Positions 1 to 64,000 of a stretch of 64,000 nt of DNA are shown here, one piece after another; position 1 is the stretch's first letter, and every line of letters begins with the position of its first letter. The stretch covers positions 15,798,964 through 15,862,963 of the forward strand of contig NC_089729.1 of the NCBI RefSeq assembly GCF_035083965.1, given 5' to 3'. Origin of the DNA: Branchiostoma lanceolatum (lineage: Eukaryota > Chordata > Leptocardii > Amphioxiformes > Branchiostomatidae). Position numbers and translations under genes: made by a program. The notes beneath the pieces are model-generated. The model was not told the origin of the DNA. It saw nothing but the letters and a program-made list of their open reading frames with translations, and searched no databases.

Positions 1-1604
1 ACCTTCCTTGTGGATCTTAGGGAGAAGGTAGAAGACAGGCGTTCTTGGGTGTACGGGCGCAAGATAGTTGAACTCGTCTTCGCTGATAGTTCCTTCGTTA
101 AGAAGTTTAAAGAGAGTTGTTCTTACCAGCGCGGCGTGTTCCTCCGTGGGGCAGGAGTCGATGTGCTTGTAGTGATCTTTGTTGGAGAGTTGACGTAGTG
201 CTTCTTGGATGTAGTCTTCTCTTTTCATGATCACTACCGCGGAGCCCTTGTCTGCGGGTTTGATGATGATGTCAGTTCTTCGGCTGAGTTCCGCAAGGGC
301 TTCGCGTTCTGCACTGCAGATGTTGGTCTTGAACAGTCTTGGTGAAGGTTCCTTGTGTTCTAGGATTTCCTTTTCGACTGCCATGATGAAGGTGTCTAGC
401 GCCGGATCTCTGTGGGTGGGGGGAGTCCACTTGCTTTTGACCTTGAATTTTTGGGTCTCCATTTTGTCGTGGTCAGCAAATAGTTCCCGCAATCGAAGTC
501 TTCTGAAGAAGGCGTGGAGGTCTGTGATGAGTTGTTGTCGGTTGAGATCAGTGGGTGAGGGGGAGAAGTTGAGTCCTTTAGAAAGTGCAAGTATGTCAGT
601 GTCGGTGAGTGGTATGTCCGAGAGGTTTACCACTGTTTTCCTTGCTGCTTCGAGGAGTTTGCGGCGGCGTATCTTCCGTATCCTGTCTTTCCTCCTCTTG
701 CGTTTTTCTTGGATGGCCTTTTGGCGATTAAATCGCCGAGGGCGAGCACGAGCCTTCTTATGGAGCCCCCTCGTGGGTTCCTCCTTGCGTTGGCCTGCTT
801 GCGTACCTTTTCTGGTGCATTCTGGCGTTTGTCCTTCTTTGCCGATGGGGCGCTTTTGTTGCTTTCGTCGCCTTTGTCGGTGAGGCGCTGCCGTGGCTGC
901 TCCTTGTTGTCGGACCCCTCCTGTGGAGGGGTACTTCCGTTTTTTGGACGCTTCTTGCTGGGGCCGTTGACGGCGATGTCACGATCTCGCTGGAACTTTT
1001 TCTCCTTGGTCTTGAGGAGGGCGGCTTCCTTTCTCTTCTTGAACGTTTCCACGTTCTTTTCAAGGGTTTCCCGTTCTTCTTGAGGAAGTTCCTCTGTCTT
1101 CCGATTGAGGCCCGCGATTGTGTTGTCCAGGACATCTTCTGCTGATCCGTAGAAGTCGATGATCAGACCCATCAGGGTGCGCGATGTTTCCTTGAGGGTC
1201 TCGTCCCAGCGGCGATCGAACTCTGGGTTCGTCTTACCCAACATGGGTTTCTTCTCGATCACCAGGCCTTTGGGGATCAGGTGCTCATCCAAGTACTTCT
1301 GTAGCGTCTCTCGGTGGAGTTGGTAACGGAGGCTCTTGTCGGTGGCCTTGATCAGGTCCTTTTGTAGAGCGGTGGTGTTCTTCGGGGGAAGGGGGTCTTG
1401 GCGTACAGCGTAGATAAGTACCTTCCGTGCTGGTTCCTGTTCTGGAACGGATGTCTCAGATCCGTTCCGTTGTCTTTTCTTCTCATTCTTCTTCTCTGCT
1501 TGTCTCTCTTCGTCACGTATTCTTGACGTCGAAGTCTCGTGGCTGGATCGCTTGGCTTCTGCCGTGGATACAGCATCCTCCCAAATTGTAAGGGTAGACA
1601 TCAT
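1..1604 (-). mobile_element. Penelope-like retroelement, 5' part: ORF1-like region plus N-terminal reverse transcriptase, cut by window edge
   Basis: Read on the minus strand. An ORF of 325 codons (1604 down to 627, starting with two ATGs) encodes a highly charged, Lys/Glu/Arg-rich protein with predicted long helices. From about 790 down to base 1 a different frame is open. It starts with a very basic stretch (residues like RRRKLLEAARKT) and continues with the N-terminal RT region of Penelope-like elements, including the motif KPADKGSAVVIMKREDY near 200-270 and LLPKIHKEG at the edge. The two frames overlap by roughly 160 nt, so either a frameshift mutation separates them or the element uses two overlapping ORFs. 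The RT palm motifs and the C-terminal part lie outside the window. Family assignment rests on motif recognition and is known for PLEs; that this copy is inactive is inferred. Confidence 0.75.
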
Positions 1605-1639
1605 TGGTAGTTCTGGGAAAATGACAGCGGAGACTGGTA

Positions 1640-1682
1640 TTCGACCGGTTTCGACTTTATTGTCTTTTTCAAGAATGACAGA
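1640..1682 (-). other. Hairpin followed by GAAAC: hammerhead-like motif in element 5' leader
   Basis: On the minus strand the sequence CTTGAAAAA is followed by GAC-AATAAA-GTC (a 3-bp stem with a loop) and then GAAACCGG. The order purine-rich strand, small stem, GAAAC is the arrangement of the hammerhead ribozyme core reported in Penelope-like elements. The canonical CUGANGA box is not matched exactly, so activity is doubtful. It lies about 40 nt upstream of the ORF1 start, where PLE leaders carry such motifs. Confidence 0.35.
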
Positions 1683-1740
1683 GATCGGACCACTCCTCCT
1701 TTTATACCTTTTCTGTGCCTCCCTAGTGCAGGGCGCATAG

Positions 1741-1885
1741 AATTAAAATAAAAAAGAAAAAAAAAAATAAAGAAATAGAGGAAAAAAATATAGATATATA
1801 AAAAAGATAATTAAAAATAAAAATAATAAAAAGAAATAAAAGAGAGAGAAGAAATATATAAAAAGGAGTAAGAAAAATATACATA
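1741..1885. repeat. A-rich low-complexity tract
   Basis: About 145 bp made almost only of A with scattered G and T, including runs of AAAAT and AATAA. On the minus strand it is a T-rich stretch between the 3' part of the upstream GIY-YIG fragment and the leader of the ORF1/RT copy, so it may be a decayed tail or junction of the tandem retroelement arrangement. No coding potential. Confidence 0.6.
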
Positions 1886-2290
1886 GTGATGTTTGACCTA
1901 TGATATGACTTTTATCTATTGTTCTAGAACAATTGTACATGTCATGAGGGTCTTACTATACATTGGTGGAGGAGGCACATTACAATTATGACGTCATGGT
2001 GGACGTTTACAATGGTATGCGTGTTTACAAAGTCAAGGAGAGTGGTCCGTACAAGCAGAGTGAAGCTAAATACATGAACAGGAAGTCTGCCGCTAGGTGG
2101 CTTAAATACAGAGAATCAAGTACAAGATACAATCAAATTACAAACAAAGCATGAATGTAACAGACTACCGAACTTTCTAAGTTAGTGCTCGGATCCATAG
2201 GATACTAGTAACCAGCAAATGCGAAGCGTAAATCAACTACAAGTCAAAGTGTTAGCGCCGGTTACGACGAGAACTATACTTCTTGTCCCC

Positions 2291-2812
2291 TCATACCCTG
2301 GTTATTTCCAGTGATTCCAGGTTGAGTCCTTCTGGGTGAAGTGTTCGGAGCTGATGTATCCAGTAGGATTCTCTGCTGAGTCGTCGTTGTCGTGTGAGGT
2401 CTTCGGTCCTGCCGTATGCCAGCTTCTCGAGTCCGACGACCTCCATGTCCGCGACGGTGTGGCTCGGTTGGTTGAAGTGGGCTGCGATGGGTGTATCCTT
2501 GTCCGTCTTGATGGAAGATCGGTGCCCGTTCATCCTGTTGGCCAATGTTTGTCCTGTTTCGCCGACGTATTGTATGCCGCATTTCTTGCACTGTATCATG
2601 TATATGATATTCCTGGTGCGGCATGTGATGTGGGCCCTGATGGTGTAGCGTCTCGAAGTGCGATGGCTTTGGAAATCCTTGCTCTTCCTGACGTATGTGC
2701 AGGTGAGGCACTTTCTTCCGCACGGGTATGATCCCGGAGGGATGTTTTTCGTGATGAAATTCTTGTTCTCCCTCGGGATCTGGGCCCTCACCAGTGTATC
2801 CCTCAGCGTGTA
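2291..2812 (-). mobile_element. Penelope-like retroelement, 3' fragment with GIY-YIG endonuclease domain
   Basis: Minus-strand reading frame ending at 2291. It contains a Cys-rich linker (CGRKCLTCTYV) and then a GIY-YIG endonuclease core: IIYMIQCKKCG, then QYVGET, then the conserved Arg and His of NRMNGHRSSI. This is the C-terminal domain of Penelope-like reverse transcriptases. Upstream of about 2812 the frame stays open to 2941 but no longer resembles the RT, so the copy is 5'-truncated there. It sits upstream, in the same orientation, of the ORF1/RT copy at 1-1604, which gives a head-to-tail order (3' end of one copy, then 5' end of the next). The spacer 1605-2290 holds an A-rich tract and no other gene. 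Confidence 0.8.
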
Positions 2813-2941
2813 GCTAGAGCACACAACAGAAGAGTTGTAAAGACCGCAAAACTCCCCATGGTCGGTACTCAGGAACCTCTCAGGCTTGAAGTGCAACACT
2901 GACTGCAAGCTGCTGTTTGATTGGTTGTTTGACCTCTTCAC

Positions 2942-4818
2942 CCGAACAGGTGTGGTTACACGTCACTGCGAAAAACCGTAGCCCCTCCCAGGTTGATAAT
3001 TTACATGGATCAGGGTACGTAGGGGTTTCTATGAGGAAGTATTTGCCACTGAACGAGCTCTTAATATCTGATCTTATCATTTTCGACGACAAACATCACA
3101 CCTAGTATCCGGCCGGATGCGATGTCAATCGAGCATTTAAACTAAAGGCTACGCCATTGTTATAAACTAATATGGTACACATCGAGGGACAAAAACGTTC
3201 TGAGCCCCTCGAACTTTTGCTGTCAAACACATGACCGCTTGTGACGTAATCTTTGCAAGAGTTATAGGGCTTCTGAGAAACCACTATGTCGGATGCGAGT
3301 TATGTTTTCGGCCGGTATTACCGCCCTTCGGCGTAACACAGCAGCTACGCTGTCATGCGGAGCGGCAGCAGTTAGTTATATTTCACTGAAGTAAAGTGCT
3401 ACACGTAACTTTTGCACATCTAGCTGTAAGCGTTGTTTAAAAGTATCAAATGAGGATGCCCTTACTTTCTGGTAACGAGTTTCACTCTACAACAGGTTTA
3501 GGGAAAACAGAATTTTTAATACCTCAAACACGGGTTGATAACACTGTTAATTAAAGGTATTACTATCTAACGTAAAAATGTTAGCTCAGATTCTATCTAC
3601 AGCTAGCAACGTTCTGGAATTATGAACAATCGTTTCAAGTAACGCAGCTTGAAACTTATGAAACACTGAACAAAAGCTTGATATAACAACGGGACGATTG
3701 ATAAAACCATCGGCTTTTATTATGAATTTCTATTGGAGCCATTGTGATAGCACTGCGCAACTTCCACAGAGCTTGAGTAACACTTTGCCTAGCCTAAAAC
3801 ATTTTTCATGCTTTCTTATTACCACATATCACTCTCACATACTGTTTAAATGCTAAAGTTTTCGGTGTTTTTATGTTCAAGGTTTTCCCGTTGATTTCTT
3901 CACCGTGGACTTCAAACCATCTTCTGCCCGACTACTCCCTTGTCTAAGCACTACGTACTATACATCGTACAGTATTATGATGTATTGGAGGCACATGTTA
4001 CGATTAAATACGCAAGAACCCTTAACAAGACACAATTGAAAACAAACATTGATTACATATATTAGATATCAAGAATGCCACACAAATAGTTCATTACTTA
4101 CTGACAGAGCTGTAACTAAATATCTGCTGCCAAGCGGCGCGTACAGGACAAAATTCCCTTGCCACCGTCAGACATTGTGTTAGTAGGGTTTTTTTGGCAC
4201 CTTTGTTCTGTGACGCACTCGCACAGCCAGGTCAGATATTCGACTTTTGAATGTAGGATCACGACCAAAATGGTATCATTGAAAAGGGTGATGTATACGC
4301 TTTCCAATGATACATAATGCTATACAACTGATAAAGTATCAACGTTCAACGCAGCCACGATTTATTAGATTATCAAACTTAATCGTTTCCGAAATGTTTA
4401 TGCTTAATATGTTTACAGACAATACAAAAGGAGAAGGTAATTCTACGCCTGTATAACCCGACCGCGGGGGCTTGTCACATTTCAGACATTCCATTCTTAC
4501 CTAACCGCCTTTGATGGTAGAGTAAGCGGAGCAAAAGGTCACTTTGATGTAAGGATGAAGGTATGCAGGACGAGCTCAAAGATTAAAACAGGGGAATCCC
4601 CTGACAGCTAACGCTACTTCAGCCACACGCAGGTTAGTGGAAACATCGCACAGCGAGCTGCGACTTTGGTCCTCAAATCGTCTACTACATTCACGTCTTG
4701 TAGGTAGATAAAAATAATGCCCTAATTTTGGAAGCTCTGGTAACAAATGTTGCTTTAGTTTCAGTGTACTTTTACCGTACTACAATTAAGTAGTTCGTCG
4801 AACTACTAATCGTCGTGC
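2942..4818. other. Intergenic region, no gene seen
   Basis: No ORF longer than about 65 codons has recognisable similarity. It includes one LINE 3' fragment (listed separately at about 3306-3545). The 200 bp before 4819 should hold the promoter of the caspase gene; no TATA box is evident. Confidence 0.5.
3306..3545 (-). mobile_element. LINE 3' fragment (same family as 23,150-24,985)
   Basis: The plus strand carries the diverged motif GGCCGGTATTACCGCC followed by GGCGTAACAC and GCGGCAGCAG, then a stretch matching the end of the RT reading frame (GTAACGAGTTTCACTCTAC). The same order of motifs is found at 23,157-23,345 and 43,818-44,010. This places it as a 5'-truncated minus-strand copy of that LINE family, more diverged than the other copies. 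Confidence 0.6.
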
Positions 4819-7109
4819 ATGGGAATTTGGGTGCATGTCAGAAAAGACAAGATGGCTGCCTTCGATATGAATGCTAACGCGTGTGTTCTTGTGAGCGGGT
4901 TTCCGAACTATGTTAGCAGCCGACTTTTGGAGGAGCATTTCATGACAATGGAGGATGGCCGTGGAGGAATACGACAGCTCGTCATGTTCTCAAACATAGG
5001 AACTGCACTGATAGAGTTCTGGGCACCAGAATGTAAGTAGACTTAGCTCATACCGTGCACACGAGTATCTTACTATACCATACTAAATGACGGAAAATAC
5101 GTTTATACGTTTCTATAATGTCCCCAAAATATGTCCAGAGCACACCGGGTCACCCCTGCTCTGGGTGTGACGGGTTATGTATGGTGCAAATATTTGTTAC
5201 ATATAAAAAGAATTAAAGCTACACCCTTGGAGTTTTGTTAAATGGAATGTTTCACTTTCCTAGTCGCGCTTGCCCGCCTTGTTTGCATGCCATTACTTCT
5301 TGACACACAAAACATGAAAATTTACCAGCATTACGTATTTTGCTACTATATGTTACACAAGACAGAAAACAATTATAAATCCGTTGTTTGAGAATCATGC
5401 AAAAGAACCCCTGTTAACGTGGCTACATTACAGACTATAGAGCTAACATGCATTTTCAGAACAGTCGAAAATAAGTGGCGTTGTCGAATGATTTAACAAA
5501 GTTGGAAAGCTTGGCCATTTCCTTACATTCTCTATGCGGTCATCATATTTCATAGATGCCGCTAATGTTCTCGCAAATGAACATCACATGCTGGAAGGGA
5601 CACTGCTGCAAGTGAGAGGATTGCCATCCACGTTTTGTTTAACGGGGAACGTCGAAAGCTTACAGACAAAGCTAGTTCAGCTCAACAAACTCATGTATAT
5701 ACAGTCTGAACTGAATGCAGACCTCCGGGCAGGACATAAGGCCACCCGACAGAGCCTGATCAGCAAAGAACAACAACTTCAGACTGTGGCAACAGAAAAT
5801 ATGCAGCTGAAGACGGACCTTACGCGCGAAAAACAAGCCAAGGGATGCTCTTTCAACCTGTGTCGAAGGCTGGAGGAAGAAAACGTTCATCTCATGAACC
5901 GGACGGAAGCTGATAAGAGGGAGATCGAACGGCTGAAGGAGAAGATCGCCTCCTTGTCTACCGAGCCCACCTGTACATACGACATGAGGCGCGCTCCGCG
6001 TGGGGTCGCCATCATCATCAACAACATCCACTTTGAGGACATGGGAGATCGGTGTGGGGCTGAAGGCGATACAGGTCAGGGGTTAAATCAGGATGGATGG
6101 ATGGATGGATGGATGGATGGATGGATGGATGGATGGATGGATGGATGGATGGATGGATGGATGGATGGATGAATGGATGGATGTTGGATGAATGGCGATT
6201 GGATTATTGGATGAATGGATGGATGGATGGATTTACGTTGATGAAAGTTAGACATCCAGGTAGTAAGATACGCCAAAAATAATTACTCAAGCAACTGGAT
6301 AAAGTTTTGAAACTGCATGATGGATGGATTTGTTTGAACCTTTGTTTATTCATGAGAAGCTGAGGGGATGGATGGATTGATGTATATAGATAGATAACCG
6401 TTCTTTGATATAGAAAGATAAATGCATAGATAGACGTTCCTTGATATAGATAGATAGATATGAAGTTAGGTCGATAGACCATATTAATGTTCACGTATGT
6501 ACATTTTATACAGGTCGCCTTCGAGAAACCTTTGAAAGCCTTGGTTTCACCGTCGTGACCTTCAGCGACCTTGACCATGCCAACATGGTGGCTACTATGA
6601 AGGACCAGGGCAAGGCTGACCACTCCAACTACGACTGTTTCGTCTGCTGCATCATGTCGCACGGCACCATGGGAAAGGTCTTCTCCTCCGATGACGTAGG
6701 CATAGATATCTGTGAGCTCATGAAGCCCGTCAATGCTAAGAAATGTCCATCTCTAAAAGGCAAACCGAAGCTGTTCTTCATCCAGGCTTGTCAGGGAGAG
6801 AAAAGTCAGGGGAGGGAGAGCTTTGATGGCGACCACGATGCCAAACCTGTCCCCTTCATCTGCCACGAGGCCGACTTCTTCCTGGGCCTGGCCACGGTCC
6901 CAGGCTATGTGGCTAGGCGGGACCAGGACGGGGCTCCCTATGTGCACCATTTGGCAAAAATGCTGACAGAGTTCGGCCCAACTCACGATCTGTCCACCAT
7001 CATGGCCATGGTGTGCGACAAAATGAACGAAATCAATGACGACAAGTTTGGGTGGATCTCCTCAAACCACAGTACTTTGCGCAAACAGATTATCTTCAAT
7101 ACAAAGTGA
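4819..7109 (+). CDS. Caspase with N-terminal RRM and coiled coil
   Basis: Cysteine-aspartate protease of caspase-8/10 type by its QACQG active site. Exons: 4819-5032, 5556-6074, 6514-7109 (phases 1 and 1; 442 residues). A second in-frame ATG at 4852 has a stronger start context (ACAAGATGG) and would give 431 residues. Domains in order: RRM-like fold (about 15-95) with VLVSGFP as RNP2-like and GTALIEF as RNP1-like segment, continuing across the intron to [15 protein letters not shown], closest in style to PARP10/14 RRMs; a coiled coil (about 105-205); and a caspase domain (about 215-442) with [10 protein letters not shown], catalytic His in MSHGTMG (codon 6660-6662), catalytic Cys in IQACQGE, a linker with DGDHD as a possible cleavage site, and a p10-like part with VPGYVARRD and STLRKQIIF. 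No DED, CARD or Death domain is visible. Both catalytic residues are present, so activity is expected. The RRM assignment is my inference; the caspase call is firm. Confidence 0.9.
6088..6240. repeat. (GGAT)n microsatellite
   Basis: About 20 uninterrupted GGAT units from 6091, then interrupted units to about 6230. It starts about 15 bp inside intron 2 of the caspase gene, just after the donor at 6075. The tetranucleotide keeps long frames open on both strands, giving spurious MDGW-type and HPSI-type ORFs. Confidence 0.95.
6236..6320 (+). repeat. Interspersed repeat, family with ACTCAAGCAACTGGATA core
   Basis: Contains GATGAAAGTTAGACATCCAG, then AAGATACG, then TTACTCAAGCAACTGGAT. The same blocks in the same order occur in reverse orientation at 57,230-57,345 and, rearranged as an inverted repeat, at 18,140-18,330. 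Non-coding, in intron 2 of the caspase gene. Confidence 0.7.
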
Positions 7110-8812
7110 TTCAATATCATTCAAAGAAACAGTAACAACAGGGCATGACTTTGGTTGCATCTTTTTGGTACAGGAGAATGAGACACACAAATGTCTATGA
7201 CTACTGATTTTCAGAGCAATGTACCCACATTCTATGTAACGTTACATATTTACTCGAGCGCCGAGTCATGGTAGGAACTGTACTAAAAGAATGCACCATA
7301 GATTCCACTTTATTGTAACGACAGTGAATATGGTGTTTGTTTGCACTTTTGTTCTGTCTTCATAGAATTGTTTAAAAATTGTGAATACAATTTATCAACA
7401 AATCATGTAACGTTAGACAGGTAAATGTATATTGCTTACCATGCATAACAGACGCAAGAATAGAGCTAAATCTTTATATCATGCAGACTATTCAGTAGCC
7501 TAGGTGTAGTGACGAAGCAATGCAGAAATGTGTAATTTGTGGGTATGATAATTGTACAAGTCATATTCAAGTAAATTTCCAGTAGTTTAGTGGACAAAAT
7601 TGATGCCATTGCTTTCTACGATTTCTATTGAGAAGGGTTTTGAAGTCTTTGAAATGTTATGCCTACTCATTTTCTAAACTTGTAAATGTTTCAAATAACA
7701 CATAAACAACGAATGAAAGACTCTTTGTACACAACCAAGTGTTTTATTCAACCGACGTTTCGGTGACCGTCCGTCAACTTTCTCAGGGCAATTCTGACTG
7801 GTTCACATTGTACTGCAGCTATAGGTGTCGCTGCTTACAGATGCGGTCCCAAAAGTAAACACTTATGAAAGTAATGAGAACTAGATAGAAATCAAAATAC
7901 ATGAAGATTACTTACTAGTAATCTATTTCGTGAAAAAAACTACCATTGGTCACGAAACCTGATACGCTGTATATCAACTCGACATATTGAACAGCTCTCT
8001 ACAACAATCAATTATCCATTGTGTGCTTTGCCGGATGTGCTAATCTCAGTTGCCCAACAGTCCTTGTTGCTGACATCGAACAAAACGCCGCCAATCAATA
8101 TGAGAAAGTCAGATATAGTTGGCCTTCTGTATGAAAAAAAAACAACTCACACATTACACAAACTATAACACCTGTACAAGTGACGTTAGACTTCTCAGAC
8201 ATCATGTTCTTGAACTAAAGCTTTAGTTCTGAAAGCTACATGTATGACAATGTAACCCAAGTCCTGAACCGTGGCAAGTTTTGTGCCCTATCGTATAGCG
8301 TTTACCATTTAGCATGTGCATGACAAAATACACCAAAGAAAACTTAAGTACATATTTTCCAACATGTGAAAGTGTGAAAGTCTAAACTTTTGTTTAAAAA
8401 AAAAACATCTAGGGAAGACAGTTATTTGCCAACATGCAGTTGTTATCTGAATATTTTCATTTCATTTTTATCTTATTTACCCAGGGCTATTTAGGGCGGT
8501 TTGCACTGCACGCATACATTAAAAACATAATATGGTGAAGTAACATGCTTACATTTTTTACATCACTCCATTTGTTGAAGGTATATAGCTACCAAATCAA
8601 CTGACAACATTTTGAGATTCTTAGCGAGTGGTGATAGGAATTCGGAATAGAACAATAAAAAATGTTGTTTTATACATATTTCACACAATGCATTACAATA
8701 CTCAAAATCGTTCACAACAAGCTTGAGACTACTTAAACATCTTATTCATATGTACACGGTTTTCAACATGTTAAGCTATGCAACAATTACTTCTGTTTTC
8801 TACGTACCTTTA
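7110..8812. other. Region between convergent caspase and Death-domain genes
   Basis: Holds the 3' untranslated regions of the two converging genes. No ORF of note. One retroelement-derived hairpin motif lies at about 7733-7795. Confidence 0.5.
7733..7795 (-). other. Hammerhead-like hairpin motif, Penelope-type remnant
   Basis: On the minus strand: CCCTGAGAAAG, then TGAC-GGACG-GTCA as a small hairpin, then CCGAAACGTCGG, followed by an AATAAAACACTTGG tail. This matches the layout at 1640-1682 and 32,600-32,650. GAAAC following a short stem is the hammerhead core; the CUGANGA box is off by one base, so it is probably a decayed copy. On the minus strand it also supplies an AATAAA that the Death-domain gene could use for polyadenylation. 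Confidence 0.35.
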
Positions 8813-11800
8813 CTAGTTTGACTGAACTGCACTTTCCACGGGTGGGTACTCCTGATTGGCTTCCGTGGCCGTCTGACCTACCAATCCTGTGCCACCGCTG
8901 CTATTTGAATTCCCCGTGTCCAACGGCAGCTGAGGAGAAGCTGTCGGACCAATGACTGCCTCGCTCACTGCCGGATAGCTCGGATTGTTCTCGGGCTCGC
9001 CGTTCTGAGTTTGACCAATTTGTGAGGTTACCGGATCTTCGTGGATGGGTTGTGGGTTTTGGAATGTTCTGTCAGAGCTAGCAACGGCGGCCTCAACTTC
9101 TGGGTACCCGGGGTTATCCGGGAGGTCGTTTGGCATCGGGTACTCAGGCGTAGCCTGCAGTTCATTGGGCGCGCCGGTTACGTGAAGGTCTACAGTCAGC
9201 GATTCGCTCACTACGTCATGAGGCTGACTGATCTGCTGCAGTGGAGATGACAGTTCGGTGTGTTGGTTCACTGCCTGTATCGGTACAGTTGTCTGCTCTT
9301 GGACCTGTGCCGGTGTAGGCACCGCGTTTGACACTGGCTGTACCAGTACACTTGTAGGTTGTTGCTGTGTCGGTGTAGGCAACGTGTTTGACACTGGCTG
9401 TACCGGTACACTTGTTGGCTGGCGTTCTTGCGGTGGTGTAGGTACCGTGTTGCTCCGCTGAAGGACACCACGCGGACAAGACTGACTGAGGAAGGAGGGG
9501 GTCTTGTCACCCGCTAAGTTGCCTTCGGCATCAGAGTGCAGCCTGTCGGCGCTGTCCGGGAGACAGGGGTCAGACCCAGACTCCTCCTTGGAAAGCTTCG
9601 TATTCGGCAGTCCCATGGCCAACTCGCCCTATGTCACAAACACATTGAGGTATAAACAAACTAAACACATTTTGTTTTGCACTTTACAATCTTCTCTTTA
9701 ACTACCTATTATTGATATGTTTGTGACAAAATAATAGGAGGACTAGTAGTAGCACTGGGAGTCCCATTTTACCAGTATGTGTGTAAATCTATGGTGAAAA
9801 CCATGATAAATGGTATTTGATGTTTGAAATCTGAATGATTGCAGTTAAACTAGTATTTGCGGTTCATTTTCATGTGATGACAGAAGTGTCTTACCGTTCA
9901 TTTTGTTCGAGGCTACGTCTTAAGACACTCAAATCTTTCACTGATAAAAATTTGTTACAATCTGGTTATGTTATATGAAAATAGTACAGAATTTTTGCAT
10001 CAACTTACCAGGTTGACTGTATGGGCGCGGGTTTTCTGAAAGTCTGTGTCAAAACACAAAATAGAGCATAAATCAGACGTCAAGAAAACACTGTCACGGC
10101 ATATGTCAAGACAAAAACGTATTTTGTACACAGATTTGTTCTTATCATTCTATTTTCCTGACTAAAACTAGGTAAAGATCACAACTCATACACGTATATG
10201 AACTCACGTGTTGTATTGACAGAACTCCAGAACTTTCTGTACAGAGAAGAAAACTACATCCGGGGTTCCTAGTGCGCAGGTGCGAGATACTAAAGGCGGG
10301 AAAACTAATAGATAAACATTTTAGACGTTTCTGTAAGTCTAATGTACCTTTTCTTCTTTTTGTTTCACTTGCATGGTTGAATGCTTCAACGGCGTCGTTC
10401 CTTTTCATCTGCCTGAGATGGTCCAGAAGACGGGCCGTGGGGTATCTTGGGTCACGTCTTCCCAGCATCTCAAGAAGCTTCATCGTAGGGCTGCCTTGTG
10501 CAACGCATGCGTTCATTTTCTTGGGTGTAAAGAAACGAAGGTTATGGTATGTGTAAAATAGCATGTAACCAGGAACATTAATCCACCAGGTTACATAAAT
10601 CCACCATTTTAATAAAACAGGGTGTTTGACAGATCTCTAGTGCAGCACCTCCCAGGTATGCACAGTTTATATGTACATGTATAAGTAGGAGTGCATTTTT
10701 CTGGGGGACGTTGGGTTGGAGATCTGCTTGGACGTATCTTTTCAGGGTGGCGGAATTATGTATCCTGGTGGAATTTTGTTAGTAGATGTTACAATCATAT
10801 CAGATTAAATGCATTGCATATGAAAACATTTCAAAGCCGTTTTTGGTATAAGTCCTTTCTAAGTAAGATTATATCATCTTCAATTATGAGAAAAGAAACT
10901 TACCGCTGCGAATCCTGCTTCTAAAGTTCCTTCAGTCGCCAGCCTTTCAGCCAGAGCCAGCCAGTCGTCCCGATCATCGGATGTTCTCAGGACTGGGTCC
11001 TTGTCCAGTTTCTCGGCGATGGCATGCTTCTGTTCCGGAGTCATGCTGCCGATAACGTTTACATGCGTCTGGAAGAAAGAAAGAATAAAGCAAGGTTGTA
11101 AAGGAGATGCTGATTTATATGTACAGTGTAAGGAATTCTAACGAATGAAGTACCAAATGTGTGAGCGGAGTGAGTGAATTCAGCAGTCTTGATAAGTCCT
11201 GATTTCAAAGTGAAATTTGATCTGTAGCAAAGCCGCATTGCACTACATAGCTGCTTGAAAACCTTAATTAAGCATGACAAAAGAAAAAGATTTTAAAGTT
11301 GCAAGGAAAAACGTTAAACTTAATACGTTTACAAGTTCTGTATGGTTTGAAAGTATAACGTTATAGCGATCTTGGATGATTTAGTACAAAATGTAAACAT
11401 GTAAAAAGTATGGCGACACACAAAATACCCTACCTCGTCCATTATATTCGATGTCTCCACTCTCGACACCGCCCCGTCCTTGGTGATGACGATACACGTT
11501 CTCATCAGCACATCTCCGATATTGCCAGTATTGCTAGCCAGCGTCCGAAGGTCCTGGAAATACTGGTCCGTAAATGCTGTCCGGTAGTCTTTTTCAGGAA
11601 CGTGTGAATTCTGTAGTCTGATGACGTTTCGGACGTTATCATATTTGGTGAACTTCAAGGACAGGGTTCCAGGCTGTGATTGTCCCACCTGCAAAAAGAC
11701 ATATTGTGTTTTAGTTGTCAGTTTCAACAAGGTGTTGCCAAAAAACAATTCCAAAGGGAATGCATTTGTGCAATTTTAAGAATATTTTGCAACTCAATTG

Positions 11801-12599
11801 CCCAATACTAAAGACCCGCTCCTGGGGCGTCGCCAAAATGAGATATCTACTAGTATGCAAATACAAATCATGATCATTGCCACCATCATGTATGCAGTCC
11901 AACATCATAATATTGATTCTTAGACCTGAGAACTGAAAAGATCTTTTTTTTTCTTATTTTACTTTCGGTACATTATCGCTTTCAGGGTTGCTGGATGGGA
12001 TAGAAACATAAAAAGGGAAGTTGCAATTTGATCGGCGGCTCTTTGGTGTCATAAAACTATGATACTGTGTTTGTAATTCTCTTCGATAAGAACCACTTAC
12101 AGTATTATGTATTAAATCTATGAGACATTTATTGTAAGCCCCTCAACGTACCTGGAAGAACATGTCACCGGCCTCGTAGGGTATCTCTGGAGAAACCAGG
12201 TGAACCAGTTTGTACTTTGACGTGACGAGAGGAAACCCCTGAGGACAAAGGCAAAAGATGAGTGGATATGTCAACAAAATAGCAAAACAGCAGTGAATAT
12301 CAGTAAAATTCATCTTACCAAATGTTTGTCTTGTTTGCATCAACAGGCAACTAGGAATAAGGGACAAAACACAAATGTATTCATACCCAAACCAGCAAAA
12401 GTCTTACCTGGTTTTGTAGAATTTTGAACAGTTGCAATGTTGGCTTGAAAAAACGCTCTCTGAATTCGTCGATGTTGTCATTGTACTTTGTCTGCAGTAG
12501 CTGCCTTAGACCCTCTTCTGTTCTCCTGTACTTTGCGTTGTACTCACCGAAGCAGGTTTCTATAAGAACCTTTGCCATGTCTGCCATGACTGGGTCCAT
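8813..12599 (-). CDS. Death-domain protein with repetitive Pro/Gln/Tyr C-terminal tail
   Basis: Seven exons on the minus strand: 12408-12599, 12152-12238, 11434-11688, 10904-11068, 10348-10519, 10009-10043, 8813-9628; phases close to give 573 residues. Residues 1-180 form an N-terminal region I do not recognise. About 185-285 is a Death domain: helix EQKHAIAEKL, then DDWLALAERLA, then SPTMKLLEMLG, then LLDHLRQMKRNDAVEAF, most like the Death domains of NF-kappaB p105 and related adaptors. The tail (303-573) is one long exon without globular character. It holds three ~20-residue repeats with (V/L)PTPxQ and QP(V/A)SN-like ends (about 363-424), then three YPxVxxAV motifs at Tyr477, Tyr520 and Tyr563, spaced exactly 43 residues. 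The small 35-nt exon was chosen because its acceptor at 10044-10045 restores the frame. Likely an adaptor in death or NF-kappaB-type signalling; this role is inferred. Confidence 0.78.
10578..10775. mobile_element. MITE with CCACCAGG...CCTGGTGG terminal inverted repeats (copy 1)
   Basis: About 200 bp. Left end TTAATCCACCAGGTTACATA; right end reads GGCGGAATTATGTATCCTGG, which is its imperfect reverse complement. The interior contains GTGCAGCACCTCCCAGGTAT and GGTTGGAGATCT. A second copy at 51,263-51,451 lies in the opposite orientation. Located in the intron between the two Death-domain-coding exons (10,520-10,903). No coding capacity, so a non-autonomous DNA transposon is inferred. Confidence 0.75.
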
Positions 12600-13095
12600 C
12601 TTTGGTCACTGAGGATAAAACAGGTAAATAACATGAAGCCATGTACTGACATTTGGCTGTAAGGTTGTATTCAAAGATTACTTTGTCTTTGTCTATATAT
12701 CAACATATATGAAACAGCTGTTTAAAGTTAAGGATCAATAAGGATTGGTGTAAGGGGTAAATCTTTATTGCAGGTTTTAGGTAGCTCCCTTTGTGGTTGA
12801 TAATGGACCGTCCCGTGCTGATATTGGTCGATGTCAGGAAGTCGTTGTTTTAATTCGCTTGCAGACATAACATCCGTTCTGAGCCCCATAAGCTGTCTGC
12901 TAAGCTGTCACCCGTCAAATATTTTACAGGGATAGCAGGTGACATTCGCTAGATCTAGAGACACAAACATTATACCGGGAAAGCTTTCAAAATTATCCTA
13001 ACAGATACCACTGTTTTCATTTTGTTTTACTTACAACGTTACGTCATACATTTCCAAACTTGTGCATGGATCGATTACAAGAACAGTTGAACAAG

Positions 13096-13416
13096 CAGGG
13101 CTCGAAATACTGGGTGTATATTATGCACCTTATGCACCCAAAATTGCATTTGTGCACCTACGATTCGCCCGATGCACTTTACCATGCCCCCCATTGTTAT
13201 AGGGACATCTAAGTGTCAAAAATATAACATTATGAACCTGTGTTATATTACTTTTCTATAAATGTTGAAATTATCTATAAACTTTCGGAATTCGCTCTAA
13301 AAGACAGGCAGTAAGGTTTGTAATTTTGTTTTTCTGACATTCTACTTGACATTATGATTGAATTTCCAGGTCAGGTGTACCAGTGCACCTATTCCCAAAA
13401 ATAATTTCTCGCCCTG
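13096..13416. mobile_element. MITE-like repeat with CAGGGCTCGAAAT end (copy 1)
   Basis: Begins CAGGGCTCGAAATACTGGG and ends AATTTCTCGCCCTG, an imperfect terminal inverted repeat. The interior has repeated GTGCACC words (TGCACCTTATGCACCC, TTTGTGCACCTA). Two related copies start at 16,767 and 32,797. The CAGGG terminus is typical of hAT-like elements, but I could not find a clear 8-bp target duplication, so the superfamily is left open. Confidence 0.6.
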
Positions 13417-15085
13417 CTAAGGCAAACATGAAACCCGATATGCCATCATGTGAAAACGACATGGCAGAGCTTATTCTTCTTTTGTGACACACCACCCTTT
13501 CCTTTCTCGCCCCGTCCTACATACATGGACATCACAAACAGGTGCCCCCCCCCCCCGTCTTTCCTGGGTCAGTCAGCGCAAAACCATTTCCTGTGTCTCT
13601 GAGGAGAGCATCAGCCAGACAGGACTCGACAGGTGTATAAACTTAAGTTGGGAACATCAGACAAGCATGCTTGTGATAACTAACAACATACATGGTACGG
13701 TAAACTCACAAAATAAACAAGATGTACATGAAATTCTGTTGATTACCATCATTAAACACATGTCCATGTCACTCAGTGTCTTGAAGGTTTTAAGAGAACA
13801 GTTTTCTTGTTTTTATTTGGAATTCGTAAAAACATGTAGCTATCACCTAGCTTCACATCTATTTTCTCTCTTTTTGTTTCTTTTACGGAACACTTATATT
13901 GCTATCGATATATGATATAATAGGTTTCAATCAACCATGACTTCTGAAAAGAGTGAATGTTATCTTAACCCTGTGTACCTTGTCCTTTGCAGACCTAGAC
14001 CGTTGACCGTTGTTGTATTGTGCGCTTCGGTAACCCCAACTCGTCTTAAGGGCTTTTAAAATTGTTGCGAATACAAACATGCCGTTTCCGAAGTTTGTAC
14101 CTGGTCCATGTATACAGAATGTCTGCTCTAGACATCCTCAATTTCGTGTGCTTTAGATATTACTTGGCATTTGGTTCCATGTGACATATCATCAACATTG
14201 ATAACAATGACGTGTAACTAGCTGACAATATGTCTGTCAACATGGCCAGGGTTTTGTGTCTAGTCTAAACCTTAATTTTTTTCACAGCAAGATATCAGCT
14301 GCTCTAAGATAAGAGTGCGTGTACCTATATATACACAGCAAATACTACAACTGATTATAATGCGGAATGTACTACAAGCCCTTACCTTTAAACACCGCTG
14401 ACAAAGTAACCACTCTCACAGTCAAGAAGTTACGTTTGAAACACCCTCTTTAGACGGAGCTCACTGACACGTAACTAAAACCACGCCGGTGGCTTTGAAC
14501 CTCTGAGCTAAAAAGCGGAAGTCGTGAAAGTACCGAATGATGACATCATTATGTAACCGGATAGTACATCATAACACTAACAGGACGGGCTGTGGTCGGT
14601 ACAAGTAAAGGTCCCGCCTTTATTTCGGAGAAAGGACAGTTAACGGACCCCTTGGCAACACCTTAGGTCCACGTTAGGTTAGGTTATAGATCTATTTACT
14701 CAATCCATGGCCCAATAAATTAGGGCAGGCCAAAACACAGGCGGATAAAGGCTATTAATGAGGTTATTCTCCCTCACTTTGGAACAGCCACTCTATATTT
14801 TATGATTTTAAGACACCAGTGATAAATAACGGCCGGTAAGATTATGATACACTGTATACCTGTGATGTTATAATCAACCATGGTACCAAGGTCTAGCCCT
14901 TATAATTAATGCCTAAACTAGTATAATGTTATTTATAGCAATTGCGTTTCCAAGCTTAAGCTAAGTCATATAAGGATGTGTGTCACTTCATCTAAACATG
15001 ATAAAAAAGCTAGGCAGTTGCATGTATATCTATGCTGACGTTATGTTCAAGTGGGTAGGGAAAGATCGTGACGTCCTCTACCCCT

Positions 15086-15109
15086 CCCCCCCCCCCCCCC
15101 CCCCCCCCA
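15086..15109. repeat. Poly-C tract
   Basis: More than 20 consecutive C (with a preceding TCC) interrupting otherwise unique intergenic sequence. It keeps Pro/Gly frames open on the two strands. Confidence 0.9.
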
Positions 15110-15838
15110 TTTGGTTGGGAAGATCAGCTGTCAAACTGGGCCGTGACTCTCCCACTATCTGCGAGACATACCTTAAGCCACGAACAGTCGCCTTGCCCCC
15201 GGCACGTGTAAACCCTGCCCAAACGTACCCTGCCCGACACTCTGTCAACAGTTCCACGAACGAAACCAGGGAGGCCGTTTCTGAGACGGCAGGCACGGCG
15301 ATAGTGAAACCTTTACTCCCAGTGAGTCAGCACAGTGGAATGAGGGGGCGTTCAACGTTGGAAAGTCCCACTGAAACCATTCAGTAGAAAACAATGGGGA
15401 CGGGATGGTAGCAAATTTGAGGGACAAACCAGTGTTGCTATAGGCCGATGGGGTAGAAGATACACCCACAACATGCTAATGTGTCATTGTGTAGCCGATA
15501 ACGTCAAGTCGGTATACATATACGATTTTGTATACAATGAAGAAATATTGATGCTTGACAGAGCTAAAAGTAGAATATTTTGACAGTGAAGTAAGAAAGA
15601 ACTTTCTTTTCCCCATAGAATATAGGTTAATCATTGGAATGCTTCTTTCACCCTGCAAATAAATGCCTTTATGACGTTCAATTAATGTAAGAAAAAGAAT
15701 TAAGCCCGAGTTACACCCCCATAAAACGGACTTTTGGACCGTCCAACCAGCCAACCAACAATATAAACAGTTCACAATCCTATCGACATGCCCCTTAAGT
15801 ACGACCAAGGTGAATAGAGAACAGGAACACTTAACGTC

Positions 15839-18800
15839 ATGAGCTCACCTGGCCAGGTAAATCAGGGTCTCCTGTCGGCCCTTCGCGTCTTGAGAGAAGC
15901 CCTTAAGGAGGAGAAACTTGTCCTGTTCCTTGGAGAAAAGATTTCGGCTCTTCCACAGCCAGCGACGCTCAGTGACTGGTGGACTAGCGTCCAGGTAAGT
16001 AGGGTCTGTTTATCCAGGTTTTCTAGTAAACGTGCGTTAATAGACTGATTATTATCGACAAAATGGATCAGAATGGTCACACCTAAGACAAAATCTCGTC
16101 AATGCATTTTGTACTGCATGATTTGTCTCGATAACTGTCTCTATTTTACGCTATCACGTTCCAAAGTTCAAAGCTGAACTGATATGCTACTTCCGGGTTC
16201 AAATGTGACGGTCGTTCACGGAACAGAAACGCCGACTGGCGGCAGCGACTGTATATGCACTTAGCATCCACTGTACAGCTTGTAGTCCTTGTAGATAGCA
16301 TCTATCAGTATTTGCAGAAGACATCCGAAAAGCAACAAGTGTAACAGGCATTTCTTTTTAAATCCAATCAAATGTACAGCGCTTAATGATAAGAGTAAGA
16401 TATAAAGTGCTCACGGTAAACTAAAAACAATGAAAGAAACTGTTTTGTCTTGAAATGTCTATAGGATGAAGCCGAAGTTAACCCGGGAAAATTAAAGAAA
16501 CTAGAAGAAGACTACCTACAGCGTCTTGGTGACCGACCATCCCTGTCTCATGCCGCGCTGAGGACCCTGGGAAGGTTTCCCGTCATCCTCACCACCAACA
16601 TGGACTGTCTGGTGGAGCGACTGGTCTGGGCACCGCAGGGCATTGTGGGGGAATCTCTCAGGATAGACCAGGTGAACTAGCATTGGACACTTTGTTAGAG
16701 CTTTTACGTTGTTTATGTGTTGTTTGCGCAATTGCGTCTTTCCAGCGCTTTGCAACGTTGTATAATCAGGGCTCGAAAGGCTGAGCGCATATGCGCCTTT
16801 GTGCACGTACCCAAAGTTGGAGCTGTGCACCTAGATATTTGGTTACATACTTACGTACGTAAAAGGTACAGTACTACTGTATTGTGCACCAGTAATGTGT
16901 GTACACAGCATATTCTTGTCATTCAAGTGTCAAAAAATAGTACTATGAAAAACACTGCTGTATTACTTGTTTACAAGTTTGAATTTCAGATTCCACCATT
17001 CCACCATGACATTCCACCATCCCAGATTTTTAGGTTCAAGGTGAACCAGTTCCTAAAAATGTACTTCAAGCCCGGTATAATGATTCGAAGACTTACATAA
17101 TCTATAATAGTCAACTGTAGCTATGATACCCTTTGCCCACTAAGTATCCAAGTTAGCTTTGTGTGTTTTTCTCATCTATCTATTAGTTGAACCTGCTGGC
17201 TTCAACGTGGCCGACTTTACATCATGACGTCATCGTAAAGTGTTTCGGGGATTCCAGTCTTCACGCAAGGGCAACGGTATGTAGAGAAAATTTAACGAGT
17301 TATGATTAGAGTACTGAAATTGAAAATATCGATTATCATCATATCTTCACAGAATCCCTCACAGCACAATATGAATTCTCTTGTAAAACCATCTTTGGAG
17401 CAACTTTGTCCATTCTATATATTTAACAGTCCTAGAAGTAAGATATTTGAATGCTATGTTATTTTCTTTGCTTTTTCCTGAACTGAACTGAGGCATACGC
17501 TCTACTAGAGGCTCTATAAAGCTGGTGAAGACGACGAAAATATTGCTGTTTTTATTTTCTAATCTTTGTTTCCTTTAAAGGTTGAGACCAGAAAGCAGAT
17601 GGAAGAGCTGTGCACGTCTGACGGGGAGGAAGCCAGATTCTTGGAAAAGCTGTTCAACGAGCAGTCCGTCCTGTTTCTTGGCTGCGACCCTGATGCGCCG
17701 CTGTACAGCAGCGTCCTCCAGCGGTTTGCTGAAAACTCCAAGGTGGCGACCCCTACACAATCACTAGATAAGCAGCTAGTAGCCGACTTTGTCAATAAAT
17801 GCTAATTCAAACCATAACTTAAAGCACTAAAATTTGCATGTTTAGCGAAACAAAAATCTATTCCTGTGTACGTATACGCTATAGTATTCTAGTGCCTTTT
17901 CCCTATCAAAAAAGGTAATATTCTTGGTGTGTTTTTTCTCTGGTAGACGCGACATTTTGTAGTTGTCCCGGCACAGCAGCGTGGTGTAGAGGAGCGAGGA
18001 AGCCTGTCTTTACTACATGTGGATCTGGACCTTCCGTCTCTCTCCCAACTCCTCAACCCGAGCGCCAAACCGCTGGAGTCACCCACCGAGAAGGTACTCC
18101 TTCGTAAAATAGTGTAACAACATTCAAGCTGAGCAGAACAATAGGTCCGCCAAATAGCAGTTACTCAAGCAACTGGATATGATTTTGGAAACGGTCAGAC
18201 GTTTCGAGTAGCGCTAGCATCCACTAGCTATAGTGACACTAGTACTGAGCAAGATTTGTTAGTCAGCAGTTGCTTGAGTAACTGCTATTTGACGTATCTT
18301 AATACCTCGATGTCTAACCTTCATCGATCGAAGAAACATAGGTCTCTACTATAGTATTCATACGAATTTTACGGAAGTCATACGAGTTTTACTAATAGTG
18401 AGGATCGTAGGTATTCCTTAAGGTTCGTATGAATTTCGCACAACTCGTATGTATTCCGTTAAACTCTTCTGAATTTTGTAGAATATGACTACTTGGGCAC
18501 CCCTGTACTACGACGCGATATGGTATAATTATTTGCAATTCCGCTTCTAGCTAGCTAGGTATTAAGGACGTAGGTTTGGATTTCGGTTAAGGTGGTTGGT
18601 GTTCTAAACACAGATTTACACGCTACTGGTACGGGTTGCAACAACGCCATATACTTAAGGTAAGTCCAGGTTTGTCCTGCGATATGATATCGATCGACGT
18701 TGTTGTCCTTAGTACATTTTGTATGTGTGCCCTCCTTTTACATACGACTCACATTTTTTTTTTACTACAGAGCGCACCAAAGACTAGCAAGACAGATACA

Positions 18801-21615
18801 GGCGTGAAATCGGAAGGGGACATTCCTCCTGGATGTGACGTCATCCAGTTACTCTGTCTTGGAACCGGCAAGGGCACTACAGGTACATCATCATTTCCAT
18901 TTCTATATTTCAATCCTCAATTCTAGCTTTCTGATTTATCATGAAAAGTCAAATAAAGACCAGTATAACTGGATATTTATACCGCTTGACTAGTACATAT
19001 ACAGATATAGACATAGATGTAGATACAAAATGCAAATACAGATAACCCATGTCGTGTCCCTCCCAACAGCCGTACTGACCGGAGAGCCCAGTTCCTCTAT
19101 GGTGGTCCTGCACAACTCCAGACCGGTACTGTTGGTAGACGTGGGACTGGGCGTCACACAGTCTCTTCTACACTCAATAAGTAAGGACAATTTCTACTAC
19201 TTACTCAAGAGAACAGTAGAAAAGTCCCCAGATGCTGAGATTAACCCACGTTTGCGGTGTCTCATCTTTGTGAAATTGTTGCCTTGCTGTACTAGAGCCA
19301 TCATACTTTTGAAAAAAACAACAGGCATTCCCGGTACCTTTTCTCGGTAAAACGTTGGAAACAGACACCCCACAGACGATGAAGTTTTCCTTCCCATTGT
19401 AGTAGTTTTTCACACACCAAAAGCTCAGATGAAACATATGAAACATCCGCAAGGAGGCGGGGGAGGCAGGACGATCTTCACAATTACAAGCCTCGTCCTA
19501 GTCTCGCGTTCTCGCGAGACTAGGTCATTCCGTGATCAAGATGTACAGTTGACATCGAAAATTTGGAGGTGCGTATCTCGCTACCTTTTTAAGTCATTGT
19601 TTGACGAATATTCTTGTAACTGAAACATATGAAGCAATCATCCTACTAGTATTTCATCATTTTTCTCCACAGGTCCTGATAAGTTTCCGGGCGCGATGTT
19701 CGTGACGCACAACCACAGTGACCACGCAGGGGAGCTGCCCCTGGTGCTGGGAGGTACCGCCCAGCGGCGTCTACTGGCCGGTCAGCCGAAAGTCAAACTC
19801 CTCTGCGGACCGAAGGTTCTAGAACCCCTCAAAGTCCATCGTTTGAGCGAGATGGCGTCCCAGATGCAGCCTGTAAGTTTTGGTACATGCAATCCCGACG
19901 GTTTAGGAAATCACATGTAGCTTAGATGTACACTGTCCTTGGTGCTGAATGCCTTCCACTCAATACCTTTTCCTTACTTGTATATTGTTTTGAATTCAAA
20001 GTTGGAGTGTTGAAATATACGTTACCGAAGAAACCAGTTACAATCATGATCAGTCGTTGATTACTTCTGTCCTTAGTGCTGAAAGGCTTTCCCTGTAATA
20101 TAGTTTGCTTATTTTTGGTTGAATATTGGGAAAAAAGGTTTTACTGAAGACAAACAACAAGAACGTTATAAACGCATTTGTATATGATTATTTGGAGATA
20201 TTAAGAACTATGTAATTACTGATATATTTTCATGTTAGTCTCATTGTATTTTCCCATAAATGCTTAGGATGACGCAGCCGATTGGCTGATCTGTGACCCC
20301 GAGGGTGACCCTGTGTATCTTGATGACGTCAAGCATTTCAAACTTCAAGCAGTCGAGAGTCAGCACGACTTGCCATGCTACGGTAGGGAGCTCTAGGACT
20401 TTGCATACTTTTGCTCCCAATGATAATTATCAAGAAATGTGTATTACCCAAGTCTTCCAAGTGTCCAAGAAATGTCATTTTTTTCTTTACTACATTGGAA
20501 AAACAGTCATAAACCACAGTATGAATTGAAGCACAATGAAGCAATATTTCAGGGTGAGAATGTGATTCATAATCCTGTGGTAAATAAATAGCCTCCACCA
20601 GGCCCTCTTACGGGCGTATGAATCGTAGAATTTGGCAGAAAAAGGAATAATTAGCCTGTAGAGTCAGTCCACAGTGAAGATAAACATTTCGCCCGTTTAA
20701 CGGAGCCTGCAAGTAAAACCCTGGCGTAGTTAGTCTGGTAGACTAGTAAACAAAGTCTTTATTCAAATATTTTGATATGAAAATAATTCAGACGCCTTCT
20801 CTACCCTTCCAATTCCAGGATTTCTGCTTTACTACAAGGACGAACTGATCCTCGGGTTCTCGGCTGATTCCGGCTTCACGGCGGAGTTGTACGACAAAAT
20901 CTTCGAGGCCCCGACAGTGGTCGTGGACGGTCGGACCCCATCCTCCAAATGGCATGCATCGGTAAGATGATTCTCTTGGTATACTTTTGACGACTTCGAT
21001 ATTTTTTTTTCTTTCTTTCTTTAATTCAGGGAGAGATGATGTTTTAAAATTAGCTATGGACCAGCAACGTTAAGCCAGGCATGGCAGACCATGTTTTCTG
21101 TTATATTACTTTCAATAGAGCATTGCGACTGCCAAATATGCTTATTGAAATGTTGTATAATTTCATAGGCTAAGACGAATCTATAGTCTTGAACTGAAGA
21201 AATGGTATACGTAATTTCTAACAATTCAAAAGAAACTTTTCGTATCACACCTTTCCACATATCTGCATGTCGTATCATTTTTATTTCAGTTTGACGAGAT
21301 TTCCGCCTACTTGAAAAGTCGAGAGGTGAGTTTTATTGTAAAATAGTGTGTTGTTTTTTATTCATCCATGCTTTCTTTTGTTTCAATCATGAAATTTGAC
21401 ATTAGATTCTTTATAGAATGCACCATTTGACGTGTGTGTTGTGTTATCTTTCCCCATAGAAGAGGCCCAGAGCCGTGTATGTGACAGGGTACGGTACTAC
21501 AGCGGAGTACACGGCAGAGGACAGCGCGCTCAGGCCTTTACAGAGGGGGCAGTTCTACACACTGTGGTCGGAAGAAAAGGAGTGTACCGAACTGACGAAT
21601 GAAGGAGCCCTTTAG
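15839..21615 (+). CDS. SIR2-like / metallo-beta-lactamase fusion protein
   Basis: Twelve exons: 15839-15994, 16465-16671, 17187-17276, 17581-17742, 17947-18093, 18771-18882, 19070-19180, 19673-19872, 20268-20382, 20819-20961, 21290-21325, 21460-21615; phases close to give 544 residues. Residues about 10-250 follow the SIR2_2 layout: LVLFLGEKIS (27-36, where GAGxS is usual), LTTNMDCL (94-101), VKCFGDS (138-144, where KLHGD is usual) and VLFLGCDPD (181-189). Both the glycine-rich NAD loop and the catalytic His are therefore altered. After a Ser/Lys-rich linker (about 250-272) comes an MBL fold: LLCLGTGKGTT (281-291), a strand LLVDVG, the metal motif THNHSDH (340-346), His428 (ESQHD), Asp450 (GFSADSG) and His479 (KWHAS). 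The final strand reads VTGYGT where MBL enzymes usually have a His. A hydrolase with a pseudo-SIR2 sensor or scaffold is my inference. Substrate unknown. Confidence 0.85.
16767..17075. mobile_element. MITE-like repeat with CAGGGCTCGAAA end (copy 2)
   Basis: Starts CAGGGCTCGAAAGGCTGAG and contains GGAGCTGTGCACCTAGATAT, shared with the copy at 32,797. The right end is diverged (around TTCAAGCCCGG). It sits in intron 2 of the SIR2-MBL gene. Confidence 0.55.
18149..18290. repeat. Foldback repeat with ~26-bp inverted arms
   Basis: The left arm 18152-18174 (AAATAGCAGTTACTCAAGCA plus ACT) is the exact reverse complement of 18268-18290, and pairing extends outward with one mismatch. The arms flank about 93 bp. 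The outer flanks continue as the interspersed family also found at 6236 and 57,237. Located in intron 5 of the SIR2-MBL gene. Confidence 0.85.
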
Positions 21616-22012
21616 AAAGTGTGCTTATGTTTTTTCTCCTGCCTTATCTAAGAGTTGGCGATTCTGATTGGTTACGAACAGGGGAAAAACATGTATCTGA
21701 ATTTTCTATTTGGAATTATTTGATTTTTTTTCCACAAAGTTAACAATTATAAGAAAGTAGACTTGTACTATATACTACTAAGATTGACTCTCGATACTTA
21801 ATGCCTTGCAGAGGCATATTGGTCTTGAATCTTGATAAACCATTAGCAAGTACAATAGAACACTCTAATGTATTGCAAACCTAACGGGCGAAAACATGCT
21901 CATAATGTAGAAGAATACATAGAAAGGAAAGGGGAAATTTGTTAGAGGATATTATAGCCAAGGTACATACATATGTAACGTTATAGGCAATGATAAGTAA
22001 AATACACCATAC

Positions 22013-22300
22013 TTGATAGTACCAGTTCATACGCGCCAAACGCGACACTCAAATCAAAATTCATATAAGAGTCTACCATTTCACAAAGACTGTTATAGAT
22101 ACTCTTATTACCCTCGCACTGTGAGAGACTGGAATTCATTGCCTCAAGAAGTCACGGGGATAGCTGACCCTCCCAAGTTCAGGGAGGCGGTGCTCCTGCA
22201 CCTCAGAGGACAATAAAAGCGCAGCGCACTCCCCTGGGCGCTTTTCCCCAACAAGAGGGGTGTTGCCCAGTACCAAATCAAGATCAAGATCAAGATACTC
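22013..22300 (+). mobile_element. LINE 3' end with C-terminal RT piece and (AAGATC)n tail
   Basis: A short plus-strand reading frame ends at 22216 with YYPRTVRDWNSLPQEV, a C-terminal motif of Jockey/CR1-type non-LTR reverse transcriptases. It is followed by a GC-rich 3' UTR (GCGCAGCGCACTCCCC...) and a tandem tail ATCAAGATCAAGATCAAGAT near 22,275-22,295, a common way for these elements to end. Strongly 5'-truncated. Confidence 0.75.
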
Positions 22301-22769
22301 GCTCTGAAAATTATTTCAAACTACCAACAGCGCCATATTTTTGGAAAGAATCGTCTACATTCGGTAGCTTGAAATAGGATAAGCCGTGTGGTAAATTTGG
22401 CCATGCTTTATTACAAAACATTGTGCAATACAGCAAGTACATGTATTTTTCCATACATATATACGCGTTGCTTGATGCTGCCTTCATTCGTGATATTGTA
22501 TATTATTCAAAATATGTCCCAGCAGATTTAGCTTCCAGTGTTGAACACAATTATCGTATCAATCTTTTTTTTTTTTTGCTTCGTTCTCCAAACGATTGAG
22601 GTAATAAACTAAAATAAACACACGGCCACGTATCTTCATTGTAATATTGTCGTCCAGAAATGCTGCCGTAAGGGGTGGCACGAACATTCATATATGAACA
22701 CCATATATCCAAACTTTCCTTTCTTTCTACCTTAAACAAGAATCATAAGCAAGGAAATTACCTTTCAAA

Positions 22770-23150
22770 CATTAATTAAGGGCCTTGACGTACGTAGGGC
22801 AATCACAAAACTCAGAATTGGCTGTCATAAATGAAGTATAGAAACGGGGAGATTTCAAAAACTTCCTATCAACCAGAGGGTTTGCCCATTTTGCCCAGAG
22901 GTAGTTGAAGACGAATATCACTTTTTGATTGTATGTCCCAAATATTTCGATATACGTAATTCACTATACTCAATGTTATCGTCGGATTTACCAGGATTTA
23001 TCTCAATGGACTTGAACAGAAAATTTCTCCAATTATTGTAAAATCCCATTGTCATTCCATACTACTTCACCATATTGTATAAGATAGACTACTACATAAT
23101 ATTGTATCAGATAGATTGGTTAGCCTAATAGAATCTGTCTGTATCTGTAT
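22770..23150 (+). mobile_element. LINE 3' fragment with zinc-knuckle (zf-RVT) remnant
   Basis: In the plus frame around 22,850-23,037 the sequence reads RVCPFCPEVVEDEYHFLIVC followed by PKYFDIR, ending with a stop at 23,037. The C-x2-C...H...C pattern is the zinc-knuckle found at the C-terminus of several non-LTR RTs. The frame upstream is broken. The piece ends close to the tail of an oppositely oriented LINE at 23,150. Confidence 0.7.
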
Positions 23151-24985
23151 CTATATAGCCGGTATAACCGCCATCAGGCGTAACACACCAGCTTCGCAGG
23201 CACGCGGCGCGGCAGCAGCTGGTCATATTACACCGAACGGTCTGTTACACCTAGTCTTTGCATATCTGACTGCAACCGTTCTTTAAAGCTACTTAGTGAT
23301 GAAGCTCCTACAGTACTTGATGACAACGAGTTCCATTCTACTATGGTTCTCGGGAAATACGAATTTTTGAACACGTCAATCCTTGGCTGATAACTCTGGT
23401 ACTTAAAAGCATGACTATTTCTGGTCCTCTTCTGAGCTGGCATTAGATACTTATCAGTCGGTACGTCCACAAGTTTATTAGTCATCTTGTACATCATGCA
23501 AAGTCTGGACATTGTTCTCCTGTCCTCAAGTGACATCCATTGCAGGTCTGCTTTCATTTTTGTTACACTGGCGCCCCTTTCATAGTTGTTCGTGCAGAAT
23601 CTGGCAGCTTGGTTCTGCACCCTCTCGAGTTTATCTATATCCTTCTTTGTGTATGGATCCCAAACTGTTGCAGCATATTCAAGGTTTGGTCTTACTAGAG
23701 ACGTGTATGCAAGTGATTTTACCTTTGCTGGGCATGCCCACAAATTACGTTTGATCACTCCCAATGTCTGTTTAGCCTTAGTTGTTACTTTGTTGATATG
23801 GGTGTTCCACTTTAGCCCCGTTGTTAATGTAACGCCTAGGTACGGGTGGCTCTTTGCTGTTGCTAGAGCCTGTCCACAGAACTGGTAGGTGGTTACAATT
23901 GGGTTTCGTTTGTTTGTTATATGCATGATGTAACATTTTTCCGGATTAAACTGCATTAGCCATCTGCTTTGCCATTCTTCGAGTGTGTTCAAATCTTCTT
24001 GCAAAAGCTGTGAATCACTCTGTGTGGACAACTCTATATATAACAGGCAGTCATCGGCAAATAACCTAACATTTGAATCAAGCTGGTCTGGTAAGTCATT
24101 TATGTACAGGAGGAAGAGTAACGGTCCCAGAACAGTTCCCTGTGGTACGCCTGACGCAACTCTAACTGGAGCTGAGGCCTTGCCTTCTACCACTACCGTC
24201 TGTTCCCTATTGGTCAAGAAAGCCTTCAACCAATTTAGTGTGGTGCCTTGAATTCCGTAGTGCTCTAGTTTAGTGATGAGTCTGCTATGTGGGACTTTAT
24301 CGAAAGCTTTAGTAAAATCAAGAATTGCTAGATCTACCTGTTTTTTACTGTTCAGTGCGCCAGCTATGTCATGAGCTGTCAATATAAGCTGTGTTTCTGT
24401 GGATCGCTTTGCTCTGAATCCATGTTGGTAGTCAGTCAATATGTTGAAACTTTCTAAGTGTTTCATGACATGACTATGGATAATGTGTTCAAGTAGTTTG
24501 CAGGATATACAGGTCAGTGATACAGGTCGGTAGTTGCCGGGGACAGCTCTATCTCCCTTTTTAAAAATGGCACATATATTTGCATCCCTCCATCTTTGGG
24601 AATTTCTCCTGTGTCTAACGAGTGTTGGAAAATATTGGTTAACACAGGTGCTATTTCGGTGGCTGTCATTTTGAGGAACCAAGGAGGTATTTGGTCTGGA
24701 CCAGATGCTTTAGATGGATTGAGACCTTGGAGCATTTTTTCGACACCATTAGGGGAAATCACTATGTGTTCCATGGGAGGGGTACAGGGCTGTCCGAGAG
24801 TTGGCATGTTTGTTGTGTCTTCCTCTGTGAACACACTTTTAAACTGTGAACTGAGTGCCTCTGCTTTTTTCTCGCTATCACTGACAATGGAATTACCAAT
24901 CTTTAGAGGGGCTACGCCGACAAGGTCTCTTCTTAGGCCTTTTATGTATGACCAGAATGTTTTGGGTTTGTCAATTATGGAATGT
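23150..24985 (-). mobile_element. Non-LTR retrotransposon (Jockey/CR1 group), RT domain, 5'-truncated with one frameshift
   Basis: A minus-strand ORF of 484 codons (24682 to 23228) carries the reverse transcriptase palm: NYRPVSLTCISCKLLE, motif A AILDFTKAFDKVPH, motif B ASGVPQGTVLGP and motif C VRLFADDCLLY, followed by thumb and connection regions ending VEWNSLSSSTV. The frame before it (24834 to about 24592, and open back to about 24985) encodes the region KPKTFWSYI...NPSKASGPDQIPPWF. The two join if one base (a T in a GATTGG context) has been lost near 24592. The endonuclease domain is absent, so this is a dead 5'-truncated copy. The 3' end carries GTATCTGTATC-type tandem units (minus strand GATACAGATACAG) at about 23,140-23,155. 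Confidence 0.9.
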
Positions 24986-25599
24986 TATCTATGTACCAGT
25001 GAATGCCATACTTTGTACCTTGTACAATTGTTGTGCAATTAAGTTATTATTATAAAACGTATACTGCCCCTCAATAACTTAGAGAATCGTATAACCTTAA
25101 GATAAAAAACAATGACATCACCGTAATACTAATACTTGTACCGCAAAATTGGACAAAGGATAAAGTATAAAGGGTGCCTTTCTAACTGTTTCAAGTTACT
25201 TTTCTCCTCTCTTTCTCTTCTTTACATCTGTTCGTCCCTCCATCCATCTGTCCCGGACCATTTTTTTTCCTTCCGTGATACCATGTCCGTCGCGTCACTT
25301 AAATCAATGTCGCAGAACATTATATTATACAATGTTTAACTCGTAACATCAGTTTATTGATGTATCGAAACTTTTTTAAACATATGTAGGCTGTGTCGAA
25401 AAATAATGTCATGTTGTAACGTTATGTAAACTGGTTAAGATCCTAACAAAAGTACAAAGTTGAATAAATACCAAATGTTAGATAGGAGATATAGAAATAT
25501 GAATAACTGAACAAACTTTCCACATGATCCCATAAAGGTTTTATTATTTTACAGTCCCGAACCATGTATTTCGCCATGACACCTGTTACTTTCTCTTTA

Positions 25600-25668
25600 T
25601 TCCCCTGGGAGGTTAAAAATAGTGGGCGCGCGGGGCATTGTGGGTGCGGCAGGTTTTCAACATGGCGG
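25600..25668 (+). promoter_or_regulatory. Likely promoter / first-exon region of the SLC35A1-type gene
   Basis: A GC-rich patch (GGGCGCGCGGGG) is followed by GCATTGTGGG, resembling part of a ZNF143-type element, and CAACATGGCGGG at the start codon, a YY1-like context. No TATA box. The position fits the seven-base first coding exon 25662-25668. Confidence 0.45.
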
Positions 25669-28600
25669 GTGTGTATAAATCTTTGCTTATTACTGCTAAC
25701 ATTTCCGCGATGTAACCACGTTTAACGTCCACTAGCTTAGCTTAACACGGTGCCTTTTCCTTCCGTACCCCCTTGGCACGCCAGGGGTTAAGCATAACTA
25801 ACATCCCTCTTTCGTTAAAGCTATGAAAGCCTTACAAAACATACCGTACTAGTTGTCTAATTCCTAGACTAAATTACCAAATTTCCGGGAGATTTTAGAC
25901 AACAAAACGAAGGTTTTCAACCATTTTATGTCATCATATCTCATTACTTAGTTAGAACCAATGTGTTACAAATGTAGGGTATGTATTTTATGTCTTCCGT
26001 TTCAATTTTGAGGCTTTATTTCTAAGCGCCGCTGGTGGCCCCCCTCCCCACCCTTCATTGAGTTTTGGCCAACACGTCACCAGGCGGCTGGGGTAACAGG
26101 TTGAACCGGTAACTAATGTTTGATCTAAACCTATTCCTGCTCAGGCTTAAAAATCGATAAGTACACATTTTAGTCAAAGGATTGGTTAGAAGATTTGTTG
26201 AACATTAGATGAAGCATTGGCAGCTCACATAATTTTTGGGTCCATTTGTGAAAGTATTGGAAAGGTGAAAGATTTACAACTGCTGAGATTAAATTAATTA
26301 ATCAAGTAATTAAGCCGGCAAAATGCCCTCTGGGAAAATCAGGACAGGGCTGGAAAATATTTTCAGGTTCACAGAATCGGATAATTGATGTTATATATGT
26401 AACCTAAGTAATTTTTTCTATCTGTTGATTTTTTTTTACCAGTTCATGGTTTAGCCGAAGACAAACGCTGTCTCTTTTGATTTAAGCTTGACAGCTACAT
26501 TGTTTGACTCACTGTCCTTTTGTTGCTGTCAAGTGGAGGGGTTAATCCCCATATCGGTAGCCTTTGGGTTGGGCTCTACTGTAGATTCATTTATTTCTGT
26601 GGGGGCTTAATTTAAATGAGAAAGGGATAGGACGTTTTTGTAAAGTTTAAAGGCAACCAAAGCAATATTAGGGCCCGAAAATCGGATTTTGAAAGTCAAT
26701 TTATTTAGTCATTTCTATACATCAGTTTAAACAACAGTATCACAGTGTATGGAACTCACTATAAATCGCCGTTGGGGTTTTTGTAGGCTCGCAAAACTAA
26801 GGGGACCATCATATGGCATGTTCTTGCACAGTTTTCAAATGCTCAAAGTATGAAGTTATTACACAAATGCGTTAGGCAGTGTGAGTATATGTCACTACCA
26901 TATTTTTTTTAATTTCCATTTTTCAGGCCCTAATATTACTTTGGTTGCCTTTAAGGTTGAAACAATTCTGTACTTACAGTAGTAATTGATTGGAAACCAC
27001 GTATTTACCGTATATTTTACGGTGTTTGATTTTGTGGTGGAGAGGTCGCCGCAAAGATAAAAGCACCACAAACATTTCCAGATTTACAGTGTACATATGT
27101 ACTAGTATTACTAGTAGTTTGTGTAGGGTGGGGTGATTACATACTGTAAATGCCTTTAAAGTTTGCAGTAATTTGCTTTCACAGGAGGGAGAAAATGGAG
27201 GGTCCGCTGTGTTTTTTAAAGTTTGCAGTAGCGCTATATACTTGCATACTATACAGTAATGGAAAAAACGGTTTTATGTTTGCAGTGAAGCGGTCACAAC
27301 AAAAACAGTGAACATAAAACCATAGCGAAAATGTTTAGACGTATTGTAGTAAGAATACTTCTGTATGTGTACAAAATGTTCTTGGCTACAAACTTTACTA
27401 AGAACACATAAGACCAGGGCTAACATTTGCTGACTTAACCTTTAGTACATTGAAGTAGCCATTTGGCACCCTATTCTGTATTGGTTACAGAGTTAAAGGC
27501 AGCAGGGAGAAGGTTAATTGAGTGAATAGATTCTAACATTTTACTAGCATGTTAAAACAATTTACTGTAGAGCAAGAACACGGACAAAAGAATGTTCGAG
27601 TTAGAGATCATTCTAGCATTTCAGATAATTAGTGGTACTACGTGGCACCTCAAGCAAGATTATTTGTACAAGCCAGTTCCAACCACCGAGTCAGTAGATA
27701 TATTCTTCACCCATCAAATGGAGGGTCCAACAAGAGACAGCTAGTTTTAAACTTGAGGTAAGGAACTGATTCAGACGACACACATTTTTAGTATTACAAG
27801 TTGTAGGGTTTTGAACGATTGAAATATTCTACCATATAGACTTAGTGGTCGAAACGAGTTCAAATCCAAGCTAGATAACCATCAGTGGAATTCAAACATG
27901 AAGTACAGCATATGGCGCTAGAGGCGAGACTGGGATTCTACAGACAATGCCTCCCATCCCGAAAATGGTATGCAGGTATACCTTACTTTAGCCCTCAGAA
28001 GATGAAGAAACACAGATGGCTACAATTAGAAGAATCAAGGGTGTTTGAAAACTGCTTTTTCGCTAAAACCATTATAGAGTTGTTCAGATATTCATTGGAT
28101 ATCATGGTCCTGCTTATTAGGTTGTTTAAAACCACACTTGGACGTTGGAGTCAAACATGCATGATATAGGTGTGTCAAGTTGTTTGATGTAACACAAACA
28201 TTTACTAAATGTTACATGCAAAGTTGATGGGACATAGACAGACACCAAAGTTGTACACAGCTTGTAAATTTTCTCTAACCTATCTGCCAGTATCTGGATC
28301 CAACATCTGTTTGAAACTTGACATTTTTTTGGGGTCAGTTACGACTCACGTTTTCTTTTATGATAATAAATTTATTGCAAATTCTTGCCCGTAGGCTAAT
28401 TGCAAGTTGATAACAATAAATGACGATGCACAAACATAAAGTGCAACATAAGGCATACATGTGGTCTAAGCAACAAAGATTAAACTCCGTTACTAGTCTA
28501 CAATAAGTTTCTATATCTTTGATACTAATGTGGGGTTAGACTTCTTTGAAAGCAGTGGAAAAAAAAGTCCCACATTTTTGATGATGAGCGGGTTGGATGA

Positions 28601-31600
28601 TTTCAGAAGGAATATGAGTTTCTCTGGATTTCTTATTCTAGAAATGCTTCACACATGGACAGGTCATGATTTGTTGATCAAAAATGTTTTCACAGTTAGA
28701 AATTAAAGTTCACTTGTAGTTCAAGCAGTCCTTGAGTTAGGCTCAGTCTTTTATGTTTATGTTCAGTAGCCTTTAACAGTGCAATCAATGTTGTCAACAA
28801 AGACTTGAAAATGAAAAAAGAATATTTGCTGAGGACAAATATAACCCTGTGGGACTGAATAGGACTGAATAGGTATGTTTGTTTTGGTGTCTCAGGACTT
28901 TTGGCTAAGCCGGCTATAGCAGCCATTTTTTTGCAACACCGACAGTTGATTGTCAAAGTTAATTGGTCAAGTCGCCTTGACATTTTGTCCCTCATTCATC
29001 CCTATACTGTATGTGGAAGTCTTAGGCTAGACTTGAATTTGAAAGGGGCACCATCTGTGGGTGTTTTGTACACATCAATGGTTCAGGGGATCTACTGTTT
29101 TACCTTAAGACAACTTAAGTTAAGACTAAGAGCCTCTTGGGTGTCTTATTTCTGTAAAAATCAATATCCGGTAAAAAGGAAAGTGGTGTGTGTATAAGGT
29201 GGCAGTGTGATCTCTTTGGTCACCTAGCAACTAATCCATACTGGTAGTCTGAAGTAGTAGACTCTTCATCAGCCAATGAGGCAAATGTTTGACATATTCT
29301 AAGAGTGTCTAGGTCTAGCTTTAAGTGCATAGAGACCTTACATATGTGCACATGTACTGTACTCTCAAATTGTGTTAACCCTCTATCAACTGAGATAGCC
29401 TTTTCGTACCAAGTTTGTCATGGTGATGGGTTAAGTAGAAGGGGGAAGGTTAACTTAGCACTATCGTAAGGTACATATAGTAATTTTAGTACTCGACATA
29501 AGCTTTGAAACAGTTGGATTGTCATACATTAGTGACATTAGCTTTGACTTAGTTTGAGAGTTTTAAACTGCACATAGATTTGACACTAAAGCACTTTCCT
29601 TTCCTTCCTTGGTTGCATGTCAGATTCTACAAAAAACGCAGCAGCTAACACTGATAATGGGAGTGGAGAGGCAGGCAAGGCATCAGATGGCACCGCTAAG
29701 AAAGGTCTGAAGCAATTCTTAGGCCTCTTAATTTAGCCCTTCTTGCTTTTAAACTGATGTAAACAGTAGAGGCTATACACAAAAATGCAGAATTCTAGCT
29801 ATAGTGGTAAGTAGTGGGCTGGCATATATCTTAAGTTTGCTTTCCTAATAGCTCTTTCAAATAATTACCTCTGAAATTCACTTTCATAACTTGTCGTCAT
29901 TTGCTGTTCTTGAATTAGTTTAGACTTAGAATTTATCTGACAGAATATTGCTTAGAATTAGAGTCATCTGCCTGTTGTAATTTACACTTCATCAATAGAA
30001 CAGTCTGTAGACATAACATATTTGTGACCTGATATGCTTAACTGTGAACTCGAGTCTTTTTGATTTCTGACCAAATAACTGAAGACGTCACCCATTTCTT
30101 TAAAGTTGCAGTATTATTAGTATAGCGTAGATACTGGTAGTAAAAAATGTGGCAACTTGACCTTGTTGTAAGAGTTTTTGACTTAGAATCTAAAGGTTCT
30201 GGGTTCAAAACCCAGCAGGACACAATATTCTGCCCTTGGGAAAGGCAATTATTTACTCACTCGAGCCAGGTGACTTAAAGTCGCAGGTTTCGTGTTTGAG
30301 GAGAGCCACACCTTGATCACATTAAAGAACCCTCCACACATATATAGAAAAAAGTAGGGTTCCTTCCCGGTGTGAGTGGATTAAACCTACATGTATCCGT
30401 CTGGACTGTACAGCTTGTTAGCCTGGGTGTCATTCGATTCGATTATGTTTTTACTACCGGGGCTCCTACACTCGCTACCCTAAATGCCATTCGATTACTA
30501 CCGGGGCTCCTACACTCGCTACCCTGAATGCCATTCGATTACTTCTGGGGCTCTGCTACACTCACTACCATGCTCTAGGAGCCCTGGTAGTAATCTGATG
30601 TCACCCAGGCTAGCAGCTTGTACCTATAAATGTACAAAACTGGTGTGTTACGTCCAGTTATGTGGAACACACAAAACACAATGACATTTAGAAAACAAAA
30701 GTTTGATAGTGCATTTTTAGCTATTTCATGCAAGTGTCACCACCGAAAATTTGGTCTGAAAATCCAGCCGTAGTCCTGGCCCTGAATTCTGATATATAGT
30801 TGTGTGCATGTATAGCTGTATGCAAGGCATCACAAAAGTAACAAATTTAGAAACTGTATTTTTCTTGCATGATCATTTAGGTTGAAGGGTGGCCTGCTCC
30901 AAATTAAAATCCTTGGAACCATGTTCCTTATCTCTAATTAAATGACCTTCTTGCCTATGGCATTGCCTGTCCTTGCCCTTTTTTGTGGAGTACCATATGT
31001 GCACAGTGCCATTTTAATTAACCAATCTACAAAGCCAAAGTTTGGGTCATGTACTGTAAATCATGACACTTTCGAGGTAGATTTATTTTTGAAGTTTTTG
31101 CAGTGGCCTTTCTATTATGAATTCATGACACCCCAAACATGTCTGTCTTGTAGGACTACTGTCATACAGAGTTGTTTCAACCACGAATTTAAGCGAAAGC
31201 CTTCTTTTTCCTCCTACTGCGAAGTAGCACCACCGCAAAAGTACCATAAAGGAATTTACAGAAAGTCCATTCTCCCGTAACGTGACATATTCTAACTGCA
31301 GTTCATGTTCTGTTGCAGAGGGGGCATCAGTGGTATTCAAGCTGTACTGCCTAGCAGTGCTGACTGTCATGGCGGCATCGTACACGGTACTGATGCGCTA
31401 CACCAGGACAGTCGAAGGCGTACGGTACTACTCCACCACCACCGTTTTCGTCACGGAGTGCGCCAAGATGTTTTTCACGCTGTGCATCCTCCTCAAAGAA
31501 CACAAGGGCAGTATACGAAAAGTGTCGCAGGAACTGAAGGGGAACATCGTGGGGAAACCCATGGAGATGTTGAAGATGAGCGTACCGTCCATTGTTTACG

Positions 31601-34600
31601 CCATCCAGAACAACATGACCTTCATCGGTCTCAGTAACCTGGACGCAGCAACGTACCAGGTACGTGCTTCTAGTACTGGGGACAAGATACTGTGAAGTCT
31701 AGTATGAAAATGAAAGACCTTTAAACAGAGTATGTATTGGAGGCTATAGATATAATGACATGTTAAGCTTGAACCAACACTTTAATACAGACCAACTTCA
31801 AGGCAACGACTGTTCGCTTGCAAAATATTTTTTTTCCGTTATTGAGTTGGGTGCCATGTTTTATGACTAACTTTCTTAGAGCGTTATTTTAATCTTCTAC
31901 CTGCGATGAGGGCCCATCTAATTTGTACCGCTAGTTGTAGCTGATGGTTAAAATGTTGACTACCAAGAAATATAGAATAAGAAAGTGGTTACTAATTCTC
32001 TAAAGTCTAATGTATAATGTATATTGATTCAATTGTCAAAACCACCAAATGCAATCAAGGCAGTTAAGCTGGTTTCGGATGCACACAAAATAAGCTATCC
32101 TGCTTGTACATTAGTATATCATCAGATGAGTACATTGTGATAAACTTTATTCCCCCTCTTAAACCATTTTCCCAGGTGACGTACCAGATGAAGATCCCGT
32201 GCACAGCGCTGTTGTCCGTGATGATGTTGGGACGCAGTCTGAGCAGTATGCAGTGGATTGCTGTTTTCGTTCTGACAGGCGGTGTCATTCTAGTGCAGGT
32301 ACGCTAGTCTAATAGTCTGTGAACACAAACCCTGCTGTTCGGGGCTTTTATGGCCCCTCCCCGCAGATATTGGCGCTGAGGCCAGATGTTTGGCCGGCCA
32401 CTAGGCGTGATTCAATCAGGCTACTATACTAGCAAGCAACTTTCCTTTACTTGGTTAACAAAGTTTTAAAATGTCACGGTTAACAAAGTTCTTTGCATAC
32501 ATCCTTTCTCTCTCTCTGTCAGTTAGTGAAGAAGACTAGGACTTAACTGCACATGGTACAATCCAGGTACAAATCAAATAACTAAGAGATTATTACCTGC
32601 CAATGTTTCGGTAGTCCTTTTGTTACCTTCCTCAGAACGCTAATGACTAGTTCTACTTTCCAAAGCTAGGTGGCGCTCCTGTGAGAAGAATGTGATCCCA
32701 AATGTGACTCAGCTTGTATTCCCTCTCATCATGGTTCATGACTAGAGTAGATTTTCTGATCCATATACTAGTAGCTATAGCCTCCTCCATGCAATGCAGG
32801 GCTCGAAATAGTGGGTGCATGTGCACCTGTGTGCACCCAAAATTGGAGCTGTGCACCTAATTTTTGACTAATTTTTGACCAGCGCACCTAGATATTTTTG
32901 TAGGCAATCAATAGGCCTTTACAAGATGAAGGTACTATTGTACACTAGTTTACAGAATATTCTTGAAATGTAAGTATCAGAAAAAGCAGTATAATTTGTA
33001 ACAGTTGTACTTAATTTGATATATTACTTGTTTGAAATTTTGAAGTTAGCTATAGAATTACTGATTGAAGGCTGTTAAACTTTGTTAATTATGTTTTGCT
33101 GGTATTCAACTTTTTTTTGCACCTATTTCCAAAAATGAATTTTGAGCTCTTGTCCGAATGTCCTCTATATGATCTCAGTCTTTAACATTGGCCTCATCCC
33201 AGTCTATAACACTGAGGTGTTTCTAGTAATGTGGTTTAGAATTTAGTAGATCTGTCACAGCCGATTTGCTTAATCACATTTTGTTTCTGTTTCAGGGTAT
33301 TGGAGGAGAAGCAGTGAGCCATACCACAGGAACTGAGGGAAACTATGTCGTGGGCCTGACTGCCCTGACTATTGCCGTCTTCTGCTCAGGATTTGCAGGT
33401 TCGTTAAGTTTGGAAAAATTTTCTTATTTGTAGAATCTGATTGTTCTCTGCCATCATCCTTTACAATTTTGTTTAGAAAGAGCTTGTGTAGGAGGGGGAA
33501 ATGTTGTTACATATATGTATAATAGGGGTGACAGTGATGACTTGCCATTCTTAAGCCCTGCATAGCTAACTCCAGCCATTTTTTAAAATTATTTCTCTGT
33601 CCAGGTGTTTACTTTGAGAAACTGCTGAAGGGCTCGGACACCTCGCTGTGGGTGCGGAACGTCCAGATGTACTCCTGGGGCATGCTCAGTGCCTTCTTGG
33701 GCGTGGTGATGCACGACTGGCAGAACGTCAGGGAGAACGGCTTCTTATATGGCTACACGCCCCTCGTGTGGCTGGTCGTATGTAAGTACGATACTGCAAG
33801 GCAGCGGTAGTGGCCTCTATCTGTTTGTTGTAGTGAAGTACAGTATAGAACCATGAAGAGCTTCAAGCAGTTGCACTTTAATGCCGTGCTATGTCTTGCT
33901 GTTACCTAAAAGTACTAGACAGTGGTAGAACGTCAGGGAGAACAGCTTCTTATACGGCTACACGCCCCTCGTGTGGCTGGTCGTATGTAAGTATGATACT
34001 GCAAGGCAGCGGTAGTGGCCTCTATCTGTCTGTTGTAGTGAAGTGCAGTATAAGACCATGAAAAGCTTCAAGCAGTTGTACTGTTATTCTTTATCTTGCT
34101 GTTGCCTCAAAAATACAAGGAAGTGGTGATGGCCTCTATACATCTGTTGTAATGAAGTACAGTTTAACCCCACAAATGGCATCACAGCAGTTATACAACT
34201 TTTTTTTGGCGACACCTCAGGGGTGGAGGCATTGTTGTTACCACAACAGTAGTTTGCACACATCTGTTGTTAGTGAACTATAGTAATGTCATAACACCAT
34301 GATTGTGTCACAGCAGTTGTATGTATCTAAAATCTATACTTTGCTGTTTCCCAACAGTGCTAGGCAGCGGTGGTGGCATCTACACATCCATTGTAGTGAA
34401 GTACACTGACAACATCATGAAAGGCTTTGCGGCAGCTGCCGCTATTGTGTTGTCCACCATCGCTTCTATCATGTTCATGGGTCTGGTGGTCGGATGGATG
34501 TTCGTAATGGGCGCAAGTCTCGTCATTGCCGCCATCTTCCTGTACGGCCTTCCCAAAACCAACACGGAAAAACTCCCCGTTAGGAAAAGCGGGACAGCAC

Positions 34601-34611
34601 AAAATGTGTGA
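25662..34611 (+). CDS. SLC35A1: CMP-sialic acid transporter-like nucleotide-sugar transporter
   Basis: Golgi antiporter family that exchanges CMP-sialic acid for CMP. Exons: 25662-25668, 29624-29704, 31319-31659, 32176-32298, 33296-33398, 33605-33781, 34358-34611; phases close to give 361 residues. A hydrophilic Ser/Ala/Lys-rich N-terminal segment (about 1-30) precedes about ten hydrophobic helices. Diagnostic stretches match vertebrate SLC35A1 closely: FKLYCLAVLTVMAASYT, SVPSIVYAIQNNMTF, NLDAATYQVTYQMKIPC, SGFAGVYFEKLLKGSD, SLWVRNVQMY, VVKYTDNIMKGFAAAAAIV and LYGLPK. Start exon 1 is only seven coding bases and its donor (GGTGTGT) and that of exon 2 (GGTCTGA) are weak, so the extreme N-terminus is the least certain part. 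SLC35A2/A3 are close relatives, but the sequence fits A1 best. Confidence 0.92.
26647..26954. mobile_element. MITE with TTAAAGGCAACC terminal inverted repeats (copy 1)
   Basis: 308 bp. The left end TTAAAGGCAACCAAAGCAAT and the right end (reverse complement TTAAAGGCAACCAAAGTAAT) pair over about 29 bp with one mismatch. TTAA at both outer ends could be a TTAA target site. A second copy lies at 53,975-54,330. In intron 1 of the SLC35A1-type gene. Confidence 0.8.
30155..30400 (+). mobile_element. tRNA-derived SINE (diverged copy)
   Basis: The head resembles a tRNA with GACTTAGAATC as an anticodon arm (TAG, Leu-like) and GGTTCTGGGTTCAAAACCCA as T-arm and B box. The body shares CCCTTGGGAAAGGCA, GTGTTTG-GGAGAGCCACACC and CCCGGTGTG blocks with the full-length SINE at 42,345-42,750. 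The A box is poor, and there is no sign of a functional tRNA. Confidence 0.7.
30417..30614. mobile_element. MITE with TTAGCCTGGGTG ends and internal tandem repeats
   Basis: Left end GTTAGCCTGGGTGTCATTCG; right end ATGTCACCCAGGCTAGC, a terminal inverted repeat of about 14 bp. The interior is nearly three copies of a ~46-bp unit containing ACTACCGGGGCTCCTACACT and CGCTACCCT. It abuts the 3' end of the SINE at 30,155-30,400. A GC-rich element at 61,195-61,449 has the same TAGCCTGG terminus. Confidence 0.7.
31050..31268. mobile_element. Possible MITE with CTGTAAAT ends
   Basis: Begins TACTGTAAATCATGACAC and ends GGAATTTACAG, an inverted terminal repeat of about 8 bp. The interior has TTTTTGCAGTGG and ACTGCGAAGTAGCACC in opposed orientation. 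It lies 50 bp upstream of exon 3 of the SLC35A1-type gene and keeps a 112-codon frame open by chance. Confidence 0.45.
32600..32650 (-). other. Hammerhead-like hairpin motif
   Basis: Minus strand: CTGAGGA (a perfect CUGANGA box), then a stem GGTA...TACC enclosing a ten-base loop, then GAAACATTGG. This is the best match of the three such motifs in the window to the hammerhead core. The cleavage-side stem was not established. In an intron of the SLC35A1-type gene. Confidence 0.4.
32797..33152. mobile_element. MITE-like repeat with CAGGGCTCGAAAT end (copy 3)
   Basis: Starts CAGGGCTCGAAATAGTGGG, has TGTGCACCTGTGTGCACCCA and GGAGCTGTGCACCTAA, and ends near AAAATGAATTTTGAGCTCTT. It is shared with copies at 13,096 and 16,767. 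In intron 4 of the SLC35A1-type gene. Confidence 0.6.
33726..34290 (+). repeat. 205-bp tandem duplication of exon 6 end plus decayed exon 7 copies
   Basis: Bases 33726-33880 recur at 33931-34085 (period 205 bp, few differences). The unit holds the last 56 bp of exon 6, its GTAAGT donor, and then GGCAGCGGTAGTGGCCTCTA with GTTGTAGTGAAGTACA, which is clearly related to the start of true exon 7 (34,363 onward: GGCAGCGGTGGTGGCATCTA, ATTGTAGTGAAGTACA). Further weaker copies of the exon-7 start lie at about 34,119 and 34,255. All are within intron 6 and none keeps a full frame. Confidence 0.85.
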
Positions 34612-37600
34612 GGCCACCTTGTGGTAGTATCCAGTATTGCATCTCTGTATTCTCAATATATTCAGTACATCTCTTTGTAAGATCATTTGTTGGCACCTAA
34701 TGGTAGTTTAATATCTTATGATGATTTAGCCAGGGTGAGATTTTCAGACCAGATTGGAAATGAATGCAGGATAATATTTTGTTCCATAGGGCCAAATCCA
34801 TCTAATCATCATTTTTTTATTTCACAAAATATTGGGAAAATGGGTATAAATGGTGTTGGGATTTTTATACTTTCAATTTTAGTTAGATGGCAGCAACTTT
34901 GGGGTTAATATAAAGGCAGAGACTTTGGCTGCAGAGGAAAATCCTTGAATGGGAACTTCGACCTTCTTCCTAAGGAAGTCTTTTTTGTACCAGAAATGTA
35001 TTAGTTACAGGGTTAGACAGAAAGTTTTTTTAAAACTTGTAGATTGTATAAAATCATTGAATTTTGAATGAACCAATGGGATTGGTTTGCACATGTAGAT
35101 TAGCATTTCTATGCATGATAAAATTGATGTGGTGTTGAGGGAACTATTTCTTTAAATAATTTGCACCAAATTGAGATTGCGGACCACTGTCTAGTAGCAC
35201 TGCATGGGCATATTTCACAGGCACAATAATATATGGTATATAATATTACGATATAGATCGGTGCCTATACTTTGTATAGTTAAGAGAGTGTCATAGTTTG
35301 TGCTTGAAGACACAATGTACCTTAAGCATTAAGAAATTATGATGACTATTTAACATTATGTGTTGGGGTCATCTTATCATGTTTTTGAATCTGAATTATG
35401 ATTATTTTATTATTTCAGAAGTATCTAAGTACATTTTTGCTTTAGAACAAAAATATTGAAAGATTTCTACTACACATGTATAAAGGATTTGATACAGAAT
35501 GGGAAAGCAGTAGTTGTATTAAGAATAAGATATGTACGGTTCTTGTATAACTATAAGTCAGAAAGAGCTTAAACGTTTTTTTTTCAATCCATCTAAGGAC
35601 AACTCATCTGCTTCCATTATGAATTACACACAGATATTAAAAGGATGTGTCATATATAGAATTATAAGGCTTGTGAATTTAGCTTTGTGGTATAAGGGAT
35701 ATCAATCATCTCAATGACATGTATTTTTATTCTTTTGTTTTATGTGAACATGCATATGTATTTTATGCAGCATTTGTCCAGATTTGCTAGTAGCTCTCTA
35801 TATATTAATACTTTTGTTGTAAGCAATACTATGACACGGTTTGCAATATATTTGTTTGTACGGTATTTTTTTTGCATAGTTTATTACATTTAGGTGTACA
35901 GGGACCTATGCTGTGGAAACTACAATGTAAAGAAAATTGCTTCAGTACTGAAGACTTAATACAGACACGAGTTTGAGATCTGCAAATGTAGCTATTACAA
36001 TGAACACTATATTTCATTTGCTGGTACATGCTGAATATTGTAACTGCTTGTTTGGACTCGCACGATTACTGGTGTCCACTTTTTGGGGGTAATAAAAAGA
36101 TTTATATTAGGTGCAATAGATCTGATTCTTGCAGCTTGTTGGATGAATGCAGTGCAATGTAATGTAAGAGAAAACACTTTCAAGGGAACGATGTAGCTGC
36201 AATAAAAATGTAAGCAGCATATTATGTTACCCATGTACACTTAACTGGATGAATTGCATGTAAAATTGGACAATGCCTCATCACTAACTCGCTGTGACAA
36301 CAATGAAATGGTTTGAACTGCGTGTCGTCAAAGGGGAAGGCCCCTAACTTGTAAACAGTTCTTGTCTCAACCTTGAAAACAATGTCCTGACATGTTTCGT
36401 TTATGTCTCAGGGGCCTTCAAGAGCAGATGCATAGATTAGGCCACACCAATTTAATTTCTTGGTTAACGGATTTTTAATTTTAGCACAAAAAAAATCATG
36501 AAAACAGAAGGCTGGGGTGAAAACTTGCACCTGACCCTGTTCACTCCCTGAAACTGTGTGCACCAAATTAAAAACATTCCTCTGAGATTCTGTTTTCATG
36601 TTGTTTTTCCAATCTAGCATTTTTTTTTTCATTCCGTATCAAGAAAATAAATTGGTGTGGCCTTATGCCTACTATCTGATGCGAATGTAAAGAGATTATG
36701 ATGATTGTTGTAAACCTTTTTGTTTATACATGTAAAGCTGCCTGGTACCGTGTAAGTACACTCTACCAGAAACATTTTGTATTTCTTAAAAAAACTCTAC
36801 AGTCCTATCCTTTGTTCATGTACAAACAACCTACAAGTTAAGGGTTTTGGCCACAGCAGTTTATTATTCATTTTCTAGCATTCAATTAGCTCATTAATTA
36901 ACTTCCAGCTTAAGCAGAGTTCAAACATACATTCAGGGTAAAGGCTACTTTAAATGGACCTAGAATCACCCCACTGGCACTGTACTTGTATATATACATT
37001 GTTAGAGATGCTGTATTTTTGTGGAAGGTTGTAGAAATTGTCACCTGGAATAAAAATTTCAAAGGTTAGAAGTTCTGTGCTTTGTTGTTGATTATATATA
37101 ACATATAAATATAGTTATTACTTGAAAGTGACCAGAAGAACAATGGAACTCAATGTTTCTCAATACCAGATCTGTAATGAAATGTTTATTGTTGACACTA
37201 CAAAATGACTATCCCTTGCCCATCCTAGACATTTCACGAGATGTAGTTTAAGAACAAAATATATCTTTATTCCCACGGAATTCTGCAATCTATGAACTAC
37301 TCTTTTCTATCTCCCGCTTACCTAATTTGAGATATGATACTAGTAGTATAGATAGTACATCTGATGGATATATCACAGTATAGATAGTTTATTGTTGTTT
37401 ACTCCTACAAAACATTCTCAAGTGTCACTCATCTTCAATGAATGTAACTCCGACATATAGGTCACCCTTGTTATTGGCACCTGTGTTACCTAAACTTACT
37501 TTGCTGTAGAATTCTGATAAAAGTCTGGACAAACAGTATTACATGTTTACCAAATGTCAACAGACATGAACTTTGTGTACCATATATCTAGCATTCTTTT

Positions 37601-37623
37601 CATTCCATATTTGCTCTGTTTTC
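34612..37623. other. 3' UTR and intergenic sequence downstream of SLC35A1-type gene
   Basis: About 3 kb, AT-rich, without coding features. An AATAAA at 37,049-37,054 on the plus strand could be the distal polyadenylation signal. A palindromic MITE lies at 36,439-36,663. Confidence 0.5.
36439..36663. mobile_element. Palindromic MITE, AGGCCACACCAATTTAAT ends (copy 1)
   Basis: Left end AGGCCACACCAATTTAATTT; right end AAATAAATTGGTGTGGCCT. The interior carries ATCATGAAAACAGAAGGCTG on the left arm and its complement (TTCTGTTTTCATG) on the right, separated by about 60 bp. A tighter palindrome of the same family is at 41,512-41,697. Confidence 0.8.
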
Positions 37624-38109
37624 TTAAAGGCACCCAGAGTATTTTCTGAGGCTTGAAAACTGGAAATATTCTAGTTGCCGTAATCTTTATAAAATTGACA
37701 TTTAATGCCACTGTTTACCACTTTTGCGTGCGGATTTCTTATCAAAAGTGCTCAAAAGCGGCAGAAAGATAAGCTACATGGTGATCTTTTAGTTTCACGC
37801 GCCTAGTGTAAATAGACCGATACCATAGCGCCGCCCACCTCCTTCAAAACGTAGCAATGCAAACATTTGACGGACATGCAGTCACTTTCTCATTGGTTGA
37901 ACCGCTAATTGTGATGGACAGTAAGGATCAGTCTATTAGGGCTTGGATTTTCTATCAGTTCTCACCACACAACGACATCGTATCTTTGCTCCTTTAATGT
38001 CGATATGTAATGGTATTGTGTTATTGAAACACTATGTGTGGGAATGACTAGAAATTGGAGTTTTTTTATTCAAGTTCCAAGCCTCATAAAATGCTCTGGA
38101 TGCCTTTAA
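37624..38109. mobile_element. MITE with TTAAAGGCACCCAGAG terminal inverted repeats, downstream of POLD2
   Basis: Left end TTAAAGGCACCCAGAGTATT; right end reverse-complements to TTAAAGGCATCCAGAGCATT, with GAGGCTTG following in both arms. About 486 bp. It ends 34 bp from the POLD2 stop codon. The minus strand has AATAAA at 38,070-38,065 inside the element, well placed as the POLD2 polyadenylation signal. Confidence 0.8.
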
Positions 38110-38142
38110 TGAGACAGTAGGATGATGAAGGAAAATATGTTG

Positions 38143-41100
38143 TTATTCCTGCATGGGTTGTTCTCCCTCCTCCCAGGCGGCTTGAACCTGTAGGACCTCA
38201 CACTGCAGTGTCCTGAGGTTCACCAGTACACAGGACTGTGTCTGGGAGAACTTGGGAACAGTCACAAGCAGCGCCCTCTGTCCACTGTCACCTGAACAAC
38301 AAAAAGTTAAAATGTATACTAGATTTGATTTGATTTGATTCGACTGTAGAAAAGTACAGCAAGGACTACCCAACTAGCCGAAGGCTATTACAAAGGGTTA
38401 GTCCTGGGAACAGTATTCAAAGTTCAATACAAACTTTCACAAAGTGCGTCAGACACAAAACACAAAGTAAAATTACATAGAAGAAACAAAATCAACAAAA
38501 ACCATCACAAGACTGAAGCGCATATGGAAAAAAAAAGTATACTTCTCATAGCTTTTAGTGCTTAGTGCAATTTCTCAGTAAATTCCATGCATAAAAAAAT
38601 CAACCAACATCTAGCGGCAATTAGCCTTCTATAAAATCAGTTAAAGCATCAACAAAAATGTTGAAAAAGTTTGTGGCGGTCCTACCTTTCAAAATCTTGC
38701 TCTGGAACTTGGCCTGATTGCCCACAAAGTACACATGGGGACAGCTCTCCAATATGAAGGGATCCGAGTCATGGAATGGATAACTTCCTGCGTGAGAAAA
38801 TGAGTTGAAATTTTGTGTACCAATGTAGCAAAAAGGGTCCAATAGCCTATACAGGCCGTACACTATTGGAAGGCAGACCATCCCTGTCCTTCCTCTGCAA
38901 CCAAAGTCAGGTACCCATTTTACACCTGGGTGGGGTGAGGAAAGTCGTGTTAAGTACCTTTGTTGGCAACACAATGTCTAGCCAGGAATCAAAAAGAAAA
39001 AACTAAAAGAACACTGCCAACAAGGAGAAAGACATGTCTTCCACGCATGTAATGTATCAGGTAGTATGCTAGTGTAATAAAGCGCATATCAAATATGTGT
39101 AAGCAGATGTGTTTAAGTAGAGCACTCCCTTAGCTTACTGAGAAATGGACATTGAGTATGACTAAGGCTGTGCAAGGCAGTGCAAGACGGCACTGGGCTG
39201 TCCATTGCCCGAGACTTGCTACTTCCTTCATCATGTCCCTTTGTAATTTATCTTGTGACTCAGTCTGTCAGAGAAGATTGAGAAACAAATAAAATGAGTA
39301 CTAGTAACCGAGTGTGTTAAGCAAAACAGACTGGGATTAAGGATAGAGAGGAGAGGACATGCAGAGTGACTTGGAATAAAGATCTTTCCCATCTGCCACG
39401 GCAACAACTGGAGTCTGTCTTCACTTTCCATCGGAGAACCTCTCTCTGCTATTCCTTTACACTAGCCTAATCACTTAGCCACTGACAGCACATACACGTT
39501 TTTTTATGTCTTCCACACTGACCTAATGTATCAGGTGCTGTAGGTGCGACGTGTCCCACAGTCAACGTTTTCTCCAGAATTTCTAGAGAGTTCTCCAGAC
39601 TGCTGTACTTGTAGATGTCATCCACATTCTGTCCAGACGTCCCCAGAAACCTGCACAGAGAAATATATTGTAAAATGTAATGCAAATGCATTTATGTTTG
39701 CGGGGATTGAATTTTGTGGGAGAAAATGGGAGTGCTCGCAGTGGTTTTAAATTTTCAATTGAAACAATGGGGTAGGTGATCAGAAAACAGAACAACCATG
39801 TTACCTGTGGTTTTAAGTTTGTGATGAACTCTTCTACATTGTATCATTGTACATGTAAAAATGGGCTGTCCTTGTGGTGTAGTGGGTCTGCGTTTCTGTC
39901 ACTTACCACATCTGGTTCAAATTACGAGGAGACAGAAGGCCCGATTTCGCGCCCAGGTAGGACATGTCTGGATAAGAGGCGCATTGAGTCATACCAAAGA
40001 CTTTATAAAAATGGTACATACTTCTGAAACAGTATGGAAGTTAAACACACTCAACTGCCAGTGGACTAGCCCCCTGCTACAGTGATTGCACCCCAGTGTG
40101 GCCCAGGGCTACCAAACAGAGATGGGCCCCCGCCCTATAAATCTTATGGTGTGTGAGGATTTTAACTTTAACAGGTAAAACTGCAAACATTAAACCACTG
40201 CAAAAATTTCAACATTCACAGTATTCACACCTGACACCTCCAACGCTGGCCTCGTACGGGTTGGGAACAGTGTGCATTGTGGGATACTTCATGGCGCGGG
40301 GAAACATGCAGCGGTGCAGCGGCTGCTGCGGGAGCACGTGATTGGCCGGGTCAAAATCTCCTGGCATCACGTCGACGTCAACACAGGACTAAAAAAAAAG
40401 AAAACATTTCTGAGAGGAAAAAAGGCTCCTAACATAAGCATCTACTTTAAGAGTGTATTTGTTACATGTACAATATATTTGTTATATATACAAGGCTTTT
40501 CTATTCAATCATATAATCTAAAACACACAGATACAATAATCAAGAGAAGGGATGTATAGTTTTTTTAAGATATAAGCTTCACTTTTTCTTTGCATTAATT
40601 CTCAAATGGTTTTACATCATCAACAAAATATCCACATATTCACTTTCATTTTCATAGTACAACTTAGCATTTAACTGTTGATATATACAGCTACTCACCG
40701 ATAGCTGGACTAGAAAGTCATCCAAAACTTTCATGGCCTCCACACTTCCAGCAGCAGTTTTCCTGGACAAATACTTAGCCTGACAAACAAATATAGATGT
40801 CAGTCAATGGCACAGTTCTGCAATGTTTTTCTGGGGTAAAATCTAAGGCCATATTGATTTGATTAAATGGATGGCATCCTCTGGGGACCCCAAAACGAAT
40901 GCAAGTGTGCGAATGAAAAAAAAATTTGGCTCCCCCAAAAAGTTGCCTTCATTATGAAATCTACGTAGTCAAGAAGGATACACTTTGACATTCTTTTTTT
41001 GCAATTCGCAGCATATATTTTCTAATTTTACAGCTGCTATTTACGATTTACAGTATAGCCGAAAACAGAATTTTGGGAAATGAAAATTGTCATCCATATA

Positions 41101-44100
41101 ATCAAATCATGATCAGCATGGCCTAAAATAGATATATCATTCAAAAGTAAAAGAAGCAATGTGTTGTTTATGATACCTTTGTCAGCGAATCCTTGTCCTG
41201 TGTGGACTCACTGAGAGAGTTTCCTGCCACAATGACCCTGACGATGTTAGCCGCTGACTTCTGGTCACCCACGTCTCCCAGCTGCCCAGTAACCAAGTCC
41301 ACCAATAGCTGTAGCTCTAACAGGTTGTCTTGGTTACTGCCAATCCCAAGGCCCGATACAAGCACGACAAACCTGAGACAAAGGAAACACACCGTTTTAG
41401 TCTTTATTTTTACTTTACAACTTAAATTTTTAATGCAAAGGCAGCCTTTCTGAGAATTTCACAGAATTATCAATGTACAGACAAACCTGTACAAGTGGCC
41501 AACTGTACATAAGGCCACATCAATTTAATATCTTGGTAAACGGATTTTTATTTTCCAAAAAAAAAAATTTAGAAAAAAAAATCATGAAAACAGAAGGCTG
41601 GCCCAGCCTTCTGTTTTCATGATTTTTTTTTTCTAATTTTTTTATTTTTTTTTGAAAATAAAGATCTGTTAACCAAGAAATTAAATTGGTATGGCCTAAG
41701 GACCACCTGATCAATGTGACCACTTTTTGGTGGCCCCTTGGATAATTCCTAGTAGTGACAGCATTGAGGTTTTTGGTTCGTCACTACCGTGGATGATAAT
41801 TACAGTTCTATGCACCCTTGCTTTAGCTGTGCAACACACCTACTAATTCTCATGCGGCCAGCTTTTTCAAAAACTTTTCTTGTTTGCATAGACACAAGCA
41901 TTAAGTATCCTGTCTATAGAAACCACCTGTAGACATAGACCTGATTTTATCAGTCCCCTGAGTAGTCTTCATGGGTAGATTTGACCCTGATGCACAGTAG
42001 TGTAGAGAGAGATGTAAATAACCTGTCTTCCTCTGGTGTCTGTACTGAGTTCTGTGTAGGTAGGTCAGCATAGCAGAAATCATTCACCTGGAACCTACCA
42101 GACTCATCTTCTGCTCCGTACACTGCCACAATAGTGCCTACAGATCAAACAAACCACATTGAACTACCATCACAATCCAAGGCCACCATATCATAAATTG
42201 TACAGTGAAGATTCATGTGCCTTTTTGGATAAGAGAAGGGATGATATTGTGGAAGCCCCAAAAAAATTTGAAAATGTTTAGTATTTGACGAAATGTCTAT
42301 TTAAAGATTTTGAAAGACTTTAAAAGATTTGACTGAGACATAATGTGGCGTCATGTGGCGCAAGTGTAGAGCACGCGGCTGTCAAACAATGGGACCCGAG
42401 ATCTAATCCCGGGTTGTGCCCAGAGACATGTCTGAACTTACGCCCCGACGTTGTACCCTTGGGAAAGGCACTTAACACGACTTTCCTCACTTCACTCAGG
42501 TGTAAATGAGTACCTAGCTCATCTAGGGTTAGGGACGTCCCTCGGATAGGACGTTAAATGGAGGTCCCGTGTTTGGGGAGAGCCACACCCTGCACACTTT
42601 TCGAAAAAGAGAAGGGGCATGCCCCGGTGTGGGATGGTCCATATCTTACAGTCCGGTCTGGGATGACATCTTGAAAAGATGATCACCTGTTATGTCAATC
42701 CTTCCACAAAATGTGGTAAATCAAAATAAAGAAATAAATACATAAACAATAAAGACTTTAAAAGATTTGACTGAGACATAATAGCTTCTTACCTGTTACA
42801 GATGTTTGGACATCCAGCTTCCCCTCTAGTGATACTCTCTGTACTTCATCCTCCAGGATCAAGTTATCTGCATCTTCTGTGTACTTAGCCCTGGGAGGCT
42901 GGGGCATTGCTCCCTCCTGGAAAAGTACAATCAGCATTTTTTGTTTGTCTGTTTGCCCCTACGACCACTGAGGTCATGGGTCATGAGTGAGTGTTTGCAG
43001 AGTGGACGTCCCTTAGCCTGGCCGAAAGGCTGACTGCCGCAAGAAACAGACGAGCCTGGAGACAGATCTCCATCTTCATTGCTACCTTGTCCCCCCAACG
43101 ACCCGGAGGTCAAGGGACTAGGTAGGTAGTTAGGTAGGCAATCAGTCACAGGAGATATCTATGTGACATCACATGTATATCTGTCATCTATTTTGAGTAT
43201 TCAACTCTAATTGTTTATCTATGTATTTGTATTGTATAGCTGCTGGAAGATTGTAGTACAGAGCCACAAGAGAAGCGCAACACCGCACCAAGTCGAAAAG
43301 GATGGCCTGATGTGCCTTAAAATAGGCAGAGGAGTAACTTAGGTAACTGTAAGGTGAGCTATATCTATGTAATAATATCATTGGTCATATTGGTGTCTTA
43401 AAACTTTGGCCAAAAGCATTTTAATGAATCAGACTGCAGTAAAGAGCACTTGGGGCACCAATATGAAAGATAGCTTTCATTGATTTGATACAATAATTAC
43501 AAAATTATGCAAGTGAAGTCATTCCATCGGCGAGTTGCCGCTTCCTATTTTCTCCATACACACTGACACTCATACAAAAATTTAAATGCATCATCCGTGC
43601 TGTATCAAATTGTGAGAATCAGACATCTGCTACCTTTAGATGACCCAATAAGCCAGTTCACGGATTTAACAACTTGCATGTGCAGCGAGAGAGATCCATT
43701 GTGGGTAAAAGGTGAAGGCCATACGTGTTTTGTTTGTCTCAGGGGGCCTCCAACTTTGACCCACATTTCATATTGCTGCGCATGCCCAGTCTAATCCGTG
43801 TATCTGTATCTGTATCTATATAGCCGGTATAACCGCCATTCGGCAAAACACACCAGCTTCGCAGGCACGCTGCGCAGCAGCAGCTGGTTATATTACGCCG
43901 AACGACCTGTCGCGTCTAACCTTCGCAACAAACTACATGCATTGTTTAAAGCTGTCTAATGAGGATGCTTCCACGTTACTTGGTTGCAACGAGTTCCACT
44001 CTACGATCTTTCTAGGAAGATACGAATTGTGGCCTGGTTTATTGTGCCACGTTTACAGAACTAGCTGTGCAGTTGACCTGACCTCCTCGCTGATGTCCTT

Positions 44101-45527
44101 CAGGATGCTGGGTTTGAGCTCCATGTGTTTGAAGAGAGTGCCAATCACCACACAGGTCTCCCCCGTCTCCATCTCTGACAGCTTCCTGATGCACACATCA
44201 TCACCTGTAGGGGACGGGAGGTGGGCAAATCTGAATCAACAATTTCTCTGTGCGAAGGAATGCGGCCTCACCACAGAGTGCGGCCTCACCAACGTGGACC
44301 CGCTGGACAGAGCCGCTTGGAGGCGCTGTGTGAAGACTGGCCGACTGCTGCCTACCCCTGCGTCAGGGAACCCTGCAGCAGTATAATCTAATACTGGATA
44401 CTACTACTACTACTAGAAAGATGTCGGTTAGCTTGAAGAATGAATCCACTCTACTTTATACTGCATACTCCTCAATGGATGGATCTTTGCTGCATCTCGA
44501 GTCTTCTGGAACTGCAGACCCAGAATGATCTCACCAATAAACAATCCCGTACATCACAAGAAGGCAGTGAAAGATGCCAGTTAGCTTGAGGAATGAATCC
44601 AAGTCTACTCCATACAACAATTCCTAAACTAGAAAGCATTAGTACTAGTAATTTTTTTAGCAAATACGTACATGAAGCTGCAAAATCATTCGCAGGAGTT
44701 AACAAGATATGCTGTTATTGAGTAATGGCACTGAACCTTAATCTGACACTTTTGAGAAAATGCAACAAACAGCCAAAAATCAATCAAAAGCCAGTTACAC
44801 CGAGGTAAGATGGACACATCATATCACAGTTGACTGCATTGTCCTAAAAATGTCATGGCTACCCTCCCTCCCACGACATGCCCTACGTGATAAAAATGTT
44901 CTCTTCAGGGCCTTACCATTGAACATTTTTATGGTGCCTATCTTACTGTATTTTAGAAGCAATGAAAATATCTTGCATATTTTTAGCGGCAGGTCTTAAC
45001 TTACAGGGGAGTACTGAAAACTGTTGGATTAAGGTTGCGTCGGATTAGGTTCAGTGCCGTCACTTAGTTTCTAAATATGTCACAAAGTTATGTTTTTATA
45101 TTTTTGAATGCGGATCGATGCAGATGAGTGTAAAACAGGTTTTGCTTATCACAATTCACAAACATATCATTACCCTTTATTCATTAGTCATTGCTCACTA
45201 ACTTCCTTATGATAATCCAAATTATGAAAAAGTACCAGGATGTTGGACCTAGCCCCCTCCCCCACAAATATATACACGTATCTTGACAAGTGCACCTTGT
45301 AGACACTTACCCCATTTTCTCTTCGCTGCCTTTACCAGTCTTGCCTTCATGACCCACAGCCTAACGGCATAGATGTGCGCATACTGTCTGCCGAAGTTCC
45401 GCTGCTTCAACATGAAACGTTCGGAAAGGTTTTCGTACGAACACTGGGCTCGTTCAAACTGCACCATGTCTTCAGTGGTCGGCTCTTGCAAGAGGGTGCC
45501 CTCCTCGTTTGGATCCTTTGAGAACAT
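38143..45527 (-). CDS. POLD2: DNA polymerase delta subunit 2 (regulatory p50 subunit)
   Basis: Small subunit of the replicative polymerase delta holoenzyme, nuclear, bridging the catalytic subunit and POLD3. Ten exons on the minus strand: 45311-45527, 44083-44204, 42793-42916, 42023-42137, 41177-41372, 40699-40779, 40231-40388, 39523-39650, 38686-38787, 38143-38291; phases close to give 463 residues (human protein about 469). Landmarks along the chain: [32 protein letters not shown] (OB-fold region), [32 protein letters not shown], the phosphodiesterase-like fold with [43 protein letters not shown]-like [10 protein letters not shown] and [19 protein letters not shown]. As in the family, the phosphodiesterase site is not expected to be active. 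The start ATG follows a possible acceptor at 45,543, so an upstream non-coding exon is possible. Confidence 0.95.
39855..40150 (+). mobile_element. tRNA-derived SINE (third type)
   Basis: Head TCCTTGTGGTGTAGTGGGTC (A box) and CATCTGGTTCAAATTACGAG (B box), spaced as in a tRNA promoter, followed by a unique body with CGCCCAGGTAGGACATG and CCCCAGTGTGGCCCAGGGCT. It lies in POLD2 intron 7, antisense to the gene. Confidence 0.55.
41474..41740. mobile_element. MITE split by a nested palindromic element
   Basis: The outer element begins TACAGACAAACCTGTACAAG and ends with CCACTTTTTGGTGGCC-type sequence. Its left end resembles the CTACAGTCAAACCTGG family at 50,514. It is interrupted at about 41,511 by the palindrome 41,512-41,697. 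Confidence 0.5.
41512..41697. mobile_element. Near-perfect palindromic MITE (copy 2)
   Basis: 186 bp with two ~92-bp arms meeting at GGCTGGCCCAGCC (about 41,600). Arms share AGGCCAYAYCAATTTAAT, CTTGGTWAAC, ATTTTC, poly-A/T and ATCATGAAAACAGAAGGC. Transcribed, it would fold into one long hairpin. It lies in POLD2 intron 4. Confidence 0.9.
42313..42782 (+). mobile_element. Full-length tRNA-derived SINE with 32-bp target-site duplication
   Basis: Perfect 32-bp direct repeats (starting AAAGACTTTAAAAGATTTGA) at 42313-42344 and 42751-42782 flank a 406-bp insert. The insert begins with a tRNA-like head (TGGCGCAAGTGTAGAGCAC as A-box arm; GGGACCCGAGATCTAATCCC as B-box region), has a conserved body (CCCTTGGGAAAGGCACTTAA; TTTGGGGAGAGCCACACCCT; CCCGGTGTGGGATGG) and ends in an A-rich AAATAAATA tail. 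The downstream duplication stops 8 bp before the donor of POLD2 exon 3 (minus-strand GT at 42792-42791). Confidence 0.92.
43800..44040 (-). mobile_element. LINE 3' fragment (same family as 23,150-24,985)
   Basis: GTATCTGTATCTGTATCTAT tail units followed by AGCCGGTATAACCGCCATTC and GCAGCAGCAGCTGGTTATAT, then the end of the RT frame (CAACGAGTTCCACTCTACGA). The order is identical to 23,140-23,345. In POLD2 intron 2, directly beside exon 2 (44083). Confidence 0.85.
44217..44395 (+). mobile_element. Probable LINE ORF C-terminus (RTE-like)
   Basis: A plus-strand frame ends [20 protein letters not shown] followed by [10 protein letters not shown] and a stop. The DRAAWRR motif near the end of a frame is typical of RTE-type retrotransposon proteins. 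Just downstream, a ~35-bp segment with GTTAGCTTGAAGAATGAATC at about 44,427 recurs at about 44,581. Confidence 0.45.
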
Positions 45528-45683
45528 CTTTAGCGAAGCCTGGGAGCCTTGACACAAAAGGAGGAACCTCTTAAGACGGCGTGCTAGCTTAAAAATTATC
45601 TAAATGCGATCAATGATAATCTCGTCAACGTTTAAACGTTAAAAAAACGAGGGAGATCACCAACTTCACGTCTACATGCTCGA

Positions 45684-45760
45684 TTTTCCCGCCATCTTGG
45701 CGGTGACGTCACAAGTCTCGCGAGATCTGAGTCAAAACTCGCGCGTATATGACGTCAGAA
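45684..45760. promoter_or_regulatory. Bidirectional promoter between POLD2 and NERD gene
   Basis: Within 41 bp: TTTCCCGCC (45685-45693, E2F-type), GCCATCTTGG (45691-45700, YY1-type), the palindrome GTGACGTCAC (45703-45712, CRE) and the palindrome TCTCGCGAGA (45716-45725, known from bidirectional promoters). A second CRE-like TGACGTCA lies near 45,750. POLD2 starts to the left on the minus strand and the NERD gene to the right; a donor GGTGAGT near 45,971 suggests a non-coding first exon for the latter. Confidence 0.75.
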
Positions 45761-47159
45761 GGAACCATGATGCAACGCGCGAGGATATCGTGTTGCGTCA
45801 CTGTTTACATCGGAAAAAGGGAAGCCTTTGTTTTGGTTCGAGTGCGCGACACCAAATTCGGCGATTTTAGCCCAAATTTGGCTTGATATGCGGTAGAAAA
45901 TATCAAGAGGTATTGAGACAATGCTTTGACTGATCAGGGTGAGGTAGAAGTCAGAGAAAAGGACAGAACGGGTGAGTTTTTAGCGTTTTGTGCAGCATTT
46001 CGTCTTTGTTTACTTTCGGCAGCTGGAGGCTGGCGGTGGCGTAGTTCTAACGCTGCAGTGTGCTTAGTCTTGGGTTTATACACTTATAACAGGTTTGCAC
46101 GTATTTTAAGACCGCAGTTAAGGTCGGCAAATTCTGTGGGCTTTTCAAATGTGTCCAATGACGAAGAAAATAGGCGAGGGTTTGAGAAAAAAAATGCTGC
46201 GTGGCGCCAAAATTAATTATCGCACAGCGGGTATCAATTTCTCAGTATTTCATGGTCCTCAAGTGATTGCATCATGACAACAGTCGTGACGACTACAGGA
46301 AAATTCAAGAATGCTCGATGATACAATAAGGAATTTTGAAAAGTGCTGTAAAGGTTCTTAGCTTATACACGATTCACACGTTAAACAACAGTTACGGGCT
46401 GTTGGTACATAATTTATATATCAGCCGTCCTTTGTTAGATCCCAAGGGACTTATTTCCTGCCATGTTGGGATGACTGTCTCTATTATTAGGTACTTTATA
46501 CGGGTGTTTATTTTTGTGTTATCCGGATACAAGCTTAATAAAGAAACAGTTTTTCTGTGTGTGAAAGGACAACTTAATAATCTGCATATGAAAATTTAAA
46601 AAAAAACATCAAGTTGTTGATAACTTAGGATTTAGCTAATGGATAGTCACACAGAGAGTTTTCACATACAACTCTTCCACGGTTGGAAAACCTAGACCTA
46701 ACCCCCAATCCCTCAAAAAAAAGGAAATATTATATTTCTAATATTATGCTGATTAATATGCATTATTTGCATCACTTTTTATTTGTGTTGCATCATTTTT
46801 GTTTACTTTAGCCCCAGGCATTTTCTATTGTGCCTTGGTAAGACAACAGTTTTAAAGTTGAGTGAAATTGGTTCCTTCTTGGCCAACATAGCACTATTAT
46901 AATAGCAGGCAGGGATTACACCCACCAGCTACATTGGACACTCTGGTGTTAGTCAACAGATGACGCTCTGAAATCAGCCATCTGATTCGTTCCAAGTAAA
47001 GTGAGTTGACTGGTACAGCTCGTGGCTCAGCCAAACTGTTGCAACTCTTTCTAATAGTCATCATCCTGAAATCTACGAGTTGATGTGAGATCTTAAACAA
47101 TGTCATAACCATCAAGCAAAAAAAAAAAACAAGACTCGAAGTATAAGGTATCAAATATT

Positions 47160-47512
47160 ATATGGTATACAAACAAGTGCAAATGGATGGTATCTACTAG
47201 TAGGCCAGTTTCTTTAAAGTTTGATAAAAATCTTTTTCAAATCTCCTTTTCCCTAGAACTGTCATAGAGTGAAACTCGTTTCCACCAAATGCTGTTACAG
47301 TAGCATTATCCTCACTAGAGCATCATACTTCATAGATCATCTAAGCTAAAGTACAACACTTGCTGCTAGATGTGCAAGGGTTAGGTGTGACAGGTCATTC
47401 AGTGTTGTACAGTATTATAAACAGCTTCTGCCCTGGCCCACTGCGCTTGCAAAGCTGGTGTTACTCGGAAGGGCAGTTATACCAGCTATACAGACACAGA
47501 AACAGATCTAAG
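47160..47512 (+). mobile_element. LINE 3' fragment, plus orientation (same family as 23,150-24,985)
   Basis: Reads in the opposite direction to the other copies: CAGCTTCTGCCCTGGCCCAC, GCAAAGCTGGTGTTACTC, GCAGTTATACCAGCTATACA, then a tail ACAGACACAGAAACAGATC. Upstream, TTTGATAAAAATCTTTTTCA matches the decayed end of the RT frame. In the 5' intron of the NERD gene. Confidence 0.65.
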
Positions 47513-47565
47513 CCAACAACAAGACCATAGCACATCCAGAACAAAAGATACAAAAACCAACAGTT

Positions 47566-47730
47566 CTGCTGCAGTACGAAGGTCACATACAAGGGGACCA
47601 AATTTGACCTTGACCTTCGTGTTCTCAAGTTGAAGATCTACCTTCATACCAAACATCATCTTAAACCATAAAATGGTTCTTGAGTTATGCTGAACACAAA
47701 CACAAAAACATGCTCAAAACTATACCTCCA
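47566..47730. repeat. Interspersed repeat with TTCTTGAGTTATGCTGA core
   Basis: Contains ACCAAACATCATCTTAAACC and GGTTCTTGAGTTATGCTGAA followed by a CACAAACACAAA-rich end. In reverse orientation the same blocks occur at 61,925-62,140. In the 5' intron of the NERD gene, 70-230 bp upstream of its first coding exon. Confidence 0.65.
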
Positions 47731-47797
47731 TTCTTCATGTTGTTGATAAATTGTGGGAACTATTTCATGAGATTTGTCGTTTTTCCAGGTTCACAAC

Positions 47798-50700
47798 ATG
47801 TTCCGGATTAGTAATCGCCTCGTCCAGGCACACGAGGCCTCATCTCCCAGGGAACACCTGGAGGAGGACCATGTACGCGCCGGGAGGGACGGAGAGACGA
47901 GCTTCATCCAGCGGATCAGGAAACACGTCAGCGACAGGGACATATTCAGTGACCTTAGAGTTCCTGACGAGTTTCAGACGAGAAAACATGAGATAGATGT
48001 TGTAGTTTTGACAGGTGGGTATTTACAGTCAAAGGGACTTACAGGAATGATATTAACTCGACATAAAGAACTAGACTTGTATCATAAGAAATTATATGCA
48101 TACATACAATGTTACGGTAAAGAAATGAACATACTAGTACTGTAAATTCTTGCGGCTATTTAATTTTTCAATAGGACCAGAAAGGAGGTTTTTGCAACAT
48201 TTTAAGCTCGCAGTTGAAACAATTCTGTAGTACGGTAGATATTCAAAATACATACACATATCATGATTTTGCCAAAACAAAACCACCTCAAACTTTTTAA
48301 GATTTACACTATTACATGGAAGTGATAGATCTGATCTGAAGTAGGCTAAATCTAAGTGCTGTTATTAACAGCACAAGTTAAGTACAAATTGTTGGAATGT
48401 CGGACGTTTCGGCCCATTTTCAGTTCGGCCGCCCAAAGATCAGGACCTTTTGGCCCAAGGTCTATCCTCAGCTTGGGGCCGAATCGTCCTCGGCTTGGGG
48501 CCGAATCGTCCTCGGCCGGGGGCCGAACCGTCCTGGCCGTGGGGCCAAAACGTCAGGGCCGAACTGTCGATGGGCCGAAATGTCCTGATACCCAAATTGT
48601 TGTTTTATATTATTGTTGTACAAATTATGATGCTTTGCAATGTTTTTATACACTGTTGGTTTATAATGTTGTTTTACGTGTTTGTTTTTTCCCCACACAG
48701 CACATGGTGTTTACTGTATTGAGGTGAAAAACTGGTCAGGCGAGTTGGAGAGAGGTCAGGATGGGAGTTGGATACAGAAAAGACTGTCGGCCAATGGGAA
48801 GGGGAGAAACGGCACAGTTGATTACGTCATACAGCACCACGATGTCGTAGCAGAACTAAAGGTTTGTATTTCAAATATTAGTTGGCGAACGTCTTTCTAC
48901 ATATTTAGAAAAACACTTTGTTTACATACTTAAAAACGCTGACCAAAGTTTTGGTTTCAAAATTTTTTGCCATTTTGAAACCGAAAAGTCCTGAACAACT
49001 CTGGAGCACTGATTGTCCTATTTCTTCTGATGTGATCATTGGTAGGATTATATCTACATTGGTCTACATGTTTTGTGAGTCAGATGGCTCTTGGGACTAA
49101 GAACAGTAGAGGCTTGTTCTAAATAGGGCAAATATTATATAATGTGCTAGACAAGTTGTTCTACTAGAGGGACTCAGGCCCAAAGGCAAATTAGACTGTT
49201 TTGACCTATTCATACAAAATCAAATCAGAGCAGAGAGGTTGTATAGTGGAGACTAATACAGGTGCATGTTGTCTTATGTTTAAAGGTCTTGTTGTTTTTG
49301 TTTAGTTTATAATCCTAAGCAAATATTACCATAGAAGGAATATTATATTGAACCTAAGGTTGAAAGAAAAACATATAGCCTTGCCTATGAAAAAAATCAA
49401 AAGCTGATGATGTTTATAATTATCACAACATACATGTGTGTTAAAAACAATTTATTTACCTGAGGCATCTGTGTTAAAAACAGGTTAGGACGAATCTATT
49501 GAGAAATCACATGTTGCGGGCAGGATGTGGGTTGAAACAGGCATACTTCCACTCCCGCGTTGTGTTACTCAACCCGCACCTCCACGTGGAGGACGGCATC
49601 GCGTCTGATCCGGAGGTCATCATGTATGACAAGTGCGAAGAGTTCATCGCGTCATTCCAGCAAACGTACCTCGGTATGATAACAGACGCTATCTCACCAG
49701 CTTTGATCACAGGTATGCAATAGTTTGAGAAGTTTATCAATTCTAGACTGATAAGATGTGTGGCTCAAGGGTTATAATATTATATAAAAAAGACCATGTA
49801 GTGTTGTTAGGGCTTTTAGTTGTAATTTGAACTATTAAGAGGGGAAGAATTTTATACTGTATGATGACCCTGTAAATTGAGCTAGATATTTGTCAAGTAT
49901 AATGAGCTAACCCACAGTCACTGTGATATCATTGTATGGGGACTAATAACAGTATCATTTTCAAGCCACTTTAAAATCTAGAAACATACAGATATTAAGT
50001 GTTATAATCATATGTTCTCGGTATGGTCCATATCATAATGTACATTTGTTTGTGAATATCATATATATATATATTATAAATATTAGTCATCAAGGAAATT
50101 GAAGAATAAAATTTTGATTCAATCTATCTATAAACCACTGGATTACAATGAAAATATCAGATGTTTCAGATGTCCTTCCAACATCTTCCTTCTGATCAGT
50201 GATTCAATAAATGTTCACATTGTACATTTCCCCCCTTAAGGACAACTGTCATATGCACAAATCGACCAAGTGAGGAATGTCCTTAAAACGATTGGCACGT
50301 GGGACGTTGTAGACTTGTATGGCGGGAAGAGACTGATCGGCGACTTTAAGAGCTGCAAACAGGTAACGGTGAACCGTAAGGAGACAGAACTGCTGGAGTT
50401 CTCCCACCAGCGGAATGGATACGTCAGCACCATGTGGGCTCTGCTTGGATATATGCCACAGGTATGGACCACATGTATACTCGACATTGTATATATACTT
50501 GTACATAAAAATACTACACTCAAACCTGGATCTAGCAACCACTCAAGGGACTAAGGAAAAACAGCTGCTGAGGACAGGTGGTTGCTCAGGACACAATATG
50601 GACAGGACTGTTTTAATCTGCATGTGCCTGTGAGGTGGTTGCTTGACCAGGTTTGACTGTAGAAGGAATTAGATGACTGTATCTATTTTAGGGTGATTTT

Positions 50701-51249
50701 TTCATCTTTGATGTCCACAAAAAGACTTTTCTAGTCACTTTAATGTTCCTGACATTCTTAGACATATCCACAGTGAGAACTGCAAAGTTCTAATCAAAGA
50801 TATTACACTAACTTACATTGTGTAATCGTCTTAACTCTTTGAAAGAGAGATCAATCTCAAATACTGACACTTGGTTTATATGACATGTATCCTCCTAACT
50901 CTTACAAAACACTGTACAGACTTTCCATTTTGGCAACTTTATATCCAAGGGGAAACTTACAAGTCATAAAAATCTAGTGTTTTGGTCTTTTGGTGTCATT
51001 TCGTAGAAATTCGTACCATGTTTTTTCCAGGAATTGGTGAATAAGCCACAAAAGAGACTTTTTGTGCCATGTATTTCCCAGGTGTCGGTGACCCTGTATG
51101 ACAGAGGTGGTGCCGGCTGGCTCTGGCACTCCTCCTCCGGTGTCATCAACATGCCATACAACGCAGAAATCGTCTTCCGCATCTGCGGAGAGGAGGCAGA
51201 CGCCAAAATTCCTGCCAACGACATCGACAGAATCACCCTTAGTATCTAA
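47798..51249 (+). CDS. NERD-domain nuclease-related protein
   Basis: Coding exons: 47798-48014, 48701-48861, 49484-49712, 50241-50461, 51082-51249; phases close to give 331 residues. The first exon begins with a splice acceptor at 47788, nine bases before the ATG, so a non-coding exon lies upstream, probably near 45,860-45,970. The NERD domain covers about 35-160: HEIDVVVLTAHGVYCIEVKN holds Glu65, Asp67 and the Glu80-x-Lys82 pair, the signature of the PD-(D/E)XK nuclease fold, followed by WSGEL and a conserved helix region (DYVIQHHDVV). The acidic and Lys residues are all present, so nuclease activity is possible. The C-terminal 150 residues (from about GQLSYAQID) are not recognised; a strand-rich segment LYDRGGAGWLWHSSSG is notable. 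Function in animals unknown to me. Confidence 0.88.
48415..48592. repeat. GC-rich minisatellite, unit ~23 bp (GGGGCCGAATCGTCCTCGGC)
   Basis: About seven imperfect units built on GGCCGAAnCGTCCTnGG, in the first coding intron of the NERD gene. The GC content is far above that of the flanking AT-rich intron. The array contains the motif GGCCGAAACGTC-like and its near-complement, so it can pair with itself. Confidence 0.85.
50514..50662. mobile_element. MITE with CTACAGTCAAACCTGG ends
   Basis: About 149 bp. Left end CTACACTCAAACCTGGATCT; right end reverse-complements to CTACAGTCAAACCTGGTCAA, each followed by GCAACCAC. It lies 53 bp after the donor of NERD exon 4. Related ends at 41,474. Confidence 0.75.
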
Positions 51250-51262
51250 CATCTACTAACAT

Positions 51263-51451
51263 AATTCCACCAGGGTACATAATTCCGCCACCCTGAAAAG
51301 ATACGTACAAACAGAGATCTCCAACCCAACACCCCCCAGTATAATGCACTCCAGTATATCTGAACTGTGCATACCTGGAAGTGCTGCACTGGAGATCTCT
51401 CAAACACACTGCTTTTCAAAGTGGCGGATTTATGTAATCCGGCGGATTAAT
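51263..51451. mobile_element. MITE with CCACCAGG...CCTGGTGG ends (copy 2), directly after the NERD stop codon
   Basis: Begins AATTCCACCAGGGTACATAA 13 bp after the stop codon at 51,249 and ends GGCGGATTTATGTAATCCGG. The interior matches copy 1 (10,578-10,775) in inverted orientation (GGAGATCTC, GGAAGTGCTGCACT, CATACCTGG). It forms the start of the NERD 3' UTR. Confidence 0.8.
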
Positions 51452-53127
51452 CATTTAATGGAGGTGAAAAACCTTCAGAGAAAACATTGCAAAACAGTTT
51501 GATGACATTGTCTTGCCCTATAGAAAGTTGGATTAGAAGAATGCTCTCAGAAATGAGAACCTGAAGTATTGTCATCAATACTGTGCCTAATGACATCCTT
51601 GTCATCAAAAAGGCTTAGTATGTATTATCAACCCAACAGTGTTTTCAATTTTCTTTAAGGTGGTAGATCTAGAACTCCTTCTCTGCTGCGAGAAGCCACA
51701 TAAGTTGGTGTCGATAGAGGTGATGTGTATGGAAGAAAGGCTCTCGTTCATACTTAACATTCTTTGTATGAATGTATGATATCATCAATGCTGTATGGTG
51801 TGTGATATTACATTCATAACACAACGTAACTGAAATGTTAAGTGTTACAATTGTTTTCTCAGTTTTTTTACATGTTGTGCCGAATATAAGCATTCATGTT
51901 AGGGCTTACTAGTTTTCGGGTGGGCGTTCTTTGTAAATATGCATTACTAGTACTTTTGAAACCACTCAAACTAGAAAGCGGCAAAATAAAGAATTTGACT
52001 TTCGCAGAACAGACAACAGCAAAACTGAAGGCCAGTATACCAAGGTTGATACTACTCATCCTCCAGTAAGAATATATGGTGTGTTTTAATGATATTTACT
52101 ATATACTGTAAACATAATATGTATTTTCAAAATTGTGAAACAACAAGTGAAAAGTCGTTGATGAATGGAAGGCATTTGTAGGAGTGGATGTAAGATACAG
52201 TTTTTTTCATTCATGTATTTTTCATGTATGTACATCTATTGTTTGACCAAATGTTGCCTTTATTATTCAATACGCATGCTATTGAATAATCCATGTTGCT
52301 TGGGAAATAGTAGCTCGTTGACATGACAATCTGTTCTGGAGTTTAGCGTTGTAATAACTTGAAATTTTTAAAGTACAAGTAAAAAGCAAGAACATTGACA
52401 TGAACCCACTTTCTTGTTTGCTTTATTGTGCATGTGTATAATTGACGTACATATACTTTAACCACCTTAATGGAAGTGATGCATGCATGCATCATATTTG
52501 TATTGGCTGTAGTATACCTTAGCAGGAATAGTGTTAACACTGTCTTGTTTGATGGTATATAAATGGTGACCTGATAAAGTATTTTGTATAATACTTTATT
52601 TATTATATATAGTAGTGAATCATTAGGTGTGTTTTAAGCCAGTATTATAACACTCATTCAGTGTTTCCATATTTCAGAATATTTAGTGTTTTAGTCTCGG
52701 CCGATGGCCGATCGATAGTGTTTTCATATTCCAAAAATATTTTATGAAACATATACACTTAGTTTGTTGCATTACTGCATAAAACAAATAGGAGCTGCTT
52801 TATAGAAATGCTGCAATGGTCAGATTTGGCTTTCTTACTTTTTCATATACAATTTGTAATAGAATGTCTTTCAAAATATCATCTGCAAGTTCATTGTAAC
52901 TTAAGGTATCAAGGAACCTTTTTTTCATGATTTTCTGGTACATGTTTGTATCTGTTATTGATATTATCATTTGAACAAACTTCTTGTGCACATGTAACAA
53001 GTACATTGTGGACAAACATGGTTGTTTTACATTCTCACTTGAAACATGACTACATTAAAGTGTTGTATCGTTGAGCTGGGAACTATCAATATTGTGGGTG
53101 GTGAGTTGTAATACATGTATATAGATA

Positions 53128-53157
53128 TAGATATATATATATATATATATATATATT
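53128..53157. repeat. (AT)n microsatellite
   Basis: About 12 AT dinucleotides following GATATAGATATAG. Confidence 0.9.
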
Positions 53158-53719
53158 GAAACACATGTACAAATATGTAGAATGACTCATTTCACTGGAG
53201 CTGTAGATCATCTGTTATAAGCCATTTCACGGTTTAAACTGTGCATGAGCAGAAAGATGCATTGTGGGTAATATGTCATAGTTGAAGACCCCTGTGAGAC
53301 ATAAAATCTTTTATGGCTATAGAACACGTTAGTACATGGTATTAAGCATGGTTTAGACCCTTTGACCTTGCGCATGGGCCATTCAAACCCTGAATTAGCT
53401 TATTCTGCTGCACCTTTTTTACAGGTTATTTGTGATCTGAAGCTTGTGGTATTTGCCCATTTGGCAAAGTCTTTATGCAATATACTCTGCACCTTTTGAC
53501 AATAAGAATGGTATGTTTCATCATTCTGAGACTTCTAATGTGACATTCCATTCTAGGATATAAGGATATGATCAATAATTTAGTGTTTTCATTTCTGGTA
53601 AAATGTCCAAAAATTTCTGTTGTAAAAAAAATACACACCCTTATAATTACTGTAACCATTTGTGATATCACAGTATAGCTTAAACATCACAAAGCAAACC
53701 AAAGAGATGACAGATGAAT

Positions 53720-53772
53720 GGTTGATTGATTGATTGGTTGGTTGATTGGTTGATTGATTGATTGATTGATTG
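53720..53772. repeat. (GATT)n-type microsatellite
   Basis: GATT/GGTT units, ending in five perfect GATT copies. Confidence 0.9.
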
Positions 53773-53974
53773 ACTGCAACAATGAACTGGAACCGAACAA
53801 TGACAATATCTATTGGTAAGTACAAATGTACATGTAACATCATCATCAGTCGACGTGCTTACGCACCGTCTGGATTATACCGCCCCTTACGTGGTGACAT
53901 ACCCTTTCATTGTCTGATACAAGACGGGGATGCGCCAGGTCTCCCGTCCGGGTGAATGATGCAGTACAGCCTTC

Positions 53975-54330
53975 TTAAAGGAAACCCAAGCAATATTAGG
54001 GTCCGATAAATCGGATTTTGAAAGTCAATCTATTTATAGTAATTTCTATACATGATTAGTTCAAAACAACACTATCACAATGTATAGCAACGTCCATGAT
54101 GCAACAATACGACGTTTTTGTGATGTGAGAACTCACTGAAAATCGTGGCCGTAGTTTTGGTATGCTCGCAATACTAAGGGGATCATCGTATGGCACGATT
54201 TTGCACGTTTTTAAGATTCTGAAAGTTATTACGCAAATGTGCTAAACAATGATAGTAAATGTCACTACCATAAAGATTTCAGCATTTTTTTCTCCTTTTT
54301 TGGCCCTAAGTCTGCTTTGGTTGCCTTTAA
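53975..54330. mobile_element. MITE with TTAAAGGCAACC-type ends (copy 2), abutting the EF-hand gene stop codon
   Basis: Left end TTAAAGGAAACCCAAGCAAT; right end reverse-complements to TTAAAGGCAACCAAAGCAGA. The interior matches copy 1 (26,647-26,954), for example CGGATTTTGAAAGTCAATCT and AAATGTCACTACCATA. Its right end lies 3 bp from the stop codon of the minus-strand calcium-sensor gene (54,334-54,336), so the element forms nearly the whole start of that 3' UTR. Confidence 0.85.
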
Positions 54331-54333
54331 AAT

Positions 54334-54784
54334 TTAGCAAAACCGTTTTCTATTTTGATTAAATCTCTCCACGGTGCATTCTGCGTCCCCGCCCTCCTCC
54401 ACCATCCTGAGTAAGGCGGGGTTCTTCCTGACGCCCTCCACGAACTCGCGCAGCTCCAGCCGCCCGTCCCCATCCCGGTCCAGCTCACCGAACACACGGT
54501 CCCGCACCTGTAAGGAGTGCCGCAGTTAGGGCCTAAAGGAAAACGACTGTGTGACCGAACGAAAGGGAATAAACATTTTAGAAATAACGAAGATATCAAC
54601 AACTATTTGCAAATTAGTGAGTCTGTTACAAGTGCAACACTGTATACATATATTATGTGCTTACAAATGTGATTTGTGTACGTGTGTGTCACGGTGTATT
54701 TGTGTACGAGTGTGCCTGTGTGCATGTGTCACGGTGTGTATGCCTGTGCGTGTGTGTTTGTGCGTGCGTGAACGTGTGTGTGTG

Positions 54785-54832
<48 letters not shown>

Positions 54833-54833
54833 A

Positions 54834-54918
<85 letters not shown>

Positions 54919-57900
54919 TGTATGATATAACACCTAGGCCTTCCATCAACTGCGCGGCAGATCACAATGTAGATCTACAGAAACTAGTCAGCAGGTTCAA
55001 TTTCATGTACGGCACTTGCATAGAGATATCGATTCAGACTTCGATTTGTTGAATTATGATTCCTTCTTATGTAATTGACCAGCGATGGAAAAATGCTGGC
55101 GATTGCGAAATTTATACATGCAATAAGTCATGTCTAATGAGTTTTAGAACCCCTTCTTACTCATCAAGATATCTTTCTTAACAATCTACGATGGAAAAAT
55201 ACGCATTATTCACCCGTTGGTTGCTTAAGGCTATGGGAAGCTAGCCATTCGAACTGTATGCCATGATGTATAGCCATATGAGTTCTGTATGTCCGGATCC
55301 ACCACACTAGCCTATTCCCTTGAGCTACATTGTATATATTAATATTGTAGTCTGTATCCTAAGACATGTCCTTTGGGCCCTCCAGCTGTATGAGCCGAAC
55401 ATCCGACGAACCACGAAAAAGTTTCATACTGAAAACAAGATGAATGGATGGCATGATCGTCATATTCTGTTATTGTATGTCCGTGTATGTGCAAAGGTAT
55501 TGCTTATATACAGTGTGTCAGCTAGTGTGTTAGACCTTGAAGTGAATGGAATATTACATTTTACGTGACAGACCTTTTCCAGTGGGGCCTGCACTTTCTC
55601 CAACTCTTCCTCTGTTGCACTTGGGTAACGTAGTTCGTGCATCAGCTGTAAGTAAAGTATAACGAACAAGATAACCTCCATGATTCGCTACGTTCAAAAA
55701 TAAACATGTCTTTCTTCGCCACCAAAATCACCCGTAGGCGCAGTGTATGTAAAATAAATGTACACCTTTTTGCGAGAAATCTAGGTATGGTGGCGAATGA
55801 AAACTATATTTTTGATCATGCAGAAAACCGACGTTGATACGTATATATATATATACATATATACATAACGTTATGATAGATAAAATAATCCAGTGATGGC
55901 TTTCTGCTTGAAATAAATGGTTCGCTACGGGAGCAAGCGAGGACGCCACTCGTACACGATACAATTAGTTGATAAGGTTTTCTAACGACTGGTGAAGATT
56001 GAACGTACACAACGCTATCTACTCTGTATTACTGTCAGGCTGCTGCTGCACTGGGGTAGTTTGGCTGGGGATTAAATGAAAACAGTCGCAAACAGAAGAC
56101 TGGCTGTAACGGCTATGGAGTTGTCAAGTAAAACGCTACGGAATCTTAACGCACTGTCTGTTCGCGATGTTATCTGGCCGGAGCTGACATTTTGATGGAT
56201 GGTTGTTTTGACGCGCGTTAGTAGAAAGTTCTCAATGTAACAACACGCCTTAGAGAAGGAGTATTTTGACGAGTCCATCTACAGCGCTAGTGATTGATTG
56301 AATGGACGATACATCTTAAAAGCCGGCCACTGAGCTTTCTCTTTTCTGAACAGCAAACACCAAAAGAGCGAAGAAACGGTGCCGATAGTCTACATAAGCT
56401 GTATTCTCTGTGGTTTACCCTTTGTTCAAGTATATATCTAACGATTTGAGGCGAAAATTTATCATCACTTTCGTCATCTTTCATCGATATCACGCGTTTG
56501 AAATCCCCCTTTCTAAAAATGACATACACATCACCGAAGACGCTTCTGAAGGGATGAATGCATTTAGAAATTCATGATGTGGACTTCGTGGCTATCGACT
56601 TTTCTATTGCCTTATCTACATGTAAGTATATAACGATTTTAGACACACATCTACCATCATTGTCGTAATCTTTCATCATATGTTCGAAAATCCTCTTTCC
56701 TATCCTTGATAAGAATGACATATACATCACCAAAGACGCTTCAATCATATCAAATACCATAGCATCGAGACATTCAAAATGTGGATTCTGCAAGGTCATA
56801 GAAAGTTTAGCTCTCTATGAAATGACTGTTAAACGATTTTTCCCATGTGGAGTTCTTTTACTGTTCAAGTACCCCGTCTGCATTGTTAGTATCTATCCCG
56901 ATCGTTATCTCGTATCTCCTAAGACGAAGAAATATGTAGGGCATGAAACCCTCTTCAAAAAGATGGAAAGGGGACCTTCGCTAAGGCGAATGCTGGTCTT
57001 CCTTCTTCTCCATCATTCGTGTCCCTGCATCTAGTATGTGCACGTGGTAACTAAAACATGCTTAAAAAGGGTTGGCACCCATCATAGCCTTTGTAAATTC
57101 CACGTAACGTTACATGTATTGTTGGGCATTTTGCTCCGTAAATAGAAGCCAGCATAAAACAGCATCAGAACAAACAATACATCGCCAGAAAATTAACCAG
57201 GGTCACGTACAGGTAGGAAAATGTAACTGACGAAATGTAGTGGATGTTGAAACGTCTGACCGTTTCCAAGACCCAGTATCCAGTTGCTTGAGTAACTGTT
57301 TTCTTACGTATCTTATAACCTGGATGTCTAGCCTTCATCGACGTAGTTATGAACATGGGTTTACATAGGGCCCTGTCATACTGTGCGTGTATTCAAGTGC
57401 GCATGAGTTCCGCAGTAACATTTTGTTGGTTTGAGTAGTTGTGCGGGGAGGAAGTTGTTTTCTACTTTGATTCACCGTGGTTGAGCAGTCTGGTTATCAA
57501 ACCAAAGAAATTACTTCTTCGGCTGCAAACTTAACCTTAACCAAAAACATGTTAATACGCAACTCATGCGGGCTTGTATATGCGCACAAGTATGACGGGG
57601 GCTTTGGAACTGCACCACACCACCGAGGTTAGATTAAGAAAGGGGCATAGGTCTAACCTTCAGTACATTGAGAAGCTCTGTGGTACAGATGTAGCCATTG
57701 CCGTCCAGGTCGTACATACTGAAGGCCCATTTTAACTTCTCCACCGTGGTGCCGCGCAGCAAGGCGCTCATCCCGCACATGAACTCCCAGAAGTCTACAC
57801 ACCTGTGGAGGAACGAAGGAATGGTTGATTTATTGGTTGGTTAATTGATTGATTGATCGATCGATCGATTGGTTGGTTGATTGATTGATGGATGGATTGA

Positions 57901-59395
57901 TTGATTGATTGATTGATGGATGGATGGATGGATGAATGGATTGAGAAGGCAAGGAAATAACAAAGAAAGGAAGAAGGAAGGAATGAATGGATAAATGGTT
58001 GAAAAAATGAATGGATGAAAGTACGTATATTTGATTGGAGAAAGGAATGAATAAATCAAAATTAATAGAGAAAGGAATGAATGAATGAATGAATGAATGA
58101 AAGAGAGGAAAAAAGAAAATAACGGGAAAGGAAGTATGAATGTAAAGAAACCACAATCTCAGTAACGATAGTAGGAATATCCAAACTTTTTGCCAGGATG
58201 TACGACTATCATGTTTAATTCAAACCTTACAACTCGGGGCCTCTTTAGAGACTCGTTCCTCAAACTTTACCTTTATTCTGCTTTCCATTTCTGTTGGCTG
58301 CTATTCATGTACCCCTAGAGGGTACAGCCAATTACGATAAAAAGTAGTGAACGGTTTAAGGAGAGTAATGTTAAGCGTTAGATCGCGGACTGATGAATCC
58401 ATCGGGAGTGAATCAGCATGTATGAAGAAAGACGTTGAGTGCTAAGACGGTCCGTAGTTAATCTCCAAGCAGATCTATAGGATGCGAAGACCGTATAAAA
58501 CTGGCAGAAGAAGTATGTTTTGCAACCCAAGAATAATTGGATTGCTATACAAGATTCTGCTTCCAGTTGGATACGGTCTTTGCAATCTATTGGGCCTGCT
58601 TAGAGGCTAGTCCGTAGTGACCACTCGACCTAGACACAAAGCCAAAACATTGCAGTAAGAACGCTTTAATGTTCCTTATTGCTTCAAGCCTCTGATTGCC
58701 TTAAATCACCAGGGTATCTGGTTGGTACATTGCTGCAGTTGAAGAGGATTAGGAAAGAGATGAGTATCTTATCTCTATGTTTCATTACCGTCCAAGTGAA
58801 AATGGGGCGGTTAATGATAAATTGAATCACCACCAGGTGACAAGCGAATTGCAGCTTCTAGCAGATGAAGTGTTCTTCGTCAATACAATCTAAAGTAATA
58901 TAAGCGTGTAGAAAAGCAGTCATGATCGTGGACCATCGTTCTGTATCACACCTTACTGTTTACAAGAAATTTGAGATTTGAGCAGAAATAAACAATATAA
59001 CTGTCAAGCCCTCCATTATTTTGTTTTCAATAGGCTTCAGTTGTCACAGATGTAGCTGACCTGACATGCATAATTGGCAGCCCTGAGGCTGAAACCAAAA
59101 TAGTCATCATCTAGAAAATCTCAGACTACACGTCATCTGGTTAAAAGTATGGATCTCAAACTGTATCGAATGATGATGATGCTTAATGATTGTAATGATG
59201 ATGATGATGATGATGACTATGATTATGATGATGACTTTGATGATGATGGCTATGATGATGATGATGATGGTGACTTTGATGATGATGACTATGATAATGA
59301 TGACTATGATGATGATGATGGCTATGATGATGAAGATGATAATAATGATGACTATGATGATGATGATGACTATGATGATGATGATGATGATGGCT

Positions 59396-59450
<55 letters not shown>

Positions 59451-60327
59451 CGATGATGATGATGAGAAGGGACAGGTAGAAAAAGAGGAGAGGAGGAGAG
59501 AATCTCATTCATCTTACCCGCTGGCATCTTTGTCGAATGTCCGGAAGATCTGCTTGGCTAGAGCCTCCTTCCGCCGCTGGTTGCCTGCCGCGAAGTAGCT
59601 GCTGTAGTGTGCCACGAACTCGTCTTCTCGCAGAAAACCGTCCGGGCAGTCCTTCTCAAACTCCTTCATCCACTTCTTCACTTCACTCTCGTTAAAATTC
59701 GTCACTCTGAAACAAGTTTTCCACTTCAACTAAGTTAGCGGATTCTTCTCTTCAACAAACGTGCTTCACGGACAAATCGCTTGTAGAGGTAGCCATACTT
59801 AATCAGCAAACATTAAAATTCAGCTTGATCAAATAGTAAGAATTTGTAACTTCCTGTATGTCAGCGGTGGAAGACGAAACAAATTTTCTCTTCAACTGTC
59901 CCTTTAACGATCTGGAAAGGAAAGAGCTTTTTCAATAAGCCACTTAAACTTACCACAACATGTACTGACGAAAAGAAAACTACAACCCTTTTAACTTCCA
60001 AAACCCACTAATTGCAGAAAAAAGTGGGACACTTCGTCTTCCACTTCTTCCAACAAAAAAAAAGAAGTAAAATCCAAAAAGGTTCAGATTGTATTCGGAA
60101 GCAGCTCTTATTAGAAAAGTCACTTGTTCCACTTGTAACCATTGTCATCTTGCAGTGTATACGTTTTCTGTTTCATGTTGCAATTAGCCCTCGGGCAATA
60201 ATACTGCTATAAGAAATACAGAAATGATTACTCACCTGACGAGTTTGACGATGGTTCTTTTCGGGTCTCTACCGAGGAGTTTCTTCTTTCTACACGAGAA
60301 GCCAATCTTACTAACCAAAGCCCCCAT
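54334..60327 (-). CDS. Neuronal calcium sensor-like EF-hand protein
   Basis: Five exons on the minus strand: 60236-60327, 59518-59706, 57658-57802, 55574-55645, 54334-54507; phases close to give 223 residues. It starts MGALVSK, a good N-myristoylation context, followed by a basic stretch (CRKKKLLGR). The region FNESEVKKWMKEFEKDCPDG is the degenerate first EF-hand of the recoverin/VILIP/NCS family. Three canonical loops follow: DKDASGCVDFWE (89-100), DLDGNGYICTTE (125-136) and DRDGDGRLELRE (176-187). Between the last two lies an Glu-rich linker. Calcium-dependent membrane sensor is the family role; the exact paralogue is unclear and the N-terminus is longer and more basic than usual. Confidence 0.88.
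54690..54925. repeat. (GT)n microsatellite
   Basis: Imperfect GT-rich sequence from 54,690, then long pure GT from about 54,775 to 54,914 with a few interruptions. It lies in the last intron of the EF-hand gene and generates false Cys/Val and His/Thr frames. Confidence 0.97.
57237..57345 (-). repeat. Interspersed repeat, family with ACTCAAGCAACTGGATA core
   Basis: On the minus strand: ATGAAGGCTAGACATCCAGG, TTATAAGATACGTAAGAAAA, then CAGTTACTCAAGCAACTGGA and GGAAACGGTCAGACGTTTCA. Same order as at 6236 and, in part, 18,140. Confidence 0.75.
57822..58102. repeat. GATT/GATG/GAAT tetranucleotide microsatellite cluster
   Basis: Adjoins exon 3 of the EF-hand gene (20 bp upstream of its acceptor side). 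Units shift from GATT to GATG to GAAT along 280 bp. Confidence 0.9.
58110..59160. other. Intron 2 of EF-hand gene, unique part
   Basis: No ORF, RNA gene or clear repeat recognised. Confidence 0.4.
59165..59463. repeat. (GAT)n microsatellite
   Basis: About 300 bp of GAT trinucleotides with ACT/GCT interruptions, pure over the last 70 bp. It ends 54 bp from the donor of EF-hand exon 2. All six frames are open through it (Asp, Met or His/Ile runs). Confidence 0.97.
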
Positions 60328-61194
60328 GGCCGCTTCTTCTGATCCTGAAACGTGTACGTACAACTCAATTACAGACTCGGCGGTGTGAACATCCCCAAAC
60401 CGAAAGACCTACGGGGGATTTCTGCTTCCTTTTATGCGAGGCGAGGTGGGAGAGGTCTATTACACCACTAATGGTGTGAACACTATGTTGATATATGAGG
60501 CACGGAAGCGCAAAGGACGTTTTCTCGGAAAACCGTTGGTGCGTTTGATACAATTCTATTATTCTACTAATATGACGCACGTCTGTAGTGATTGATGTGA
60601 AAAGGAGGCAGCCAGGGCTTTATGAAAAGGCTGGGATTTCTTTCTTTGGTGTACCTCCGACACCGAGACTGTGGTTATGATCTTATCCTGGAGGTTTTGT
60701 AAACATGATAAAAACAGATTTCTCAGACTTTGTATATATGGATAGGCCTTGGATTAAGACCCGGATCCAAGGATTTTTCTGGGACTGTAACCCGTCATGA
60801 TATATATCAAGTTTCTTGCAGAGTAATTATCATACCGTGAACCATAACAGTATCAGGTTCATCCAACAAAACCACTTGCTTCTCAAACAAATGAAAGAAT
60901 AGAAAATGATTTGCGAAAGATATATACCACTTGCAGATGGTATCATACTGCAAACCCTTTGAGGACTAGGTCCCTCCAACAAACAAACTAATTGATATGA
61001 AAGGAAATGAATTGTGAAAGATACGTGTCACCTTACTCCGTATGATATGATACGAACAATATCAGTCTGACGGTGTTTAGTTGATAAACTGTTTTGATTT
61101 ACAAAAAAGGGGGAATGTCCTTATACATGTATCATGATCACGCCTTCGTATCGAGGAACACATCTACACACCATTGCTATTGCCTCTAATGTGA

Positions 61195-61449
61195 TAGCCT
61201 GGTCCCAGTCTCTACGGGTCGGCTTAGGGGTGCAGTGTTTTACCAGTCTGCTTTATTGATCCGTTTCTGTCAGCCTGTCTACTTTAGCTGCCATAGAGAG
61301 TTTCGCCGCCACCCTAGGGGACGAGATGATTTAATTAATCCAAGGCCGTAAACCCACCCACGAGCGGGCTAAGCTGTCCGGGCGGGCGGGCATCACTCCC
61401 GGCGCCGAAGAGATACCGAGGAGCCCCCGGTGGTATAGTTTCCAGGCTA
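61195..61449. mobile_element. MITE-like GC-rich element with TAGCCTGG ends
   Basis: Begins TAGCCTGGTCCCAG and ends GTTTCCAGGCTA. The interior is GC-rich (CCGGGCGGGCGGGC), which contrasts with the AT-rich flanks. Shares the terminus with the element at 30,417. Confidence 0.6.
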
Positions 61450-61924
61450 CTATATATAATGCGAAGGTCGTTGTTCTTTTGCAGTTAAGTGAAGCAAAAC
61501 AACATTCATAAACCCATCAGTGTATTTCATTCACATGTACACCCAGTCAACACATTTCAATAATCATACTAAATGTTAATAGCCCCAGGTCTGCACAGAA
61601 CATTCGTGATTATGTATATATCCGGCATTTATTGATTCAAAAGTCGCTAATGTTAGGTCATACTTCATCTAATTTTTCCCAAACTGCTACTTTACCTTTT
61701 TTACTACTGCCTGCATTTGTTGATAAAAGACAAACGGCTCTATAAGTGTGTTTAAAACTGTATTCAGCTGCGTCGAGAAATGATCTATTCTCGTTCCGGT
61801 CTGCTTCAAGTTGCTGTTAGGTCCTTAACTTTACCTTAGAGACAATGTCGCGCTCAGCAGGTTGGTATTTTCCTGGTTGCTGTACATGTTTCCTTCCTCC
61901 ACGCCTTCAGTGAGTGATGTTTAT

Positions 61925-62140
61925 CTCCATGAAAAATGGAGATATTGTTTTGGGTGTGTCTGTGTGTCTGTCCGTTTGTCTGTTTGTGTTTCCGGACTAC
62001 TGTAGTCAGCATAACTCAAGAACCTCTTGATGATGGATTACAATGATATTTGGTATGTGGGCGGGTGTTGGGAAGCCGAAATTCAAGGTCGATTTTGGGC
62101 CCCCTGATATGTGACCTTGGTACTGCAGCAGAAATTCCAT
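61925..62140 (+). repeat. Interspersed repeat starting with ATCTCCAT-GAAAA-ATGGAGAT hairpin
   Basis: A perfect 8-bp hairpin, then GTGTGTCTGTGTGTCTGTCC, AGCATAACTCAAGAACCTCT and GGATTACAATGATATTTGGT. The last two blocks occur in reverse at 47,640-47,700. Confidence 0.65.
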
Positions 62141-64000
62141 TTTTGTATCTTTTGACCTGGACGTGCTATGGTCTTGTTCAACTAGTGTCTACTGCACGTG
62201 TTCTGTTGGGAGTAGCGTGTATTCACCAACTTTCGCGTAAATTATATCTATATTAAAGTTGGGCCAAGAATAGAATGGCATAGCACGGCAAAGTCGATGT
62301 AGTGTGGCCCGCCCTTTAGAAACACTCGTATCGGCACTTGTGTACCATACTGTCTAACTCTTACATCTCTCACCATCGTAAGAATAGCCTAATAATGACA
62401 AATATGAAAGAATACCATGTATCACAACATGAGCCTGTACATAAACATAGATAACAAAAATTAAAATAAATACACGAAGCAAACACAAGGTAGCTATAGT
62501 GTACATAATATGCTGGTAATCATGTCCTTTGTACTGTACACAATTCTTGTTATTGCTCTTCATATACAAGTGATTGCATATTTGCTTGGAGGATTCTGAT
62601 AATCATTTGTGTGTGTCGCATGTACTCACTGACAGCGTTTAGGTGGATATGGCATACCAGATTATACTAATGTCCTCTAGAGCTTTGTCACGAAAGTATT
62701 TATCATCAGACAAGTGCGGATTTAACGCGACATTAAATCAGTATATAATTATCCCCAACCCACTTTATAATTGCGACTCATGTTTATTGATATAGAGATA
62801 ATTGGTCAGGGAAAGCACATTTCAAATTTACTTCACACCAGCGGGAATAATCTGTTTCCATACTGCTCTACTATTAGTCACTATCATTAATGTTGGCGTC
62901 AAGATAATTTCACGGCCAGCAAGCTTTAAAACCTACAGAAATAGCGCCTGTTTCCTAGTCTGTATATGATGTATTGTATAGAATCTATCTTTCTTTGCAC
63001 AAAACCAAGCTTGAGTGTAACGTTGTTTCGGCTCATGCCCACATCGATCATATGATAAACTACACAAGTGAAGCACGTCCAAAAAACATCCGTCCAGCAG
63101 AACTTTTAAATCTCCATAACGGTGACTGTATATCAATACCATCTTGCAGACATCAAGGTTTCCTTTAATTCTATGGTTTTACTTTCATGATACACGTCTG
63201 ACGTATTTAGTAGATACTATCAAATGTTGCAAGTATGACATTTTGCTTCAAATGGGCAAAGAAATAAGTCCAACTTCTACATAATCTTGGCAGTATACGT
63301 TTAACACACTCTGCTGCAATTCTCAACATATTACTGTCACGAACATGCGATCAAGAACCTTCTTACATTTGCGGTATTTACTTGCCCCCCTCCCTACAGA
63401 TATTTTTTTTATCTGTTGTTAAATGATAATCATTGATGAACATTATCACTAGAAAACATGCGATGTGCAGGAGCCAGAAGTAGAGATTACAAAAATTGAA
63501 TTATCTTGATAACTGGTACCCTAGCTACTTTATGGAAGGTGTTTTTTTTTTTTCATTTACTGCGAAATGAAAAACAAAATATATATTCTAATGACACTAT
63601 AGATGCGCATTTTATCAAGTAGAATTGTAGGTTACCTAATACTAAAAGAGTTCTGACAATGACATAACTTGTTATATCAAAATTTTAAAGCAAAATAATG
63701 TTGAAACAATTTATATCCTGTAGCCCTGCCTTGAACATGTACCCTAAACATGTAAACAAACATGAATTAAACATCTATCATATTGGCATCTTATTCATAA
63801 CATTTTCCTACGTCACAAAATTGCTGAAATGACAAAATGAGCACTTCCTCGATCTGTCACAAGTAGTTCTTAGCAAAAGATCATAGACATAAATTTTCTG
63901 CATTTGTCGACTCTGTATGGCAATGTTAGTGAAATGAAGGCTTTCGGGCCATTAACGCTAAAACAAATACCTCGACATCTCATACATGACAAATCACCTC

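Follow-up and report, generated by a model that had tools for sequence, protein, structure and literature searches.

The locus studied here lies in a window of 64 kb, the whole stretch of amphioxus DNA that was analysed, and it raises the question of whether one animal gene joins a SIR2-like domain to a metallo-beta-lactamase (MBL) domain and, if so, what its product might do. An earlier note on this DNA had described such a gene and proposed a sensor or scaffold SIR2 fold coupled to a working or altered hydrolase. From the comparisons reported below, the gene appears to combine a degraded relative of bacterial anti-phage SIR2 proteins with a metal-dependent phosphodiesterase-like domain.

Gene structure

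The 12 exons at 15839..21615 (+) listed in Table 1 join in frame into 544 codons and a stop, and all 11 introns have GT-AG boundaries, which bears out the 12-exon, 544-residue gene of the earlier note. Exons contain 55% GC and introns 37%, and over the entire coding sequence the GC content at codon positions 1, 2 and 3 is 0.62, 0.42 and 0.63, a coding-like pattern. The ATG of exon 1 is located 21 bases past the start of a stop-to-stop frame (15818..16048). No second copy of the gene was detected in the 64-kb window by tblastn at E values up to 1, the 12 matches being its own exons. On the 3' side of the gene, the first AATAAA occurs at 22212, at the end of an open frame (22001-22216, +) that reads RDWNSLPQEV and that we take to resemble the end of a LINE reverse transcriptase.

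Table 1. Exons of the SIR2-MBL gene, with the residues they encode and the landmarks they carry.
Exon	Position	Strand	Residues	Content
1	15839..15994	+	1-52	SIR2 N-terminus; GEKIS codons 15932-15946; Trp47
2	16465..16671	+	53-121	SIR2 TTNMD codons 16591-16605, with Asn97 retained
3	17187..17276	+	122-151	KCFGD codons 17238-17252 (KLHGD in SIR2 relatives)
4	17581..17742	+	152-205	FLGCDPD; Asp189 codon 17692-17694
5	17947..18093	+	206-254	SIR2 half ends, linker begins; weak donor AAG/GTACTC (slash marks the splice site)
6	18771..18882	+	255-292	Linker SAPKTSKTDTGVKSEGD and first MBL strand (LLCLGTGKG)
7	19070..19180	+	292-329	MBL strand; Asp315 codon 19138-19140
8	19673..19872	+	329-395	Metal motif HNHSDH codons 19708-19725
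9	20268..20382	+	396-434	His428 codon 20364-20366
10	20819..20961	+	434-481	Asp450 20866-20868; Asp470 20926-20928; His479 20953-20955
11	21290..21325	+	482-493	
12	21460..21615	+	494-544 and stop	Gly503 codon 21487-21489 (last metal His in relatives)

The SIR2 half

Pfam places a SIR2_2 domain (PF13289) at residues 92-216, with 42.1 bits against a gathering score of 24.5 (E 1.2e-10), a clear outcome for this part of the profile search that the earlier note had proposed. In hhalign comparisons, the SIR2 half reached a probability of 96.8 with a set of 26 SIR2 proteins (24 from genome loci, one from a plasmid and one from a viral contig), and the MBL half one of 99.0 with 15 MBL relatives; the crossed control gave 0.15. 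Both sets of relatives were gathered with the query sequence itself, so these values are supporting evidence and not independent.

The LTTNxD motif, the K-x-x-G-D motif and a later G-C/G-W strand of bacterial SIR2_2 proteins (loci L001, L004 and L021-L050) align with the SIR2 half, and two plasmid-annotated proteins of this group are 578 and 609 aa long. Two features that these relatives keep are nevertheless lost in the amphioxus protein, as the earlier note had suggested for the NAD loop and the catalytic His. Where all 26 aligned relatives have G-x-G-x-S, residues 32-36 read GEKIS, a placement that depends on a weak additional FAM118B alignment segment of 1.7 bits, since the SIR2_2 match begins at residue 92. 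Similarly, KCFGD at residues 139-143 puts Phe141 in place of the His of K-x-H-G-D that is found in 25 of the 26. The catalytic Asn of TTNxD, present in 26/26 relatives, is retained as Asn97. GEK and Phe141, like Gly503 of the MBL half, were read directly from the codons of the window, and a plus-strand pattern scan run without a positive control returned no exon restoring GxGxS (9700-17186) or KxHG (16672-17580). As a separate observation, locus L027 carries a second SIR2-like frame (140-1957, -) beside the first and on the opposite strand.

The earlier note regarded this fold as best known from bacterial anti-phage effectors, but it is not exclusively bacterial: in the excerpted text of PMC12700824, the vertebrate proteins FAM118A and FAM118B belong to SIR2_2, process NAD and assemble into filaments, and filament formation is apparently required for their activity. 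The amphioxus protein has this animal SIR2_2 domain in common with FAM118A/FAM118B (SIRal), and its SIR2 half matches the solved structure of FAM118B weakly (E 0.009). That excerpt names H206, D255, N163 and W65 as active-site residues of FAM118B; under a numbering that rests on an inferred 20-residue construct offset, N163 aligns with Asn97 and D255 with Asp189, H206 corresponds to Phe141, and W65 aligns with Trp47 only within the 1.7-bit segment. With 29% identity (38/130 locally aligned residues) against a clade threshold of at least 41% to human FAM118, as given in the excerpt of PMC12700824, the protein falls outside the vertebrate FAM118 clade, from which it also differs by its missing catalytic His and GxG and by its MBL domain. 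The SAMD9 family, described in part of PMC5445408 as an animal family with a variant Sir2 domain and a role in the antivirus response, has different partner domains, and that part of the article mentions no MBL domain.

The retention of Asn97 and Asp189 would be compatible with a bifunctional NAD enzyme, in which the SIR2 half, its site rearranged, still cleaves NAD and the MBL half acts on what is released. Asn97 matters in this respect because, according to the excerpt of PMC12700824, NAD loss in cells was largely prevented when N163 of FAM118B and N148 of FAM118A were mutated in combination. Such an enzyme is nonetheless distinctly improbable given the replacement of His by Phe and of GxG by GEK, at positions where the 26 relatives keep the His in 25 cases and both Gly in all.

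The MBL half

The MBL domain spans approximately residues 280-510 and is of the RNase Z / class II phosphodiesterase kind according to NCBIfam and PDB chains. The first-ranked NCBIfam family is the cyclic nucleotide-degrading phosphodiesterase NF041851 (E 2e-8; 33.9 bits, below the cut-off of 400), followed by RNase Z TIGR02651 (E 5.8e-8; 26 bits, below the cut-off of 292.95). The best PDB chain is RNase Z 1y44/4gcw (E 1.9e-7), and further matches include PNGM-1, a putative metal-dependent hydrolase and Apyc1, which ranked eighth, at E values of about 0.001 to 0.0023. While these comparisons make the domain clear, the Pfam search proposed by the earlier note fell slightly short for this half, at 22.4 bits versus cut-offs of 22.7 (Lactamase_B) and 27 (Lactamase_B_2). 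A profile built from 15 relatives of phage, archaeal and viral-contig origin aligns with residues 280-510 at 66 bits, a value that is not independent because the relatives were gathered with the query sequence. The domain itself is supported, and the general MBL hydrolase of the earlier note can be refined to its nearest group, RNase Z / class II phosphodiesterases; because of this proximity, the substrate is likely to be some phosphodiester or a cyclic nucleotide.

The superfamily motif HxHxDH and further His/Asp ligands are present (HNHSDH at 341-346, His428 and Asp450), and with His479 they agree with the motifs reported earlier. In a six-row alignment of the query with four phage proteins and one archaeal protein, nine of ten sites are retained: Asp315, His341, His343, Asp345, His346, His428, Asp450, Asp470 and His479. 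Support for the motif III His comes from this alignment, because its column is not invariant in the 15-row alignment. The last metal His, found in 15/15 relatives, is replaced by Gly503, also as noted before, and a plus-strand pattern scan of 21326-23000, again without a positive control, detected no exon that would supply it. This loss could abolish MBL activity.

If both halves were catalytically dead, the protein might serve as a scaffold or a decoy and might bind ligands that are nucleotides or derive from NAD. The loss of the SIR2 GxG and His, the loss of a metal His from a column invariant in 15/15 relatives, and the limited plus-strand scan around the gene, with no motif-restoring exon, are all consistent with a double pseudoenzyme of this type. 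We consider it possible but doubtful, as selection for metal chemistry seems needed to account for nine of ten MBL sites being intact in comparison with five relatives.

The MBL half may act like a class II phosphodiesterase, to judge from its sequence relationships, yet it falls outside both RNase Z and Apyc1. With RNase Z / ELAC it has the same leading metal motifs in common, in addition to the best PDB chain. It differs in lacking the last His, in scoring far below the family cut-off and in its shorter gap between the motif III His and the motif IV Asp, which measures 22 residues here and 60 in the bacterial protein L058, a single comparison with a protein called RNase Z-like by reading of its motifs. 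In the excerpted text of PMC12663964, residues 153-203 form the exosite arm of E. coli RNase Z; assuming that the arm is positioned between these motifs, the short gap is taken to be an absent tRNA-binding exosite. An animal tRNase Z relative acting in RNA 3' processing is a highly improbable identity for this protein.

The second comparison concerns Apyc1 and the class II phosphodiesterases, which include phage anti-Pycsar proteins. It is to residues 280-510 that the profile of the relatives aligns, and four phage proteins are 24-26% identical to the MBL half. We take these four to be Apyc1 or its kin because residues H64, H66, H69, E74 and Y112, named for Apyc1 in part of PMC9117128, coincide with the letters of the phage Goe3 protein. 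Apyc1 kin and the MBL half have in common D-x-G, HxHxDH, the motif IV Asp, another Asp and the His of HAS. In contrast, E74 and Y112, taken as the catalytic pair in that part of PMC9117128, correspond to Pro351 and Gln392 here by alignment to the Goe3 protein, whose numbering is equated with that of Apyc1 from the coinciding H64/H66/H69, and the last His of Apyc1 kin is Gly503.

Searches for the same fusion

The pairing of the two domains was not observed elsewhere in the prokaryotic, plasmid, phage and viral sequences searched. No such MBL match was obtained at any of 33 SIR2 loci, nor a SIR2 match at any of 17 MBL loci; the search covered the gene and 0.3 to 3 kb of flanking sequence, truncated in places by a contig end. 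Among 297 bacterial genomes of one phylum, with at most four candidates scored per genome, 29 matched, and none of the 30 places found spanned both halves. On plasmids and phages, tblastn returned single-half matches, with 0/20 plasmid and 0/17 phage records reaching 80% cover, and a search of viral contigs for the spliced protein with six 8-residue patterns found no match. PADLOC returned two weak matches (E 0.028 and 0.064), and neither a tRNA nor an Rfam match at gathering score was found. A SIR2-MBL architecture was likewise not found described in open-licence papers, searched mostly at title level; passages of PMC8195603 name SIR2 once and lactamase never. The earlier view that this architecture is not known as a described system agrees with these results, which cover open-licence papers and prokaryotic, plasmid, phage and viral sequences.

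One gene or two

Exon 5, at the junction of the SIR2 and MBL halves, is the weakest link of the case. By a score built on approximate donor frequencies, its donor is the lowest of the 11 (89th percentile among all GT in the window), and exon 6 has no codon-position GC pattern. Two adjacent genes might have been wrongly merged: a SIR2 gene whose end lies close to 18117, followed by an MBL gene that begins ahead of exon 6. In addition to the weak donor, this possibility draws on in-frame ATGs at 18684 and 18723, whose open frame continues into exon 6, and on a domain pairing seen joined in none of the searched sequences. We nevertheless regard it as unlikely: the exon 6 acceptor is good by pyrimidine content (98.6th percentile), the intron phases are compatible, the residues flanking the junction are linker-like on both sides, and the sequence from 18684 is mostly a polypyrimidine tract. 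The 677-base intron 5 also contains neither AATAAA nor ATTAAA, although, by a rough estimate, both would be missing by chance from about one in four stretches of this kind. In our judgement, a true fusion of the two halves is quite probable.

Possible mode of action

The most likely reading, which we hold tentatively, is that the SIR2 half is a pseudo-NADase that serves a nucleotide phosphodiesterase-like domain as its ligand-binding or assembly module. The SIR2 half would bind a ligand or drive assembly, for which the filaments of FAM118B, ThsA and Avs5 offer a precedent (PMC12700824, in excerpt), and the MBL half would be a weakened nucleotide phosphodiesterase. The interpretation of the earlier note is partly supported: it was right on the pair of domains, on the loss of GxG and His from the SIR2 half and on the change of the last metal ligand, the type of hydrolase has been refined, and a single transcript for both halves and a Rossmann fold in the SIR2 half are predicted features.

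A more elaborate possibility, which we consider improbable, is an animal immune regulator. In it, the SIR2 pseudo-NADase would detect NAD or a messenger derived from NAD and then assemble, and this assembly would control an Apyc1-like phosphodiesterase that removes a second messenger of nucleotide type. An immune role would be suggested by analogy only, given that SIR2_2 proteins have recently been linked to vertebrate immunity and NAD-processing filaments in the excerpted text of PMC12700824. If this were the case, a single host protein would unite a fold of bacterial effectors with a counter-defence fold of the phage type. An animal SIR2_2 domain that lies outside the FAM118 clade and is joined to a nucleotide phosphodiesterase fold would be a hint that animals couple NAD sensing to messenger breakdown, and a single compact protein would allow that coupling to be tested.

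Neighbourhood of the gene

Long open frames at 1-2962 (-) have no convincing Pfam match apart from a GIY-YIG domain at 2294-2962 (-) (E 4.4e-7); their translations resemble Penelope-like retroelements, perhaps in two tandem copies. A caspase domain (Peptidase_C14, E 1.5e-39) with readable SHG and QACQG is located at 6450-7106 (+), approximately 8.7 kb upstream of the SIR2-MBL gene and on the same strand, and the open frame that precedes it (5492-6169) has weak matches, including one to a coiled-coil family (E 0.064). A GC-rich open frame of 271 aa at 8816-9628 (-), rich in Pro, Thr and Gln and containing a 60-base tandem repeat, has no Pfam match at E 0.1. Downstream, a nucleotide-sugar transporter exon is found at 31228-31692 (+) (E 3.4e-35).
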